From NCBI GenBank assembly GCA_028283765.1, contig JAPWJY010000002.1:62001-126000 (forward strand): DNA of 64,000 nucleotides, read 5' to 3'. The notes beneath the pieces are model-generated. The model saw only the letters and a program-made list of their open reading frames with translations, ran no database searches and was not told the origin of the DNA. This document shows positions 1 through 64,000 of this stretch, piece by piece (the first letter of the stretch is position 1; every line of letters begins with the position of its first letter). The position numbers were made by a program, and so were the translations under genes. Source of the DNA: Parvibaculaceae bacterium (GTDB lineage Bacteria > Pseudomonadota > Alphaproteobacteria > Parvibaculales > Parvibaculaceae).

Positions 1-668
1 TGCCGGTGCCCCTGACGGCGATGATGGGCGCCTGCGGCATGACCGGGCTTACCGCCTATTTCGGCCTGCTGGAACATGGACGCCCCAACGAAGGGGAGAC
101 GCTGCTGGTCTCCGCCGCGGCGGGGGCGGTCGGCTCCGTCGTCGGCCAGATCGGCAAGATCAAGGGCTGCCGGGTTGTCGGCATCGCAGGCGGCGCGGAC
201 AAATGCCGCTTCATCGTGGAGGAACTCGGCTTCGACGCCGCCGTCGACTACAAGCGCGGCGACTGGCGCGAAGCGCTGGCGGCGGCGACGCCTGACGGCA
301 TCGACGTCAATTTCGAGAATGTCGGCGGCGAGATCATGGATGCAGTGATGGCGCGCATGAACCTTTACAGCCGGATGCCGCTCTGCGGGATGATCTCCGG
401 GTATAATTCAGGCGAACTGATGCGTGGCGATTTTTCACCAATCCTTATGCGCCGGATTCGCGTCAGCGGCTTCATCGTCACCGATTTTGCCGCGAAATTC
501 GCGGAAGGCTCTGTGCAGCTTGCCCAATGGGTGGCGGGCGGCCGTATCAAGCATCATGAAACCATCGTCGAGGGCCTTGAAAATGCCCCAGTCGCGGTCA
601 ATCGCCTGTTTGATGGGCAGAACATCGGCAAATTGATCGTCAAGGTCTCGGAACCTCCGGCCCAATAA
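1..668 (+). CDS. NADP-dependent MDR-family oxidoreductase, C-terminal part (5' end cut by window)
   Basis: C-terminal ~220 residues of a zinc-independent medium-chain dehydrogenase/reductase of the CurA/YncB/leukotriene B4 dehydrogenase type, soluble and NADPH-dependent. The Rossmann fold is visible as the run VSAAAGAVGS (glycine-rich nucleotide loop), followed by GCRVVGIAGG and an acidic/basic pair typical of NADP binding. The stretch AMMGACGMTGLTAYFGLL is the family's active-site-adjacent helix. Full-length members are ~330-340 residues, so about 110 are missing upstream. The reading frame is open to the window edge, so the real start lies outside. It stops about 115 bases before the Liv operon. 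Substrate unknown: probably an alpha,beta-unsaturated ketone or quinone. Confidence 0.88.
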   Translation, partial: PVPLTAMMGACGMTGLTAYFGLLEHGRPNEGETLLVSAAAGAVGSVVGQIGKIKGCRVVGIAGGADKCRFIVEELGFDAAVDYKRGDWREALAAATPDGIDVNFENVGGEIMDAVMARMNLYSRMPLCGMISGYNSGELMRGDFSPILMRRIRVSGFIVTDFAAKFAEGSVQLAQWVAGGRIKHHETIVEGLENAPVAVNRLFDGQNIGKLIVKVSEPPAQ

Positions 669-685
669 GATACAGACCTCGCATT

Positions 686-706
686 CCGGGGCTTGCGTCC
701 CGGCCT
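686..706 (+). terminator. Weak hairpin after the MDR reductase gene
   Basis: CCGGG (686-690) pairs with CCCGG (699-703) around an 8-base loop, followed by CCTTTCCCC. The stem is short and the T-run poor, so this is only a possible terminator between the reductase and the Liv operon. Confidence 0.3.
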
Positions 707-782
707 TTCCCCTGTCCATGCTGGTGCAGCAATCGACTGTTCGCCGACTTGAACAGTAGCCGGATGAGACGCCAGGGGGCCG

Positions 783-1697
783 ATGGATTATTTTCTACAG
801 CAACTGATCAACGGCGCGACGCTCGGGGCCATCTACGGGCTCATCGCGCTGGGCTACACGATGGTTTACGGCATCATCGGCATGATCAATTTCGCTCATG
901 GCGACATCTACATGGTCGGCGCCTTCATCTCGCTGATCGGGCTGATGGTGATGGGGGCGCTGGGATTGACCTTCATCCCGCTCGCCCTCTTCCTGGTGGT
1001 ACTGCTCGCCATGATCTTCACCGCGCTCTATGGCTGGACCGTCGAGCGCATCGCCTACCGCCCGCTGCGCGGCTCGTCGAGACTGGCCCCGCTGATTTCC
1101 GCCATTGGCACCTCGATCTTCCTGCAAAACTATGTGCAGATCGCCCAGGGCGCGCGCGCCAAGCCCTTGCCGCCGATGGTTCGCGGATCGGTGGACCTCA
1201 TCCACACCGGCAATTTTCAGGTTACGATCAGCTATCTGCAAATCATGATCATCGCCCTGACCGTGGTGCTGATGGCGGGCTTCACCTTTATGATCCGCAA
1301 GACCTCGCTTGGCCGCGCCCAGCGCGCCACCGAGCAGGACATGACCATGGCCTCGCTGCTCGGCATAAATGTCGACCGGACCATCTCGATCACCTTCATC
1401 ATCGGCGCATCGCTTGCCGCCGTCGCCGGGCTGATGGTGACGCTCTATTATGGCGTGATCGATTTCTACATCGGCTTCATCGCGGGGATAAAGGCTTTCA
1501 CCGCCGCCGTTCTGGGCGGCATCGGCTCGCTGCCGGGCGCGATGCTGGGCGGTTTCCTCATCGGTCTCATCGAGGCTTTCTGGTCCGGCTATTTCAGCGT
1601 CGCCTACAAGGACGTCGGCGTCTTCGCCATTCTCGTGCTGGTGCTGATTTTCCGCCCCACGGGCTTGCTCGGCAAACCCGAGATCGAGAAGGTCTGA
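783..1697 (+). CDS. livH: Branched-chain amino acid ABC transporter permease LivH
   Basis: Inner-membrane permease of a HAAT-type ABC importer for branched-chain or related amino acids. The 304-residue protein opens with a motif close to the family norm (FLQQLINGATLGAIYGLIAL) and carries the GMINFAHGDIYMVGAF segment shared by LivH proteins. It has about eight hydrophobic helices and ends with the GRPTGLLG-like tail (here FRPTGLLGKPE). ATG 783 is preceded by AGGGGGC. It is the first gene of a tight cassette: livM follows after 3 bases, then livG, livF and a small membrane protein overlap one another. Its partner is LivM. The substrate cannot be read from sequence. Confidence 0.95.
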   Translation: MDYFLQQLINGATLGAIYGLIALGYTMVYGIIGMINFAHGDIYMVGAFISLIGLMVMGALGLTFIPLALFLVVLLAMIFTALYGWTVERIAYRPLRGSSRLAPLISAIGTSIFLQNYVQIAQGARAKPLPPMVRGSVDLIHTGNFQVTISYLQIMIIALTVVLMAGFTFMIRKTSLGRAQRATEQDMTMASLLGINVDRTISITFIIGASLAAVAGLMVTLYYGVIDFYIGFIAGIKAFTAAVLGGIGSLPGAMLGGFLIGLIEAFWSGYFSVAYKDVGVFAILVLVLIFRPTGLLGKPEIEKV

Positions 1698-1700
1698 GCC

Positions 1701-2978
1701 ATGACCGCCCTGCGCCTCAGAACCGAACTCGTGGATGCGCTGATCGCGGCCTTTGTCGCGGCGCTTCTCGCCCTGCCTCTCCTCGGCTTCAAGCTGACCG
1801 ATTCGGCCACGGGACTTTCCCTCGATTACCGCTGGCCCCTCGTCGGCTATGCCGCCGGTGCCGTCTTTACCGGGCGGCTCGCCATCGGCCAGCTTCGCCA
1901 TTTCTTCGGCGCCCGCTTCGACAGGACGCGCGGTCAGAGCGACATCTACAGCGCCGACCCCGGGCGGGCGCGGATCATGTTCGGCTGGGCGCTCATCGCC
2001 ATCGCGCTGGTCCTGCCGTGGCTGCCCTTCGCCGACAAGGGGCTGGTGGACAAGGCGACGCTCGTTCTCATCTATGTGATGCTCGGCTGGGGACTCAACA
2101 TCGTGGTGGGGCTCGCGGGCCTGCTCGACCTCGGTTATGTCGCGTTTTACGCCATCGGGGCCTATGCCTATGCCCTGCTGGCCAAGACCTTCGGCATTTC
2201 CTTCTGGCTCTGTCTGCCGCTCGCGGGCCTGCTCGCCGCGAGCTTCGGCATATTGCTCGGATTTCCGGTACTGCGCTTGCGCGGCGATTATCTCGCCATC
2301 GTCACGCTCGGCTTCGGCGAGATCATCCGGGTCATCCTGCAAAACTGGGGCGAGGTCACCGGGGGCCCCAACGGCATCAACAGCGTGCCGCGCCCGACCT
2401 TCTTCGGCCTGCCGTTTTCAGCGATTTCGCCAACCGGCCCGACTTTCCACGAATTTTTCGGCCTGCCCTTCTCGCCTGTCCACCGGATCTATTTTCTCTA
2501 TTACCTCATTCTGGCGCTCGCCCTCTTCACCAATATCTTCATCATCCGCATCCGCCGCCTGCCGGCCGGACGGGCGTGGGAAGCCTTGCGCGAGGATGAA
2601 ACTGCCTGCAAGAGCCTCGGCATCAACCCGACCCTGACCAAGCTTGCCGCTTTCGCCACCGGGGCCTGTTTCGCGGGCTTTGCGGGCAGCTTCTTCGCCA
2701 CCCGGCAAGGCTTCATCAGTCCCGAGAGTTTCAGCTTCATCGAGTCCGCCATCATTCTCGCCGTTGTCGTGCTGGGCGGCATGGGCAGCCAGATCGGCAT
2801 CGTCTTCGCCGCCCTGCTGCTGGTCGGCCTGCCGGAATGGTTCCGGGAGCTTGAGCAATACCGGATGCTCGCCTTCGGCGCGGCGATGGTGCTGATCATG
2901 CTCTGGCGGCCGCGCGGCCTGCTCGCGAGCCGCAGTCCGACCGTGCGCCTCGGCAAACTCGCGGAGGCCGCTTCATGA
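1701..2978 (+). CDS. livM: Branched-chain amino acid ABC transporter permease LivM
   Basis: Second inner-membrane permease of the Liv importer, 425 residues. This is the long form: the first ~110 residues are an extra N-terminal region with two hydrophobic helices, as in LivM proteins carrying a DUF3382-type extension. The core LivM module follows, with [23 protein letters not shown] around residues 133-155 and the conserved [18 protein letters not shown]. The EAA-like loop reads [20 protein letters not shown], the coupling helix that meets the ATPases. The 3' end overlaps the livG start by 4 bases (ATGA), which implies translational coupling. Confidence 0.95.
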
Positions 2979-3838
2979 ACAAGGACACGCTCCCGCAACG
3001 CATTCTGGAAGTCGAGCGCCTGTCCATCCGCTTTGGCGGCCTGCTGGCGGTCAACGATCTTTCCTTTGCAGCCCATGACCGGGAAATCACCGCGATCATC
3101 GGCCCGAACGGGGCCGGCAAAACCACCGTGTTCAATTGCCTTACGGGCTTTTACAAGCCCGGCGTCGGGCGCATTCGCCTCACCCATGCCGATGGCCGCG
3201 ATTATCTGCTGGAGCGGATGGACGATTTCCGGATCGCGCGTGAGGCGCGTGTGGTCCGCACCTTCCAGAATATCCGCCTGTTCGCGGGCATGAGCGTGCT
3301 GGAAAACCTGCTGGTCGCGCAACATGCCGCGCTGATGCGCGCCTCGCTCTTTTCGGTCGCGGGTATGCTCGGCCTGCCGTCCTATCGCAAGGCAGAGAAA
3401 ATCGCCATCGAGCGGGCGCGCCACTGGCTGGAGAAAACGGAGCTGATCGCCGCCGCCGATGAAGCCGCGGGCAGCCTGCCCTATGGCGCGCAGCGCCGGC
3501 TGGAAATTGCGCGCGCCATGTGCGCGGAACCGGTGCTTCTCTGCCTCGATGAACCGGCGGCAGGGCTCAATCCTCATGAGTCCCTTGAACTCAATGAACT
3601 GCTGCTGGCCATCCGCGCGGAAACCGGCACGGCGATCCTGCTGATCGAGCATGACATGAGCGTGGTGATGCAGATTTCCGATCATGTGATCGTGCTGGAC
3701 CATGGCGCGAAGATCGCCGACGGCAGCCCGCAGGCGGTCCGGGCGGACGAAGCGGTGATCCACGCCTATCTCGGCACGCCTGATTCGGAAGACCTGCCCC
3801 CCGACCTTGCCATCGGCATCGCGAAGGCAGGCCGGTGA
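2975..3838 (+). CDS. livG: Branched-chain amino acid ABC transporter ATPase LivG
   Basis: Cytoplasmic ATPase subunit of the Liv importer, 287 residues. Walker [10 protein letters not shown] is at residues 43-51. The signature helix is the LivG-type [15 protein letters not shown] rather than LSGGQ, and Walker B with its glutamate is [13 protein letters not shown]. The segment [27 protein letters not shown] is the usual LivG Q-loop. It overlaps livM by 4 bases and livF by 4, so all subunits should be made stoichiometrically from one transcript. Confidence 0.95.
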
Positions 3839-4584
3839 TGCTGAACGTCCGCAACCTTCGTTCCGGCTATGGCCATGTCAACGTGCTCAAGGGCATCGAC
3901 CTTGAGGTCAATCAGGGCGAAATCGTTTCCCTGATCGGTTCTAACGGCGCAGGCAAGACCACCCTGCTGATGACATTGTGCGGCAAGCCCCGCGCTCAGT
4001 CCGGCGCCATCCTTTTCGACGGCACCGATATCACCGGCATGCCGACCCATGAAATCATCCGGCTGGGCCTTGCCCATGCCCCGGAAGGACGGCACATCTT
4101 CCCCCGCATGAGCGTGATGGAAAATCTGCAGATGGGTGCCTTTGGCCGCCCACTGGCCGAGTTCCGGCAATCGCTCGACCGTGTGCTCACTCTCTTTCCC
4201 CGGCTGCAGGAAAGATTGAACCAGCGCGGCGGCACGCTCTCGGGCGGAGAACAGCAGATGCTGGCCATCGGCAGGGCGCTCATGGCCTCCCCGAAACTGC
4301 TGCTGCTCGACGAGCCCTCACTCGGTCTCGCCCCCCTCATCGTGAAACAATTGTTCGGCATCATCGCCAGCATCGCGCGGGATGAGAAGATCACCATTCT
4401 GCTGGTCGAACAGAACGCCTTTCAGGCGCTGAAACTCGCGGACCGGGCGCACATCATGGTGAACGGTGAGATCGCCATGTCGGGCCGGGGCGCCGATCTG
4501 CTGCATGATCCCAAGGTGCGCAATGCCTATCTGGAAGGGGGCCGGCTCCCCGCCACAGCCGTGGAGGCCGGGATCCATGACTGA
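3835..4584 (+). CDS. livF: Branched-chain amino acid ABC transporter ATPase LivF
   Basis: Second ATPase of the Liv importer, 248-249 residues. Walker A GSNGAGKTT lies near residues 35-43, the signature is LSGGEQQMLAIGRAL, and Walker B is LLLLDEPSLGLAP. The motif APEGRHIFPRMSVMENL is diagnostic for LivF. The start is either GTG 3835 or the adjacent in-frame ATG 3838; the livG stop TGA lies across them, so either implies coupled translation. It overlaps the next small gene by 8 bases. Confidence 0.95.
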   Translation: MMLNVRNLRSGYGHVNVLKGIDLEVNQGEIVSLIGSNGAGKTTLLMTLCGKPRAQSGAILFDGTDITGMPTHEIIRLGLAHAPEGRHIFPRMSVMENLQMGAFGRPLAEFRQSLDRVLTLFPRLQERLNQRGGTLSGGEQQMLAIGRALMASPKLLLLDEPSLGLAPLIVKQLFGIIASIARDEKITILLVEQNAFQALKLADRAHIMVNGEIAMSGRGADLLHDPKVRNAYLEGGRLPATAVEAGIHD

Positions 4585-4939
4585 TTCCATCCTCGGCACC
4601 AGCCTGCCGGTGTTCATCGCCATCACCCTCATCTTCATGGGCGGCTGCGCGCTGATGACGGGCCGGGCGACGGCCCGGAACTGGCGGCCTCTCTGGCACC
4701 TGCTGCCCTATGCCCTGCTGCTGGGCGCGGGCGACCGCTTCATCATCTATGCTCTCTTCGGGGGCGAACTCACCCTGGTGAGCGGCTATCTGATCGATAC
4801 AGCCCTGCTTTTCATCATTGCCCTTGCCGCCTACCGCCTGACGCTGGCCCGCCAGATGGTCCGCCAGTATCCGTGGCTCCATGCCCCCAAAGGGCTTTGG
4901 AGCTGGCAGGAAAGGACGGAGGCCAAAGACGGCAACTGA
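4577..4939 (+). CDS. Small membrane protein of the Liv operon (DUF6867-like)
   Basis: 120-residue membrane protein, starting at ATG 4577 inside the last codons of livF. Three hydrophobic stretches are visible: an N-terminal helix (LPVFIAITLIFMGGCALM), a middle one (LWHLLPYALLLGAG) and one near residues 72-90 (YLIDTALLFIIALAAY). The C-terminus is charged and ends in a tryptophan-containing tail (APKGLWSW). A small protein of this kind follows livF in many alphaproteobacterial Liv operons, and I believe the Pfam name is DUF6867. It has no assigned function; a role in assembly or regulation of the permease is inference from position only. Confidence 0.75.
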   Translation: MTDSILGTSLPVFIAITLIFMGGCALMTGRATARNWRPLWHLLPYALLLGAGDRFIIYALFGGELTLVSGYLIDTALLFIIALAAYRLTLARQMVRQYPWLHAPKGLWSWQERTEAKDGN

Positions 4940-5037
4940 GGATTGCAGCGGTCCGGTTACGGAGTAGACTTCCAGTTCCGGCAGCATCCATCCGTGCCAT
5001 GCGCATATCGGCCTTGGCCTCATTCGGGGGACTTTCT

Positions 5038-6144
5038 ATGAATCGCTTCAGATTACTCATGCTCGGCGCGGCCACTTCGCTGATACTGGCGGCGACCGCC
5101 GCCCGGGCGGACATTGTTGTCGGCGTGGCTGGCCCGCTCACGGGCAGCGAGGCCGTCTTCGGGGAGCAATTCAGCCACGGCGCCAGCAAGGCCGTCGACG
5201 ACATCAACAAGAAGGGCGGCCTGCTCGGCCAGAAGCTCGTGCTCAAATCCGGCGATGACGCCTGCGATCCCAAGCAGGCCGTGAGCGTAGCCAACGACAT
5301 GGCGAGCGCGGGCGCCGCGGTCGTGATCGGGCATTTCTGCTCGGGCTCGTCCATCCCCGCCTCCGACGTCTATGCGGAATCGAACATCATCCAGATCTCG
5401 CCCGGCTCGACCAACCCGGATTTCACCGAGCGCGGCCTGCCCAACGTGTTCCGCGTGTGCGGGCGCGACGACGCTCAGGGCCCGATCGCGGCGGAATATG
5501 TCCAGTCGCATTTCAAGGGCAAGACCATCGCCATCGTGCAGGACAAATCCACCTACGGTCAGGGCCTCGCCGACCAGTTCAAGGCCAAACTGAATGCACT
5601 GGGTACCAAGGAAGTGCTCTATGATTCGATCACGGCGGGCGACAAGGATTTCAGCCCCCTCGTCTCCAAGCTGAAACAGGCCAATGTCGATGTGCTCTAT
5701 TTCGGCGGCTACAAGACCGAAGCAGGGCTGATCACGCGCCAGCTTCGCGAACAAGGCCTGAAGACCATCCTCGTCAGCGGCGATGCGCTCGTGACGGACG
5801 AATATTGGGCGATCACGGGAGATGCGGGCCAGGGAACGCTGATGACCTTCGGTCCGGACCCGCGGCTCAACCCGGTGAACAAGACGCTCGTCGAGGAATT
5901 CCGCGCCGACAAATATGAGCCGGAAGCCTATACGCTCTACACCTATGCCGCCCTTCAGGCCTGGGCCGACGCCGTGACCAAGGCGGGGACAACCGATGCC
6001 ACCAAGGTGGCAGCCGAGTTGAAGAAGGACAAATTCTCCACGGCGCTCGGGGAAATCCAGTTCGATGCCAAGGGCGACAACAAGGCACCGGGCTACGTCG
6101 TCTATGAATGGAACAACGGCAAATATGCCTATGTGAAAAACTAG
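5038..6144 (+). CDS. Branched-chain amino acid ABC transporter substrate-binding protein (LivK/LivJ type)
   Basis: Periplasmic binding protein of the Liv importer, 368 residues, with a signal peptide of about 23 residues ending ATAARA-D. The mature protein opens IVVGVAGPLTGSEAVFGEQF, the standard peripla_BP_6 start. It keeps the disulfide pair typical of LivK/LivJ (DDACDPKQAV and GHFCSGSSIPAS). I chose ATG 5038 because it begins exactly at the signal peptide and has GGGGG 8 bases upstream; an upstream in-frame extension lacks signal character. It lies 98 bases after the small membrane protein, so it may also have its own promoter. A strong hairpin follows the stop. Confidence 0.94.
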   Translation: MNRFRLLMLGAATSLILAATAARADIVVGVAGPLTGSEAVFGEQFSHGASKAVDDINKKGGLLGQKLVLKSGDDACDPKQAVSVANDMASAGAAVVIGHFCSGSSIPASDVYAESNIIQISPGSTNPDFTERGLPNVFRVCGRDDAQGPIAAEYVQSHFKGKTIAIVQDKSTYGQGLADQFKAKLNALGTKEVLYDSITAGDKDFSPLVSKLKQANVDVLYFGGYKTEAGLITRQLREQGLKTILVSGDALVTDEYWAITGDAGQGTLMTFGPDPRLNPVNKTLVEEFRADKYEPEAYTLYTYAALQAWADAVTKAGTTDATKVAAELKKDKFSTALGEIQFDAKGDNKAPGYVVYEWNNGKYAYVKN

Positions 6145-6155
6145 GCGCAGTGCAA

Positions 6156-6182
6156 GGCCCGGAACATTTCATGTTCCGGGCC
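6156..6182. terminator. Bidirectional hairpin between the Liv binding protein and the Gre-type gene
   Basis: A perfect 12-bp stem, 6156-6167 against 6171-6182, with a 3-base loop. It sits just after the binding-protein stop and contains the stop codon of the converging Gre-type gene (6169-6171). It has no long T-run, so it is better seen as a shared transcript-end hairpin than as a canonical intrinsic terminator. Confidence 0.65.
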
Positions 6183-6681
6183 CAGGCCAGTCCGCATTCA
6201 GTTCCGCATCCACGCCGTTGTCGATCTCGATGATTTCCGCTTCGCCGCCCGGCACCGGCCGGATATCCCCGGTTTTAGCCCCGATCAAAGCCCGCGCGAT
6301 GGGCGCGACATAGGACACATATCCGGCTTTGGGGTCCGCTTCATCCTCACCCACGATGCGAAACGACATCCCCTTGCCGTCGTCGCGCTCGATAACCACC
6401 TTCGAGCCGAAACCGACAACCGATCCGGCATCGGGCTCCAACTCCACCAGCACGACCGTGGAGCGGCGCTGCGCCCAGTAGCGCAGATCGCGCGACAGTC
6501 TGGCGATCTCAGCCCGGTCCGCATTCTTGTGAGCCACGCCCAACGCCTTGCGCAGGGATTCGATCTCCCGGTCCATCAAGGCGAGGCCCCGCTTCGTCAC
6601 GAAATTCGGATGCGGGCTTACCGGCCGTTCCGGCATTTCGGTATCCTCGCCCTCACCTTCTTTGACAAATGCACGGCTCAT
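6169..6681 (-). CDS. GreA/GreB-family transcription elongation factor-like protein
   Basis: 170-residue protein with the two-domain layout of the GreA/GreB family. There is a charged N-terminal helical region (TKRGLALMDREIESLRKAL ... ADRAEIARLSRDLRYWAQRR) and a C-terminal FKBP-like domain (VGFGSKVVIERDDGKGMSFRIVGEDEADPKAGYVSYVAPIARALIGAKTGD). The start MSRAFVKE is the common opening of alphaproteobacterial GreA-domain proteins, so I place it at 6681; a longer upstream reading into the guanidine leader has no protein-like character. The coiled-coil is shorter than in GreA, so it may be a Gre-factor homologue with a different role (for example Rnk- or Gfh-like). Confidence 0.82.
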   Translation of the reverse strand: MSRAFVKEGEGEDTEMPERPVSPHPNFVTKRGLALMDREIESLRKALGVAHKNADRAEIARLSRDLRYWAQRRSTVVLVELEPDAGSVVGFGSKVVIERDDGKGMSFRIVGEDEADPKAGYVSYVAPIARALIGAKTGDIRPVPGGEAEIIEIDNGVDAELNADWPGPGT

Positions 6682-6821
6682 TGGCTTATCGATGCTTTCC
6701 AGGGCAGCAGCCTCTCCGCCCCATGCCTGTTTCCGGGCAGAAAGATGCGAAGTTGCCGACAATATGGGCAGCCCTCCTGCCGGACCGCCCTCATTCCATC
6801 CTACTCTCCTTCCTTCTTGCA

Positions 6822-6836
6822 TGGCACATAGTTTGC
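6822..6836 (+). promoter_or_regulatory. Sigma-54 (RpoN) -24/-12 promoter of the guanidine operon
   Basis: TGGCAC at 6822-6827 and TTGC at 6833-6836 match the sigma-54 consensus TGGCAC-N5-TTGC, with exactly 10 bases between the invariant GG (6823-6824) and GC (6835-6836). A start point about 12 bases after the GC falls near 6847-6849, exactly where the riboswitch begins. That coincidence strengthens the call. Sigma-54 control would tie the operon to nitrogen limitation through an NtrC-type activator. I did not find a convincing activator site upstream. Confidence 0.75.
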
Positions 6837-6849
6837 GTAATACATGTTG

Positions 6850-6956
6850 GCAGCGGCTAGGGTTCCGGCCTTCCCATCGGGAGGGTGCTGGTCCGAGAGC
6901 CGCAACCCCCTCGGTGAACAGCGGCGGGGTACACGGCGGGACAAAAGCCCGGGAGG
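6850..6956 (+). ncRNA. Guanidine-I riboswitch (ykkC class)
   Basis: The three most conserved blocks of the ykkC/guanidine-I aptamer occur in order with natural spacing: CTAGGGTTCCG at 6857-6867, GGTCCGAGAG at 6890-6899, and ACACGGCGGGACAAAAGCCC at 6931-6950, followed by GGGAG. Between the first two blocks is a hairpin (CTTCCC...GGGAGG). The aptamer senses free guanidinium and turns expression on. Downstream, 6969-6978 pairs with 7001-7010 as a 10-bp hairpin with one G-U. The CCTCC it contains could otherwise pair with the GGAGG ribosome site before ATG 7061, which suggests translational control (inference). Confidence 0.95.
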
Positions 6957-7060
6957 TTGTTGTGATGCGAGGATTGGCATTCACATGACCGCCATGTCAC
7001 GCCGATCCTCCAACGTGAAACATCCGGAATCTGATGATCCGGTAAGCTGGAGGGTAATAG

Positions 7061-8134
7061 ATGAAGGTGTTTTTCCGCAAAATCCTGACTGCCGTGGCAC
7101 TGGCTGTCCTTGTCGCGGGCGCCAGCGTGCACAGCGCCGAGGCAGCTCCCAAAAAGGAATTCAAGTTCGCCTGGTCGATCTATGTCGGCTGGATGCCCTG
7201 GGGCTGGGCCGCCGATCATGGCATCATCAAGAAATGGGCCGACAAATACGGCATCAAGATCGATGTCGTGCAGTTCAATGATTACGTCGAGTCGATCAAT
7301 CAATATACCGCCGGCGGCTTTGACGGCGTGACGGTCACCAACATGGACGCCCTGTCCATCCCCGCCGTAGGCGGCGTCGACACCAGCGCCATCATCGTCG
7401 GCGACTATTCCAACGGCAATGACGCGATCATCCTGAAGGACAAGAAGGACCTTGCGGATATCAAGGGCCAGAAGGTCAATCTGGTCCAGTATTCCGTTTC
7501 CCACTATCTGCTCGCCCGCGCCCTCCAGTCCAAGGGCATGACCGAGCCGGACGTCAATGTGGTCAATACATCGGACGCCGACATGATCAGCGCCTGGAAG
7601 ACGCCGGATGTAACCGCGGTGGTGACCTGGAACCCGATGGTCGCCGACATATTGACGGGCAAGGAAGCCCATGACGTCTTCGACTCCAGCAAAATTCCCG
7701 GCGAAATCATGGATATTGCCGTGGTCAACACCGATGTGCTGAAGGACAATCCCGACTTCGCCAAGGCCCTGACCGGCGCGTGGTATGAAACGCTCGGCAT
7801 CATGGAAAGCAAGACCGCGGAAGGCAAAGAGGCGCGCGAAGCCATGGCCAAGGCCTCCGGCACCGATCTCGCCGGATTTGAAGGCCAGTTGAAGACCACC
7901 AAGCTCTTCACCACGCCGAAAGAGGGCGTGACTTTCACCCAGGGCGACCTTGCCACCATCATGAACAGGGTCCGTGACTTCCTGTTTGCCCACAGCCTGC
8001 TCGGCAATGGCGCAGCCTCCGCCGATGTGGTTGGCATCGAATTCGCCAACGGCAAGATCCTTGGCGACAAGGGCAACGTGAAGTTCCGCTTCACCGACAA
8101 ATACATGAAGCTTGCCGAACAGGGCAAACTTTAG
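7061..8134 (+). CDS. Periplasmic ABC substrate-binding protein of the guanidine/urea-carboxylase cluster
   Basis: 357-residue NitT/TauT-type binding protein with a signal peptide of about 28 residues (ending HSAEAA). It matches the family found beside 'urea carboxylase' genes (TIGR03427 type). Recognisable parts are FKFAWSIYVGWMPWGWAADHGIIKKWADKYGIKIDVV near the N-terminus and SDADMISAWKTPDVTAVVTWNPMV in the middle. A GGAGGG ribosome site precedes ATG 7061. It is the first gene after the guanidine-I riboswitch, so the likely ligand is guanidine or a guanidino compound (inference). The permease and ATPase genes that normally follow are absent; the next gene is an enzyme subunit. It must use a transporter core encoded elsewhere, or act as a sensor or scavenger. 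Confidence 0.88.
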   Translation: MKVFFRKILTAVALAVLVAGASVHSAEAAPKKEFKFAWSIYVGWMPWGWAADHGIIKKWADKYGIKIDVVQFNDYVESINQYTAGGFDGVTVTNMDALSIPAVGGVDTSAIIVGDYSNGNDAIILKDKKDLADIKGQKVNLVQYSVSHYLLARALQSKGMTEPDVNVVNTSDADMISAWKTPDVTAVVTWNPMVADILTGKEAHDVFDSSKIPGEIMDIAVVNTDVLKDNPDFAKALTGAWYETLGIMESKTAEGKEAREAMAKASGTDLAGFEGQLKTTKLFTTPKEGVTFTQGDLATIMNRVRDFLFAHSLLGNGAASADVVGIEFANGKILGDKGNVKFRFTDKYMKLAEQGKL

Positions 8135-8143
8135 GATCTATGG

Positions 8144-8168
8144 ACGGAAGGGGCGCCGCCCCTTCCGT
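8144..8168 (+). terminator. GC-rich hairpin just after the binding-protein gene
   Basis: An 11-bp perfect stem, 8144-8154 against 8158-8168, loop GCC, begins 10 bases after the stop of the binding-protein gene. There is no T-run. It more likely stabilises the upstream mRNA segment or partly attenuates transcription than ends it, since no promoter is evident before the following enzyme genes. Confidence 0.5.
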
Positions 8169-8182
8169 ATGCTCTCAACGAC

Positions 8183-8292
8183 AGGCCGGGACGACCCGGC
8201 GGAGGACCTCCCTCCCGCATAAGTCTGGACGGCCAGACGCAATCCGGTTGCGACCGGGGCGAAGGCAGAGGCTTTCGCAAGATGCGAAGGAA
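8183..8292 (+). ncRNA. Guanidine-II riboswitch (mini-ykkC) with ribosome-site switch
   Basis: Two hairpins carry the class-defining ACGR tetraloops. The first has stem 8185-8190/8195-8200 with loop ACGA (8191-8194). The second has stem 8223-8228/8233-8238 with loop ACGG (8229-8232). They are 22 bases apart, in the range of natural mini-ykkC linkers. Downstream, 8272-8278 (CTTTCGC) can pair with 8284-8290 (GCGAAGG, which contains the ribosome site of ATG 8298) or with an equivalent GCGAAGG at 8259-8265. These two structures exclude each other and look like the expression platform: guanidine binding would decide whether the ribosome site is free. The aptamer is seen directly; the switching model is inference. 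Confidence 0.9.
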
Positions 8293-8297
8293 CGATC

Positions 8298-9101
8298 ATG
8301 AACGACCAGACCGCCACTGAAAAAGCACTCGCGGAAAAGGAGCTTTACGACACGCTCCACAAGCAGGGCCGAAGCCGCCGTCCGGCAGACCTGCCCGGCA
8401 ATCCCGCCACGCTTCCAGCCGGCCTCATCGTCAAGACGGAAACCATTCCCGGCGGATGGGGCAGCTCGTTCATCGTACCGCGCGGACAGACGGTGCGGAT
8501 CTCGAACCCCGGGGCCACCCCCGGCGTCAGCATCCTGCTCTACAACGCGAAAGACCCCACAGAACGCTTCAATGCCGGCGATACGGTGAAGGTGCAGTGG
8601 AGCGCCCGTCTCGGCAAGGGCATGGTGCTGTTCTCCGACATGGGGCGTGTGCTGGCCTCGATCACCGACGACAGTTTCGGTTTCAACGATGCGCTGACCG
8701 GCGGCTCCAGCCCGTTGACCAATGCCGAGAAATATGGTGACGCCACCTTGCGCAATACGCGCGAGAATTTCGTGCTGCTCGCGGCCAAACACGGGCTTGG
8801 CCGCGCCGACGTCCCTCCTTGCCTGACCTTGTTCGCGCCCGTCGTGGTGGACGAGGCGGGAAAATTCTTCTGGTCGGAAAAGTCCCCCGCTTCAGACGCC
8901 TATGTCGATCTGAGAGCGGAGATGGATCTGCTGATTTTCGTCTCCAACTGCCCGCATCCGCTTTCGCCCGGCGATTACGCGCCAAAGCCGGTCGATGTGC
9001 TGCTGTGGCAATCGCCTGCACCTGCTGAAGATGATCCGTGCCGCACGCTGACCGAGGAAGCGCGCCGCGGCTTTGACAATACAGACGCATTGTTCGCGTA
9101 A
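8298..9101 (+). CDS. Carboxyguanidine deiminase subunit (urea carboxylase-associated protein, DUF1989; larger subunit)
   Basis: 267-residue DUF1989 protein, one of the two paralogous 'urea amidolyase-associated' proteins (UAAP1/UAAP2) now known to form the heteromeric carboxyguanidine deiminase CgdAB, which turns carboxyguanidine into allophanate and ammonia. Family marks are the GQTVRISNPGATPGVSILLYNAKDP segment, TRENFVLLAAKHGLG and the late cysteine motif NCPHPLSPGDYAPKP. It has an N-terminal extension of ~45 residues that the next gene product lacks. The ribosome site GAAGGA is inside the guanidine-II expression platform. I cannot decide from sequence which subunit letter (A or B) applies. 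Confidence 0.88.
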   Translation: MNDQTATEKALAEKELYDTLHKQGRSRRPADLPGNPATLPAGLIVKTETIPGGWGSSFIVPRGQTVRISNPGATPGVSILLYNAKDPTERFNAGDTVKVQWSARLGKGMVLFSDMGRVLASITDDSFGFNDALTGGSSPLTNAEKYGDATLRNTRENFVLLAAKHGLGRADVPPCLTLFAPVVVDEAGKFFWSEKSPASDAYVDLRAEMDLLIFVSNCPHPLSPGDYAPKPVDVLLWQSPAPAEDDPCRTLTEEARRGFDNTDALFA

Positions 9102-9117
9102 GCAGGGAACCAGCATC

Positions 9118-9750
9118 ATGACCACCACGAGCACACTTGATCCCCAGGACGCGATCTATGACTTCACCGTGCCCTCGCGCCGCCCATGGTCGCGCGTGCT
9201 GCGCAAGGGGCAGATTCTGCGCATCGTCGACCTGGAAGGGCAGCAGGCTGTCGATACACTGTTCTACAACGCCCATGACAAGCAGGAGCGCTACAGCGCG
9301 CAGGATACGATCCGCGCCCAGGGGTCGGCCTATATCTCGACCGGCACGAAACTGCTCTCGAGCGAAGGCAATCTTATGGCGACTGTGATCGCCGATACCG
9401 CCGGCTTCCACGACACCTCGGCGGGCGCATGCAGCGCCGAGAGCAACACCGTGCGCTTCGGCCACGACAAGAAATTCATGCATAGCTGCCGCGATAATTT
9501 CGTGCTTGAGCTTGCCCGCCACGGCATGACCAAGCGCGACCTTGTCAGCAACATCAATTTCTTCATGAACGTGCCGGTGGAGCCCGACGGAGCGCTGGCC
9601 ATCGTCGACGGCGTCTCGAAGCCCGGCGACTATGTCGAACTACGCGCCGAGATGGATATTCTCTGCGTCATTTCTAACTGCCCCCAGATCAACAATCCCT
9701 GCAACGGCTTCAACCCGACGCCGATCCGCACGCTGATCTGGAGCCAGTGA
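9118..9750 (+). CDS. Carboxyguanidine deiminase subunit (urea carboxylase-associated protein, DUF1989; smaller subunit)
   Basis: 210-residue DUF1989 paralogue of the preceding gene. The shared fold shows in KGQILRIVDLEGQQAVDTLFYNAHD, SCRDNFVLELARHGMTKRDLVSNINFFMNV and the cysteine motif SNCPQINNPCNGFNPTPI, which has an extra cysteine compared with its partner. ATG 9118 is chosen because it starts the conserved part and has CAGGGAA upstream; a longer upstream reading overlaps the previous gene. It follows its partner after 16 bases and precedes the carboxylase by 1 base. That order fits a heteromeric CgdAB enzyme feeding allophanate to AtzF. Confidence 0.88.
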   Translation: MTTTSTLDPQDAIYDFTVPSRRPWSRVLRKGQILRIVDLEGQQAVDTLFYNAHDKQERYSAQDTIRAQGSAYISTGTKLLSSEGNLMATVIADTAGFHDTSAGACSAESNTVRFGHDKKFMHSCRDNFVLELARHGMTKRDLVSNINFFMNVPVEPDGALAIVDGVSKPGDYVELRAEMDILCVISNCPQINNPCNGFNPTPIRTLIWSQ

Positions 9751-9751
9751 C

Positions 9752-12700
9752 ATGAGTTTGTTCGATTGTGTTCTCGTCGCCAATCGCGGCGAGATCGCCT
9801 GTCGCGTCATCCGCACCCTGCAGAAGATGGGCATCCGCGCGGTCGCCATCTATTCCGATGCGGACCGCTTCGCGCCGCATGTGCTGATGGCCGATGAGGC
9901 CATACGCGTCGGCCCTGAAGCGGCGGCGTTGAGCTATCTCAACGTCGAGGCCATCCTCGATGCGGTGAAGCAGACCGGCGCGCAGGCCGTCCATCCCGGC
10001 TATGGCTTCCTGAGCGAGAACCCCGGCTTTGCCGAGGCCCTGACAGAGATGGGCGTCGCCTTCATAGGCCCCTCACCCGCCCACATGCGCGCCTTCGCCC
10101 TGAAGCACACGGCCCGCGATCTGGCGGAAAAATCCGGCGTGCCGCTGCTGCCGGGCTCACCGCTGGTCGCGGACCTTGAGATGGCGCTGGCCGAAGCCGA
10201 ACGCGTCGGCTACCCCGTCATGCTGAAAAGCACAGCGGGCGGCGGCGGCATCGGCCTCCAGCTTTGCCGGACGCGCGAGGAACTCCCGGCCCTCTTCGAC
10301 ACGGTGCGACGCCTCAGCCTTGCGAACTTCAAGGACGCGGGCCTCTTCATCGAAAAATTCGTGGGCGAAGCGCGCCATGTCGAGGTGCAGATTTTCGGTG
10401 ATGGCAAGGGCGGCGTGATCGCCCTTGGCGAACGCGATTGTTCCGCGCAGCGCCGCAACCAGAAAGTGATCGAGGAAACCCCCGCGCCCAACGTGCCGGA
10501 GGCCACGCGGCGCGCCATGCATGAGGCGGCGGTGAAGCTCGCCCGGACCGTTTCCTACGCGTCGGCGGGCACGGTCGAATTCATCTATGACGCGGATCAT
10601 GACGAGTTCTATTTTCTCGAAGTGAACACCCGCCTTCAGGTCGAGCATCCGGTCACCGAAATGGTGACGGGTCTCGATCTGGTCGAAATGATGGTGCTGC
10701 AGGCCGCAGGCATGCTGCCCCCACTTGAAAGCTTCGCCCGCGTGCCTCAGGGCCATGCCATCGAGGTGCGTCTTTATGCCGAGGATCCGGGCAAGAACTT
10801 CCAGCCCTCCTCCGGCACGCTGACGCAGGTGAGCTTTCCCGACACGATCCGGGTCGATCACTGGATTGCGCGCGGCACCGACGTCTCACCCTTCTATGAT
10901 CCGATGCTGGCCAAGATCATCGTTCATGGCCGCGACCGGGCGGAGGCGTGCGCGAAGCTCACCGCCGCGCTGGAAGAAAGCGCCGTCTACGGCATCGAAA
11001 CCAATCTCGATTATCTGCGCACCCTGTCCCGTTCCCCGCAGTTCCATGATGGGCTGATGCGGACGAAAACGCTGGGTGAGATCGCCTATGCGCCCGCCAG
11101 CGTGGACGTGCTTTCCCCCGGCGCTCAATCCAGCATTCAGGATTATCCCGGCCGCACCGGCTACTGGAACATTGGCGTGCCGCCTTCCGGCCCGATGGAT
11201 TCGCTCTCGTTCCGGCTTGCCAACCGCATCGTCGGCAATGCGCCCGGAACGCCCGCGCTTGAGTGCACGCTGATGGGGCCGGCATTGCGCTTCAACTGCG
11301 ACGCTGTGATCGCGCTCTGCGGCGCGTCCATGTCCGCGACTCTCGACGGCGCGCCGGTCTCCGGCTGGGAAGCCTTGCCCGTCAAGGCGGGGCAGACGCT
11401 GGCGCTTGGCACCATCACGGGGGCAGGCCAGCGCGCCTATCTGGCCGTTCGCCATGGCTTCGACGTGCCGCGCTTCCTTGGCAGCGGCTCCACCTTCGAT
11501 CTCGGCAAGTTCGGCGGCCACGCCACCGGCACGCTGAAAAGCGGCGATGTGCTGCGCCTGCGCCGTGAGGGTGCCGTAAGCGAAGCTCTTGCCGGTGCCC
11601 TGCCCGTCAAGGACCGCCCGTCTCTGACCCATGAATGGGAAATCGCGACGCTTTACGGCCCCCATGGCGCGCCGGATTTCTTCACCGGTGAAGACATTGA
11701 TACGCTTTTCAGCGCCAGCTATGAGGTGCATTACAATTCGGCGCGCACCGGCGTGCGCCTGATCGGCCCGAAGCCGAAATGGACGCGCAGCGACGGCGGC
11801 GAGGCGGGGCTCCACCCCTCCAATATCCACGACAACGCCTATGCCGTCGGTACCATCGACTTCACCGGCGACATGCCGATCATTCTGGGCCCCGATGGCC
11901 CGAGTCTTGGTGGCTTTGTCTGCCCGGGCACGATCGCAAGGGCGGAGTTGTGGAAATCAGGCCAGTTGAAGCCCGGCGACAAGGTGCGCTTCATCCGTAT
12001 CGATGAAGCCGAAGCCGAGCGTGCGCGCCATGAGGAAGAAGCGTGGGTCAGGGACCTCGCCCGTCCAGCGCGCCGGCCTTCCGTTTCCATGCAAACGGAA
12101 CCCGCCGTCATTACTCGCCTCGAAGCGGGTCCGTTGCCGGTCACCTACCGGCGCGCGGGCGATGATTATCTGTTGGTCGAATATGGACCGCTGGTGCTCG
12201 ACTTCGCGCTTCGATTCCGCGCGCACGCCCTGATGACGGCCGTTGCCGCAAAGGGGCTTCATGGCCTGATCGAGATGACGCCGGGCATCCGCTCACTGCA
12301 GTTTCACGTCGAGCCCGACGTTCTGCCACTGGGCAGGCTCGTCTCCCTGTTGCAGGAAATCGAGACGGAGCTTCCCCCCATAGAAGAGATGGTTGTCCCC
12401 AGCCGCATTGTGCATCTGCCGCTCTCATGGGATGACGATCAGGCACGCGAGGCCGTGCTCAAATATCAGACGCTGGTGCGTCCCGATGCGCCCTGGTGCC
12501 CGTCCAACATCGAGTTCATCCGGCGCATCAATGGCCTCGATTCGATCGAGAACGTGAAGCAGATCCTGTTCGAGGCCGACTATATGGTGCTGGGCCTCGG
12601 CGACGTCTATCTCGGCGCGCCGGTGGCGACGCCTCTCGATCCGCGTCATCGTCTGGTCACCACAAAATACAATCCAGCCCGCACCTGGACGCCCGAAAAC

Positions 12701-13363
12701 GCCGTCGGCATCGGCGGCGCCTATATGTGCGTTTACGGCATGGAGGGTCCCGGCGGCTATCAGCTCGTCGGCCGGACCGTGCAGATGTGGAATAGCTGGC
12801 ACCAGACGGCAAGCTTCGGTGAGGGCAAGCCATGGCTGCTGCGCTTCTTCGACCGCATCCGCTTTTTCCCGGTCGGCGCGGAAGAATTGCTCGATCTGCG
12901 CGCCCGCTTCCCGCATGGGGAATATGACGTGAAGATCGAGGAGGGCGAATTCCGCCTGAAGGATTATTTCGACTTCCTGTCGCAGAACGACTCTGAAATA
13001 GAGAGTTTCAGGACATCGCAGCGGGCCGCCTTTCAGGCCGAACGCCAGCGCTGGGAGGAACAGGGCCTGATGATGCTGGCGGACGAACCCGCCGCGCCGC
13101 CACGAACTGAAGCCATCGAAATGCCCGACGGCGGTCAGCTCGTGGAAGCGACAGTGCCCGGCAATGTATGGTCCGTGCGCGTTTCACCCGGCGACGAGGT
13201 GAAGGCGGGTGAGCCGCTGGTGGTGCTTGAATCAATGAAGATGGAAATCGAGATGAAAGCACCGGTTGCAGGGCGCATCCATGAAGTGCATTGCGAAATG
13301 GGCCGCATGGTCCGCGCCGGTGAGCCGCTGGTCACGCTCGTTCCCCTGGAGATAACGCAATGA
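9752..13363 (+). CDS. Biotin-dependent guanidine/urea-type carboxylase
   Basis: 1203-residue single-chain carboxylase. Residues ~1-447 are the biotin carboxylase domain (ANRGEIACRVIRTL, ATP-grasp loop GGGGIGLQL, ERDCSAQRRNQKVIEE). Residues ~455-770 are a KipI/KipA-like (AHS2/AHS1) module starting SPGAQSSIQDYPGRTGYWNIGVP. The rest of the carboxyltransferase follows, with GIGGAYMCVYGMEGPGGYQLVGRT. The C-terminal biotinyl domain carries VLESMKMEIEM, biotin lysine K1163. This architecture is usually labelled urea carboxylase. With two guanidine aptamers and both CgdAB genes adjacent, guanidine is the more likely substrate, giving carboxyguanidine. I could not verify the published Asp/Asn specificity residue by eye. 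Its stop overlaps atzF by 4 bases. Confidence 0.93.
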   Translation: MSLFDCVLVANRGEIACRVIRTLQKMGIRAVAIYSDADRFAPHVLMADEAIRVGPEAAALSYLNVEAILDAVKQTGAQAVHPGYGFLSENPGFAEALTEMGVAFIGPSPAHMRAFALKHTARDLAEKSGVPLLPGSPLVADLEMALAEAERVGYPVMLKSTAGGGGIGLQLCRTREELPALFDTVRRLSLANFKDAGLFIEKFVGEARHVEVQIFGDGKGGVIALGERDCSAQRRNQKVIEETPAPNVPEATRRAMHEAAVKLARTVSYASAGTVEFIYDADHDEFYFLEVNTRLQVEHPVTEMVTGLDLVEMMVLQAAGMLPPLESFARVPQGHAIEVRLYAEDPGKNFQPSSGTLTQVSFPDTIRVDHWIARGTDVSPFYDPMLAKIIVHGRDRAEACAKLTAALEESAVYGIETNLDYLRTLSRSPQFHDGLMRTKTLGEIAYAPASVDVLSPGAQSSIQDYPGRTGYWNIGVPPSGPMDSLSFRLANRIVGNAPGTPALECTLMGPALRFNCDAVIALCGASMSATLDGAPVSGWEALPVKAGQTLALGTITGAGQRAYLAVRHGFDVPRFLGSGSTFDLGKFGGHATGTLKSGDVLRLRREGAVSEALAGALPVKDRPSLTHEWEIATLYGPHGAPDFFTGEDIDTLFSASYEVHYNSARTGVRLIGPKPKWTRSDGGEAGLHPSNIHDNAYAVGTIDFTGDMPIILGPDGPSLGGFVCPGTIARAELWKSGQLKPGDKVRFIRIDEAEAERARHEEEAWVRDLARPARRPSVSMQTEPAVITRLEAGPLPVTYRRAGDDYLLVEYGPLVLDFALRFRAHALMTAVAAKGLHGLIEMTPGIRSLQFHVEPDVLPLGRLVSLLQEIETELPPIEEMVVPSRIVHLPLSWDDDQAREAVLKYQTLVRPDAPWCPSNIEFIRRINGLDSIENVKQILFEADYMVLGLGDVYLGAPVATPLDPRHRLVTTKYNPARTWTPENAVGIGGAYMCVYGMEGPGGYQLVGRTVQMWNSWHQTASFGEGKPWLLRFFDRIRFFPVGAEELLDLRARFPHGEYDVKIEEGEFRLKDYFDFLSQNDSEIESFRTSQRAAFQAERQRWEEQGLMMLADEPAAPPRTEAIEMPDGGQLVEATVPGNVWSVRVSPGDEVKAGEPLVVLESMKMEIEMKAPVAGRIHEVHCEMGRMVRAGEPLVTLVPLEITQ

Positions 13364-15123
13364 CGACGACATCCCTCGCCCTCCCCGAACTGCGGACCCG
13401 CTATGCCGAAGGCATCTCCGTCGAACAGGTGATGACCGGCCTGCTGGCGCGGATCGATGCCTATGAGGATGGCGCCGTCTGGATCGCCCGCGTCTCGCCT
13501 GAAAAACTTCTGGAACGGGCCCGCGCGCTCGATACCCTGCCGCATGTCGAGAAAGTGAAGCTGGCGCTTTTCGGCGTGCCTTTCGCGGTGAAGGACAATA
13601 TCGATGTGGCGGGCCTGCCGACAACGGCCGCCTGCCCCGCGTTCGCCTACAGGCCGGAGCGTTCCGCCACCGTGATCGAGCGGTTGGAGGCGGCGGGCGC
13701 CATCGTCCTTGGAAAGACGAATCTCGACCAGTTCGCCACCGGCCTCAATGGCACACGTTCGCCCCATGGCGCGCCGCGTTCGGTTTTCAACAAGGACTAT
13801 ATATCGGGCGGCTCAAGCTCCGGTTCCTCCGTGGCTGTCGCCGCAGGGCTTGCGAGCTTTTCACTCGGCACGGACACAGCCGGGTCTGGCCGGGTGCCTG
13901 CCGCATTCAACAATATTGTCGGACTGAAGCCGACCAGAGGACTTCTCTCGACGCGCGGCGTCGTGCCTGCCTGCCGCTCGCTCGATTGCGTTTCCGTGTT
14001 TGCCCTTACTGTCGATGATGCCCTGTCGGTGACCAGCGTCGCGGCGGGATTCGATGCGGAAGACCCGTTTTCGCGCGCGGCAATCGCCCGGCCAGATACG
14101 CCAAATCGCCGCATCGCCATGCCGCCCGCAGCGCATATAAATGACAATTGCGATCCGGAAACGGCACGGCTGTTCTTTTCCTCGGTTGATCTGCTCGGGC
14201 AGCTTGGCTTCGAGATGAGCGAAATCGATTATGCCCCCTTCGCGGAAACGGCAGCGCTGCTTTATGAAGGTCCGTGGGTCGCGGAGCGCACCGCGGCTGT
14301 CGGCGGCTTTGTGGAAGCTCATCCGGACGCGATAAATCCCGTCGTGCGGACCATCGTTGAAGGCGGCAAGGGACGCAGCGCGGCCGAAGGCTTTGAGGCA
14401 AGCTACCGGCTGGCGGCCCTGCATCGCCAGGCCCACGCCCTTCTGGACGGCTTCGATGCGATGCTGGTGCCGACGGCACCCGCCATCTTCACCGTGGCGC
14501 AGATGGAAGCCGACCCCATCGCGCTCAACAGCCGCCTCGGCCTCTATACGAATTTCATGAACCTGCTCGATCTTTCGGGCATCGCCATCCCGGCAGGCTT
14601 TGGTGCCGACGGCCTGCCCGTCGGTATCACCCTCGCTGGCCAGGCTTTCGATGAGGAAAAGCTCGGCGATATCGCCCGGCTGTTCGCCGCCGCCCTGTCG
14701 ATTGAACCCGGCGGACCTCTTGCACAAAAGGAAGAGTGTCTGGAGATCGTCGCGGTCGGAGCCCACATGTCCGGCCTGCCGCTCAACAGGGAACTGACAG
14801 CGCGCGGCGCAACGCTGGTCGAGGCAGGCAAGACCGCCCCCCACTACCGGCTTTACGCACTCCCCGGCGGCCCACCCGCCCGGCCCGGCCTTTTGCGCCA
14901 TGCCGATGGCGTCGCCATCGCCATCGAGGTCTGGTCCATGCCCTTGCGCCATTTCGGCAGCTTCATGGCGGGCATTCCAGCGCCCTTGTGCATCGGCACC
15001 GTGGAACTTGCCAGTGGACGCAAGGTCAAGGGGTTCCTGTGCGAGCCCTATGGCCTTGAAGGGGCGACCGACGTCAGCGGCTTCGGCGGCTGGCGCAATT
15101 ATCTTGCCAGCAAGGGCAACTGA
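13360..15123 (+). CDS. atzF: Allophanate hydrolase AtzF
   Basis: 587-residue cytoplasmic enzyme that hydrolyses allophanate to ammonia and CO2, the last step of the guanidine/urea carboxylation route. The amidase-signature domain (residues ~1-440) shows the Ser-cisSer-Lys triad: K78 in FAVKDNIDVAG, S151 in the GGSSSGSS loop and S175 in GTDTAGSGR. The C-terminal ~130 residues (from about VGAHMSGLPLN, with YRLYALPGGPPARPGLLR) are the extra domain characteristic of AtzF, which separates it from plain amidases. The start overlaps the carboxylase stop (ATGA), so the two are translationally coupled. Confidence 0.94.
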   Translation: MTTTSLALPELRTRYAEGISVEQVMTGLLARIDAYEDGAVWIARVSPEKLLERARALDTLPHVEKVKLALFGVPFAVKDNIDVAGLPTTAACPAFAYRPERSATVIERLEAAGAIVLGKTNLDQFATGLNGTRSPHGAPRSVFNKDYISGGSSSGSSVAVAAGLASFSLGTDTAGSGRVPAAFNNIVGLKPTRGLLSTRGVVPACRSLDCVSVFALTVDDALSVTSVAAGFDAEDPFSRAAIARPDTPNRRIAMPPAAHINDNCDPETARLFFSSVDLLGQLGFEMSEIDYAPFAETAALLYEGPWVAERTAAVGGFVEAHPDAINPVVRTIVEGGKGRSAAEGFEASYRLAALHRQAHALLDGFDAMLVPTAPAIFTVAQMEADPIALNSRLGLYTNFMNLLDLSGIAIPAGFGADGLPVGITLAGQAFDEEKLGDIARLFAAALSIEPGGPLAQKEECLEIVAVGAHMSGLPLNRELTARGATLVEAGKTAPHYRLYALPGGPPARPGLLRHADGVAIAIEVWSMPLRHFGSFMAGIPAPLCIGTVELASGRKVKGFLCEPYGLEGATDVSGFGGWRNYLASKGN

Positions 15124-15273
15124 CCGCGCCTGCATGTGACGCCATGCCCCCTTCTGGCGGCTGGACGTCTGCCCGGCTGCGGCATAGGTTTTTGTGCGGG
15201 CCGGGATATTGTTCGGCATTCCACGGGGTTCGGCCAGTGCGATGAAGCGTGCGCCGCTCCCCCCGGGCCGCGG

Positions 15274-15334
15274 CCGGAGATTGCCGCAGGCGCGATAATC
15301 TCCGGGGCTGGCGCACCGGCACAGGCCGGTGCGC
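15274..15334 (+). promoter_or_regulatory. Two consecutive perfect hairpins in the leader of the Orn/Lys/Arg decarboxylase
   Basis: Hairpin 1: nine-base stem 15274-15282/15297-15305 with a 14-base loop. Hairpin 2: ten-base stem 15311-15320/15325-15334 with loop ACAG. The second ends 5 bases before the AGGGGAGA ribosome site (15340-15347). Neither has a T-run. They could end the atzF transcript or form a leader switch. The loops are not ACGR, so this is not a guanidine-II aptamer, and I do not recognise guanidine-III either. Confidence 0.5.
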
Positions 15335-15352
15335 GCTCTAGGGGAGATCGCA

Positions 15353-17653
15353 ATGGCAAATGGTATCGGACGCCTGGTCACGCGTATTTTGATCATCAAC
15401 GACAATCTGAACGATGACAGCGCCCAGGGCCGCGCGGTGCGCGCCCTTGTCGCGGGCCTCGAGGACAGGGACGTCGAAGTCGACACGTCACCCAGCGGCG
15501 AGGATGGCGCGCTCCATTTCTCGTCCGACAGTTCCTTCCAGGCGGTCGTGCTCGACTGGGATCTTGGCGAAGGCGAGGGGCATGAGACCGCTTCGGCGGC
15601 GCTTGCGGAAATTCGCAAGCGCAATGCGAAAGTACCGGTTTTCCTGCTGGCGGACCGCACGATAGCGTCATCCATCCCGGTTGAAGCCATGCAGCAGGCG
15701 GATGACTTTATCTGGCTGCTCGAGGATACAACCGATTTCATCTGTGGCCGCATCATCGCCGCCGCGGACCGTTATCGCCAGCAGGTTCTGCCACCCATGT
15801 TCCGGGCGCTGGTCAGGTTCTCGGAAGTCTATGAATATTCGTGGCACACGCCGGGCCATACGGGCGGCACAGCCTTTCTCAAATCGCCCGCCGGGCGAGC
15901 TTTCTTCGAGTTTTTCGGCGAAGAACTGTTCCGCTCCGATCTTTCCATTTCAGTGGGCGAACTCGGCTCCCTGCTCGACCATTCCGGCCCCATCGGCGCG
16001 GGTGAGAAATATGCCGCAACCGTGTTCGGCGCGCACCGCACCTACTATGTCACCAACGGCAGTTCAACCTCGAACCGCGTGATCCTGATGGCGAGCGTCA
16101 CCCGCGATCAGGTCGCGCTTTGCGACCGCAACTGCCACAAATCGGCGGAACATGCGATGACGCTTTCCGGTGCCATCCCGACCTATCTGATGCCGGTGCG
16201 CAACCGTTACGGCATCATCGGGCCGATTCCGCCGGAAAGCCTGACGAAGGAAGCCATCCGCAAATCCATCAAGTCGAACAAGCTCGTGCATGCGGATATC
16301 GACTCCACGCCCCGGCATGCCATCATCACCAACTCCACCTATGACGGCCTCTGCTACAACGTCACCCGGGTGGAAGAGCTTCTGGGCACCAGCATCGACC
16401 GGATGCATTTCGATGAAGCATGGTACGGCTATGCCAGATTCAATCCGTTATACAAGGACCGTTATGCCATGCATGGCGATCCCAAGGATCACGGCCCTTC
16501 GAAACCAACTGTTTTCGCGACGCAATCGACCCACAAGCTGCTCGCAGCGCTTTCACAGGCCTCGATGATCCATGTGCGCGACGGGCGCAATCCCGTCGAG
16601 CATGCGCGCTTCAACGAAGCCTTCATGATGCATGCCTCGACCTCGCCCAATTATGCGATCATTGCATCGAACGACGTAAGCGCCGCGATGATGGACGGTC
16701 CGGGCGGGGAAGCTCTGACCACGGAATCCATTCAGGAGGCCGTCGCCTTCCGTCAGCTCACGTCCCGGCTTCATAGTGAATTTTCGGCAAAAGGCGACTG
16801 GTTCTTCAATTGCTGGCAACCGGACAGCGTGAACGTTTCCGCCGGCAAAACCCGCCGCAAGGTTCCCTTTCATGAAGCGCCGCCCGACGTTCTGGCAACC
16901 GATCCCGATTGCTGGGTGCTGCATCCCGGGGAGGCGTGGCATGGGTTCGAAAAGCTGGAAGACAATTACTGCATGCTCGACCCGATCAAGGTATCGGTCG
17001 TAACGCCGGGCGTGGCGGCAAAGGGCGGACTCGAAAAAACCGGCATCCCCGCAGCCATCCTGACCGCCTATCTGGGACGTCAGGGCATCATCGTGGAAAA
17101 GACGACGGATTTTACCATCCTCTTCCTGTTCTCTATCGGCATCACCAAGGGCAAGTGGGGCACGCTTGCCAATGCGATGCTCGACTTCAAGCGCGACTAT
17201 GACGCCAATGCGCCGCTCACTCTGGTTCTGCCAGAACTTGTCGCCGGTAATCCTGAACGCTACGGGGCGCTCGGACTGAAGGATCTCTCAACCGAAATGT
17301 TCGACGCGATGAAGAAATATCGCACCACCGAATATCTCTCCAAGGCTTTCTCGGTTCTCCCCGTGCCGGATCTGAGCCCGGTCGAAGCCTACGAGCGGCT
17401 GGTGAAGAATGATGTCGAGCGGGTTGCGCTTTCCGCCATCGCGGGCCGCACGGTCGCGACCGGCGTGGTACCTTATCCGCCGGGCATCCCCTTGCTGATG
17501 CCCGGCGAAAACGCCGGTCCCGATAACGGGCCGCTGATCGGCTATCTGCGCTCGCTTGAAGCGTTCGACACCGGTTTTCCCGGCTTTGCCCATGACATCC
17601 ATGGTGTCGAGGCCGAGGAAGGCAAATATGAGATTTTCTGCATCAAACAATAA
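15353..17653 (+). CDS. Orn/Lys/Arg decarboxylase (fold-type I, PLP-dependent)
   Basis: 766-residue decarboxylase of the large bacterial type (SpeF/LdcI/AdiA). Residues ~1-125 are the response-regulator-like wing domain (RILIINDNLNDD, VLDWDLGEGEGHETA). The PLP domain follows, with YEYSWHTPGHTGG, FGAHRTYYVTNGSSTSNR, the aspartate region RMHFDEAWYGYARF and the Schiff-base lysine K395 in ATQSTHKLLAALSQ. The C-terminal domain begins near residue 640. ATG 15353 is chosen because AGGGGAGA lies 5-12 bases upstream. Substrate (ornithine, lysine or arginine) cannot be told by eye. It follows the guanidine operon on the same strand after 229 bases with its own structured leader. Genes of this family recur beside guanidine riboswitches in other bacteria. 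Confidence 0.92.
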   Translation: MANGIGRLVTRILIINDNLNDDSAQGRAVRALVAGLEDRDVEVDTSPSGEDGALHFSSDSSFQAVVLDWDLGEGEGHETASAALAEIRKRNAKVPVFLLADRTIASSIPVEAMQQADDFIWLLEDTTDFICGRIIAAADRYRQQVLPPMFRALVRFSEVYEYSWHTPGHTGGTAFLKSPAGRAFFEFFGEELFRSDLSISVGELGSLLDHSGPIGAGEKYAATVFGAHRTYYVTNGSSTSNRVILMASVTRDQVALCDRNCHKSAEHAMTLSGAIPTYLMPVRNRYGIIGPIPPESLTKEAIRKSIKSNKLVHADIDSTPRHAIITNSTYDGLCYNVTRVEELLGTSIDRMHFDEAWYGYARFNPLYKDRYAMHGDPKDHGPSKPTVFATQSTHKLLAALSQASMIHVRDGRNPVEHARFNEAFMMHASTSPNYAIIASNDVSAAMMDGPGGEALTTESIQEAVAFRQLTSRLHSEFSAKGDWFFNCWQPDSVNVSAGKTRRKVPFHEAPPDVLATDPDCWVLHPGEAWHGFEKLEDNYCMLDPIKVSVVTPGVAAKGGLEKTGIPAAILTAYLGRQGIIVEKTTDFTILFLFSIGITKGKWGTLANAMLDFKRDYDANAPLTLVLPELVAGNPERYGALGLKDLSTEMFDAMKKYRTTEYLSKAFSVLPVPDLSPVEAYERLVKNDVERVALSAIAGRTVATGVVPYPPGIPLLMPGENAGPDNGPLIGYLRSLEAFDTGFPGFAHDIHGVEAEEGKYEIFCIKQ

Positions 17654-17679
17654 TATCCGCCGTCATGTCTGACAGGGCG

Positions 17680-17707
17680 ATGGCCTCCCCGGCGGGGAGG
17701 CCATTTT
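17680..17707 (+). terminator. Intrinsic terminator after the decarboxylase
   Basis: An 11-bp perfect stem, 17680-17690 against 17694-17704, loop GGC, directly followed by TTTC. It lies between two converging genes and probably serves both directions. Confidence 0.8.
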
Positions 17708-17718
17708 CATGACGGGGA

Positions 17719-18753
17719 TCAGGCCGGAGTGCGCTCGACGGCGGCGATCCGGCTCACGGAACGGTTGTCATCCCAGTGGCTCTTGCGGTTGAAGCTGGGC
17801 GGACGGTCCTTGAGGATGCGCGTGGCGAGCCACAGGCGCTTGAAGTGACGTTTGTGGCCACTCGCCGGATCGTCCTCATAAGCAGTCCGCCCATGAAGGA
17901 CATGGTAGTTATTGATGAACTGCATCTCGCCGGGCTGCAAATCCATATAAACATTGTACTGTGGCTCGTTAGCCATCCGGCTTACCAGATCAAGCGCCTC
18001 GATGGCCTGCGCTGAAAGTCTGGGAGCATCGGCGTGACGCTGCGATGTTTTGATATATTGCGGCACGAAGCGAACGAACAGCCGGTCCCGATATTCCGTG
18101 AACACACTTCTCTGATAGAAGGGCTGCCCACCCTTTGGTTCTTCGCCCCGAAAATCCCATGGCAGTTCATCGAACAGGCGGGCGATCATATCCGGATGTG
18201 TCCGGACAAGCTCATTATAGATGGCGACCACATTGGCGACGCATGACAGCCCGCCCTTTTTCGCCTTACGCAGGCACATCAGGCCGACAAGGTCCGAGCC
18301 GTCAGTATGATAGTCGAGCGCGATCAGGCCCAGTTCGTTGCCGCGGGTTGTCGGGTCGCCGATCGTGCGGCCCTGATCCGTGACATCCCCCATGACATGG
18401 CCATATTTGTTCTGCGGCCATGGGTCCCCGAGGTGCATGCCGATGCCCCAGTAGAGCATGGTGAGATCGTCGTCCGAATAGCGCCCGCTATCGAGTGCGC
18501 TGATCCGGACAAAACCGCGCCCGTCGATCAGTTCCTTTTCGACGCTGGCGAGCTTGTCAACGAGCCCCTCAAGCGGGAAATGACTCCGGTCCAGCTCCAG
18601 AAGATTATCCGAAAAGGATTTCGCGACACCCAGCGCATGATCCAGTTCCCGCTTGTCGGCATCGCTGAGGAACAAGGTCCATTGCTCAGGGTCCTGCACA
18701 TCGGCGGAACGCCAGTTCACATGGGTTTCGAGCGGCCGGGGCATTGCAGTCAT
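17719..18753 (-). CDS. Fe(II)/2-oxoglutarate-dependent dioxygenase, TauD/clavaminate synthase-like
   Basis: 344-residue cytoplasmic dioxygenase of the TauD/TfdA superfamily. The metal-binding HxD is H149/D151 in YHTDGSD. The distal histidine is probably H287 in NYHVLHGRTAYED, and the arginine for 2-oxoglutarate is near residue 306. The domain GLISALDSGRYSDDDLTMLYWGIGMHLG-like segment before the HxD is typical of the branch often annotated 'TauD/TfdA family dioxygenase'. A clear AAGGAGGAG ribosome site precedes ATG 18753. It lies 35 bases after the amidohydrolase gene on the same strand, so they form an operon. Substrate unknown, probably an amino-acid-like compound. Confidence 0.85.
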   Translation of the reverse strand: MTAMPRPLETHVNWRSADVQDPEQWTLFLSDADKRELDHALGVAKSFSDNLLELDRSHFPLEGLVDKLASVEKELIDGRGFVRISALDSGRYSDDDLTMLYWGIGMHLGDPWPQNKYGHVMGDVTDQGRTIGDPTTRGNELGLIALDYHTDGSDLVGLMCLRKAKKGGLSCVANVVAIYNELVRTHPDMIARLFDELPWDFRGEEPKGGQPFYQRSVFTEYRDRLFVRFVPQYIKTSQRHADAPRLSAQAIEALDLVSRMANEPQYNVYMDLQPGEMQFINNYHVLHGRTAYEDDPASGHKRHFKRLWLATRILKDRPPSFNRKSHWDDNRSVSRIAAVERTPA

Positions 18754-18788
18754 TTTCTCCTCCTTGACCTGTTATTTTCTTATGAGGC

Positions 18789-20513
18789 TTATGCAGCGGC
18801 CTGCGGCCCACGCACCAGCCGGCCCGGCAATGCGCCGGTTGCTTCGCCATCGCGATAGACCGTCACGCCTGAGACGACCGTGGCGGTATAGCCGCGCGCG
18901 CCCTGCAGCAGGCGCTTCCCGCCCGCCGGAAGGTCGAAAGCCATGTGCGGCGCTTCCACGGCCAGCCTCCCGAAGTCGATGACGTTCAGATCCGCCTTCA
19001 TGCCGGGCGCGATGGTGCCGCGATCCATGAGGCCGACCGTGCGGGCGGTGTCGTGAGTCTGGCGTTTGACCAGCCAGGGCAGATCGAACCGCCCCGTCTC
19101 CCGGTCCCGCCCCCAATGCGAGAGCAGATAGGTGGAGAAGCTTGCATCCGAAATGACGCCGACATGCGCACCGCCGTCGCCCAGCCCCATCACCGTATAG
19201 GGGCTCGCGATCATCTCGCCGCAGACGTCGAGGTTGAAATACGCGTAATTGGCGAAAGGCGCGAACATGAAGCGGCGTCCATCCGCTTCGAGCAGCAGGT
19301 CGTAGGCGACTTCCAGCGCCGTCCGGTTTTCCCGCGCCGCTATCGCGGCCACGGACTGGTCCCGGTCCGGTTCATAGTCCGGGTTCTCGCCCAGTGGAAA
19401 TATCCGCTCGAACGCCGTCAGTCGGCCCGCCGCCGGATCGGTCTTTTCTACCGCCGCCTCGGCAAGAAGCCGCGCGCGGAAGGCCGGATCGCGCATCAGG
19501 GCTAGACGCTCGGCATGCGGCCTGTGCGAAATCTCCTTGTAGCCGGGCGTGGCCGAGAACGGGTTCAGGCTTCCCTGCAATCCGTAAAGAACCCCGATGG
19601 GCCTTGGCGCGACCTGGGCACAGATCGGCAGGCCATCCGTCACCGCCTTGCCGATCATGCCGAGAATATCTCGCCAGCCCTCCGGGCGGCGATGCGCCTG
19701 ACCGAGCGACAAAGACAGGGGCCGCCCGGACGCCTCGACGATCCGGCGCACCATGGCGAATTCCGATTGTGGATCCGGCGTGTCGAAATCGGAAATCAGC
19801 TCCATCACGCCGTGCCCCGCATCGCGGATGCCGAGCGCAATCCCCATCAGTTCGCTTTCCGTGGCACGCAGCGAAGGGGTGGGGTCGCCCTTGATGGTCT
19901 TGTGGTTGAGGGTTCGCGAGGTGGAAAAGCCGATCGCCCCGGCCAACATGGCTTCCGCCGTCAGGCGGCGCATCTCGGCAATGTCGCGTTCGTTCGCCGG
20001 TTCGAGGTCCGCGCCGCGCGCGCCCATCACATAAAGCCGCAAGGCCCCATGGGGAAGCTGGGCACAGATGTCGATGTCATAGCGGCGGGCGTCCAGCGCA
20101 TCGAGATAGTCGGGAAAGGATTCCCAGTTCCAGCGCAGCCCTTCATGGAGCGCGGCGCCGGGAATATCCTCCACACCCTCCATCAACTCGATCAGGCGAT
20201 CATGGTCCTGCTTGTGGACAGGGGCAAAGCCCACACCGCAATTGCCCATCACAGCCGTGGTCACGCCATGCCAGCTTGAGGGTGCCAGCCGGCTGTCCCA
20301 GGTCGCCTGCCCGTCGTAATGGGTGTGAATATCGACAAAACCCGGCGTCACGATCTGCCCGCGCGCGTCGATTTCCTCGGTGCCGCTGCCGCCGATTGCG
20401 CCGATCCCGGCGATCCGGCCGTCCTTCACGCCAATATCGGCCTCGAACAGGGGCGCGCCGGTGCCGTCGGCCACCTGGCCGCCGCGCACGATCAGATCAT
20501 AATCCCGGGCCAT
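18789..20513 (-). CDS. D-aminoacylase-type amidohydrolase (amidohydrolase_3 family)
   Basis: 574-residue metal-dependent hydrolase of the N-acyl-D-amino-acid deacylase/dihydroorotase-like superfamily. The beta-sandwich start [14 protein letters not shown] is followed by the metal motif DIHTHYDGQ (H63, H65, D67), the GNCGVGFAP segment and the late [14 protein letters not shown] region. The C-terminal strand returns to the sandwich ([16 protein letters not shown]). Members remove acyl groups from D-amino acids or open cyclic amides; the exact substrate is not readable. It is transcribed from a promoter overlapped by a palindrome next to the marR gene, with the dioxygenase gene downstream. Confidence 0.87.
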
Positions 20514-20529
20514 TGATCCTCGCCTTCTT

Positions 20530-20551
20530 TTAGTTAGTATTATCTAACTAA
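20530..20551. promoter_or_regulatory. MarR-type palindromic operator before the amidohydrolase-dioxygenase operon
   Basis: TTAGTTAG and CTAACTAA form 8-bp perfect inverted arms around a 6-base AT centre. On the minus strand a -35 TTGACG (complement of 20574-20579) and -10 CATAGT (complement of 20551-20556) are 17 bases apart, so the palindrome straddles the expected start point. The adjacent marR gene is the obvious repressor. Confidence 0.72.
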
Positions 20552-20592
20552 CTATGATCCGCGAAAATGGGTCCGTCAAGAGCCCGGCTGCT

Positions 20593-21057
20593 CTATTCCA
20601 GAAAGCGCCTTTCCACGTCCTTCAGGCGCTGTTCCTTGCTGGCGGCGAGCGCGTGATAGAGCGTGTCCATCATCATGTAGAAGGCGGGAAGGTCGAACCC
20701 CGGCAGCAACTGGTCGATCCGTTCCGCAAGCGAGTCCTCGAATGCCCGCATCCGCGCGCGGCCCTGCTCCGTCAGCACGATCTGCGTCGCCCGGCCATCG
20801 TCGGGATCCGCCTCCTCCGCGATCCAGTCCTTCTGGCGCAGATTGTTCAGCATGGCGGAGATGGTCGGCTTTTTCACCGCGCCGGCGGCCGCAATGGCGC
20901 CCGCGCGCTTCGACCCGTTGCTGAGATAAAGCAATGTACGGTACTGGGTCAGGCTGATGTCCTGATCGCGGGCCACCTGCTCGAACTCACGATAAAGAGT
21001 GATGACCGCGCGGATACCGAAAGCTTTTTCTCTGCTGGTCATGGGTCCGTCTTGCAT
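20593..21057 (-). CDS. MarR-family transcriptional regulator
   Basis: 154 residues (139 if it starts at the second ATG, MTSREK). The winged helix-turn-helix is visible: ISLTQYRTLLYLSNGSKRAGAIAAAGAVKKPTISAMLNNLRQKDWI, then the wing EEADPDDGRATQIVLTEQGRARM. The flanking helices form the dimer interface. It lies 79 bases upstream of the amidohydrolase gene on the same strand, with a palindromic operator in the gap. Autoregulation is not evident; control of the downstream catabolic pair is the likely role. The ligand is presumably their substrate (inference). Confidence 0.88.
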   Translation of the reverse strand: MQDGPMTSREKAFGIRAVITLYREFEQVARDQDISLTQYRTLLYLSNGSKRAGAIAAAGAVKKPTISAMLNNLRQKDWIAEEADPDDGRATQIVLTEQGRARMRAFEDSLAERIDQLLPGFDLPAFYMMMDTLYHALAASKEQRLKDVERRFLE

Positions 21058-21131
21058 GTGAAACAGGATGCCGGAGATTTAGACGCCCGGCCGCACAAAG
21101 GGAACTGAAACCTCGCCCGCGCGGTGCGGCG

Positions 21132-23600
21132 TCACGCTTTCGGCAGGGGCTCTGCTGTCTTGTCCTTCAATTCAACAGGATCGTCCACTGTGCCTCCCGG
21201 CACCGCGACGATGCGAACCTCGTGCTGGGGGCTCGGGATATTGATGTCGTGCAGCCTGAATATGTCGTCGATCGCATAGTGAAGATTGCTCTTCGTGCTC
21301 AGCATATAATCCGTATCCCGCACGAAGCAGCGCAACTCGAAGTCGAGCGAATAATCCCCGAAATTGACGAAGAAAGCCTTGGGCTCGGGATATTTGAGAA
21401 TCTCCTCCTGAGACTTGGCGCAATCGACCAGCAGGGAGGCGACCAGGCGCGTGTCCGTGCCATAGTCCACGCCGACCTTGATGATCAGCCTCGCAATCCG
21501 GTTCTTGTGGGTCCAGTTCGTGACCGACGAGGCGATGATTTCGGAATTGGGCACAATGACGGAGGCCCGGTCGAACGTCTCGATCTCGGTCGCGCGCACC
21601 GAGATATGCCGCACCGTGCCCTCATTGCCGCCCACGATGATCCAGTCGCCGACGCGGATCGGCCGTTCGATCAGGATCAGCAGACCGGCGACGAAATTCT
21701 CGACCACCGTCTTCAGCCCGAAACCGATACCGACGGAAAGGGCGCCGGCGACGATGGCGAGATTGGCGAAGCCCACGCCGAGAATCGAGACCGCCGCGAG
21801 CGCGGAGAGCGTGACCCCGATATAGGTGATACCCGACGTGATGGAATTGCGGATGCTCGGATCGAGCGTCGTGGTCGGCAGGATGCGGCTGCCCAGCCAG
21901 CGCTGTATCCAGCCGGTCAGGGCGTATCCCACAATGAAAGTGACGACGGCCAGAAAGATGCCGGTCAGGGAAATCGTGACGCCGCCAATGGTAAGCCCGC
22001 CGGCGATGCTGTTGCCCCAGATGGCGAGCGTGCCTGCGGGCACGCCGAGCAGCAGCAGCAGGAGCGGCACCACAATGATGATCGTCACCAGATCGATGGC
22101 GAGGGTCACGAACAGCGGTATGACCCCCATGGGTGCTGTTCCAGCCGCTGCGGTGGGATTGGCGGGGGTAGCGGGCCGCTTGCGCGCCGCGCGTCGCGCC
22201 AGCAGGACATTGGCACCCTCCTGGGCTGCCATCCTGAAAAGCAGGGCAATGCCGATGAGCATGGCCGCGATGATCATGCGCAGCTGAATGAACTCGGAGA
22301 GCCTCCCGTAGCCGCACAAGGCAATGACGGGCGTCACGACGATAAAGACGATCAGAATGGTACGTCCGAGGCGGACGAGAGAATGCCGGTCTTCCTCATC
22401 CTCGCCTGTCTTTGCGGTGTCACCGCCAGCCGGCGCAGCGGGCCGGGCTTCCTCCCAATATCCATCCGGCAGCATGAGCGCCAGCAGGCCACTCACGAAA
22501 AGGCTTTGCAGCAGAAGGAAGACCGAGCCCAGCGGCCCGGTGATCAGATCATAGGTGCGCAAAACAATCTGGAAGTTGGCGGTGACGACCAGCGTGACGC
22601 TCAGAATGGCGATCCGCAAGGGCAGCGCCCTCGCGCCGGACGGAGTAACGGGCACCACCCGCCATGCCGGAGCCCGAGGGGAAAAAGCGGCATAGGTAAG
22701 GCCGATGACCGCGAACAAGGGCATGATGATGGACGCCAGCGTCCAGACCATCTTCTCGGCCTGTGTGGAAAGAATGCCCTGCACATGAAGGAACGCAACG
22801 CCGACAAGGATCAGGAGCGCAGGCACAAGCGCATTGGCAATCCCTTCGGCGAGCGCCGCCATGATCCGGCGGCTTGAGCTTGGCGACGTCTCCAGCGGAT
22901 CGCGGCCGAAATGCCTGCGAATGAGCCGCCTCGCCTGCCATCCACCGGCAATGCCCGCAAGAAGAATGGCAAGCGCTGTCAGGCTGATGCGGTGCCAGCG
23001 GGGCGCATCCGTCTGCAGCTCGTCGAGCTTGTCGCTGGCCATCTCCCGGAGCGCATCGGAGACCTTGCCGGAATCGGCCAGGGCGTTCTGCCAGACATCC
23101 GGCGTGACAGGTGGCGGGAACCGGGCGAAAATCAGGGTCTGAAGCCGCATCCTTTCGGTTGCGGCCAGCCCCTCCAGCAGGTCGCCGCCTTTCAGAATGG
23201 CAAGCGAACACTGCTTGATGTGTGTCTCATGGAGATTGATCTTGGCCGTGAGACTTGCCCGCAACGTGGCGATCTTGTCGGATTCCTTGGGCGCATCGGG
23301 CGCCGGCTCCGGTCCCAGCTGGGCAAGCTGGGCCTTCAGCGGATCGAGGAGCGCCTGTTCATTGGTCTGGAGCGTTTTTGCCTGGTCGATGAGGGCCTGA
23401 ACAGCGGACTTGTAGTCGACCGTGCCGTCATCATCCCCGTTTTTGTCGATATAGCTCTGAACCGCATCCGCGGTCTTGCGCCAGCCGGCAAAGACGGAGT
23501 CGAAATCCTCCGCTCCCCCCGCCGCCCGGGATCCGGGGACAAGAGCAAAGGTTGCGATCGCCACAAGCAGGAGGGCGCCCAGAAGCCGCGACAGTCTCAT
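21132..23600 (-). CDS. MscS-family mechanosensitive channel with N-terminal DUF3772 domain
   Basis: 822-residue inner-membrane channel. A signal peptide (to about SRAAGG, residue 28) is followed by a periplasmic, mostly helical DUF3772 region (residues ~30-200, FDSVFAGWRKTADAVQSYIDKNGDDDG). About ten hydrophobic segments come next. The MscS core starts near residue 590: VGIGFGLKTVVENFVAGLLILIERPIRVGDWIIVGGNEGTVRHISVRATEIETFDRASVIVPNSEIIASSVTNW-type sequence, here read in pieces. The C-terminal cytoplasmic vestibule domain ends near residue 800. It releases solutes on hypo-osmotic shock. It is followed by marR after 74 bases on the same strand but is probably unrelated in function. Confidence 0.92.
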   Translation of the reverse strand: MRLSRLLGALLLVAIATFALVPGSRAAGGAEDFDSVFAGWRKTADAVQSYIDKNGDDDGTVDYKSAVQALIDQAKTLQTNEQALLDPLKAQLAQLGPEPAPDAPKESDKIATLRASLTAKINLHETHIKQCSLAILKGGDLLEGLAATERMRLQTLIFARFPPPVTPDVWQNALADSGKVSDALREMASDKLDELQTDAPRWHRISLTALAILLAGIAGGWQARRLIRRHFGRDPLETSPSSSRRIMAALAEGIANALVPALLILVGVAFLHVQGILSTQAEKMVWTLASIIMPLFAVIGLTYAAFSPRAPAWRVVPVTPSGARALPLRIAILSVTLVVTANFQIVLRTYDLITGPLGSVFLLLQSLFVSGLLALMLPDGYWEEARPAAPAGGDTAKTGEDEEDRHSLVRLGRTILIVFIVVTPVIALCGYGRLSEFIQLRMIIAAMLIGIALLFRMAAQEGANVLLARRAARKRPATPANPTAAAGTAPMGVIPLFVTLAIDLVTIIIVVPLLLLLLGVPAGTLAIWGNSIAGGLTIGGVTISLTGIFLAVVTFIVGYALTGWIQRWLGSRILPTTTLDPSIRNSITSGITYIGVTLSALAAVSILGVGFANLAIVAGALSVGIGFGLKTVVENFVAGLLILIERPIRVGDWIIVGGNEGTVRHISVRATEIETFDRASVIVPNSEIIASSVTNWTHKNRIARLIIKVGVDYGTDTRLVASLLVDCAKSQEEILKYPEPKAFFVNFGDYSLDFELRCFVRDTDYMLSTKSNLHYAIDDIFRLHDINIPSPQHEVRIVAVPGGTVDDPVELKDKTAEPLPKA

Positions 23601-23676
23601 ATTCGATCCGTGCTCCGTCTACGGCCTCAGGAACCATTGAAGGACCGCTGCCGCAGCTTATCCCGGCTGACGCCGT

Positions 23677-24612
23677 TCAGGAATGGGCCTGAGACGCTGC
23701 CGCCCTGGCGAGACGATTGGAGGCCCTCTGCTCGCTCCACGTTATGTAAAGTGTCGAACCGACCACGATCAAAGCCCCGGCGATGGTGGTCCAGGCCGGA
23801 ATGTCGCCAAAGAGGACAAACCCGGCAATCACCGCGAAGACGAGGCGGGTATAGTCGATCGGCGCCATGGCGGCGGCATCCCCCACGGCCATGCCCTTGA
23901 TATAACAGGCCTGGGTTATCACGCCGAAAGCGCCCATGATGGCGAGCAGCGCCAGATCGAGGAGGCCCGGCCAACGCCAGACGAAGATCGCGGGCGGAAT
24001 CGAAAAGGCAAGGCCGAGCAGCGCGGCATAGACGAGGAGAACGAGGGGAGCATGGTCGCGAACCATGACCTTCATGCCCGTTATCGTCAGCGCGAACAGC
24101 AGGGCCGAGGCCAGCGCCGCACCCTGCCCCCACAGCAGCGCCATGCCGGTCGCGTTGCCGGTCCCCCCGCCGCCCATGCCGCTGACCAGCAGCACAACCC
24201 CCGCAAAGCCCGCCAGCGCCGCGATCACGCGCGGGAACCCGATCTTTTCCCGTAATACAAAGGCGGCCAGCGGCACCAGCCAGAGCGAGCGGGTAAAGGA
24301 CAGCGCATTCGCATCGGCCAGCGGCAGGGCCTGATAGGCATAGAAGCTGAGAATGGTGGCGAGCGTTCCTGCCGCCGAGCGGAACAGCAGAATGCCCGGC
24401 CGGGTGGTGTAAAAGGCCCGGCGCCAGTCCCGCGCCATCAGGGGCAGCAGCACAATCACTCCGGCCGCCTGCCGGTAAAAGGTCTGGAGACCGGCCGGAT
24501 AGTCATTACCAAGAAATTTGACGAGCGTGGTCATGATCGTGAAGGTCAGGGCCGCCGTCAGCATCCAGCACGCCCCCTGAAGATTCGGGGACAGGGCATC
24601 GAACCGTCTCAT
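23677..24612 (-). CDS. DMT-superfamily EamA transporter
   Basis: 311-residue inner-membrane exporter with ten predicted helices formed by two EamA repeats (first from LQGACWMLTAALTFTIMTTLVKFL, second from GMALLWGQGAALASALLFALTITG). The second repeat ends WTTIAGALIVVGSTLYITWSEQR, the usual EamA finish. I use ATG 24612, which has AGGAAGAG upstream and begins just before the first helix; a start at 24654 adds 14 basic residues. Substrate unknown; the family exports amino acids and other metabolites. Confidence 0.87.
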   Translation of the reverse strand: MRRFDALSPNLQGACWMLTAALTFTIMTTLVKFLGNDYPAGLQTFYRQAAGVIVLLPLMARDWRRAFYTTRPGILLFRSAAGTLATILSFYAYQALPLADANALSFTRSLWLVPLAAFVLREKIGFPRVIAALAGFAGVVLLVSGMGGGGTGNATGMALLWGQGAALASALLFALTITGMKVMVRDHAPLVLLVYAALLGLAFSIPPAIFVWRWPGLLDLALLAIMGAFGVITQACYIKGMAVGDAAAMAPIDYTRLVFAVIAGFVLFGDIPAWTTIAGALIVVGSTLYITWSEQRASNRLARAAASQAHS

Positions 24613-24831
24613 CCAGCTCTTCCTGAAACGAGCAACTCCCCTTCTGATACGCATGGCAAATTTCCCGGCTTTCGTCGCAGGCGGTAATAACCATGATTAA
24701 CGCAGCGTTACAATCGCGCCCGGACGTACCCTGGGAAAGCCGTCCGGGCCTGCCCCCGATAGCCGATTGACGCCCGGTCGCCTGTTGCGGCTAATAACGC
24801 CAACAAGCTTATAAAACAGGGAGAAAATCTG

Positions 24832-26409
24832 ATGGTTGACCATGCGCGGATGAAAACGCTCGGCGACGTCTCTCGGTATCAGGCGGAGATTCAGCCCGAT
24901 GCGACCGCCTTCACCTTTGAGGGCCGGACGGTCAGCTATGCCGATTTCAATCGCCATACGGATCTGGTCGCTTCGGGTCTGATCGCGGCGGGCCTGAAGC
25001 CCGGCGCCCGGATCGCCTATCTGGGCAAGAACAGCGACGCCTATTTCGAGCTTTTCATGGGCGCGCCCAAGGCGGGCGTGGTGATGGTACCGGTCAACTG
25101 GCGTCTGGCCGGACCCGAGGTCGCCTTCATCGTGGATGACGCCGCCGCCCCCATCCTCTTCGTCGGTCCCGAATTCTATGATCTGGTGGCGAGCCTGCGC
25201 GACAAACTCCCGAAGGTCCACACCATCGTCGCCATGGAGGGTGGCGTCCCCGGCTGGCCCGCCTATGAAGAATGGCGCGACAGCCAGGCCATAACCGCCC
25301 TGCCCCCCGTCTCGCGCGATGACGTGGCGCTCCAGCTCTATACCTCCGGCACCACCGGCCTGCCCAAGGGCGCGATGCTCGCCCACCGCAACCTCCTCGA
25401 CATGCGGGCCAGCAACGCCGCCGCCAGGCTGCCCTGGGACCAGTGGAACGGCGATGACGTGTCCCTCGTCGCCATGCCCGTCTCGCATATCGGTGGCACG
25501 GGCTGGGGCCTGATGGGCCTCTATAACGGCGCGAAGAACGTCGTCGCCCGCGAGTTCAACCCCAACGCGGTGCTGGATTTCATCGAGCACGACAAGGTGA
25601 GCAAGCTCTTCATGGTGCCCGCCGCCATGCAGATCGTGCTGCGCGACCCCCGCTCGCGCCATGTGGATTACAGCCGCCTCAAATATATCCTCTACGGCGC
25701 GTCCCCCATTCCGCTGGAACTGCTGCGCGAGGGCATGGAGGTCTTCAAGTGCGGCTTCGTCCAGAACTACGGCATGACCGAAACCTGCGGCACGGTCGTC
25801 GCCCTGCCGCCGGAGGACCATGTGCCCGAAGGCTCGCCCCGGATGCGCTCGGCGGGCAAGCCCCTGCCCGGCGTCCGCATCAAGATTCTCGGCGAGGACG
25901 GCTCGTCCCTGCCCCCTCATCAGGTCGGTGAAATCGCCATTCACTCCCCCGCCAACATGGCCGGCTACTGGAACCTGCCCGATGCCACGGCGAAAACCAT
26001 CGACGCGGACGGCTGGCTCAGGACCGGGGACGCGGGCTATGTGGACGAGGACGGCTATGTCTATGTCCATGACCGGGTGAAGGACATGATCATCTCCGGC
26101 GGCGAGAATGTATATCCTGCGGAAGTCGAGAATGCCGTCTTCGGCCACCCCGACGTTGCCGATGTCGCTGTCATCGGCGTGCCCGACGAGCGCTGGGGCG
26201 AGGCCGTCAAGGCCATCGTGGTGCTGAAACCCGGCGCGACGGCGGATGTGGGCGGCATCATCGCCTGGACCCGCGAGCGGATCGCCGCCTATAAAAGCCC
26301 GAAATCGGTCGATTTCATCGAGGCCCTGCCGCGCAACGCCTCGGGCAAGATACTGCGCCGCGAACTGCGCGATCCCTACTGGGCGGGCAAGGACCGGCGG
26401 GTCAATTGA
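24832..26409 (+). CDS. Fatty-acid/acyl-CoA synthetase (AMP-binding, ANL superfamily)
   Basis: 525-residue acyl-CoA ligase that activates a carboxylic acid with ATP and CoA. The P-loop LYTSGTTGLPKGAML is near residue 170, the acid-adenylate motif YGMTETCGT near 314, and the hinge and C-terminal domain carry DRVKDMIISGGENVYPAEVE and the catalytic lysine region RNASGKILRRELR. Length and motif set fit medium/long-chain or aromatic acid ligases. ATG 24832 follows AGGGAGAAAA. It is 57 bases ahead of the methylmalonyl-CoA epimerase gene on the same strand, so a role in propionate or odd-/branched-chain acid use is possible but not proven. Confidence 0.92.
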   Translation: MVDHARMKTLGDVSRYQAEIQPDATAFTFEGRTVSYADFNRHTDLVASGLIAAGLKPGARIAYLGKNSDAYFELFMGAPKAGVVMVPVNWRLAGPEVAFIVDDAAAPILFVGPEFYDLVASLRDKLPKVHTIVAMEGGVPGWPAYEEWRDSQAITALPPVSRDDVALQLYTSGTTGLPKGAMLAHRNLLDMRASNAAARLPWDQWNGDDVSLVAMPVSHIGGTGWGLMGLYNGAKNVVAREFNPNAVLDFIEHDKVSKLFMVPAAMQIVLRDPRSRHVDYSRLKYILYGASPIPLELLREGMEVFKCGFVQNYGMTETCGTVVALPPEDHVPEGSPRMRSAGKPLPGVRIKILGEDGSSLPPHQVGEIAIHSPANMAGYWNLPDATAKTIDADGWLRTGDAGYVDEDGYVYVHDRVKDMIISGGENVYPAEVENAVFGHPDVADVAVIGVPDERWGEAVKAIVVLKPGATADVGGIIAWTRERIAAYKSPKSVDFIEALPRNASGKILRRELRDPYWAGKDRRVN

Positions 26410-26466
26410 GGATGCCCCGCCGCTCTGCTAAGCAACATCAAACCACTTGTAACCGGGAAGTCTGAA

Positions 26467-26886
26467 ATGATCGGCAGATTGAACCATATCGGGGTCGCCA
26501 CCCCGTCCATCGACGAATCGGTGAAGATGTACCGGGACATTCTCGGCGCGACCAGTTTCACGGAAAAATGGTCCATGCCCGAGCAGGGCGTCTGGGTCTG
26601 CTTCGTCGACCTGCCCAACACCCAGATCGAACTGATCGAGCCCTATGGCGAGGATTCGCCGATCCACGGGTTTCTGGCCAAGAACCCCAAGGGCGGCCAG
26701 CACCATGTCTGCTACGAGGTCGACGACATCATCGCCGCCCGCGACGACATGCGCGCCAAGGGCTGCACGGTGCTTGGCACCGGCGAACCCCGCATTGGCG
26801 CCCATGGCGTGCCGGTCATCTTCGTCCACCCCAAGGACATGGGCGGCATCCTCGTCGAGCTGATGCAGAAGCCCGAAGGCCACTAA
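26467..26886 (+). CDS. mce: Methylmalonyl-CoA epimerase (VOC superfamily)
   Basis: 139-residue metal-dependent epimerase interconverting (S)- and (R)-methylmalonyl-CoA in the propionyl-CoA to succinyl-CoA route. It has two glyoxalase-type beta-alpha-beta modules: NHIGVATPSIDESVKMYRDILGA with the first metal histidine H7, and GGQHHVCYEVDDI with the second (near residue 79). The C-terminal glutamate ligand is in MGGILVELMQK. Length and motifs match bacterial Mce closely. It is probably co-transcribed with the acyl-CoA ligase upstream; an intrinsic terminator follows. Confidence 0.92.
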   Translation: MIGRLNHIGVATPSIDESVKMYRDILGATSFTEKWSMPEQGVWVCFVDLPNTQIELIEPYGEDSPIHGFLAKNPKGGQHHVCYEVDDIIAARDDMRAKGCTVLGTGEPRIGAHGVPVIFVHPKDMGGILVELMQKPEGH

Positions 26887-26897
26887 ACATTCCCAAA

Positions 26898-26926
26898 GGC
26901 GGAATCCCGGGGGATTCCGCCCTTTT
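26898..26926 (+). terminator. Intrinsic terminator after the epimerase gene
   Basis: A 10-bp perfect stem, 26898-26907 against 26912-26921, loop CGGG, followed by CTTTTCC. Confidence 0.88.
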
Positions 26927-27013
26927 CCCGTCTGGTCAGATCACACCGAAGGCTTTATCAGTTCCTGTCCCCGGCGTTCCCCTCAAGGGCACCCATCCGG
27001 CAGGAGAGCGAGA

Positions 27014-27940
27014 GTGGCTGAACGGAAAATCGTCGCGCGGGTCAGCGGAGGGCTGGGCAACCAGCTTTTCATCTATGCCGCCGCCCGCCGGATGGCGATC
27101 GAGCGCGGCGCGAAGCTCTATATGGACCATCTTTCGGCCTTCCAGACCGACAAGTTCGGCGCCATCTACCAGCTCCGGCATTTCGCGGTAAAATCCGAAC
27201 TCGCTCCGGAAAAATACTGCTTCAGGACCTCGTTCGGCCGGAAAAAGCGGGAACTGCTGAAGGGCCTGTCCAATTCCCTGCCGCTCTCGCGAAAATTCAT
27301 CGTCAAGGAACTGGATTTCATCCCGCCCGGCAGCACGCAGAATCCCGATTTCAAGCAACCTCTTCGCGACCTGCTCCGGCTTGAGGGCTACTGGCAGGCG
27401 GTGCGCTACTTCCACCCCTATGAAAAGGAAATCCGCGAGGATCTGCGCATCACCTCGCCCCTGAATGCCCAGTCCCGCGCCGTCCTCACCGACATCCGCA
27501 ACTGCGAAGCAGTTTGCCTGCATATCCGCCAGCGGCGCGGCGCGCTTCATGCGCCGGGCATGGCAGCTCCCAAAACTGTCACCCAACTTGGGTTCGATTA
27601 TTACGAACGCGCCGTCGAGCACATTGCCGCCCGGGTCAGGAACCCGGTATTCTACTGTTTTGGTGACGATCCGGACTGGCTTCCGCCGCGCTGGACCTTC
27701 CCCTATCCGGTCATTTTCGTCTCCCACAACAAGGAGCAGGAAAGCGCGTATGAGGATCTGGCCCTGATGGAGGCCTGCAAGCATTTCATTGTCGGCAACA
27801 GCACATTCAGCTGGTGGGCCGCATGGCTCGCCCGGAATCCCGGGAAAGTGATCATTGCGCCCAAAAACGAGGAAGGCAGGCTTTCCTGGGCATCGGAGCC
27901 TGACGTCAATCCACCCGGCTGGACCGAACTGGACGTGTGA
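27014..27940 (+). CDS. GT11-family alpha-1,2-fucosyltransferase-like glycosyltransferase
   Basis: 308-residue cytoplasmic glycosyltransferase of CAZy family GT11. The N-terminal GGLGNQLFIYAAARRMA (residues ~12-28) and the late NSTFSWWAAWLARNPGKVIIAPKNE (near 258-282) are diagnostic. The GDP-fucose motif, normally HxRRGD, reads LHIRQRRGALH here, so it lacks the usual aspartate position; activity or donor specificity may differ. It starts a three-gene run (second glycosyltransferase, O-antigen ligase-like protein) that probably builds or extends a surface glycan. The stop is 15 bases before the next ATG. Confidence 0.88.
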   Translation: MAERKIVARVSGGLGNQLFIYAAARRMAIERGAKLYMDHLSAFQTDKFGAIYQLRHFAVKSELAPEKYCFRTSFGRKKRELLKGLSNSLPLSRKFIVKELDFIPPGSTQNPDFKQPLRDLLRLEGYWQAVRYFHPYEKEIREDLRITSPLNAQSRAVLTDIRNCEAVCLHIRQRRGALHAPGMAAPKTVTQLGFDYYERAVEHIAARVRNPVFYCFGDDPDWLPPRWTFPYPVIFVSHNKEQESAYEDLALMEACKHFIVGNSTFSWWAAWLARNPGKVIIAPKNEEGRLSWASEPDVNPPGWTELDV

Positions 27941-27955
27941 ACCGATTTGACCCGA

Positions 27956-29014
27956 ATGCCCACGCATCCGCCCAAGATACTCCATGTCGCCAACTTCATG
28001 ACGCGGTTCAAGGGCGCGAGCTATTTCGCCAACCAGTTCAAGTTCAGCAACGGGCTGGTCCGGGCGGGATGCAACGTCCTCAATTTCAGCGACCGGGATG
28101 TGGCCCGCGCCTCCTCGCTGTTCCGCAACCGCAAGGCGGGGGCAGCGGGGGCCAACCGGAAGCTGCTGGACCTCGCCGCCACCTTCCGCCCCGACATCAT
28201 CCTTTTCGGCCATGCCGACACCATCGAACCCGCAACCCTCGACCGGCTGCGGGAAGCCTGCCCCGGTGTGAAGCTCGTGCAGTGGAATGTCGATCCGCTG
28301 TTCGAGCCGGACAATGTGGCGCGCCTCAACGCCAAGATCGCCCATGTCGACCTCACCTTCGTGACCACGAGCGGCGTCGAGCTTGAATCATTGGGCCAGC
28401 AGGGCCGCTACCGCGTCGCCTTCGTGCCCAATCCGGTCGATCCGGGCATCGAGCGCAGCCGGGCCTTCGAGCATCCCCGTGAGGCGCTGGCCCATGATCT
28501 TTTCTACGCCGTCGGCCGCGCCAGCCTGCGCCGGTTCCATGCAGGCCGCGAACAGGAAGCCGGCGAGATCGTCAAAAACGTGATCGCCGCCTGCCCGGAC
28601 GTGAGGGGCCTGTTCCCCGGCTATCTCGGCGAGCCTCTTGTCGCCGGATATGACTATGAGCGCGTGCTGGCGCAAAGCGCCATGGGCCTCAATATCAGCC
28701 GCCGCAACGATTCCCGGCTCTATTCCTCGGACCGCATCGCCCATCTCGCGGGCAGCGGCATCCTGGTCTTTCTGGATCGCGCCACCGGCTACGCCGACCT
28801 GTTCGCCGAGGATGAAATCGCTTTCTACAGTTCCGGGGACGAAATGCACGAAAAGATCCGCCGCTTCGCCCGCGAGGACGGCGCGCGCCGGGCTGCCGCA
28901 CAACGCGGGTTCAACGCCTACTCCCGGTTTTTCGATGCGACGAAAGTTGCCCGCTACATGCTGGGCGTCATAGAGGGTTCGATCGATGCGGGGCTCCATG
29001 ACTGGACCCGATAA
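27956..29014 (+). CDS. Glycosyltransferase (CgeB-like, GT-B fold)
   Basis: 352-residue protein with the CgeB/GT4-type arrangement. The N-terminal Rossmann half begins KILHVANFMTRFKGASYFANQFKFSNGLVRAG. A nucleotide-sugar half contains VRGLFPGYLGEPLVAGYDYERVLAQSAMGLNISRRND and DRIAHLAGSGILVFLDRATGYADLF, close to the C-terminal half of CgeB-type glycosyltransferases ('glycosyl transferases group 1_2'). ATG 27956 is preferred; an upstream TTG at 27947 would add three residues. The 3' end overlaps the O-antigen ligase-like gene, so the trio is one operon. Donor and acceptor sugars are unknown. Confidence 0.8.
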   Translation: MPTHPPKILHVANFMTRFKGASYFANQFKFSNGLVRAGCNVLNFSDRDVARASSLFRNRKAGAAGANRKLLDLAATFRPDIILFGHADTIEPATLDRLREACPGVKLVQWNVDPLFEPDNVARLNAKIAHVDLTFVTTSGVELESLGQQGRYRVAFVPNPVDPGIERSRAFEHPREALAHDLFYAVGRASLRRFHAGREQEAGEIVKNVIAACPDVRGLFPGYLGEPLVAGYDYERVLAQSAMGLNISRRNDSRLYSSDRIAHLAGSGILVFLDRATGYADLFAEDEIAFYSSGDEMHEKIRRFAREDGARRAAAQRGFNAYSRFFDATKVARYMLGVIEGSIDAGLHDWTR

Positions 29015-30248
29015 GGCACGGCGCGCTCTTGAAATCGGCTTTCTGCTCTTCCTGCCCGCAGGCTATATCGTGGCGCCGGAGCCGACCTGGTCGTTCTTCT
29101 TCTATACGCTGCTCCTTCCCCTGATCGTTTACGATCTCTGGCGCCAGCGTCGCAAGAAACTCTACCGCGACCCCGTGGTATTGCTGGCGCTGGCGCTGAT
29201 CGGCTGGATCGCGCTCAGCATGGTCTGGGGCGTGGACCAGAGCGGGCGCATGATCTCGAAATACCTCAATGCTCTGCTCACGAACAGTGCCTTCCTTCTG
29301 GGGGGGATAAGTTTCTTCGCCCTGTCGGACGAAGTCTGGCGGCAGCGTTTCATGCGCTGGCTGCCCCTTGCCGCCGGTCTTGGCGCGCTCATCAGCTTCT
29401 GGCACTTCTATGTTCATCTCTGCATGCCCCTCGATGAGCGCCTCGATGGCTGGGCCGAGCTCCGCCAGCCCATTCTCGGCAGCAATGTCATCCTCGTCGC
29501 GGGCCTGTTTGCCTTGCGCAACATTGCGGCGGGCAAGCCCGGCATGGCGCGCGCATGGCAGGTTGCCGCCGCCTTTCTCATCCTCGCTTTCGTCATTCTT
29601 GCCGGCAGCCGCGGGCCCCTGACGGCACTGACGGGCTCCGTACTGGCGATGCTCATCCTGCTCCAGCCCAGGCGCGTGGGCCTTATCGTTCTGGCTGTTG
29701 CCGCGGCGGTGGCAGTCCTCTCCTTCGTCCCCGCCGTCCACGACTATATGGCCACCATGCTCGGCCGCGATTCCATGCGCGGCGAAATCTGGTGGATCAC
29801 CCTTGAATATGTGAAAGAACGTCCGCTGCTCGGCTACGGTGCGGCCAACACCACCGTGCTGCTGTACGATAATCTCGGCAGACCGCAGATCGTCATGCCG
29901 CACAGCATCTATATGTCGGCCCTGTTCTACACCGGGATCATCGGCCTCGCGCTCCTGATCGCCCTCTTCGCTGGCCTCGCCCTGCGGGCGCTCAGACTCA
30001 GGGACCGGATCGACCGCGCGCTCGCGACCGCTCTTCTGGCCGTGCCCGTGATCGCGGGACTGACCGACATCAGCCAGTCGATCAAGCCCCCAACCCAGGA
30101 GTGGTACATCATCTGGCTGCCCGCCATCTTCATTCTGGGCCTCGCAGCGCATGAGCGGCGCAACAGGTCGGCGTCACAAGCGTCTGTTGCGGAATCCCTC
30201 CATCAACAGCATGGCGCTCAGGCAGAACGCGCCGTTTCCGGGACATAG
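28986..30248 (+). CDS. O-antigen ligase / Wzy-like polymerase family membrane protein
   Basis: 420-residue polytopic membrane protein with roughly eleven helices and one large periplasmic loop before the last helices, as in WaaL/Wzy. The Wzy_C-type segment is GRDSMRGEIWWITLEYVKERPLLGYGAANTT (around residues 258-288), with the conserved arginine and glycine pattern and an HSIYMSALFYTGIIGLALL helix after it. It either ligates or polymerises the glycan made by the two glycosyltransferases upstream. Starts at 28986 or at the in-frame ATG 29001 are both possible. Its 3' end overlaps the converging nitrilase gene by 31 bases. Confidence 0.87.
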   Translation: MRGSMTGPDKARRALEIGFLLFLPAGYIVAPEPTWSFFFYTLLLPLIVYDLWRQRRKKLYRDPVVLLALALIGWIALSMVWGVDQSGRMISKYLNALLTNSAFLLGGISFFALSDEVWRQRFMRWLPLAAGLGALISFWHFYVHLCMPLDERLDGWAELRQPILGSNVILVAGLFALRNIAAGKPGMARAWQVAAAFLILAFVILAGSRGPLTALTGSVLAMLILLQPRRVGLIVLAVAAAVAVLSFVPAVHDYMATMLGRDSMRGEIWWITLEYVKERPLLGYGAANTTVLLYDNLGRPQIVMPHSIYMSALFYTGIIGLALLIALFAGLALRALRLRDRIDRALATALLAVPVIAGLTDISQSIKPPTQEWYIIWLPAIFILGLAAHERRNRSASQASVAESLHQQHGAQAERAVSGT

Positions 30249-30997
30249 CAGGGATATTGCTTCTTTGCCCCGGCCGCGAGCACAAGGTCGAGATCGAAGG
30301 TCACAAGGGGCATTGCCGCGCTGGTTTCACCCAGCAGCCTTCCGCCCGGCGCGAAAGCAAAACCGCAGCCGCCAAAACCGGGCCCCCGTGCGCCTGCGCC
30401 CACCCGGTTGGAGCTCACCACATAGCTGCCGGAGACAAGCGCCGCCATCGCGCCCGCGATCTTCCATTCTTCATGCGGCGCGCCCGTCGCCCGGGGCGCG
30501 ACGATCAGATCCGCGCCCGCCCTGCCATAGGCGCGGGCATGTTCGTTGAACATCAGCTCGGTGCAGAGCATCACGCCGACCCGCAGGCCCGCGACGGTCA
30601 CGGCCTCGAAGCCCGGTACCGCGGTCTGGAACCAGCCGGCTTCAAACCAGCCCTCCTCGGCGGGGAAATAATGCTTCTGGTGCAGCGCCCTGTAGATGCC
30701 TCCTTCAAGCGCGAAAGCTTCGTTGGCAAGCCGTTCGCCTGCCCGCACGGGACGTGAGGAAAGGATCAGCGGCAGATCCAGCATCCGCAACGCCTCCAGC
30801 CCCGCCTCGTGTGACCGGATGCTGTCCCTGGCCCGGCCATCATCATAGCGGGCAGCCGCGGCAAGCCATGGGCCGAACGGCATTTCGTTGGTGACCAGAA
30901 CCTGCGGCACGGCCTCGCGCACCCGCGCCCGGATCGCGGACCATGCCGCATCCCCGGCCTCAAGCCCTTCGGGCCATTCGACGAAAGCCACGCGCAT
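30218..30997 (-). CDS. Nitrilase-superfamily carbon-nitrogen hydrolase
   Basis: 259-residue amidase or nitrilase with the catalytic Glu-Lys-Cys triad: E38 in VTNEMPFGPW, K108 in HQKHYFPAEEGWFE, C145 in VMLCTELMF. The WFEAGWFQTAVPGFEAV stretch after the lysine resembles N-carbamoyl-amino-acid hydrolases and related amidases. ATG 30997 begins the conserved beta strand (MRVAFVEWPE) and has AGGAGA upstream; the much longer open frame above it runs antisense to the GTPase gene and is not real. It diverges from the Zur-box COG0523 gene and overlaps the O-antigen ligase-like gene tail to tail by 31 bases. Confidence 0.87.
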   Translation of the reverse strand: MRVAFVEWPEGLEAGDAAWSAIRARVREAVPQVLVTNEMPFGPWLAAAARYDDGRARDSIRSHEAGLEALRMLDLPLILSSRPVRAGERLANEAFALEGGIYRALHQKHYFPAEEGWFEAGWFQTAVPGFEAVTVAGLRVGVMLCTELMFNEHARAYGRAGADLIVAPRATGAPHEEWKIAGAMAALVSGSYVVSSNRVGAGARGPGFGGCGFAFAPGGRLLGETSAAMPLVTFDLDLVLAAGAKKQYPCYVPETARSA

Positions 30998-31095
30998 GGA
31001 GTCTCCTGTGAAGCTTATGGGAAAGCGTGGCGATGTTAACGGCAAAGAGAGGAAGTGGTTAGCCGCCTGACGAGCGCCGGATACAGGTCTCTTGA

Positions 31096-31112
31096 ATGTT
31101 ATATTATAACAT
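31096..31112. promoter_or_regulatory. Zur-box-like palindrome before the COG0523 GTPase gene
   Basis: A 17-base perfect palindrome (ATGTTATA, central T, TATAACAT) matches the proteobacterial Zur operator core GTTATA-N-TATAAC. It lies 48 bases before ATG 31160 and 98 bases before the divergent nitrilase start. The sequence is seen directly; zinc control follows from family knowledge. Confidence 0.82.
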
Positions 31113-31159
31113 ATCATTATAGCCGCCGGCCCAATCTCACCCCCCGAGGAGATCCCCCC

Positions 31160-32374
31160 ATGGCGCAACGCCTTCCCGTGACTGTCCTGTCCGGCTTTCT
31201 TGGCGCGGGCAAGACCACGCTGCTCAACCATGTGCTCAACAATCGCGAGGGCCGGCGCGTCGCGGTCATCGTCAATGACATGAGCGAGGTCAACATCGAC
31301 GCCGATCTGGTGCGCGAAGGCGGCGGCAACCTGCTGCGTACCGACGAGCGGCTGGTCGAAATGACCAATGGTTGCATCTGCTGCACGCTGCGCGATGATC
31401 TGCTGCTGGAAGTGCGCAAGCTCGCCGCCGAAGGACGCTTCGATTATCTGCTGATCGAGTCGACCGGCATTTCGGAACCGCTGCCGGTCGCCGCCACCTT
31501 CGATTTCCGCGACGAGGAAGGCGAAAGCCTTGGCGACGTCGCCCGCCTCGACACGATGGTGACGGTGGTCGATGCAGTCAATCTGCTGAAGGATTACGGC
31601 TCCGTCGATTTCCTGAGCGATCGCGGCCAGTCGCTCGGCGAGGACGACCAGCGGGCACTGGTCGATCTGCTCGTCGACCAGATCGAATTCGCCGATGTCG
31701 TCATCCTCAACAAGGTGGATACGGCGACCCCGGACCAGATCGAGGCGGCGCGCAAGATCATCACGGCGCTCAACCCCCACGCCGATCTGATCGAGGCGAG
31801 CGAGAGCCGGGTCGATCTCGCCCGGGTGCTGGATACCGGGCGCTTCGACTATGAAAAGGCGCAGGAACATCCGCTCTGGTACAGGGAGCTTTACGGCTTC
31901 GCCGATCACAAGTCCGAAGCGCTGGAATATGGCATCAAAAGCTTCGTCTACCGGGCGCGCCGGCCGTTCCACCCGGCAAAATTCCATGCCTTCATCAATG
32001 CCTCATGGCCGGGCGTAATCCGCGCCAAGGGCCATTTCTGGCTGGCGACACGGCCTGAATGGGTCGGCGAACTCAGTCAGGCAGGAGCCCTTGTACGCAA
32101 CGAGGCGCTGGGTTTCTGGTGGGCCAGCGTGCCCAGGGAACATTGGCCAGAACATGCCGACTGGCGCGAGGCGCTGGCGAAGAACTGGGACCCCGTCTAT
32201 GGCGACCGGCGGCAGGAGCTTGTCTTCATCGGCGCCAGCATGGATGAGCGCGCCCTGCGCCGCCAGCTTGACGCCTGCCTTGTCGGCGACGCGAACGCCA
32301 AAGGCCTGAAAACCGGTGCCTGGAAGAAATTGCCGGACCCCTTCCCCCTCTGGAAAAGACAACCGGCATCGTGA
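31160..32374 (+). CDS. COG0523 (CobW/ZigA-type) GTP-dependent zinc metallochaperone
   Basis: 404-residue cytoplasmic G3E-family GTPase. Walker [10 protein letters not shown] is at residues 12-20. The metal motif CxCC is NGCICC (C72, C74, C75). Switch II is in [11 protein letters not shown], and the guanine-specificity motif NKVD sits near residue 188. The C-terminal CobW_C domain includes [22 protein letters not shown] 31160 starts directly at the conserved beta strand; an earlier in-frame reading covers the operator. With the Zur box upstream, this is best read as a zinc-starvation chaperone of the ZigA/ZagA kind rather than a cobalamin gene. Confidence 0.92.
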
Positions 32375-32521
32375 AAGTGCATCGGCAATGAATTCTGAAA
32401 CCGGATTCACAACATCTTCATGTTGAGATCAAAGAGTTGCCGTAAAAAGGCATATTGATCGGGACGGAGCCGATGGCGGGGCTATGATCGCAGCGGCACA
32501 GATTCGTCGAAAGGACAGAAG

Positions 32522-32986
32522 ATGCGAAATGGCGGTTTCAGGCTCATGGCCGCGGGCATGGTGCTCGCAACAGGCATCACGGCGGGTGGCCTCGCCCGGG
32601 CTTCCGGTCTGATGGATTCCATTGGCCAGTTGAGCGGCGCGGCGACCGGCGGCTCGGCATCGGGTGGCGCGGGCGGCCTTGGTAGCCTGCTGTCGTCAGG
32701 CTCGCTCACCTCCGGCAGCACCGACAATGTCGCCGGCATCCTCCAGTTCTGCGTACAGAACAATTATCTGAGCGCTGATGCCGCTTCTGGCGTCAAGGAC
32801 CAGTTGCTCCAGAAGATCAATGGCGGCACAGCCCCCACCAGTGACAGCGCCTACAAGGATGGCGCCAATGGCATCCTGAACAGCAGCAATGGCTCCAAAA
32901 TCGATCTGGACGGCGATGGCATCAAGAAGCAGGTGACCAAAAAGGCCTGCGATTACATCCTGAAACAGGGAAAATCCCTGCTTTGA
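32522..32986 (+). CDS. DUF2501 (YjjA-like) secreted protein
   Basis: 154-residue exported protein. Signal peptide of about 26 residues ends LARA-SG. A Gly/Ser-rich linker (residues ~35-65) leads to the DUF2501 core: NVAGILQFCVQNNYLSADAASGVKDQLLQKI and VTKKACDYILKQGKSLL, each half with one cysteine that may pair in the periplasm. Similar to E. coli YjjA, whose function is unknown. It is monocistronic: 147 bases of leader precede it and a hairpin follows. Confidence 0.87.
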   Translation: MRNGGFRLMAAGMVLATGITAGGLARASGLMDSIGQLSGAATGGSASGGAGGLGSLLSSGSLTSGSTDNVAGILQFCVQNNYLSADAASGVKDQLLQKINGGTAPTSDSAYKDGANGILNSSNGSKIDLDGDGIKKQVTKKACDYILKQGKSLL

Positions 32987-32991
32987 CCCTT

Positions 32992-33019
32992 CCGGCCCGG
33001 ACAGGCTCGGCCGGGCCGG
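32992..33019 (+). terminator. Hairpin after the DUF2501 gene
   Basis: A 9-bp GC stem, 32992-33000 against 33011-33019, with a 10-base loop, 6 bases after the stop. No T-run. Confidence 0.45.
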
Positions 33020-33173
33020 GGAAAGCCCGCTTCGTGAGAGCGCCTTCAGGCCATCGGCAGCCGCCCCGCTTTCCCGGGCGCGGTTGCCGGGGTAAAACCC
33101 ACACCCCGCCACGCCCGTGGTGATTCCGTCCTGAATGCCCCACGCCTCAATGCCCCCGCCTCATGGAAGCCTC

Positions 33174-35519
33174 ATGAAATCCATTTCCCAGCGTATCGCC
33201 GAAGAACTGAGTGTCGAGGAGCGTCAGGTCACCGCCGCCATGGACCTGCTCGACGGCGGTGCGACCGTGCCCTTCATCGCCCGCTACCGCAAGGAAGTGA
33301 CCGGCGCGCTGGATGATTCCCAGTTGCGCGATCTGGAGGAAAGGCTGCGCTATCTGCGCGAGCTGGACGAACGCCGGGCCGCCATCCTGCAAAGCATCGA
33401 GGAGCAGGGCAAGCTTGACGACAGGCTGCGCGGGCTGATCGCCGCCGCTGACACCAAGGCCCGGCTGGAAGACATCTATCTGCCCTACAAGAGCAAGCGC
33501 CGCACCAAGGGCGAGATCGCCCGCGAGGCCGGGCTCCAGCCTCTGGCCGACGCCCTGCTGGGCGACACTACGCTGGACCCGCAAGCGGCGGCCGCCGCCT
33601 ATATCGACACAGACAAGGGCGTGGCGGACGCCGCCGCCGCGCTTGAGGGCGCGCGCGCCATCCTGTCGGAACGTTTCGCGGAGGATGCCGAACTGATCGG
33701 CTCCCTGCGCGAGGAGGTCTGGACACAGGGCCTGATCGTTTCCAGCGTCCGCGAAGGCAAGGAAGTGGAGGGCAACAAGTTCGCCGACTATTTCGACTTC
33801 AGCGAGCCGCTGACGAAGCTGCCCTCGCACCGCATCCTCGCCCTCTTCCGGGGCGAAAAGGAGGAGGCGCTTTCCCTGCGCATCCTCAGCGAGCCGGAAC
33901 CCGCCGAGCCAACGAAACTGCCCGGCGCGTGCGAGCGCCGCATCGCCCACCATTATGGCATCGCCGACCGGGGCCGCCCCGCGGACCGCTGGCTGCTTGA
34001 AACCGTGCGCTGGGCCTGGCGCACCAAGATCCAGCTTCACATCACCATGGACCTGCGGATGCGCCTGCGCACCCTGGCCGAGGACGAGGCGGTGAAAGTC
34101 TTCGCGGGCAATCTGCGCGATCTGCTGCTGGCCGCCCCGGCAGGCACCCGCGCCACGCTGGGGCTCGATCCGGGATTCCGCACCGGCGTCAAGGTGGCGG
34201 TCGTGGACGCCACCGGCAAGGTGGTCGATTCCTGCGCGATCTTCCCCCATGAGCCGCAGCGGCGCTGGGACGAGGCGCTTGCCGTGCTCGGCAGGCTTGT
34301 CCGCGCCCATCATGTGGACCTGATCGCCATCGGCAATGGCACCGCCTCGCGCGAGACCGACAAGCTCGCCGCCGACCTGATCAAACAGAACCCCGAACTG
34401 AAACTCACCAAGGTGGTGGTGTCCGAGGCCGGGGCGTCCGTCTATTCGGCCTCCGCCTTCGCTTCCGCCGAACTGCCGGATCTGGACGTCACCATCCGCG
34501 GCGCGGTCTCCATCGCGCGCCGCCTGCAGGACCCGCTCGCCGAACTGGTCAAGATCGATCCCAAATCCATCGGCGTCGGCCAGTACCAGCATGATATTGG
34601 CGAATACAAGCTGTCGCGCTCGCTCAACGCCGTGGTCGAGGATTGCGTGAACGCGGTCGGCGTCGACGCCAACACCGCCTCCGCGCCGCTGCTGGCCCGC
34701 GTCTCGGGCATCGGCGAGGGGCTCGCGGAAAACATCGTGCGCTATCGCGACGAGCATGGCCCGTTCCGCACCCGCTCGGCGCTGAAGAAGGTGCCGCGTC
34801 TGGGCGACAAGGCGTTCGAGCTTTGCGCCGGCTTCCTGCGCATCGCCCATGGCGAGGATCCGCTCGACGCCTCCGCCGTTCATCCCGAAGCCTATCCGGT
34901 AGTCCGCCGGATCATCGGGAAGACGGGCGACGACCTCAAGAACCTGATCGGCAACACCACGCGGCTTCGCAGCCTCGACGCCCGCGATTTCATCGATGAG
35001 AAATTCGGGGTGCCGACCGTGACCGACATTCTGCGCGAGATGGAAAAGCCGGGCCGCGACCCCCGCCCGGCGTTCAAGGCCGCGACCTTCATGGAAGGCG
35101 TCGAGAAAATCTCGGACCTGCGCCCCGGCATGATGCTGGAAGGGGTGGTGACCAATGTGGCCGCCTTCGGCGCTTTCGTCGATGTCGGCGTCCATCAGGA
35201 CGGGCTGGTCCATATCTCGATGATGTCATCGAGCTTCGTCAAGGACCCGCGCGACGTGGTCAAATCCGGCGATGTCGTGCGCGTCAAGGTGCTGGAGGTC
35301 GATCCCGCCCGCAAGCGCATCAGCCTCACCATGCGCATGAGCGATGAGGCGGCCCCGCCCCGCACCCCCGGAGCCGCCGCGCCGCAAAAGTCAGGCGCAC
35401 GGCCGCAGCAGGGCAATCCCCCGAAAAGGGTTGAGACAAGAATGGAAAAACCCGCGGACAATGCCGCCGGAGGCGCCCTTGCCGAAGCCCTGCGCCGGGC
35501 GGGCCTCGACCGGAAATAG
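33174..35519 (+). CDS. tex: Tex-family RNA-binding transcription accessory protein
   Basis: 781-residue cytoplasmic nucleic-acid-binding protein. The order is Tex N-terminal helices ([45 protein letters not shown]), a YqgF-like RNase H-fold domain ([26 protein letters not shown]), helix-hairpin-helix motifs ([32 protein letters not shown]) and a C-terminal S1 domain ([33 protein letters not shown]). A basic, proline-rich tail of ~60 residues follows. ATG 33174 with GGAAG upstream fits the usual Tex start; 33135 would add 13 proline-rich residues. Confidence 0.94.
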
Positions 35520-35619
35520 ACCCATTCCGAAGAGGGTGGACAAGACCCGGTGGCGAGGCGTTTTATAGAAGAGCTACGGGAGGCGGTGTTCGCGCCTTCC
35601 GGCTGCCGGAGTGTTTTTG

Positions 35620-36819
35620 ATGCCTGACCTTTCGCCGCCCGCGCCCGTGGGTGGCCCTATCGCTGCCACGGTTTTCCTGAATTTCCTCTGTTATTTCGCC
35701 ATCGGCATTCCGCTCGCCGTGCTGCCGGGCCATGTGCTGGGGCTCGGCTATGGGCCGGTGATCGCCGGATTGACCATCAGCATCCAGTATGTCGCCACCT
35801 TTCTCAGCCGCCCCCACGCGGGCCGCATTTCCGACACCGTCGGTCCCAAGCACATCACGCAATGGGGTCTGATCGGCTGCACCCTCAGCGGGCTGGTGCT
35901 GCTGGCCTCGGGCTTCCTGTCCTCGCTGCCCATACTGGCGCTTGCCGTCCTCCTTGCCAGCCGGCTGCTGCTCGGCTTTGCGGAAAGCTGGGTCGCGACC
36001 GGCGCCATCACCTGGGCCATCGGCCGGACAGCACCTGAGCACACCGCGCAGGTCGTCTCCTGGAACGGCATCGCCACCTACGGCGGACTGGCGCTGGGCG
36101 CCCCGCTCGGCGTCGCCATCAACCAGACGCTGGGCTTTTCAGCCCTGGGCATCAGCATGTTCGCCCTCGGCCTTTTCGGCAGCGTGCTGGCCTGGAAATA
36201 TCCCCGCGTCTCCGTGATCGCGGGCGACCGGCTGCCCTTCGGGAACGTGTTCATGCGGGTTCTGCCCTGCGGCATGGGGCTGGCGCTGGGCGCCGTGGGC
36301 TTCGGCGCGCTCGCCACCTTCGTCACGCTCTTTTATGCAAGCAAGGGCTGGAGCCATCCGGCATGGGCGCTTTCCATGTTCGGCTTCACCTTCATCGCGA
36401 CGCGCCTCATTTTCGCCAACGCCATCAACCGTCATGGCGGCTTTCGCGTGGCCATCATCTCGACCAGCGTCGAATCGCTTGGCCTGCTGATGGTCTGGCT
36501 CGCCCCGGCCCCCTTGCTGTCGCTTCTGGGCGCGGGCCTGACAGGCATCGGCTTCGCCCTCGTCTTCCCGGCTCTCGCGGTCGAGGCCGTGCGGCTTGTG
36601 ACGCCCGCCAATCGCGGCGCGGCGCTGGGCCTTTATTCCGTCTTCGTCGATGTCTCGCTCGGCATCACCGGTCCCGTTGTCGGCCTCTTCGTCAACGGTT
36701 TCGGCTATCCTTCGGTTTTCCTCGTCGCGGCCATCGCAGCGCTGGCATCCACGTTGCTCTCCATCACTCTCTACCGCCAGACGAAAAGAGGCAGGCATCA
36801 TCCTGCCGGGTCAAGCTGA
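35620..36819 (+). CDS. MFS transporter (YfcJ/YhhS-like)
   Basis: 399-residue inner-membrane transporter with twelve predicted helices. The loop 2-3 segment QYVATFLSRPHAGRISDTVGPKH matches the YfcJ/YhhS group (arabinose-efflux-like MFS, drug or metabolite export). The second half begins near MRVLPCGMGLALGAVGFGALATFVTLFY. ATG 35620 begins the conserved part. It has no close regulator and its substrate is unknown. Confidence 0.87.
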   Translation: MPDLSPPAPVGGPIAATVFLNFLCYFAIGIPLAVLPGHVLGLGYGPVIAGLTISIQYVATFLSRPHAGRISDTVGPKHITQWGLIGCTLSGLVLLASGFLSSLPILALAVLLASRLLLGFAESWVATGAITWAIGRTAPEHTAQVVSWNGIATYGGLALGAPLGVAINQTLGFSALGISMFALGLFGSVLAWKYPRVSVIAGDRLPFGNVFMRVLPCGMGLALGAVGFGALATFVTLFYASKGWSHPAWALSMFGFTFIATRLIFANAINRHGGFRVAIISTSVESLGLLMVWLAPAPLLSLLGAGLTGIGFALVFPALAVEAVRLVTPANRGAALGLYSVFVDVSLGITGPVVGLFVNGFGYPSVFLVAAIAALASTLLSITLYRQTKRGRHHPAGSS

Positions 36820-37134
36820 AGCCGTTTGCGGAAAAAAATAAGATGTACAAAGACAGAATCCGGACAGAACGCCGCCCGGAAGATCGATATTTCACGGCGA
36901 AAGACCGGAAATATTGACAATACACAGATACCGTTCGTTATTCAGGCGGGAACACCGGAAAATCGTTCCCTCTTTATCCTGACTGTCCGCAAGACAACAA
37001 TCTCCTCTCATTCCACCGGGCAACCAGCCTTCAGGAGATGGATTGATATTGACTCCCCACAGCATCGTTTGATTGGATCGAACGATGATGCGGCTGTTGG
37101 GGAATAGTCCGTGCTGGAACATTGAGGGGACACA
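36820..37134. other. Gene-free AT-richer spacer with a structured leader
   Basis: 315 bases without a convincing gene; short frames here look random. A possible promoter is TTGACA (36915-36920), 17 bases, GTTATT (36938-36943). Near the 3' end, 37063-37069 pairs with 37081-37087 (7 bp), flanked by CCCC 37055-37058 against GGGG 37099-37102 and CAG/CTG pairs. That gives a long imperfect hairpin shortly before the start at 37135. Confidence 0.5.
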
Positions 37135-37554
37135 ATGCGCCATCTTAAAACGATCATTTTCTGCATAAGCGTCAGTTTCGCCCCGTTTGTCGTGGCGGCC
37201 GCTCATGCAGACACGGTGCAGCAGCAATGCGCCGATCAATGGAAAACAGACAAGGCCGCTGGCAAAATCCCTGACGGGACGAACTGGGCAAAATTCTACA
37301 GTGCCTGCGCCGCTCGGCTGAAAATGGCGTCCACGGGCAGCGCTGCATCGGCTGCAAGCGCGACATCCGGCACAACCGGCAAACCTCAAACTTCAGGGCA
37401 GCAGACCCCCGGACAGATCGCCGCCCACCAGCGCGTCAAGAAGTGCGGCGCGGAATGGCAGGAAAAGAAGGCTGCGAACAAGCTTCCGGCGGGCGCAAAA
37501 TGGCCCCAGTTCTGGAGCGAATGCAACACACGCCTGAAAGCGCAGGGAAACTGA
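37135..37554 (+). CDS. Secreted protein with two copies of a Cys-Trp repeat (uncharacterised)
   Basis: 139-residue exported protein; signal peptide of about 25 residues ends AAAHA-D. The mature part is two ~33-residue repeats joined by an Ala/Ser/Thr/Gln linker: repeat 1 near residues 32-63 (CADQW ... NWAKFYSAC ... RLK), repeat 2 near 102-135 (CGAEW ... KWPQFWSEC ... RLK). Both follow C-x3-W-x(12-13)-P-x4-W-x2-[FW]-x3-C-x3-RL. Each repeat probably forms its own disulfide. I do not know a function; single-copy relatives occur in rhizobia-like bacteria as hypothetical periplasmic proteins. It has a GAGGGGA ribosome site. Confidence 0.8.
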   Translation: MRHLKTIIFCISVSFAPFVVAAAHADTVQQQCADQWKTDKAAGKIPDGTNWAKFYSACAARLKMASTGSAASAASATSGTTGKPQTSGQQTPGQIAAHQRVKKCGAEWQEKKAANKLPAGAKWPQFWSECNTRLKAQGN

Positions 37555-37674
37555 TCCGTCACCCTGATTACACAGGATACGGATATTATCCCCGCATGTG
37601 ACGGAAATCCTGGCTGGCCGGATTATCCGTATAAATGCACAAACAGGCCCGCAAATTAAACAGGGAACGAACAG

Positions 37675-37974
37675 ATGGAGCAGATTCTCATCAACCTTTT
37701 AGCCGGGGCGGCCGCGGGCCATGCCACCGGCGCGGCAGCGCCGCAGGTCAGTCTGGGCGCCCTTGGCAACACCATCACCGGTCTGGTCGGCGGCGGCATT
37801 CTGGGACAGATCATCCCTCTTGTTCTGCCTCAACTCATCGCCGCCAGTCAGGGCGGCAGCCTCGATGTGCAGGCCATCCTGACGCAGGTCATCGGTGGCG
37901 GCGTGGGGGGCGCCATCCTGACGGCGGTAGTCGGCCTCATCAAGAACAGGATGGGCGGTACCAGCCAGTCCTAG
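37675..37974 (+). CDS. Small glycine-rich hydrophobic membrane protein (uncharacterised)
   Basis: 99 residues with glycine-zipper-like helices: LINLLAGAAAGHATGAAA, LGNTITGLVGGGILGQIIPLVLPQLIAA and VIGGGVGGAILTAVVGLIKNRMGG. No signal-peptide cleavage site is obvious; it is likely embedded in the inner membrane. Similar short 'hypothetical' proteins are frequent in Rhizobiales-like genomes. Coding character is good and codon use matches the neighbours. Its stop overlaps the end of the converging DUF1178 gene by 4 bases. Function unknown. Confidence 0.72.
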   Translation: MEQILINLLAGAAAGHATGAAAPQVSLGALGNTITGLVGGGILGQIIPLVLPQLIAASQGGSLDVQAILTQVIGGGVGGAILTAVVGLIKNRMGGTSQS

Positions 37975-38390
37975 TTCACCTTGCCGGGCGAGGACAGTTG
38001 CGGGAGCGGAGCAACCTCCACCCCCTCCTCGATCAGTTCGCGCGCCTCTTCGAGCGTGGCCTCGCCATAGATGCCGCGCTCGTCGGTCTCTCCATAATGG
38101 ATGCGCCGCGCCTCTTCGGCGAATCTGTCGCCAACATAATCCGCGTTCGCCTCGACATGCTTGCGCAGCTCGGCCACCATCCGGGCGAATTTTTCATAGC
38201 CTCCCCCGGTTCTGACGCGCTTGCCTGACGTCACCACGCTGGGCGCCATTATGGCCTTGCGCACCTCGCGGCTACCGCACATCGGGCAGGCAATGGTCTT
38301 TTCCCGCACCTGCTCGTCATGATCGCCCGAGGAACGGAACCAGGCGTCGAACTCATGGTCATGGTCGCACTGCAAGGCGTAACGGATCAT
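37971..38390 (-). CDS. DUF1178 family protein (putative zinc-ribbon)
   Basis: 139-residue cytoplasmic protein of the DUF1178 family, common in Alphaproteobacteria. The N-terminus IRYALQCDHDHEFDAWFRSS and the CPMC motif (residues 35-38) suggest a small metal-binding ribbon. The C-terminal half contains the family segment YVGDRFAEEARRIHYGETDERGIYGEAT. It overlaps the upstream amidase gene by 4 bases on the same strand, continuing the grxC-amidase operon. No function is established. Confidence 0.9.
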   Translation of the reverse strand: MIRYALQCDHDHEFDAWFRSSGDHDEQVREKTIACPMCGSREVRKAIMAPSVVTSGKRVRTGGGYEKFARMVAELRKHVEANADYVGDRFAEEARRIHYGETDERGIYGEATLEEARELIEEGVEVAPLPQLSSPGKVN

Positions 38391-39226
38391 GACGCGAACT
38401 CGCGATCATGGCCAAGACTCGGGATACGGCCGCGCGCGTCCTTCACCTTTTGCGGATCGATTTCGGCCAGAACAATCCCGGGCTCCGTGCCCGCCTCCGC
38501 GATCACCTCGCCCCAGGGCGCGACGATCAGGCTGTGCCCATAGGTTTCGCGGCCGTTCTCATGGCGTCCGCTCTGCGCCGGGGCGATCACATAAGCCCCG
38601 GTTTCGATGGCCCGCGCCCGCAACAGCACATGCCAGTGCGCCTCGCCGGTAGGGCGCGTAAAGGCTGACGGCACGCTGAGCAGACCGGCCCCCTTGTGCG
38701 CCAGCGCCCGGTAAAGCTGCGGAAAGCGCAGATCATAACAGACCGTGAGGCCCAGCCGGAGGGACGGCAGGTCCACCGTCACCGCTTCGGCCCCGGGCGC
38801 GAAATTGCGGCTCTCGCGATAGCTCTCGCCATTGCCGAGATCGACGTCGAACATATGAATCTTGTCGTACCGGGCGCGGACCTCACCATCCGGCCCAACC
38901 AGAAAGGACCGGTTGGCGAGCCTTTCCGGCGCGATCCGGATCGGAAGCGAGCCGATCAGCAGCCAGATGCCCTTCTCCCGGGCAAGCGTCCGCAATGCGG
39001 CCAGCGCGACATCATCTTCCTCGGGTCTGGTCTTTTCAAACAGGAGCGGGCGCTCCGCCTCCATCAGCGAGGTGTTCTCGGGCGTGGCGATGAAACTGGC
39101 CCCTGCCCCAGCCGCTTCGGCGATCAGGCTCGCCGCCGCCTCCACATTGCGGGCGACTTCGCGCCCGGAGCGGAGCTGGACGCAAGCCGCCACGAACCTG
39201 TCCCCGCTTTGGGCGATGGACGGCAT
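38387..39226 (-). CDS. Nit1/Nit2-type carbon-nitrogen hydrolase (amidase)
   Basis: 279-residue nitrilase-superfamily amidase. Triad: E50 in FIATPENTSL, K122 in RYDKIHMFDVD, C163 in LTVCYDLRFPQ. The KIHMFDVD and CYDLRFPQLYR motifs mark the Nit1/Nit2 branch, which hydrolyses deaminated glutathione or alpha-keto-acid amides (metabolite repair). ATG 39226 starts at MPSIAQSGDRF; the longer open frame above overlaps grxC out of frame and is not real. The position between grxC and the DUF1178 gene recurs in alphaproteobacteria and fits a glutathione-related repair role. Confidence 0.9.
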   Translation of the reverse strand: MPSIAQSGDRFVAACVQLRSGREVARNVEAAASLIAEAAGAGASFIATPENTSLMEAERPLLFEKTRPEEDDVALAALRTLAREKGIWLLIGSLPIRIAPERLANRSFLVGPDGEVRARYDKIHMFDVDLGNGESYRESRNFAPGAEAVTVDLPSLRLGLTVCYDLRFPQLYRALAHKGAGLLSVPSAFTRPTGEAHWHVLLRARAIETGAYVIAPAQSGRHENGRETYGHSLIVAPWGEVIAEAGTEPGIVLAEIDPQKVKDARGRIPSLGHDREFAS

Positions 39227-39228
39227 GG

Positions 39229-39486
39229 TCAGGCCGCCAGCAGCGGATCGAGCTTGCCCGCGCGGTCGAGCGCATGGAGGTCGTCGCAGCCGCCGACATG
39301 CTGCCCGTTGATGAAGATCTGGGGCACGGTGTACCCGCCATGGGCGCGCTTTTCCATTTCGGCCCGCAGGCCGGCATCCATGCCCACGTCGATTTCGCGG
39401 AACGAAACCTTCTTCTGGGTCAGCAGCGCCTTCGCCCTGAAACAATAGGGACACATCATCGTGGTATAGATTTCAACATCTGCCAT
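39229..39486 (-). CDS. grxC: Glutaredoxin 3 (GrxC)
   Basis: 85-residue dithiol glutaredoxin with active site CPYC (residues 12-15, in MMCPYCFRAKALL), the cis-proline TVPQIFINGQHVGGCDDL that binds glutathione, and normal length for GrxC. I use ATG 39486 (MADVEIY), with GGAG upstream; starting at 39498 would add four residues. It ends just before the amidase start, so the two are co-transcribed. It reduces protein disulfides with glutathione in the cytoplasm. Confidence 0.93.
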   Translation of the reverse strand: MADVEIYTTMMCPYCFRAKALLTQKKVSFREIDVGMDAGLRAEMEKRAHGGYTVPQIFINGQHVGGCDDLHALDRAGKLDPLLAA

Positions 39487-39520
39487 AGAAGACTCCAATC
39501 ATACGCGTCGGCACTTCCTA

Positions 39521-40300
39521 TCATATGATGGCTGTTTCGCCGGGAACAACCCGGGCGAGCGTCAGCACGCGCACCTCCGCCGCCCCTGCCCTTAGCAGCG
39601 CCCGGGTGCAGGCATCAACCGTCGCCCCGGTAGTCATGACGTCATCGACCAGAACGATCGTCTTGCCCGCCATCTCCGGCTTTTTCCGGGGATCGACGGC
39701 GAAAGCGCCCTGAACGTTGCGCTGGCGCTGGTTCCGCGTCAGCCCCACCTGCGCCTCGGTCGCCCGGATGCGATGCAGCAGACTGGTCCGGCAGGGAAGC
39801 CCGGACAGTTTCCCGATGCCCCGCGCCAGTTCCGCGGACTGGTTGAACCGCCGCCGGAACAGGCGCCAGCGGTGGAGCGGCACCGGCACCAGCAGATCCG
39901 CCCCTTTGAGGACATCCCCGCCGGCACGCACCATCCAGGGCGCGAAAGCCTCGGCGATCTCCATCCGGTCGCCATATTTCAGCCGGGAGACGAGCCTTGC
40001 GGCGAGGTCGCCATAGGCCAGCACGGCGCGCGCCGCCGCATAGGGAGGGGGCGAGGCGATGGCAAGCGCGCTCAGCGCGCCCGGCCCCGGATCGTAGCTG
40101 AAGGGCAGGCCCGTCACCGGGCAGAGCGGAGCCTCGATCCAGTGTGCCTTTGCCCAGCAGGCCGGGCAAAGCGTGCCCTGCCGCCCGGCGGCCTCTCCGC
40201 AGCCCGGACAAAGCGGCGGCAGCAGGACCTCGCGCAGCACCGCGGCAAGCCCTGTAAACCTGCGCCAGACGCCGATATGTATCTCCCCCGCCATCCTCAT
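39521..40300 (-). CDS. comF: ComF family protein (phosphoribosyltransferase-like, DNA uptake-related)
   Basis: 259-residue ComF homologue. The N-terminal zinc-ribbon-like cysteines are CPGCGEAAGRQGTLCPACW (residues ~31-49). The C-terminal phosphoribosyltransferase domain ends with the PRPP loop TIVLVDDVMTTGATVDACTRAL. The middle contains RRFNQSAELARGIGKLSG, a ComF hallmark. ComF is required for late steps of DNA transformation in competent bacteria, but most alphaproteobacterial copies are untested. It lies upstream of grxC on the same strand and diverges from the methyltransferase gene. Confidence 0.92.
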   Translation of the reverse strand: MRMAGEIHIGVWRRFTGLAAVLREVLLPPLCPGCGEAAGRQGTLCPACWAKAHWIEAPLCPVTGLPFSYDPGPGALSALAIASPPPYAAARAVLAYGDLAARLVSRLKYGDRMEIAEAFAPWMVRAGGDVLKGADLLVPVPLHRWRLFRRRFNQSAELARGIGKLSGLPCRTSLLHRIRATEAQVGLTRNQRQRNVQGAFAVDPRKKPEMAGKTIVLVDDVMTTGATVDACTRALLRAGAAEVRVLTLARVVPGETAII

Positions 40301-40354
40301 CCCCCGGTTTCACCATAGATGTTTTGGCGTCCGGCTGCCATGATGCGCGCCGTC

Positions 40355-41242
40355 ATGACAGCACCGTCTCACAGGATTTTCGACCGCAGGCTCGTCGCCC
40401 TGCGCCGGGCCCGCGCCGCAGCGAACTTCCCCGCCCACGCCTTCCTCGTCGAACGGGTGGCGGACGAAATCGCGGACCGTCTCGGCACCGTCAACCGCGA
40501 CTTCCCGCTGGCGCTCGATCTGGGCAGCCATCGCGGCATGTTGCGCGACGTGGCGCTTCCCCCGGGCAAGATCGGCATGCTGGTCGAGACCGACCTTGCG
40601 CCCGCCATGCTGCAGGGACGCGAAAGCCTGCGGGTAGCGGCGGACGAGGAAGCCCTGCCGTTCCGCGCGGCAAGCTTTTCGCTGGTGGTGAGCGCCCTTG
40701 CCCTGCACTGGACCAATGATCTGCCGGGCGCGCTGGTGCAGTTGCGCCGGACGCTGGCGCCTGACGGCCTCATGATCGCGGCGCTTTTCGGCGGCGAAAC
40801 CCTGTTCGAGCTGCGCACCGCGCTTTCGGAAGCTGAAATCGAATGCGAGGGGGGCCTGTCGCCCCGTATTTCGCCGATGGCGGATGTGCGCGACATGGGC
40901 AGCCTGTTGCAGCGGGCGGGCTTCGCCCTTCCCGTCATGGATGTCGACCGGGTCAAGGTCACCTATGCCGATATGATCGGCCTCATGCGGGAATTGCGCG
41001 CCATGGGCGAAACCAACGCCCTCATCGAGCGCCGCCGGGCGCCCTTGCGACGGACCACCCTCATCCGGGCCGCCGAGATTTATCAGGACCGGTTCGGCCT
41101 GCCCAACGGGCGCATCCCCGCCACCTTCGAAATCCTGTTCGCCACCGGCTGGGCCCCCCATGACAGCCAGCAGAAGCCGCTGAAGCCCGGCAGCGCGACC
41201 GCCCGGCTGGAAGAGGCCCTGAAGAATATGGACAAGCCCTGA
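40355..41242 (+). CDS. Class I SAM-dependent methyltransferase (BioC/NDUFAF5-like)
   Basis: 295-residue methyltransferase-fold protein. The N-terminal IFDRRLVALRRARAAANFPAHAFLVERVADEIADRL and the SAM loop LALDLGSHRGML (residues near 50-61) match the BioC-like group that includes mitochondrial NDUFAF5. LHWTNDLPGALVQLRRTLAPDGLMIAALFGGETLFELR is the conserved core after it. ATG 40355 starts at the conserved sequence; 40319 would add 12 residues. It diverges from comF. In mitochondria NDUFAF5 hydroxylates an arginine of complex I; whether this bacterial protein does so is inference. Confidence 0.86.
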   Translation: MTAPSHRIFDRRLVALRRARAAANFPAHAFLVERVADEIADRLGTVNRDFPLALDLGSHRGMLRDVALPPGKIGMLVETDLAPAMLQGRESLRVAADEEALPFRAASFSLVVSALALHWTNDLPGALVQLRRTLAPDGLMIAALFGGETLFELRTALSEAEIECEGGLSPRISPMADVRDMGSLLQRAGFALPVMDVDRVKVTYADMIGLMRELRAMGETNALIERRRAPLRRTTLIRAAEIYQDRFGLPNGRIPATFEILFATGWAPHDSQQKPLKPGSATARLEEALKNMDKP

Positions 41243-41320
41243 CTATGGAAGAAAATCTGCCATCCGCCTGATCCTGCGCTAGCATCAGGAACCGGAAATA
41301 ATGCAGAGCGTTCTCCACCT

Positions 41321-43258
41321 ATGAAAACCGGGCTTCATCGCTGGCACTATGTCGCCGGTCTGTCCATGGCTGCCCTTGTTGCGATCATGGCGCTGTGGAA
41401 CTGGAACTGGTTCCGCCCTCTGGCCGAAAGAGAGGCCTCCGGCGCTCTCGGCCGCAAGGTCACCATCGGAAATCTGGATGTTGCCCTTTCCCTGACGCCC
41501 ATGATCGTGCTGGACGGCATCACCATCGGCAATCCGGCCGGTTTTCCCGGCGACAGCACGATGGCGACCATCGACCGGCTCGCCGTCACCATCGACGGAC
41601 GGGCCGCGCTGGGCGGCACGATCCACCTGCCCGAAATCACCATCGATCATCCCCAGGGCGACTTCAGGGCCAATCCCAGGGGCAACCGGAACTGGATGTT
41701 CGGAGGAACCGGCGACAGCGGCGGCGCGCTCCCCCGGATCGACCGCCTCGTCATCAATAACGGCAACATCCGTTTCATCGACCCGGCGCTTGAGGCCGAT
41801 TTCCGCCTTGCGATCCACACGACCGATTCACAAAAATCCGGCGAGCAGCGGATCGTGGCGACCGCCAGCGGCACCTATGCGGCCCAGCCGATTTCCGCGG
41901 AATTCCGCGGTGGCGCGCTGCTCTCCATCCAGAGCCGGACGGAACCCTATCCGATCCGGCTGAGCCTCAAGAACGGAGCGACCACCCTTCTGCTGGCCGG
42001 CACCGTAAGCGATCCGGTCCATTTCGCCGGCGCGAACCTGAAGCTCGATCTCTCGGGCAAGGATCTCAACGATCTCTACCCGCTGATCGGCGTGCCGCTG
42101 GCGCCGACCCCGCCCTACAAGCTGACCGGACGGCTCAACTATATCCGCACCCTGATCCGTTTCGAGGATTTCACCGGCACGGTCGGCAGCAGCGATCTTT
42201 CCGGCACGTTCAGCGTCAATCCCCATGAGGAGCGGCCAAAGGTTTTCGCCGCGCTGACGTCGAAAAGCGTGGACCTTCGAGACCTTGGCGGCTTCATCGG
42301 CGCGAAGCCCGGCGATGAAAAAGCCCCGGGAGCACCCGCCGCAAAAACCGGCGCGAAAGTGCTGCCCGCGACGCCGATCAACCTGCCCGAGATCAAGGTC
42401 GCGAATTTCGACGTCCGTTATCACGCGGATCACATCAAGGGCGAGTCCATGCCGCTTGACGACATGACAGTGCACTTCATCATTCAGGATGGCCGGATCA
42501 TCCTGACGCCGCTTTCCTTCGGCATCGGCAAGGGGCAGATCCTCGCCAATGTGTCGCTCGATGCACGCGAAAAAGAGATGCAGACCAGGGGCGACATCGA
42601 TTTCCAGAAGCTGGACCTCCACCGGATACTGAGCAGCACCGGTCCGTTCGAGGGCAAGGGCACCATCGCGGGCAAGGCCGACATCAGGACCACCGGCAAC
42701 TCCGTGGCTGAAATGGCGGCAAATGGCGATGGCAACCTCAAGCTCTTCATGGAGGGCGGCAATCTCAGCGCCCTGCTGGTCAATCTCGCCGGGCTCGATC
42801 TCGGCAGTTCCGTGCTCTCCATGCTCGGCATCCCGAGCCGCGCCCCGGTCCGCTGCATGATCACGGACTTCGGCATGACGAAGGGACAGGTGAAAACGAG
42901 GCTGATGCTGATCGACACGACAGAAGCCAATATCAACGGCACCGGCAGCATCGATCTCGCCCGCGAGCAGATCGACTACAGGATCACGACGGACCCCAAG
43001 AATTTCAGCATCGGCTCGATTCAGGCGCCCATCCTGATCCGGGGCGCGCTGGGCAATCCCTCCATCTATCCCGATCCGGTCGCGCTGGGCGCGCGCGGCG
43101 GCACAGCGGCCGTGCTCGGCGTATTGCTGACGCCCCTTGGCGCGCTCATCCCGACGATTCAGCTCGGCCTTGGCGAGGACACGGATTGCGCCAAAACCAT
43201 CGCCGAGGTCAAGGCGGGCTCGCCATCATCGCCGAAGACCGAAGAAAAGAAGAACTGA
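41321..43258 (+). CDS. AsmA family protein
   Basis: 645-residue envelope protein anchored by one N-terminal helix (YVAGLSMAALVAIMALWNWNW). The N-terminal AsmA domain shows the family pattern GRKVTIGNLDVALSLTPMIVLDGITIGNPAGFPGDSTMATIDRLAVTID. The C-terminal half (from roughly residue 430) holds the AsmA_2-type KADIRTTGNSVAEMAANGDGNLKLFMEGGNLSALL repeat. Members bridge inner and outer membranes and move or regulate phospholipids. It is monocistronic; the next gene converges on it within 5 bases. Confidence 0.9.
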   Translation: MKTGLHRWHYVAGLSMAALVAIMALWNWNWFRPLAEREASGALGRKVTIGNLDVALSLTPMIVLDGITIGNPAGFPGDSTMATIDRLAVTIDGRAALGGTIHLPEITIDHPQGDFRANPRGNRNWMFGGTGDSGGALPRIDRLVINNGNIRFIDPALEADFRLAIHTTDSQKSGEQRIVATASGTYAAQPISAEFRGGALLSIQSRTEPYPIRLSLKNGATTLLLAGTVSDPVHFAGANLKLDLSGKDLNDLYPLIGVPLAPTPPYKLTGRLNYIRTLIRFEDFTGTVGSSDLSGTFSVNPHEERPKVFAALTSKSVDLRDLGGFIGAKPGDEKAPGAPAAKTGAKVLPATPINLPEIKVANFDVRYHADHIKGESMPLDDMTVHFIIQDGRIILTPLSFGIGKGQILANVSLDAREKEMQTRGDIDFQKLDLHRILSSTGPFEGKGTIAGKADIRTTGNSVAEMAANGDGNLKLFMEGGNLSALLVNLAGLDLGSSVLSMLGIPSRAPVRCMITDFGMTKGQVKTRLMLIDTTEANINGTGSIDLAREQIDYRITTDPKNFSIGSIQAPILIRGALGNPSIYPDPVALGARGGTAAVLGVLLTPLGALIPTIQLGLGEDTDCAKTIAEVKAGSPSSPKTEEKKN

Positions 43259-43262
43259 ACGG

Positions 43263-45584
43263 TCAGCCCGCCTGCGCCCTTACCAGCACGGGAATGGATT
43301 TCGCCGCGGGCGTCTTGCTCTTCGCGTCATGATGCGAAAGAGCAAGCAGACCATTGGTCTCAGGATAATAGGCGGCGATGGAGCCCTGTGGAATATCATA
43401 GGGCTTCACCTTGAAGCCGCGGGCGACCCGGCGGACGCCATCATTGGACAGCGCCTCCATCTCCACCAGCATTTCCGGCTCGATACCGCGCGTCTTCATG
43501 TCCTCGGCATTCATGAACACCACCATCCGTCCGCCAAAGACCCCGCGATAGCGGTCGTTCAGCGAATAGATGGTCGTGTTGTACTGGTCATGGCTGCGGA
43601 TCGTGGCAAGCCGCAACATGCCCTCGCCGGCAACCACGGGATCCTCCGTCAGCCCCTCATAAACCTTGAAGCAGGCCTTGCCCTCCGGCGTGTTCCAGAC
43701 CAGATTGCGCGCGGAATTCGTGAGGTGGAAGCCGCCGGGCTGGCGCACCCGCGCGTTGTAATCCTTGAACAGGACAGGGAACACGGCCTCGATCTTGTCA
43801 CGGATCAGATCGTAATCATTGGCGAAACCATCCCAGTCGATGCTGTTGTCGCCAAGGACCGCGCGCGCCATTTCACAGACGATGGCGACCTCCGACTTGA
43901 GCATCGGGCTCGGCGGCTCGACCAGACCGGCGGAGGCATGGACCATCGACATGCTGTCCTCCACCGTGACCGACTGGCGCGCGCCGTTGCGCACGTCGAT
44001 GTCGCTGCGCGCGAGGCACGGCAATATGAGGGATTTCTCCCCATGGACCAGATGGCCGCGATTGAGCTTGGTGGTGATCGCGACCGTGAGCCTGAGCTTG
44101 CGCATTGCGGCCTCGGCAATCTGCCTGTCGGGAATGGCCGCAACGAAATTGCCGCCGAGCGCGATGAAGATTTTCGAGCGCCCCTCGATCATCGCCTTGA
44201 TCGCATCGACCACCGCATGGCCATGTTCCTGAGGCGGATGAAAGCCGAAGACCTTCTCGATGCTGTCGAGCAGCGACTGTTTGGGCTTTTCATCGATGCC
44301 GACGGTGCGGTCGCCCTGCACGTTGGAATGGCCGCGCACCGGGCAGATGCCCGCGCCCGGACGGCCCATGTGTCCGCGCATCAACAGCAGGTTGGCGATC
44401 TGCTGCACATTCTCAACGCCCAGCCGGTGCTGGGTGATGCCCATGCCGAAACAGATGATGACGGACTTCGCCTCGATATAGATCTGCGCGATGCGCTCGA
44501 TCTGCGCGCGCGGCAGGCCCGAGAGGCGCAGCACCTCGTCCCATTCGACCTTGCGGATATTCTCCGCCAGCGCCTCGAAACCCACCGTGTGTTTTTCGAT
44601 GAAGGCGAGGTCCAGAACCGGCGCGCCGCCCGAAGCCATGGCCTTGTCGTGCGCTTCAAGCACCATCTTCATGATCGCCTTGAGCACGGCCATGTCGCCG
44701 CCGATGCGCACCTGGCAATATTCGCTGGCGATGCGGGTGGCGCCAAGCGTCGCCATCTCGACGGGATCCTGCGGCGAGGCGAAGCGTTCCAGTGCCCGTT
44801 CCTTGAGCGGATTGATGGCGACGATGGCCGCCCCGCGCCGGGACGCATTGCGCAGTTCCGTCATCATGCGCGGCGAATTGGTGCCCGGATTCTGGCCGAT
44901 CACGAAAATCGCATCGGCATGTTCAAAATCGTCGAGCGTCACCGTCCCCTTGCCGATGCCGATGCTGGCGGCGAGCCCCACGCTCGTCGCCTCATGGCAC
45001 ATATTCGAGCAATCGGGGAAATTGTTGGTGCCATAGCGGCGCACGAACAACTGATATAAAAAGGCCGCCTCGTTCGAGGTCCGGCCCGAGGTATAGAACT
45101 CCGCCTCGTCCGGATTGTCGAGCGCGCGCAATTCCCGGCCGATGAGATCGAAGGCATCCGCCCAATCTATTGGAACGAAGTGATCTGTCTGGGGATCATA
45201 CTGCATGGGTTGGGTCAGCCGGCCCTGCTCTTCAAGCCAGTAATCGCTCTTCTGCTCCAGCTCGGCGACGCTGTAGGCCGCGAAAAGCTCGCGGGTCACC
45301 CGGCGGCTGGTCAGCTCGGCGGAAACGGCCTTCGCACCGTTCTCGCAGAATTCGAACGAGCTGGTGTGTTTGGGGTCGGGCCAGGCGCAACCGGGGCAAT
45401 CGAAGCCCGCGGGCTGGTTCATGGAGAGCAGGGCGCGCGAGCCCTTCATGACGATGCTCTGTTCCCTGAGCGCCCGGGCCGTGGCCTGCAACGCGCCCCA
45501 GCCGCCTGCGGGCGATTCATAGGGCTCGAACTGCGGGCCGGCCTCCGGCTCCTCGATATGCGTCGATGAGGGTTTGTCAGACAT
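43263..45584 (-). CDS. FdhF/YdeP-family molybdopterin oxidoreductase (formate dehydrogenase-like)
   Basis: 773-residue cytoplasmic molybdopterin oxidoreductase of the YdeP/FdhF-like alpha-subunit group. N-terminal cysteines C63-x2-C66-x13-C80 (FDCPGCAWPDP ... FEFCENG) probably hold an iron-sulfur cluster. The active-site region is YTSGRTSNEAAFLYQLFVRRYGTNNFPDCSNMCHEATS. GMGITQHRLGVENVQQIANLLLMRG and the molybdopterin-binding C-terminal domain follow. No selenocysteine is evident. The start overlaps fdhD by 8 bases, which is consistent with FdhD being its sulfurtransferase. YdeP-type enzymes are linked to acid resistance in E. coli; the substrate here is uncertain. Confidence 0.9.
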   Translation of the reverse strand: MSDKPSSTHIEEPEAGPQFEPYESPAGGWGALQATARALREQSIVMKGSRALLSMNQPAGFDCPGCAWPDPKHTSSFEFCENGAKAVSAELTSRRVTRELFAAYSVAELEQKSDYWLEEQGRLTQPMQYDPQTDHFVPIDWADAFDLIGRELRALDNPDEAEFYTSGRTSNEAAFLYQLFVRRYGTNNFPDCSNMCHEATSVGLAASIGIGKGTVTLDDFEHADAIFVIGQNPGTNSPRMMTELRNASRRGAAIVAINPLKERALERFASPQDPVEMATLGATRIASEYCQVRIGGDMAVLKAIMKMVLEAHDKAMASGGAPVLDLAFIEKHTVGFEALAENIRKVEWDEVLRLSGLPRAQIERIAQIYIEAKSVIICFGMGITQHRLGVENVQQIANLLLMRGHMGRPGAGICPVRGHSNVQGDRTVGIDEKPKQSLLDSIEKVFGFHPPQEHGHAVVDAIKAMIEGRSKIFIALGGNFVAAIPDRQIAEAAMRKLRLTVAITTKLNRGHLVHGEKSLILPCLARSDIDVRNGARQSVTVEDSMSMVHASAGLVEPPSPMLKSEVAIVCEMARAVLGDNSIDWDGFANDYDLIRDKIEAVFPVLFKDYNARVRQPGGFHLTNSARNLVWNTPEGKACFKVYEGLTEDPVVAGEGMLRLATIRSHDQYNTTIYSLNDRYRGVFGGRMVVFMNAEDMKTRGIEPEMLVEMEALSNDGVRRVARGFKVKPYDIPQGSIAAYYPETNGLLALSHHDAKSKTPAAKSIPVLVRAQAG

Positions 45585-46422
45585 GGCTGCCGCGTCCTTT
45601 CAGAAGCTGTTGCCCGTTCTCCATCATACCAGCTACCCGGTTAAAATGGGTGAAAACCTCAAAACCGTCGGCGCGGGCAACGGCAATGAGGGTAATTCCG
45701 GCCTCCTCCGCCATATGCACCGCAAGCGCCGTCGGCGCGGAGACGGCAACCAGAACGCAGACGCCCATGGCGGCGGTTTTCTGCACCATCTCGACCGAAA
45801 CCCGGCTCGTCAGCAGCACGATGCCATTGTCCGCCGCCTCGCCCTGCCGCGCCAATGCGCCCGCCAGCTTGTCGAGCGCATTGTGCCGTCCCACATCCTC
45901 GCGCAGGGCCACCAGCCCCTCCGCTGGCCGCCAGAAGCCAGCGCCATGGACGGCGCGCGTCTCGCGCCCCAGCGTCTGCGCCCCGGCAAGAGCCGCCATT
46001 GCCGCCATGACCTCGTCATAGCCGACAACGGGTCCCGCCTGCGTGACGAGACCGAGCGGGCGGACCGCTTCCTCAAGGCTCTCGATGCCGCAAAGCCCGC
46101 AGCCAGTCGGGCCCGCCAGCCTGCGGCGGCGCTCGGCCAGCGGGGCGGAACGGCCCGGCGCCAGCCATAGCCGCGCCTCCACGCCCGCCCCGGCCTCGAC
46201 AATCTCGATTTCCCGCACATCCGCCAGGCTGGCGATCACCCCTTCCGTCAGGCTGAAACCGAGCACGAAATCCTCAAGGTCCGCCGGGGTGGCCATCATC
46301 ACCGCATAGGTGGCGGCGTCATGCACGATCGCCACCGGCGTCTCCTGCGGGATCACCCGTTCGCCCGCCGAGACGCCGGCGGCGGTGAACTGATAGCGGG
46401 TCACGCGAACCGAACCGGCCAT
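45577..46422 (-). CDS. fdhD: Formate dehydrogenase accessory sulfurtransferase FdhD
   Basis: 281-residue cytoplasmic protein that passes sulfur from IscS to the molybdenum cofactor before insertion into formate dehydrogenases. The catalytic cysteines are C108 and C111 in GCGLCGIESLEE. Conserved DFVLGFSLTEGVI (around residue 51-63) and DVGRHNALDKLAGALAR are present. It directly precedes the FdhF-like gene with an 8-base overlap and diverges from mobA, giving a compact molybdoenzyme group. Confidence 0.94.
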   Translation of the reverse strand: MAGSVRVTRYQFTAAGVSAGERVIPQETPVAIVHDAATYAVMMATPADLEDFVLGFSLTEGVIASLADVREIEIVEAGAGVEARLWLAPGRSAPLAERRRRLAGPTGCGLCGIESLEEAVRPLGLVTQAGPVVGYDEVMAAMAALAGAQTLGRETRAVHGAGFWRPAEGLVALREDVGRHNALDKLAGALARQGEAADNGIVLLTSRVSVEMVQKTAAMGVCVLVAVSAPTALAVHMAEEAGITLIAVARADGFEVFTHFNRVAGMMENGQQLLKGRGSHV

Positions 46423-46503
46423 GAATTAATGCTCCCGAAAATGATCCACCGGCTAAAATACCGGCTCACGCGCCTGCCCGTCCCACCGGAGGGGCAACCG
46501 TCG

Positions 46504-47148
46504 ATGCCCAAGGATAACGCGAAACCGGAAAGCGGGGATAAGTTGCCGGAAAGCAGGTCAGCAGGAGTCACCGGAACAGGCGGGATGGCCGGCATCGTGC
46601 TGGCCGGAGGCCGCGCCGTCCGCTTCGGCTCCAACAAGGCCCTTGCCCCTTTCCGGGGCGAGCCCCTGATCGCCTGGAGCCTCGCGATCCTGCGTCCCGC
46701 CTGCCGGGCCATTGCCATCAACGGGCCTGAAACCACCGCCGGACCTCTGGGCCTGCCCGCCCTGCCCGATCCTCCCGGCGCGCCTCAAGGCCCTCTGGCC
46801 GGCGTGCTGGCCGGGCTCGACTGGGCCGCCGCGCAGGGCTTTGAAACCCTGATGACCGTGCCGTGTGACACGCCGTTCCTGCCTCGCGAAATGGCGGCCC
46901 GCTTCATATCGGAACTGGGCAATGCGCCCCTCATCGCCGCGCGCGCCGAACGGCCCCACCCGCTTTGCGCGCTCTGGCGCGTCGAGACCCGAACGGCGCT
47001 CAGGGCGCTTTCCCGCACCGGCAAACACCCGCCGCTCAGCGCCGTGCTGGAAAGCCTTGGCGGCATCTGGGCCGGTTTCCCGGATGAAAAAGCCTTCGCC
47101 AATCTCAATACGCAAGCCGAATTCGAGGCGGCACAACAGGTCCTCTGA
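46504..47148 (+). CDS. mobA: Molybdenum cofactor guanylyltransferase MobA
   Basis: 214-residue nucleotidyltransferase that adds GMP to molybdopterin to give the bis-MGD cofactor needed by the adjacent FdhF-like enzyme. The GTP loop is IVLAGGRAVRFGSNKALAPFRGEPLI, with the metal aspartate in VPCDTPFLP. Other family segments are PLAGVLAGLDWA and RPHPLCALWR. I choose ATG 46504, which has GGAGGGG 9 bases upstream; a start at 46441 or 46585 is also in frame. A strong terminator follows. Confidence 0.9.
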   Translation: MPKDNAKPESGDKLPESRSAGVTGTGGMAGIVLAGGRAVRFGSNKALAPFRGEPLIAWSLAILRPACRAIAINGPETTAGPLGLPALPDPPGAPQGPLAGVLAGLDWAAAQGFETLMTVPCDTPFLPREMAARFISELGNAPLIAARAERPHPLCALWRVETRTALRALSRTGKHPPLSAVLESLGGIWAGFPDEKAFANLNTQAEFEAAQQVL

Positions 47149-47153
47149 ACGGA

Positions 47154-47187
47154 AAAGCCCGGTTCCATCGCTGGAACCGGGCTTTCT
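47154..47187 (+). terminator. Intrinsic terminator between mobA and fusA (bidirectional)
   Basis: A 14-bp perfect stem, 47154-47167 against 47172-47185, with loop TCGC. The stem ends in TTT on one side and begins AAAA on the other, so it can act in both directions. Confidence 0.9.
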
Positions 47188-47240
47188 CAATTCATATGCG
47201 CAGACCGGCTCAAGGCCGCTCCGCGATCAGCCGTTCAGGC

Positions 47241-49388
47241 TCAGGCGGCGCTCTTCGCGCGGGCCGCCGCCACGATTTCGTCCTGCACGTTCCGGGGCAC
47301 CGGCTCATAGTGCGAGAACTCCATCGAGTAGGACGCCCGGCCGCTGGTCATGCCGCGCAACTGGCCGATATAGCCGAACATTTCCGACAGCGGCACGGAT
47401 GCCTCGACGGCGATGGAGCTGCCGCGCTCAAGCTGGCCCACGATCTGGCCGCGGCGGCGATTGATGTCGCCGATGACGTCGCCCAGATTATCCTCGGGCG
47501 TCACCACCTCGACCTTCATGACCGGCTCGAGGATGATCGGCGAGGCAAGCTTCAGCGCTTCGCGGAAGCAGGCCTTGGCGGCGATTTCGAAGGTCAGCGC
47601 GTTCGAGTCGACGTCATGGTATTTGCCGTCCACGAGGCGCGCCACGAAGTCCACCGTCGGGAAGCCGGCGAGCACGCCGTCTTCCTTCTGCATCTTCAGG
47701 CCCTTTTCGACCGAAGGAATATATTCGCGGGGAATGGCGCCACCGACGACCTTGTCCTCGAACACGAACCCTTCGCCGCGCTCAAGCGGCGCGAACTGGA
47801 TCTTCACTTCGGCGTACTGGCCCGAACCGCCGGTCTGCTTCTTGTGGGTGTAGACATGCTCGACCGGCTTGGTGAAGGTTTCGCGATAGGCCACCTGCGG
47901 ACGGCCCATGGTGCCTTCGACGTTGAACTCGGTCCGCATGCGGTCGAGCGTGACTTCAAGGTGAAGCTCGCCCATGCCGCGCAGAATGGTCTGGCCGGTG
48001 TCGCGGTCGGTTTCAAGCCGCAGCGAGGGGTCGGCACGCACCATCTTGCCGAGCGCGCTGCTGAACTTTTCCTGATCGCCCTTGTTCTTGGCTTCCACGG
48101 AAACCGAGATCACCGGATCGGGGAAACGCATGCGCTCCAGAATGACCGGCGCGTTGGCGTCGCACAGCGTGTCGCCCGTGTCGGTTTCCGAAAGGCTGAC
48201 GAAGGCGATGATGTCGCCCGCGCGGGCTTCCTCGATGGGGTTGGCTTCCTTGGCGAACATCTCGACCATGCGGCCGATCTTCTCGCGCTTGTCGCGGGTC
48301 GAGTTGACGACCGACATGCCCTTGGTGACGACGCCGGAATAAACGCGGGCGAAGGTCAGGGCGCCGAAATTGTCGTTGATCACCTTGAAGGCCAGCGCCG
48401 CGAAAGGCTCGTCGTCGCTGCAGATACGTTCGCCGAGCGGGTTGCCGTCGGCATCCACCGTCTTGATGGCTTCAACGTCGGTCGGCGCGGGCAGATAATC
48501 GACAACCGCATCGAGCACCTGCTGCACGCCCTTGTTCTTGTAGCTCGAACCGCAGAGCACCGGGGTGAAGGCACCCGAGAGCGTGCCGCGGCGGATGCAG
48601 GCGCGCAGCACCTCGACCGACGGGGCCTCGCCCGTGTCGAGATAGGCCATCATCGCCTCATCGTCCTGCTCGACCGCCGTATCGAGCAGCTTTGCCCGGT
48701 AGTCGGCGATCTTGCTCAGGATGTCGCGGTCTTCCGACACGGTGATCTTGAGCTTGTCGGCGAGATCGTCGGAAATCTCCATGATCTCCCACTGGGCGTC
48801 CTTGTCGTCCGAATGCCAGACCAGCGCCTTCATCTCGACCAGATCGATCATGCCCTGGAAATTGTCTTCCGAGCCGATGGGAAGCTGGAGCACGAGCGGG
48901 TTCGCGCCGAGACGGTTGGTGATCATGTCCACGCAGCGCGTGAAGTTCGCGCCGCTGCGGTCCATCTTGTTGACGTAGCAGAAGCGCGGCACGTTGTAGT
49001 TGTCGGCCAGACGCCAGTTGGTTTCCGACTGCGGCTCCACGCCGGCCACGCCGTCGAACACCACGACCGCGCCGTCGAGAACGCGCAGGCTGCGGTTCAC
49101 CTCGATGGTGAAGTCCACGTGGCCGGGGGTGTCGATGATGTTGATCTTCTTGCCACGCCAGAAGGTGGAAACAGCCGCGCTCTGGATCGTGATGCCGCGC
49201 TTCTGCTCCTGCTCCATGTAGTCGGTGGTCGTGGAGGTCTTCAGATCCTTCGTGTCATGGATGTCGATGATCGTGTGCTTGCGGCCTGTGTAGTACAGGA
49301 TGCGCTCCGTCGTCGTGGTCTTACCGGCATCGACATGCGCGATAATTCCGATATTGCGGACATCTGACAAAGGGGTTGTACGGGGCAT
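47241..49388 (-). CDS. fusA: Translation elongation factor G (stand-alone copy)
   Basis: 715-residue GTPase that drives ribosomal translocation. G1 is [12 protein letters not shown] (residues ~17-28), G3 is DTPGHVDF and G4 is NKMD. Domain II onward is complete, with the domain IV loop [19 protein letters not shown] and the C-terminal [13 protein letters not shown]. The switch region reads [24 protein letters not shown], where str-operon EF-G usually has a MDWMEQEQERGITI form. There is no rpsG, rpsL or tuf nearby: it stands alone between mobA and hrpB. That points to a second EF-G (paralogue) or a relocated gene. Its ribosome site is weak. Confidence 0.93.
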
Positions 49389-49586
49389 GAGAGCGACCTA
49401 ATGGTAATCGGCCATTTCAGAGGCCGGAGTACGACGAAAGGCGCGCCGAAAACGGACGCGCCAGAGACCTGAGATAAACGAGGCGACACTGCTGGGTCGA
49501 GTGTTCGAGCGCCTTGTACACATTATCCGCGAAAAAAGCAAAAGCCTGAAACCATGATCATTTCATGAACATGCGCCCGAAACCCG

Positions 49587-49628
49587 CCGGATAATTTAAC
49601 CGGTTGATATATAAAATATATTATCCGG
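49587..49628 (-). terminator. AT-rich inverted repeat after hrpB
   Basis: CCGGATAAT (49587-49595) and ATTATCCGG (49620-49628) are perfect 9-bp arms around a 24-base AT-rich centre that includes AACCGGTT. It is immediately downstream of the hrpB stop on the minus strand. The large loop makes terminator function uncertain; a protein-binding site is an alternative. Confidence 0.4.
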
Positions 49629-49640
49629 AACGGTCCACCC

Positions 49641-52112
49641 CTATGTCCCGCGGGGCTTTGCCCGGGCGGTGGCGGCCGCGGCCACCGGATCGTCCGGCCA
49701 GAAATGGCGGGGATAGCGGCCCTTCAGATCCTTCGCCACCGCCTGCCACGAACCCCGCCAGAAGCCCGGCAGGTCGCGCGTCATCTGGATCGGCCGGTGA
49801 GCGGGGGAAAGCAGGACCAGCAGAAGCGGCGCCTTGCCGTCGGCGACCGCCGGGTGGCGGTCGAGGCCGAACAGCTCCTGCACCCGAATTTCAAGCGCCG
49901 GGCCGTTTTCAGCCTCATAATCGATAGGGACCCGCGAGCCCGACGGCGCCGCGAAATGGGAGGGCAGCAGCCGGTCGATCTCCTTGCGCCGGTTCCATGG
50001 CAGCAACACGTCAAGCGCCTGCCCCAGATCTTCGGCGCTGATCGCGGCAAGGCTGGTCCGGCCCGGAATATGGGGTACAAGCCACGCCGCCCCATCCGCC
50101 GCCAGCGCCTCGTCGGAGAGGTCCGGCCACTCTGCACCCACCACCCGGGAGAGATAACTCGCCCTCGCCCGCAATGCCTTCTGTTCCTGCGACCATGGCA
50201 GGGAGGCAAGCCCGAGCCCGGCCAGACCAGAGGCCAGCAGCCGTGCGGCCTCTTCCGCATCCGCCACGGCGATCGGCTCATCCCCCAGCCGCAGGGCCCC
50301 GAGCCTCGTTACCCGCCGGGCCCGGACGCTGCGCGAGGCCGCGTCGAAGGCCATGACCGTCTCGCTGACGATCCGGGCGGCAAACAACGCCTCGATCTCT
50401 TTCCGCTCGATGGCCGCCGCCGCCCTGATCCGCCCGCTGGCGGCGCTGCCGGTTATGTCCGTCACGACCAGCCACGGAGCCCCGGCAAGGCTGTCGGCCT
50501 CATCGAGGCTCGCCGCCCGGCCATTGGCGAGGCGAAAACGCCCTCTCGCTCCGGCGCTCTGGGCCACCCGGTCGGGATAGGCCCGGGCGAGATGCCGGGC
50601 GATGGCTCCGCCCTGAGCCTCCGCCGCCTTTCCGCCATCTGGCCCTGCTAGCGCCGCCCAGCGCCGGGCGAGCGCCCGGGCGTCATCGGCGCGCCTGCCT
50701 CTTTCCCTCAGAAAATCCCCATAGCGGTGAGCCAGATCGACCCCGGTTCCGCCCAGCCCCCTTTCCGTCATCATGACCGCCAGCGCAGCGGCTACCGGCG
50801 CTTCCCCTTCCAGCCCCGCCCGGTGGACCATGTGGGCAAGGCGGGGATGGAGCGGCAGCCGGGCCAAAGCCCGCCCTTCCTCCGTGATCCGCCCCGCCTC
50901 ATCGAGCGCGTCGAGGCTTTGCAGCAGCGCGACGGCCTCGTTCCATGCAGGCCGGGGCGGCGGATCGAGGAAGGCGAGCCCCGCCGGGTCCAGCACGCCC
51001 CAGTTCGCCAGATCGAGCACCAGCCCGCAAAGGTCAGCTTCCAGTATTTCCGGCCGGTCGAAGGCGTCGAAGGCCGCGTTTTGCCCCTCATTCCAGAGCC
51101 GGTAGCAGACGCCCGGTTCCGTCCGCCCGGCCCGGCCCCGGCGCTGGTCCGCGCCCGCGCGCGACACCCGCCGCGTTTCGAGCGTGGTCAGGCCCGTCGA
51201 GGGCTCGAAAACCGGCATCCGCCGGTAGCCGCTGTCGACGACGATACGGACGCCCTCGATGGTCAGCGAGGTTTCGGCGATGGAGGTCGCCAGCACGATC
51301 TTGCGCCGTCCCGCCAGGGCGGGCTGGACCGCCCGGTCCTGTCCGGCGGGCGGCAACTGGCCGTGCAGTGGCGCGATGTCCACATGAGGCGGCACCCGGC
51401 CCGCGAGCCGCTCCGCCGTGCGGAAAATCTCCGCCTGTCCCGGCAGAAAGGCCAGCACCGAGCCGGTTTCGGAGCGGACCGCCTCGACAATGGCGTCGGC
51501 CATCTGGTCTTCCAGACGCCGGGCCGGATCGCGGTCCAGATAACGGGTTTCGACCGGAAAGGCCCGGCCCCGGCTTTCGATCACCGGCGCGTCCTGCAAC
51601 AGCCGGGCGACCCGGGCCCCGTCGATCGTCGCCGACATGACCAGCAGACGCAGATCGGGCCTCAATGCCGCCGCATCGAGCGCCAGCGCCAGCCCCAGAT
51701 CGCCATCGAGGCTGCGTTCGTGGAACTCGTCGAACAGCACCGCCGCGATGCCCGGAAGTTCGGGGTCATCGAGAATCATCCGGGTGAAGACGCCTTCGGT
51801 CACGACCTCGATCCGGGTGCGCTTCGAGATCTTCGACTCCATCCGCACCCGGTAGCCGACGCGCCCGCCCGCCTCCTCGCCGAGCATGGCCGCCATCCGC
51901 CGGGCGGCGGCCCGCGCCGCGAGCCGCCTCGGCTCCAGCACGATGATGCGCCCATCCGCCCGCCACGGGGCATCCAGAAGCGCCAGCGGCACGCGCGTGG
52001 TCTTGCCCGCGCCGGGCGGGGCCACCAGCACGGCCATCGTCCGCGCGTCCAGCGCCGCCAGCAGGCCCGGCAGGGCCTCATCGATGGGGAGAGGAGGAAA
52101 GGCTTCGGACAT
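49641..52112 (-). CDS. hrpB: ATP-dependent helicase HrpB (DEAH box)
   Basis: 823-residue superfamily 2 helicase. Motif I is PPGAGKTTRVPLALL (near residue 33), motif II is the DEFH form in VLFDEFHER, motif III is SATIDG, and motif VI is RRGRAGRTEPGVCYRLW. The C-terminal HrpB domain ends with PIQMTRDLPGFWRGSWQAVAKDLKGRYPRHFWPDDP, diagnostic for HrpB and separating it from HrpA. Role in bacteria is poorly defined (RNA metabolism). It lies alone between fusA and an MFS gene; the start ATG 52112 is directly followed by the conserved N-terminus. Confidence 0.94.
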   Translation of the reverse strand: MSEAFPPLPIDEALPGLLAALDARTMAVLVAPPGAGKTTRVPLALLDAPWRADGRIIVLEPRRLAARAAARRMAAMLGEEAGGRVGYRVRMESKISKRTRIEVVTEGVFTRMILDDPELPGIAAVLFDEFHERSLDGDLGLALALDAAALRPDLRLLVMSATIDGARVARLLQDAPVIESRGRAFPVETRYLDRDPARRLEDQMADAIVEAVRSETGSVLAFLPGQAEIFRTAERLAGRVPPHVDIAPLHGQLPPAGQDRAVQPALAGRRKIVLATSIAETSLTIEGVRIVVDSGYRRMPVFEPSTGLTTLETRRVSRAGADQRRGRAGRTEPGVCYRLWNEGQNAAFDAFDRPEILEADLCGLVLDLANWGVLDPAGLAFLDPPPRPAWNEAVALLQSLDALDEAGRITEEGRALARLPLHPRLAHMVHRAGLEGEAPVAAALAVMMTERGLGGTGVDLAHRYGDFLRERGRRADDARALARRWAALAGPDGGKAAEAQGGAIARHLARAYPDRVAQSAGARGRFRLANGRAASLDEADSLAGAPWLVVTDITGSAASGRIRAAAAIERKEIEALFAARIVSETVMAFDAASRSVRARRVTRLGALRLGDEPIAVADAEEAARLLASGLAGLGLASLPWSQEQKALRARASYLSRVVGAEWPDLSDEALAADGAAWLVPHIPGRTSLAAISAEDLGQALDVLLPWNRRKEIDRLLPSHFAAPSGSRVPIDYEAENGPALEIRVQELFGLDRHPAVADGKAPLLLVLLSPAHRPIQMTRDLPGFWRGSWQAVAKDLKGRYPRHFWPDDPVAAAATARAKPRGT

Positions 52113-52201
52113 GGCCTGTCATGGACAAAATGCCCCGGGAAGGCAAGAGCGGCGGCTTCCCCCTGTCATCCCGTGCGACCCCATGATAATCAGCCAATAT
52201 C

Positions 52202-53416
52202 ATGACGCCTGTTTCCAGCCAGCGGCCGGCCTCGCCCCTCGCCATTGCCCTTGTCGGCACGATCGCGCTTGCGGTCGCCATGGGCATCGGACGCTTCGCC
52301 TTCACGCCGCTGCTGCCGATGATGCTGCATGACGGCACGCTCGACCTTCATTTCGGAAGCTGGCTCGCGACGGCGAATTATGCGGGCTATCTCATCGGCG
52401 CGATGCTGTGCATGGCGCTGCCGCGCCATCTGCCCGGCACCATCCTGATAAAGGGGGGACTCGCCGCCACCATCGTGCTGACGCTCGGCATGGTGCTGCC
52501 TGTCCCGCTCCTCTGGCCCGCCTTGCGCTTTCTGGCGGGCATGGCCAGCGCCATGGTGTTCGTTTTCACGTCCGGCTGGTGCCTTGCCCAGTTCGCCCGG
52601 CTCGGGATGCCCGCCAGAGGCGCCGTGATCTTTACCGGCCCCGGCATCGGGATCGCCCTTTCCGGGCTTGCCGCCTCGGCCATGGTCGCGGCCCACTGGA
52701 CGGCGACATCCGGCTGGCTGGTCTTCGGTCTTCTCTCGGCGCTGCTCAGCGCCCTTGTCTGGACGGGCCTCAGCGAACCCGACGCCCCGCCGCCTGTCTC
52801 AAGCCCGGCCCCGGCAGGTACGCCCGCTCCTTTGGCCACAACGGGCAGTTCGCTGGAAATGGGGATTTTCACGGTGGCCTATGGGCTGGCGGGTTTCGGC
52901 TACATCATCACCGCCACGTTCCTGCCCGTGATCGCCCGCGAGGCGCTGCCGGACTCGCTCTGGCTCGACCTGTTCTGGCCCATTCTGGGGCTTGGCGTCG
53001 TGGCCGGCGCGCTGCTCTCAACCCTTGTGCCGGCGCGCATCGACCCCCGGCTGGTGCTGACGGGCTGCTATCTGTTTCAGGCCGTCGGCGTCGTCCTCGG
53101 CCTGCTGCTGCCGAGCCTCACGGGCTTTATCGCCGGGAGCGTGCTGATGGGGCTTCCCTTCACCGCGATCACCTTCTTCGCCATGCAGGAGGTGCGCCGC
53201 CTGCGGCCCTATCATGCGGCCCGCTTCATGGGCCTTCTGACGGCGTTCTATGGCCTCGGCCAGATTGCGGGGCCTCCGCTGGCGGCCTTTCTTCTGGCCC
53301 ACAGCGCGAGCCGGGGAACGGGCTTCGCCCTTTCCCTCGGCATCGCCTCCGCAACGCTCGTGACCGGCGCGGCGCTCTATGTGGTCATGAGCATCGCCTG
53401 GCCACGCGCCAGATAG
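52202..53416 (+). CDS. YbfB/YjiJ-family MFS transporter
   Basis: 404-residue inner-membrane protein with twelve predicted helices. The opening ALAVAMGIGRFAFTPLLPMMLHDG is the signature of the YbfB/YjiJ family. FGSWLATANYAGYLIGAML and GFGYIITATFLPVIARE follow in each half. It diverges from hrpB with a 89-base gap and converges with the Fsr-type gene 5 bases away. Substrate unknown; the family is thought to export small organic compounds. Confidence 0.88.
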   Translation: MTPVSSQRPASPLAIALVGTIALAVAMGIGRFAFTPLLPMMLHDGTLDLHFGSWLATANYAGYLIGAMLCMALPRHLPGTILIKGGLAATIVLTLGMVLPVPLLWPALRFLAGMASAMVFVFTSGWCLAQFARLGMPARGAVIFTGPGIGIALSGLAASAMVAAHWTATSGWLVFGLLSALLSALVWTGLSEPDAPPPVSSPAPAGTPAPLATTGSSLEMGIFTVAYGLAGFGYIITATFLPVIAREALPDSLWLDLFWPILGLGVVAGALLSTLVPARIDPRLVLTGCYLFQAVGVVLGLLLPSLTGFIAGSVLMGLPFTAITFFAMQEVRRLRPYHAARFMGLLTAFYGLGQIAGPPLAAFLLAHSASRGTGFALSLGIASATLVTGAALYVVMSIAWPRAR

Positions 53417-53421
53417 CCCTT

Positions 53422-54663
53422 TTACCGCCGCGCCTTCGATCCACTCTCGATGTCGGGCAGGAAAGCGGTCAGCAGGCCGATGAGCGGCAGGAAGGCACAG
53501 ACCCGGTAGACGGTATCGATGCTGGTCCAGTCCGCCAGCACGCCCAGCACCGCCGCCCCGATGCCGCCCATGCCGAAGGCGAAGCCGAAGAACAGGCCCG
53601 AGACCATGCCGACCCGTCCCGGCATCAGTTCCTGCGCATAGACGATGATGGCCGAGAAAGCCGACGACAGGATCAGGCCGATCACCACGCTGAGGCCGAC
53701 GGTGGCCGTCAGCCCGACATAGGGCAGCACCAGCGTGAAGGGCAGGACCCCGACGATCGAGCCCCAGATCACTTTCTTGCGGCCAATCCTGTCGCCGACA
53801 GGTCCGCCCAATATGGTGCCTGCCGCCGCGGCGGCGAGAAAGACGAACAGATAGAGCTGCGCCGATTTCGTCGACAGCTGGAAGCGGTGCATCAGATAGA
53901 AGATGTAATAGCTGGTGATGCTCGCCAGATAGAAATATTTCGAGAAGATCAGCGCCACCAGCACGGTGATGGCCCGGCCGACCTGCCGCCGCGACAGGGC
54001 ATTATGCGGGACCGGCTGCGCCAGCGCGGCCTTGCCCGCCGAGGGACGCGACTGGTTGCGATACCACTGGCCGAGCAGCGTCAGCAGCGCCATGCCGCCG
54101 AGAGCGGCCAGCGCAAACCAGGCAAGGCTGCCCTGCCCGCGCGGCAGGATGAAGAAGGCGGCGAGCAGCGGCCCGAGCGCCTGGCCGAAATTGCCGCCGA
54201 CCTGAAACAGGGATTGCGCCAGCCCGTGCTGTCCACCCGACGCCATGCGCGCGATCCGCGAGGATTCAGGGTGGAACACCGACGAACCGACGCCCAGCAT
54301 CGCCGCCCCGGCCAGCAGGGCGGGATAGGATGGAGCGACGGACAAGGTCACCAGCCCCAGCAGGGTGAAGCCCATGCCCACCGGCAGGGAGAAAGGCTTC
54401 GGCTTGCGATCCGTATAATGGCCGATGAGCGGCTGGAGCAGCGATGCCGTGATCTGGTAGGTCAGCGTGAGCAGGCCGATCTGCCCGAAACTCAGGTCGT
54501 ATCCTCCCTTGAGGATCGGATAGATGGCCGGGAGCAGCGCCTGCATCATGTCGTTCAACAGATGGCAGAAGCTGATGGCGCCCAGAACGGCGAAGGCCGT
54601 CGGACTGGCCGGCGTGGACCGCGCGCGGGTGATGTCGCTCACGATGTAACCTCGTTTCCTCAT
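53422..54663 (-). CDS. Fosmidomycin resistance (Fsr)-type MFS transporter
   Basis: 413-residue drug exporter of the MFS. The Fsr hallmarks ISFCHLLNDMMQALLPAIYPILKGGYDLSFGQIGLLTLTYQITASLLQPLIGHYTDRKPKP-type segment (residues ~30-90) and LGVGSSVFHPESSRIARMASGGQHGLAQSLFQVGGNFGQALGPLL-type segment are present. The second half keeps YLFVFLAAAAAGTILGGPVGDRIGRKKVIWGSI. It diverges from an araC-type gene 116 bases away, which is the likely regulator. Export of fosmidomycin-like or other compounds is inferred from the family. Confidence 0.9.
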   Translation of the reverse strand: MRKRGYIVSDITRARSTPASPTAFAVLGAISFCHLLNDMMQALLPAIYPILKGGYDLSFGQIGLLTLTYQITASLLQPLIGHYTDRKPKPFSLPVGMGFTLLGLVTLSVAPSYPALLAGAAMLGVGSSVFHPESSRIARMASGGQHGLAQSLFQVGGNFGQALGPLLAAFFILPRGQGSLAWFALAALGGMALLTLLGQWYRNQSRPSAGKAALAQPVPHNALSRRQVGRAITVLVALIFSKYFYLASITSYYIFYLMHRFQLSTKSAQLYLFVFLAAAAAGTILGGPVGDRIGRKKVIWGSIVGVLPFTLVLPYVGLTATVGLSVVIGLILSSAFSAIIVYAQELMPGRVGMVSGLFFGFAFGMGGIGAAVLGVLADWTSIDTVYRVCAFLPLIGLLTAFLPDIESGSKARR

Positions 54664-54779
54664 CGCTCCTTTAAGCCTTCCGGGCCGGTGGAGCGGATTG
54701 CATTTTACTGCGCCGGAGACTAAGGGTTGGGCACAAGGCCTGCCACCGCAATCAGGCCCATAATTTACGAGAGTGGGCC

Positions 54780-55556
54780 ATGCCCCGTAACAGCCTCGTC
54801 GAGGCCTTCGACCATACGGAACGGCCGGTCATCGCCCTTGGCAATGACTATCCCGACCATCATGTGATCGCGCCTCACAGTCACCGGCGCTGCCAGTTGC
54901 TCTATGGCGCGAGCGGCACCGTGATGGTGGCGACCGCCCAGGGAAACTGGGTGATGCCGCCCCAGCGCGGCATCTGGATTCCCGCCGGCATCGAGCATGC
55001 GGTGCATATGCTCGGCGCGGTCAGCACCCGAAGCCTCTTTTTCGAGCCGGACACGATCCGCGACATGCCGGCCGACTGTCAGGTGGTGGAAATCTCCCCC
55101 TTTATGCGCGCCCTGATGCTCGAGGCGGTCGATCTGCCCGTCGACTATGACCCGGACAGCCGCGCCGGGGTGCTGATGCAGCTTTTGCAGCATGAAATCC
55201 GCCTGCTGCCCGTGCTGCCGCTGGCCTTGCCCCTGCCGCGCCATGGCATCCTTGCCGCCCAGTGCAAGAGGTTCCTGGCCGACCCGACGCCCCATGAAAC
55301 CATCGACGACTGGTGCGGCAGGCTCGCCATGAGCCGGCGCAGCTTCACCCGCCTGTTCCGCCGGGAAACCGGCCTGAGCTTCGCCATCTGGCGTCAGCAG
55401 GCCTGCCTGTTCGCCGCCTTGCCGCGCCTGATCGCGGGCGAGCCCGTGACGGCGATCGCGCTCGATCTGGGCTATGAAAATCCGGCGGCGTTCACCAGCA
55501 TGTTCAAGCGCCTGCTCGGGGCGGCCCCGCGCGCCTATCTCAGGCAGGCGAACTAA
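54780..55556 (+). CDS. AraC-family transcriptional regulator with N-terminal cupin
   Basis: 258-residue regulator. The N-terminal cupin-type sensor is HHVIAPHSHRRCQLLYGASGTVMVATAQGNWVMPPQRGIWIPAGIEHAV. The C-terminal AraC DNA-binding domain has two helix-turn-helix motifs: TIDDWCGRLAMSRRSFTRLFRRETGLSFAIWRQQ and AIALDLGYENPAAFTSMFKRLLGAAPRAYL. It resembles the NimR/RipA type that controls a divergent MFS exporter, and here it diverges from the Fsr-type gene. It most likely controls that exporter. Confidence 0.9.
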   Translation: MPRNSLVEAFDHTERPVIALGNDYPDHHVIAPHSHRRCQLLYGASGTVMVATAQGNWVMPPQRGIWIPAGIEHAVHMLGAVSTRSLFFEPDTIRDMPADCQVVEISPFMRALMLEAVDLPVDYDPDSRAGVLMQLLQHEIRLLPVLPLALPLPRHGILAAQCKRFLADPTPHETIDDWCGRLAMSRRSFTRLFRRETGLSFAIWRQQACLFAALPRLIAGEPVTAIALDLGYENPAAFTSMFKRLLGAAPRAYLRQAN

Positions 55557-55667
55557 GCCCGTTCCCGCCTGTTCCGGCCCCTCATCGTGATATATTGTAT
55601 ATAAATCCAATCGAGATCATTGTATATGCTCGGCCGCGTGTTTCAGCCGCTTTGCTTTGAAGTACCC

Positions 55668-56516
55668 ATGGCAACAAATCTACCGACCGATCTCCTGCGC
55701 AGCTTCGTCGCCATCGTTGACGCAGGCTCGATGCTGCGCGCCACGGAGCGCATCTTTCTGTCCCAGTCGGCCCTCAGCCTGCAGATGCGCCGCCTTGAAA
55801 AGATCGTCCGGGTTCCGCTCTTTCACCGTCATGGGCGAAAGCTGACGCTCACCCCGGCCGGCCAGCATCTGCTCCATCAGGCCCGCCAGATTCTGGACCT
55901 CAATGACCGGATTCTGACCTCTCTCGCCGGGGAGCCGCTTTCGGGCGCGGTCCACATCGGCCTCGTGCAGGACTTTGCCGAAACGTTGCTGTCCGGCGCC
56001 TTGGGCGTCTTTGCCGCCGCCCATCCCGAGGCGCAACTGCAGGTGAAGGTGGCTGATTCACAAAACCTGATGGACGCGCTGCGCGACCACCATCTCGATG
56101 TCGTGCTGTCCATCCTCCCCGATGGCGAAGAAGCCGCGCTGCGCCGCGTCCCCGCCGTCTGGATCGGGGAGCCGGAACTGGCCGGGCAGGAGATACTGCC
56201 GCTGGCGCTTCTGGAAATGCCGTGTCTGTTTCGCGCCACCGCCTTGCGGGCGCTGGAGGCGGCGGGCCGCCGCTTCCGCATCGTGGTCGAGACGCCCAGC
56301 CTGTCGGGCCTGCGCGCCGCGGTCCAGACAGGGCTCGGCATCACCTGTCGAACGAACCTTTTCGCCGAAGCCGCATCCGCGCCCGTGATCCCGAAAGACC
56401 TTCTGCCGCCGCTGCCCCATGTGTCCTACGCGCTCCACACGGTGGAAAACCCGACGGCCCCGGCAAAAAGAATTGCCGACCTCATCCGCACAGCCCTCAA
56501 CGAAGAGAATATCTGA
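55668..56516 (+). CDS. LysR-family transcriptional regulator
   Basis: 282-residue regulator with the N-terminal winged helix DLLRSFVAIVDAGSMLRATERIFLSQSALSLQMRRLEKIVRVPLFHRHGRKLTLTPAGQ-type sequence and a type 2 periplasmic-binding-like sensor domain (from about residue 90). ATG 55668 (MATNLPTD) fits the usual LysR start; 55620 would add 16 residues. It follows the araC gene on the same strand, but no divergent target lies next to it; its regulon is unknown. A hairpin at 56542-56566 ends it. Confidence 0.9.
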   Translation: MATNLPTDLLRSFVAIVDAGSMLRATERIFLSQSALSLQMRRLEKIVRVPLFHRHGRKLTLTPAGQHLLHQARQILDLNDRILTSLAGEPLSGAVHIGLVQDFAETLLSGALGVFAAAHPEAQLQVKVADSQNLMDALRDHHLDVVLSILPDGEEAALRRVPAVWIGEPELAGQEILPLALLEMPCLFRATALRALEAAGRRFRIVVETPSLSGLRAAVQTGLGITCRTNLFAEAASAPVIPKDLLPPLPHVSYALHTVENPTAPAKRIADLIRTALNEENI

Positions 56517-56541
56517 ATCCCGCAGCCTCTCCCGAAACGGT

Positions 56542-56566
56542 CATGGCCCGGGCGAACCGGGCCATG
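56542..56566. terminator. Shared hairpin between lysR and the TonB operon end
   Basis: A 10-bp perfect stem, 56542-56551 against 56557-56566, loop GCGAA, located between the two converging genes. No T-run. Confidence 0.6.
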
Positions 56567-56598
56567 TCAGCCGGAAAGACAGTTGGGGCTGGAGACGA

Positions 56599-57861
56599 TC
56601 AGCTCTTGCTGTCGCCGATCAGGAGCCACAGGGCCGCCAGCCTGGCGACGGCCGGATCCTTCACCGCGGCAAAGTCCGCGCGGGCGTCCGCACCCTTGCC
56701 GTCGGCCAGCTTGTACTGGCCGAGATGCAGCCGGACGAGATCGGGGTTCTTCAGGCCACCGGCGGCAAGCGCCTTCTCCGTCAGGGCAATGGCTTTCGCA
56801 TATTGCCCATAGCTCGCATAACCCTCGGCGACGGCAACCCATTCCTCCGGGCTCTTCGCCTGAGTCTCGCTTTTGGCGAGCGACTTCTGGTCCTGCGCCG
56901 CCTGCGTCCCGGCCAGCGCCTGAAGGCGCGTCTCGCGGCTTTTCCCTGCACCGGTGCCCAGCACCTTCGCGTCGAACCCCTGCTGCAACACGGCCTTTGC
57001 TTCGCCCGGCAATCCCTTCTGGATCAGAAGCTGCGCCTGATCGACATAATCGTCGGCCGGGAAGCTGACCCCCGCGCGCAGCTTCACGCGGTTGATCTCG
57101 ATCTCATAGGCGTCGCTTCTCGGCAGACTGCTCTGCGTGATGTTGACCAGATCGTTCCAGTAATTCGCCGAAGGGTAATAATGGACGAGATCGAGCAGCG
57201 TCTTGCGCGACGACTCCACATCCTTCTGCTTGTAGGCGCTTGAAAACACGATCTGCAGAATCTGCTCGGAGGGCTTGCCCCCCGTCTTTATCGCCTGATC
57301 GGCCAGCTTGCGGCCCCACAGCGCGGCGTTCGCATAATCATCCTGCTGATAATAGGCCTGCGTGATCAGGACCGAGAGTTCATCGTCGGGCGTCTTCGCC
57401 AGATAGGCCTGTGCATAGGATATGGCCTTGGGATAGGCCTTGGCCTGATAATAAAGCTCGGCCACCGTCTTTGTCTGTTTGGCCTTCTGCGCGTCGGGCA
57501 GTTCGGGTGATTTGAGCACCCGCTCCGCCGCGTCGGCGGCGGCGGCGTAATTGCCCGTCTGCGCGTTCAGGAACGTCTCGAACTGCGCGATCACGAAAAC
57601 TTCATAGGACGATTTGCCGGAGACGGCATCGGCCTTGCGCACTTCGGCAAGCGCCGCCGGGAACTTCTTGCCGTCGGCAAGATCCTGGGCGTTCTTGAGG
57701 TGCTTTCCGACATCCGGGCCCACCGACGGATCGGCCTGCGCGGCGGCCACCGGCACGAGAACGGCGGCAAGGCCGGCAAACGCGATGCGAAACATCAGCG
57801 CCGCGCCGAAGACGCGATGCACCGGCTTGCCGGCTATCGATTTTCTGGAAAACTGGGTCAC
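56599..57861 (-). CDS. TPR-type periplasmic protein of the TonB-ExbBD operon
   Basis: 420-residue exported protein; hydrophobic signal region at residues ~22-43 (FRIAFAGLAAVLVPVAAAQA-D), preceded by a long basic N-terminus. The rest is helical tetratricopeptide-like repeats, for example YEVFVIAQFETFLNAQTGNYAAAADAAERVL, TVAELYYQAKAYPKAISYAQAYL and WVAVAEGYASYGQYAKAIALTEKAL. It is the last gene of the operon with two exbD genes, exbB and tonB, with only a few bases between it and exbD. Such TPR proteins recur with double-ExbD TonB systems; a structural or load-sensing role is inference. Confidence 0.82.
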   Translation of the reverse strand: MTQFSRKSIAGKPVHRVFGAALMFRIAFAGLAAVLVPVAAAQADPSVGPDVGKHLKNAQDLADGKKFPAALAEVRKADAVSGKSSYEVFVIAQFETFLNAQTGNYAAAADAAERVLKSPELPDAQKAKQTKTVAELYYQAKAYPKAISYAQAYLAKTPDDELSVLITQAYYQQDDYANAALWGRKLADQAIKTGGKPSEQILQIVFSSAYKQKDVESSRKTLLDLVHYYPSANYWNDLVNITQSSLPRSDAYEIEINRVKLRAGVSFPADDYVDQAQLLIQKGLPGEAKAVLQQGFDAKVLGTGAGKSRETRLQALAGTQAAQDQKSLAKSETQAKSPEEWVAVAEGYASYGQYAKAIALTEKALAAGGLKNPDLVRLHLGQYKLADGKGADARADFAAVKDPAVARLAALWLLIGDSKS

Positions 57862-57864
57862 GCT

Positions 57865-58293
57865 TTACTGATCCATATATTGTTCGTTGCCGACAAAGCC
57901 GATCTTCTCGACGCCGAGCTTCTGCGCCGCCGCCAGCACCTTTGCCACATAATCATATTTCACCAGCCGGTTCGGGCGCAGATGCACCTCCGGCTGGGGC
58001 GATTGCGCCGCCACGGTGCGCAGATGCTGGTCGAGCACATCCGTGTTCGGCACCGGCACGCCATCCCACAAGACGGTGCCGTCGAAATCGACCTCAAGGT
58101 CGATGGTCTGCGGCTGGGTCGTGTCCTGCGAATTGTTCAGCCGCGGCATGTCGAGCTTTACCGCATGGGTCTGGATCGGAATCGTGATGATCAGCATGAT
58201 CAGGAGCACCAGCATGACGTCGATCAGCGGCGTCGTGTTGATCTCGACCATCACCTCGCCTTCTTCGCCGCCCGCGCCCACATTCATGGCCAT
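57865..58293 (-). CDS. exbD: Biopolymer transport protein ExbD (second copy)
   Basis: 142-residue ExbD/TolR protein with one N-terminal membrane helix carrying the essential aspartate D25 in NTTPLIDVMLVLLIMLIIT. The periplasmic domain ends VLAAAQKLGVEKIGFVGNEQYMDQ. It converts proton flow through ExbB into TonB motion. A paralogue lies directly upstream; the two may form hetero-oligomers or serve different TonB partners. Confidence 0.93.
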   Translation of the reverse strand: MAMNVGAGGEEGEVMVEINTTPLIDVMLVLLIMLIITIPIQTHAVKLDMPRLNNSQDTTQPQTIDLEVDFDGTVLWDGVPVPNTDVLDQHLRTVAAQSPQPEVHLRPNRLVKYDYVAKVLAAAQKLGVEKIGFVGNEQYMDQ

Positions 58294-58305
58294 AGCCGGA
58301 ATCCC

Positions 58306-58734
58306 TTAATTGTTCGAGGCGCCCTGCGGCTCGGTGATGAAAGCAACCTTCGCGATACCGCCGCGCTGGCAATCGACGATGATGCGGCCGATGGCCTCGA
58401 ACCGCGTCTCCTTGTCGCCCCTGATGTGAATCTCGGGCTGGGGCTGCCTGACCGCCGTTTCCTTGATCCGGGCGAGCAGCGCCGCATTGTCGGCCAGCTT
58501 CTCCGGTCCCCAGTAGACGTTCTCGTCCGCGTCGACCGCGACCGTGATATTCTCCGGCTTGCTCACGGTCGGCACATTGTTCGCGATCGGGAGATGCACG
58601 GGCACGGTCTGGATGGCGACGGGAATCGTCAGCAGAAAGATGATGAGAAGAACGAGCATCACGTCCACGAGCGGCGTCGTGTTGATCGCCGACATGACCT
58701 CGTCTTCTTCTTCCGTGGCAATATGGAGGGCCAT
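58306..58734 (-). CDS. exbD: Biopolymer transport protein ExbD (first copy)
   Basis: 142-residue ExbD with the membrane helix NTTPLVDVMLVLLIIFLLT and its key aspartate D24. It is same length as the following copy but clearly diverged in the periplasmic domain (ITVAVDADENVYWGPEKL). It lies 14 bases downstream of exbB and 12 bases upstream of the second exbD. Confidence 0.93.
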   Translation of the reverse strand: MALHIATEEEDEVMSAINTTPLVDVMLVLLIIFLLTIPVAIQTVPVHLPIANNVPTVSKPENITVAVDADENVYWGPEKLADNAALLARIKETAVRQPQPEIHIRGDKETRFEAIGRIIVDCQRGGIAKVAFITEPQGASNN

Positions 58735-58748
58735 AACGCTTCCTTGAC

Positions 58749-59690
58749 TTACCGCTTTGCGGCGACTTCGGCGAAATGAGGAGCGGGACGCACGCTCGCC
58801 CCCTGATCGGCGACCGAGGCTTCGCGCAGCACGCGGGTCAGCACGTCGTTGCCGAAACGGCGGAAGCCTTCGATGATGGATTTGTTGCGGCGGACGAGCC
58901 AGTTGTAGCTCAGCACGGCCGGCACCGCGACCGCGAGGCCGATCGCCGTCATGATGAGCGCTTCACCCACGGGCCCCGCCACCTTGTCGATGCTCGCCTG
59001 CCCGGAGAGGCCGATGGCGACCAGCGCGTGATAAATGCCCCACACCGTGCCGAACAGGCCGACGAAGGGGGCCGTCGAACCGACCGTCGCGAGGAAGGCA
59101 AGTCCCGCCTGCAGGCGGCCGACGGAGGCATCGACGTTGCGCTGGATCGAGACGCTCGCCCACTCGGGCAGGCTGATCTGCGTGCTCAGGCCATCGCGAT
59201 GCTCGGCGACCGCGTCGAGGGCTCCATCGGCAATCGCGCGATAGGCGCCCCGCTCATGCAGCTTGCCGGCTTCCCCGGCGAGGCTTGCGCCCGCGGCGAA
59301 ATCCTTGTGAAGCTTGCGCCCCTCTTTCAGGAACGTCCGCTGCTCGATGAACTTGGTGATCAGGATGTACCATGAGCCGATCGACATGATGAGGAGGATC
59401 AAAAGCGTGGCCTTGGCCACGAAATCGCCCTGTCCCCACAGCGCGCCCAGACCATAGGGATTGGCCACCGTCTGCGTTTCACTGCTGGCCAGCGGCCCTT
59501 CCACGGCGGCAGGCGCGGCCTGCGCCGCATCCGGAGCGGCCGTCGCTGCGGATGCGGGCTGATCCGTGGACGGCGTTTCGGCGGTTGCCGCCGGTTGGGC
59601 AGGCGGAGCGTCATCCGCCATCACCGGCGAGGCGAACATGAAAGCCGAAACCGCGGCGGCGGCCAGTATTCTGGTAACGGGAGTAAGCAT
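58749..59690 (-). CDS. exbB: MotA/TolQ/ExbB proton channel protein (long ExbB)
   Basis: 313-residue ExbB with an N-terminal signal-like segment and an Ala/Pro-rich periplasmic stretch (residues ~27-80), a feature of the long ExbB variant. Membrane helices are visible as FVAKATLLILLIMSIGSWYILI, LAFLATVGSTAPFVGLFGTVWGI and ALIMTAIGLAVAVPAVLSYNWL. Proton-channel threonines lie in the second and third helices. It forms the pentameric stator with ExbD. Confidence 0.92.
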   Translation of the reverse strand: MLTPVTRILAAAAVSAFMFASPVMADDAPPAQPAATAETPSTDQPASAATAAPDAAQAAPAAVEGPLASSETQTVANPYGLGALWGQGDFVAKATLLILLIMSIGSWYILITKFIEQRTFLKEGRKLHKDFAAGASLAGEAGKLHERGAYRAIADGALDAVAEHRDGLSTQISLPEWASVSIQRNVDASVGRLQAGLAFLATVGSTAPFVGLFGTVWGIYHALVAIGLSGQASIDKVAGPVGEALIMTAIGLAVAVPAVLSYNWLVRRNKSIIEGFRRFGNDVLTRVLREASVADQGASVRPAPHFAEVAAKR

Positions 59691-59735
59691 GACTATGTCC
59701 TTCGACTGAAGATGACGGGATCGCCTGAACCGCTG

Positions 59736-60398
59736 TCAATCGAGCGGGTCGTCCCCTTCGAGCTTGAAAACAACGGCGGCCTGAAGCCAGGCGGCGACAG
59801 GTTTTCCGTCCTGTGTGGCCGGCAGGAAACGCCAGCTTGCCTTCGCCTCGTCCAGAGCGGCCTGATCGAGCCTGTCCGATCCGCTTGAGCGGACGATTTC
59901 GGCCTGGCCAACCGAACCGTTCGGCAGAATGTAAAGCCGCATCACCACGCGGCCTTCCTCGCCGAAGCGGCGCGCCGCCGGGGGATATTCCGGCTGCGCG
60001 TTCTTGTGGCTGGGATCGGAACGCGGCGCAGTCGGCGCGACGGCCTGCACCACCGGCGCGGGCTTGACCGGCGCCGTGGGTGTCGCCCTCACCTCGCTCT
60101 GCACCTGCGTGATCGCCCTGGGCGTGGGCGGCGGAAGATTGATATTGATCTCGGGCGCAGCGACGAAGGGCGGCGGCGGGGCCTTGATGGCCGGTGGTGG
60201 CGGCGGAGGCAGTTCCTTCTTCACTTCCGGCGCGTCGAGAATCTTCACCTGCACGGGTGTGCTGATGATCTGCACCACCGATTGCGCGAGGCCATTCGCC
60301 AGCGCATAGAAAAGGCCCACATGCAACACAAGGACAATGCCGAGCCCGGCAAGTTTTTTGGCGCTGCGCGCACCTTCACTTTCATCAATATACGCCAT
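59736..60398 (-). CDS. tonB: Energy transducer TonB
   Basis: 220-residue inner-membrane-anchored protein. One N-terminal helix (KLAGLGIVLVLHVGLFYALANG) contains the histidine typical of TonB. A proline-rich periplasmic span (residues ~75-110) follows, then the TonB C-terminal domain PEYPPAARRFGEEGRVVMRLYILPNGSVGQAEIVRSSGSDRLDQAALDEAKASWRF-type sequence. ATG 60398 (MAYIDESEG) has GAGGTTGGA upstream; 60422 would add 8 residues. It opens the operon tonB-exbB-exbD-exbD-TPR, which powers outer-membrane TonB-dependent receptors. None lies in this window. Confidence 0.93.
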   Translation of the reverse strand: MAYIDESEGARSAKKLAGLGIVLVLHVGLFYALANGLAQSVVQIISTPVQVKILDAPEVKKELPPPPPPAIKAPPPPFVAAPEININLPPPTPRAITQVQSEVRATPTAPVKPAPVVQAVAPTAPRSDPSHKNAQPEYPPAARRFGEEGRVVMRLYILPNGSVGQAEIVRSSGSDRLDQAALDEAKASWRFLPATQDGKPVAAWLQAAVVFKLEGDDPLD

Positions 60399-60834
60399 TT
60401 CCAACCTCGGGACGCGCGCCAACCAATCTCAAACTCTGTTGATTAATCGAAATACACTATCTTGTCTATTATTTCAATATGGTTTTGGCGCATGCGAAAC
60501 GCCCGGCTCCGCCTGAAGCGGAACCGGGCGTCACATGAAGCAATCCCGGGCCGCCATCCGGCCCGGTCCCGTTCCTGAATTCAAATCCACACATTAAACG
60601 GAAATATTGTGGCGGCTCACACGGACTTCGGCCGACTTACCAAACGAACTAATAAGAACCAAAACAGAGCGAGCATTACTCTTGTGAATTCACTATTATT
60701 TACTTACATATTTTCGATTGAACGCCAGATATTCCGCATATTTACCAGTTTACAATATAGAACATCCGTGCAATCGGTCTTCGACAAGTGGGGAATGCCA
60801 GACCTATCGGGTTCTGGTCATTATCGGGGGACAC
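60399..60834. other. AT-rich spacer of about 430 bases without a gene
   Basis: No convincing reading frame. The part nearest tonB is the tonB promoter region (AT-rich, 60420-60480), without a clear Fur box. A strong imperfect hairpin lies at 60499-60531 (8 bp, one mismatch, 5 bp, loop CTGAA). From about 60610 to 60770 base composition is markedly AT-richer than the neighbourhood, up to the leader of the lipoprotein gene. Confidence 0.6.
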
Positions 60835-61308
60835 ATGAAAAGCATCGGCGTTATTGCTGCCGCTCTGGCTATTGGGCTGAGCGGATGTTCGAGCATTATT
60901 GAGGGCACCAGCCAGGAAATTGTCATCAATACAACCCCGGAAGGGGCCGATTGTGCTCTTTACCGGGAAGGGATTGCAATCGGGAGAGTGAGCGAAACGC
61001 CCGGAGCAGCAACGGTCAAGAAAACGAAAGACGACATCACCATCAAATGCAATAAAGATGGTTATCAAGAAACCACCTATATGAATAATTCCGGAGCCGC
61101 TGGAGCAACCTTTGGCAACATTGTTGCCGGTGGCGGCATTGGATGGGCTATCGACTCGGCTTCCGGTGCCGACAATAAATATGATAGTCCGGTCAATCTC
61201 TCGCTGGTAAAGCAGGCGGAAACGGACAGCAAGGCTGCGGAGCCCCCAGTGCCCGTATCGTCCAGCACATCGGCTCCATCTGCCGTCAAGGCAAAGCCCG
61301 TCTCCTGA
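60835..61308 (+). CDS. Small outer-envelope lipoprotein (uncharacterised)
   Basis: 157 residues; lipoprotein signal with lipobox LSGC (cysteine at residue 18). After the cysteine comes a PEGA-like stretch (IVINTTPEGADCALYREGIAIGRVSETPGAATVKKTKDDITIKCNKDGYQE) with a possible disulfide pair, then a glycine-rich hydrophobic segment (AGATFGNIVAGGGIGWAIDSASG). The Ser/Pro/Ala-rich tail is low-complexity. Similar lipoproteins occur across alphaproteobacteria without a known role. Its coding region is AT-richer than its neighbours. ATG 60835 has GGGGGA upstream. Confidence 0.8.
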   Translation: MKSIGVIAAALAIGLSGCSSIIEGTSQEIVINTTPEGADCALYREGIAIGRVSETPGAATVKKTKDDITIKCNKDGYQETTYMNNSGAAGATFGNIVAGGGIGWAIDSASGADNKYDSPVNLSLVKQAETDSKAAEPPVPVSSSTSAPSAVKAKPVS

Positions 61309-61335
61309 TTTCCAGATACCAAACTGCGAGAAGCA

Positions 61336-61374
61336 AGGGTGATGACAGGGGCTTTTCGTCCTTGCCATCACCCT
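61336..61374 (+). terminator. Hairpin after the lipoprotein gene
   Basis: A 9-bp perfect stem, 61336-61344 against 61366-61374, loop of 21 bases, followed by CTCATTT. Lies between converging genes. Confidence 0.5.
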
Positions 61375-61424
61375 CTCATTTATCTCATTTCATCCTGCAC
61401 CGGCCTTCGCCGCTCGCCGAAAAC

Positions 61425-62213
61425 TCATCCCGCCTTGCGATAGCGCTCGGCGGCATGTTCCTGCCCGAAATTCGGGAGCATGGCCTGACGGGCCGAATTG
61501 AGAGCCGTCCACTGGTCCGCATCCGGCAGCGGCGGGATGGTGATGGCCTCGCGGCGGTCAAAGCCCACCAGCGCCGCATCCACCAGTTCCTGCGTATCCA
61601 TGACGCCGGACATGGTGTTCACGTCGCGGCCCGAGCGCTCCCAGATTTCGGTCCGGGTGGCGGCGGGCAGGACGGCCTGAACATAAACGCCCTTCGGCCC
61701 GAGTTCGAGTTGAAGGCCCTGGCTCAGATAAAGGACGAAGGCCTTGGTCGCGCCATAGACGGTCAGGCCGAGTTCAGGGGCGAGGCCGACGACAGAGGCG
61801 ATATTGATGATCGCGCCTTCCCCGGCCTTCGCGAGGCGCGGCGCGACGGCGCTGGCAAGCCGGGTCAGCGAGGTGACATTGAGGCTGATGAGACTCGCGA
61901 CATCATCCGCCGACTGGGTGAGAAAGCTGCCCGGGAGGGCGGCACCGGCATTGTTGACCAGCACGCCGATCCGCGCATCATCCTTCAGGCGCGCTTCGAC
62001 CACGGCGAGATCCGCCGGAACGGTCAGGTCCGCCTTGATGATGTCGCTTGCAACGCCGTGGTCGCGGGCAAGGCGCTCCGCAAGCGCCTTCAGGCGGGCA
62101 TCGTCGCGGGCGACAAGGACGAGATCATGGCCACGCGCGGCGAAACGTTCGGCATAAACGGTGCCGATGCCGGACGAGGCGCCGGTAATCAATACGCTGG
62201 GCTTTTTTGTCAT
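61425..62213 (-). CDS. SDR-family oxidoreductase
   Basis: 262-residue classical short-chain dehydrogenase. The nucleotide loop is TGASSGIG (residues ~10-17), NNAG is in VLVNNAGAALPG, and the catalytic Ser-Tyr-Lys is IASVVGLAPELGLTVYGATKAFV. The basic residue after the first loop suggests NADP(H). ATG 62213 (MTKKPSVLITG) is the start; the larger open frame above runs through the tetR gene antisense. It diverges from a TetR regulator, which is the natural candidate for its control. Confidence 0.9.
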   Translation of the reverse strand: MTKKPSVLITGASSGIGTVYAERFAARGHDLVLVARDDARLKALAERLARDHGVASDIIKADLTVPADLAVVEARLKDDARIGVLVNNAGAALPGSFLTQSADDVASLISLNVTSLTRLASAVAPRLAKAGEGAIINIASVVGLAPELGLTVYGATKAFVLYLSQGLQLELGPKGVYVQAVLPAATRTEIWERSGRDVNTMSGVMDTQELVDAALVGFDRREAITIPPLPDADQWTALNSARQAMLPNFGQEHAAERYRKAG

Positions 62214-62277
62214 GGGGCGAGCCTTTCGTTCATGGCCATTTATCATGAGCAATATCATGAATGACAGAAACGCATAC

Positions 62278-62291
62278 ATGATGTACATCAT
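62278..62291. promoter_or_regulatory. 14-base perfect palindrome in the SDR/TetR divergent promoter
   Basis: ATGATGTACATCAT is a perfect 14-base palindrome between the SDR gene (start 62213) and the tetR gene (start 62328). Position and symmetry suit a TetR operator; not proven. Confidence 0.6.
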
Positions 62292-62327
62292 CAATACTGT
62301 CAAGAGACGGTGTGGAGAGTGTGAGAG

Positions 62328-62879
62328 ATGAAAGTCAGCCGCGAACAGGTTGAAACGAACCGGCGCAGGATACTGGAGGCCGCGGGCCGCCTGTTCCGGG
62401 AAAAGGGCTTCGAGGCGGTCACGGTCGCCGAAATCATGAAGGCGGCGGGCCTCACCCATGGCGGCTTTTATGGGCACTTCAAATCCAAGGACGATCTGAT
62501 CGCCCAGACGCTGGCTCACCTTCTGTCCAGCACCCCCGCCGCCGAAGCGGATCTCGCCAGCTATGCAAAAGCCTATCTGACGCCCGCCCGCCGGGACGAT
62601 CTCGCCCATGGCTGCCCGATGGCGGGGCTGGCGTCTGAATCCATCCGCCAGACTCCCGAAGCGCGCGACGTCATGGCGGAAGGGCTGCGGCGGCAGATCG
62701 GCCGGCTCAGCCGCCATGCCCCCGGCGCAACCGAGGCGGAGAAGCGCCAGGCCGCCACCGCAAGCTGGGCCGCCATGGTCGGGGCCATGATCCTGTCGCG
62801 CCTCAGCGACGATCCGCAGCTTGCCGACGAGGTGCTGGCGGACACAAGCGCCTGGATCGATGCCCACGCAGGGAACTAG
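62328..62879 (+). CDS. TetR/AcrR-family transcriptional regulator
   Basis: 183-residue repressor. The N-terminal helix-turn-helix is RRRILEAAGRLFREKGFEAVTVAEIMKAAGLTHGGFYGHFKSKDDL (residues ~12-57), followed by a helical ligand and dimer domain with GCPMAGLASE, common in the branch that governs SDR or reductase genes. It diverges from the SDR gene with a palindromic operator in between. Confidence 0.92.
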   Translation: MKVSREQVETNRRRILEAAGRLFREKGFEAVTVAEIMKAAGLTHGGFYGHFKSKDDLIAQTLAHLLSSTPAAEADLASYAKAYLTPARRDDLAHGCPMAGLASESIRQTPEARDVMAEGLRRQIGRLSRHAPGATEAEKRQAATASWAAMVGAMILSRLSDDPQLADEVLADTSAWIDAHAGN

Positions 62880-62971
62880 TACGGCAATTGCGGCCGCGCA
62901 TGTGAATTCCTTTGACTTGCGCCCTGAACCGGCAGATTCACTCCCGAAACAGGCCCCTGCGACAAGGCGCC

Positions 62972-63898
62972 ATGAGTCAGGAGCTGATCTTGGAGGGCTT
63001 GCCACCGGGCGAATTCCCGCCTGCGAAGACGAAATTGAAACCCGCAGCCAATGGGCTGCCCGGTCTCGTTCCGCCGCAGATATTGATGATTCTCGGCATC
63101 TTTTCAGTGCAGTTCGGCGCGGCCATCGCAACCCGGCTGTTCTCCGCGCTCGGCCCCACCGGCACGGTCTTTTACCGTCTCGCCTTTTCCGCGTTGCTGC
63201 TGATGGTGATCTACCGGCCGAAGCTCACCCCCGAGGTGCGCGCGCATTTCAGCGAAATCTTCGTGCTCGGCGCCACCATCGGCATGATGAACCTGTGTTT
63301 CTACCAGTCCATCGCCCGCATTCCCCTGGGTGTTTCGGTCGCCATCGAGTTCGTCGGGCCGTTGCTCGTCGGGGTGGCAACCTCGCGGCGTCCACTCGAT
63401 TTTCTCTGGCTGGGGCTTGCCGCCGCGGGCATCGCCTTTTTCGCGGGCGACATCGGCCACACGCTCGATCCGGCGGGCGTGACCTTTTCCCTGATAGCGG
63501 CGGCAGGATGGGCGGGTTTCATCATCGCCGGAAAAAGGGTGGGGAGCCGCATCGCGGGCGGCGACGGCCTTGCGCTCGCCATCGCCATCGGCGCGCTCTG
63601 CGTCCTGCCGGTCTATCTGGTCGGCGGTGACGCGGGCCGCGGCCTGCCCCTTGTCCCGCTGATCGGCGCCTTCGCGGTCGCCATGCTTTCGACCGCGTTG
63701 CCCATGTCGTTCGATTATATCGCGATCCAGCGTCTGCCCACCCGCGTCTATGCCGTGCTGGCGACGCTGGAACCGGTGGTCGCGACCGGGCTGGGCGTCG
63801 CCCTGCTGGCCCAGCCGCTCAACCTCTCCATGGCTGCCGGCATTGCGCTGGTCAGTTGCGCCGCATTGGGTGTGTCACTTTTCGACAGCGGGCATTAG
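62972..63898 (+). CDS. EamA-family exporter (RhtA-like)
   Basis: 308-residue inner-membrane exporter with ten predicted helices. The opening LMILGIFSVQFGAAIATRLFSALGPTGTVFYRLAFSALLL resembles RhtA, the threonine/homoserine exporter, and the second EamA repeat ends with the normal pattern. ATG 62972 is used because MSQELIL starts the conserved part; 62912 would add 20 residues. Its stop overlaps the converging gene by 4 bases. Confidence 0.87.
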   Translation: MSQELILEGLPPGEFPPAKTKLKPAANGLPGLVPPQILMILGIFSVQFGAAIATRLFSALGPTGTVFYRLAFSALLLMVIYRPKLTPEVRAHFSEIFVLGATIGMMNLCFYQSIARIPLGVSVAIEFVGPLLVGVATSRRPLDFLWLGLAAAGIAFFAGDIGHTLDPAGVTFSLIAAAGWAGFIIAGKRVGSRIAGGDGLALAIAIGALCVLPVYLVGGDAGRGLPLVPLIGAFAVAMLSTALPMSFDYIAIQRLPTRVYAVLATLEPVVATGLGVALLAQPLNLSMAAGIALVSCAALGVSLFDSGH

Positions 63899-64000
63899 CG
63901 CCGGGCGCGCCGCGACGGCAGGGCGCTGGCGATGAAATAGATGAGCGCGGCCAGCGCCGTGATGCAGAAGCTCGAAGGCCAGTCCGTATAATAGGCAAGC
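63895..64000 (-). CDS. znuB: ZnuB-like metal ABC transporter permease, C-terminal end (cut by window)
   Basis: The last ~35 codons of a minus-strand gene that continues beyond the window. The readable part is the pattern LAYYTDWPSSFCITALAALIYFIAS, then a basic tail and stop. It resembles the end of ZnuB-type zinc/manganese permeases (conserved WPSG/WPSS before the last helix). Only a small part is seen, so the call is tentative; it would fit the zinc theme of the Zur box at 31.1 kb. Confidence 0.5.
   Translation of the reverse strand, partial: LAYYTDWPSSFCITALAALIYFIASALPSRRARR

Follow-up and report, generated by a model that had tools for sequence, protein, structure and literature searches.

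The window, by which we mean the whole 64,000-nucleotide stretch of Parvibaculaceae DNA analyzed here, carries a cgd/gca gene cluster on its forward strand, together with two riboswitch aptamers and several candidate regulatory structures:

6846-6957, forward strand: guanidine-I riboswitch aptamer (RF00442), from a covariance-model match
6969-7011, forward strand: hairpin 3' of guanidine-I, with arms GAGGAUUGGC (6969-6978) and GCCGAUCCUC (7001-7010)
7061-8134, forward strand: ABC transporter substrate-binding protein (SBP) gene, uca-associated (TIGR03427, 533.9 bits, cut-off 333.9)
8143-8168, forward strand: GC-rich perfect inverted repeat of 11 bp, ACGGAAGGGGC-GCC-GCCCCUUCCGU, from its fold; no U run
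8185-8238, forward strand: guanidine-II (mini-ykkC) riboswitch aptamer, from RF01068, a genus-excluded model (R3), and covariation
8185-8200, forward strand: guanidine-II P1, GCCGGG-ACGA-CCCGGC, an ACGR hairpin
8223-8238, forward strand: guanidine-II P2, GUCUGG-ACGG-CCAGAC, an ACGR hairpin
8259-8291, forward strand: candidate guanidine-II expression platform, from folding energies
8298-9101, forward strand: cgdA, carboxyguanidine deiminase subunit (UAAP1, DUF1989; TIGR03425, 260.6 bits, cut-off 205.95)
9073-9750, forward strand: cgdB, carboxyguanidine deiminase subunit (UAAP2, DUF1989; TIGR03424, 344.5 bits, cut-off 284.7)
9752-13363, forward strand: gca, guanidine/urea carboxylase of the urea-carboxylase type (TIGR02712, 1854.8 bits)
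13360-15123, forward strand: atzF, allophanate hydrolase (TIGR02713, 766 bits, cut-off 511)

The SBP is probably a guanidine-binding protein, and the presence of cgdAB and the riboswitches suggests that the carboxylase acts on guanidine rather than urea. No mgdH/mgdL-type genes occur among the annotated operon genes. In most relatives, permease and ATPase genes lie between the SBP gene and guanidine-II, which is then ~2.8 kb from guanidine-I; the SBP gene of the window adjoins neither, and because the window genus lacks both there, its two aptamers are only 1.2 kb apart. A paralogous SBP-permease-ATPase set, whose genes are 43%, 58%, and 58% identical to those of locus L049, is located ~59 kb upstream on the same contig (G000:C6:8233-10816); the 9 kb read around these genes contain no guanidine-I core motif. 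This set may lend membrane parts to the operon SBP. Just upstream of the operon lies a Liv-type branched-chain amino acid ABC transporter cluster (783-6144), separated from it by a divergent GreA-like gene (~6169-6681, reverse strand). Immediately 3' of the allophanate hydrolase gene is an Orn/Lys/Arg decarboxylase gene (15329-17653), which is arginine-decarboxylase-like and scores below the family cut-off.

The identity of the leader element as guanidine-I is beyond doubt. RF00442 matched it at 82.2 bits (cut-off, 63) over model positions 1 to 107 of 107, with an E value of 4e-13 for all families against 64 kb. From this match, the RNA would be expected to bind guanidine. The hairpin that follows can hide an anti-Shine-Dalgarno (anti-SD) sequence, CCUCC (7007-7011), and is a candidate expression platform. 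Its pattern, GAGG(A/G)UUGGC..GCC(G/A)AUCCUC, is kept 3' of guanidine-I in the window genus and in the genus Parvibaculum, including the back-to-back loci described below; four genomes (G004, G010, G014, and G016) have a different hairpin there. Predicted folds of the leader with this hairpin and with the SD:anti-SD pairing are equal in energy (-92.4 kcal/mol). Among relatives, SD:anti-SD complementarity after guanidine-I was not above that of shuffled sequences, in a comparison in which the SD was mis-picked in the window and in L044. No U-run terminator follows guanidine-I on the forward strand; thus, intrinsic termination and control through translation or Rho are equally likely at this site.

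The second aptamer is less easily recognized by the Rfam model. RF01068 matched positions 8183-8237 of the forward strand at 29.1 bits, 3 bits under its curated cut-off of 32 bits, which is a curation threshold. The E value was 2.6e-4 for a 231-base stretch and 0.073 for the whole window against 4,227 families. The Rfam search, which the original prediction had named as its own check, therefore bore out guanidine-I and left guanidine-II just short of the cut-off, bordering on the outcome said to count against it. Genome-wide, this match was nonetheless the best to RF01068 (runner-up, 18.7 bits), and guanidine-II elements at the same place in close relatives scored 33 to 38 bits. The anatomy is that of the class: two ACGR loops, GG/CC closing pairs, and a linker of 22 nt. 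Only one pair of ACGR hairpins occurs per strand in the 64 kb, that of the forward strand being 8185-8238, and P2 ends 59 nt before the start codon of cgdA, a guanidine metabolism gene, near its ribosome-binding site. Sub-threshold matches to c-di-GMP-II and CC0196 in the window were treated as chance.

Because the Rfam gathering threshold misses this guanidine-II element, a family-specific covariance model was built, and to avoid circularity it was rebuilt without the window genus. The resulting model (R3; 21 loci, with the window and its sister genome left out) retrieved this guanidine-II element with 45.0 bits (E value, 3.3e-11), and its next match in the window scored 12 bits. We searched 37 Parvibaculaceae genomes and found guanidine-I in 24, one of them on a contig that ends too early for the cgdA leader to be read. 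A pair of ACGR hairpins stands immediately 5' of cgdA in 22/22 readable sister loci and in the window, so that guanidine-I is followed by guanidine-II in all 23. Across these sequences, the 12 base pairs of guanidine-II are standard in 269/269 cells (100%), five pairs have changed on both sides, and the ACGR loops and GG/CC closing pairs are invariant. The covariation score was 0.358, against 0.130 ± 0.015 for shuffled alignments and at most 0.085 for slid ones. In the sister genus, only the linker has changed. Thus, 8185-8238 is a genuine guanidine-II element, and it shows that true members of the class are missed at the Rfam cut-off; judging from its conserved parts, the RNA would bind guanidine through loop-loop kissing. 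Other Parvibaculaceae loci (L066 to L071) hold second, separate guanidine-II-like ACGR pairs with no cgd or operon genes nearby.

The covariance models and covariation uphold the central claim of the original prediction, namely, that two structurally unrelated guanidine riboswitch classes stand in series in one gene cluster. Gene annotation likewise agrees with the order and context it proposed (guanidine-I 5' of the binding-protein gene and guanidine-II 5' of the first enzyme gene), and its coordinates were correct to within a few bases of 6846-6957 and 8185-8238. The window thus combines a guanidine-I leader with an internal guanidine-II on the same strand of a guanidine carboxylase cluster.

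Between guanidine-II and cgdA, the sequence GCGAAGG occurs twice (8259-8265 and 8284-8290). CUUUCGC at 8272-8278 can form a hairpin with either copy: pairing with the first leaves the SD free, pairing with the second covers it, and the two hairpins are mutually exclusive. Forced folds of the leader came to -57.3 and -55.1 kcal/mol, only 2.2 kcal/mol apart. When these hairpins were sought in relatives, they were not kept beyond the genus, other sequences being present there; hence, a switchable SD hairpin as the guanidine-II platform is suggestive only. On the other side of the aptamer, between the SBP gene and cgdA, the inverted repeat at 8143-8168 is kept, with an altered loop, in the sister-genus locus L044. 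It lacks a U run and was not called as a terminator. It could protect the 3' end of the SBP mRNA or mark a processing site, and it could instead split two transcripts. A scan for a sigma-70-like promoter (6600-8320) or a forward-strand terminator-like site between the genes, itself a weak method, found none.

Very probably, the cluster is an operon for guanidine assimilation in which two guanidine ON switches, each independent of the other, act in succession, a design already published and met here in its alphaproteobacterial form. When guanidine is present, the guanidine-I leader would admit the transcript and allow expression of the binding protein. Guanidine-II, 1.2 kb downstream and immediately 5' of cgdA, would then gate translation of the catabolic genes: guanidinium would cause the two ACGR loops to kiss, freeing the cgdA ribosome-binding site. 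Such serial gates would be expected to repress tightly and, acting together, to make expression of the costly enzymes respond more steeply than that of the binding protein. Ligand binding by both RNAs, their placement on a single transcript, and the two expression platforms are the parts of this scheme that we infer. The mechanism as a whole is plausible and has in part been published for another species.

Three other readings bear on this scheme. That 8185-8238 is a decayed or nonfunctional guanidine-II relic would fit its RF01068 score below the cut-off, but this reading is scarcely credible given loops and closing pairs that are invariant in 23 loci, stems that covary while remaining fully paired, 45 bits from a model that excludes the genus, and a sister genus in which guanidine-II is retained with only its linker altered. 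More serious, if still improbable, is an arrangement in parallel rather than in series, in which guanidine-I controls an SBP mRNA ending at 8143-8168 and guanidine-II controls a second mRNA starting just upstream of that repeat. A strong inverted repeat does lie between the SBP gene and cgdA, the SBP stop and the cgdA start are 163 nt apart, and a 2025 review, which places genes "under the control of" one riboswitch or the other, does not demonstrate a single transcript (PMC12186494). Against this, the repeat has no U run, neither promoter nor terminator emerged from the scan, guanidine-II is retained in every sister operon that has the upstream genes, and the corresponding Vreelandella boliviensis operon has been handled as a single unit (PMC12508155). 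Both riboswitches are likely to be on a single mRNA.

The two RNAs might also be set to different ligands or thresholds, with guanidine-II responding, for example, to methylguanidine; we regard this as unlikely, though less so than the preceding readings. In V. boliviensis, guanidine-I binds guanidine only (KD, 44 µM), and guanidine-II binds both guanidine (93 µM) and methylguanidine (83 µM) (Sinn et al. 2025, Nat Commun, PMC12508155). The guanidine KDs of that pair differ only about twofold, which speaks against separate thresholds; specificity is the clearer difference there. The lack of an mgdH/mgdL-type gene among the annotated genes of the window operon also counts against this reading. 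Two serial guanidine switches remain the preferred reading.

The original prediction had further held that this serial design was undescribed. That claim is refuted by two publications (PMC12508155 and PMC12186494), and the design is also common. We scanned named genomes for CgdB and considered the best 80 of more than 550 candidate loci, a selection biased to near relatives. With the two models, 46/80 of these best loci, drawn from Alpha-, Beta-, and Gammaproteobacteria, were found to carry both aptamers on one strand, guanidine-I coming first and mostly lying ~2.8 kb from guanidine-II. Among the same best 80 of more than 550, guanidine-II is followed directly by cgdA in 45 loci, chiefly from Rhizobiales and other Alphaproteobacteria but also from Solimonas, and by gca in 9 (Thiobacillus, Gallionella, Sideroxydans, Plasticicumulans, Methylococcaceae, and others). 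Within this selection, guanidine-II thus precedes cgdA in most Alphaproteobacteria and gca in most Beta- and Gammaproteobacteria. In a class-wide sample, guanidine-I occurred in 24 of 337 genomes, at least 9 of which have guanidine-II 1 to 3 kb downstream, a count from which the fast filters used may have lost weak matches. Far from being a curiosity, serial guanidine control by two classes is accordingly what cgd/gca operons normally show in many Proteobacteria, with two standard places for the internal guanidine-II, 5' of cgdA or 5' of gca. These operons lend themselves well to the question of why evolution has kept a pair of unrelated sensors for the same ligand within a single operon. The window operon itself adds a good example to a known design rather than revealing a new one.

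A variant of this arrangement occurs in relatives of the Parvibaculum group. In the window, the SBP gene intervenes between the two riboswitches, whereas in three loci (L047 in genome G009, L055 in G020, and L060 in G027) guanidine-I is followed by guanidine-II in one cgdA 5' leader, with no gene between them and without the transporter genes that are usual there in relatives. These back-to-back leaders, identified by ACGR hairpins and a guanidine-I match, are as follows:

L047, 529-834: back-to-back guanidine-I and guanidine-II leader
L055, 530-832: back-to-back guanidine-I and guanidine-II leader
L060, ~5897-6200, reverse strand: back-to-back guanidine-I and guanidine-II leader

The guanidine-I elements score 80 to 85 bits, and the guanidine-I hairpin is kept in the gap of ~65 to 80 nt that separates the two aptamers. 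By the Rfam model, the guanidine-II elements are weak (22.1 bits in G009) or unlisted at an E value of 0.5, so that the call rests on their intact ACGR hairpins. The G009 leader differs in sequence from the G020/G027 pair, and two of the contigs are 584 and 354 kb long, which argues against an assembly error. A 2022 survey of tandem riboswitches reported that it found none of the guanidine classes in tandem (PMC9481103); part of the reason is probably that such sequences escape the Rfam model for guanidine-II. No back-to-back pair was found in our 337-genome class sample. On balance, we favor reading the three leaders as same-ligand, two-class tandem riboswitches that the survey did not find, which would make the variant modestly new. 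If so, they and the serial loci together would document, in nature, a passage from serial to true tandem control. The leaders also offer a compact construct for asking whether the two riboswitches form an AND gate at two levels of expression.

The closest published counterpart is that of V. boliviensis, where guanidine-I lies in the 5' untranslated region and guanidine-II lies between cgdB and gca; the operon is strongly induced, and both transcriptional and translational control have been proposed (PMC12508155). The window shares with it the guanidine-I leader, the guanidine-II within the operon, and genes for CgdAB, guanidine carboxylase, allophanate hydrolase, and a binding protein. The two differ in that guanidine-II precedes cgdA in the window, and the window operon has the binding protein alone where V. 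boliviensis has mgdH/mgdL and a full ABC transporter. Both V. boliviensis RNAs have been shown to bind guanidine. The same order of riboswitches is described for Raoultella, Klebsiella, and Erwinia (PMC12186494). As in the window, guanidine-I there stands before importer and deiminase genes and guanidine-II before later cluster genes, but these are the carboxylase and allophanate hydrolase genes rather than the deiminase gene. We found no published description of guanidine-II 5' of cgdA in a literature check that did not extend to the primary 2021 Raoultella/Klebsiella study (doi 10.1111/mmi.14702). Finally, the SAM-II/SAM-V bi-mechanism tandem, in which one riboswitch is proposed to act on transcription and the other on translation (reviewed in PMC9481103), resembles the window in that a single ligand is sensed by two riboswitches of different structure in series. 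Its members are OFF switches in one leader, whereas a gene separates the two riboswitches of the window, and the back-to-back leaders of L047, L055, and L060 are therefore closer to SAM-II/SAM-V than the window is.
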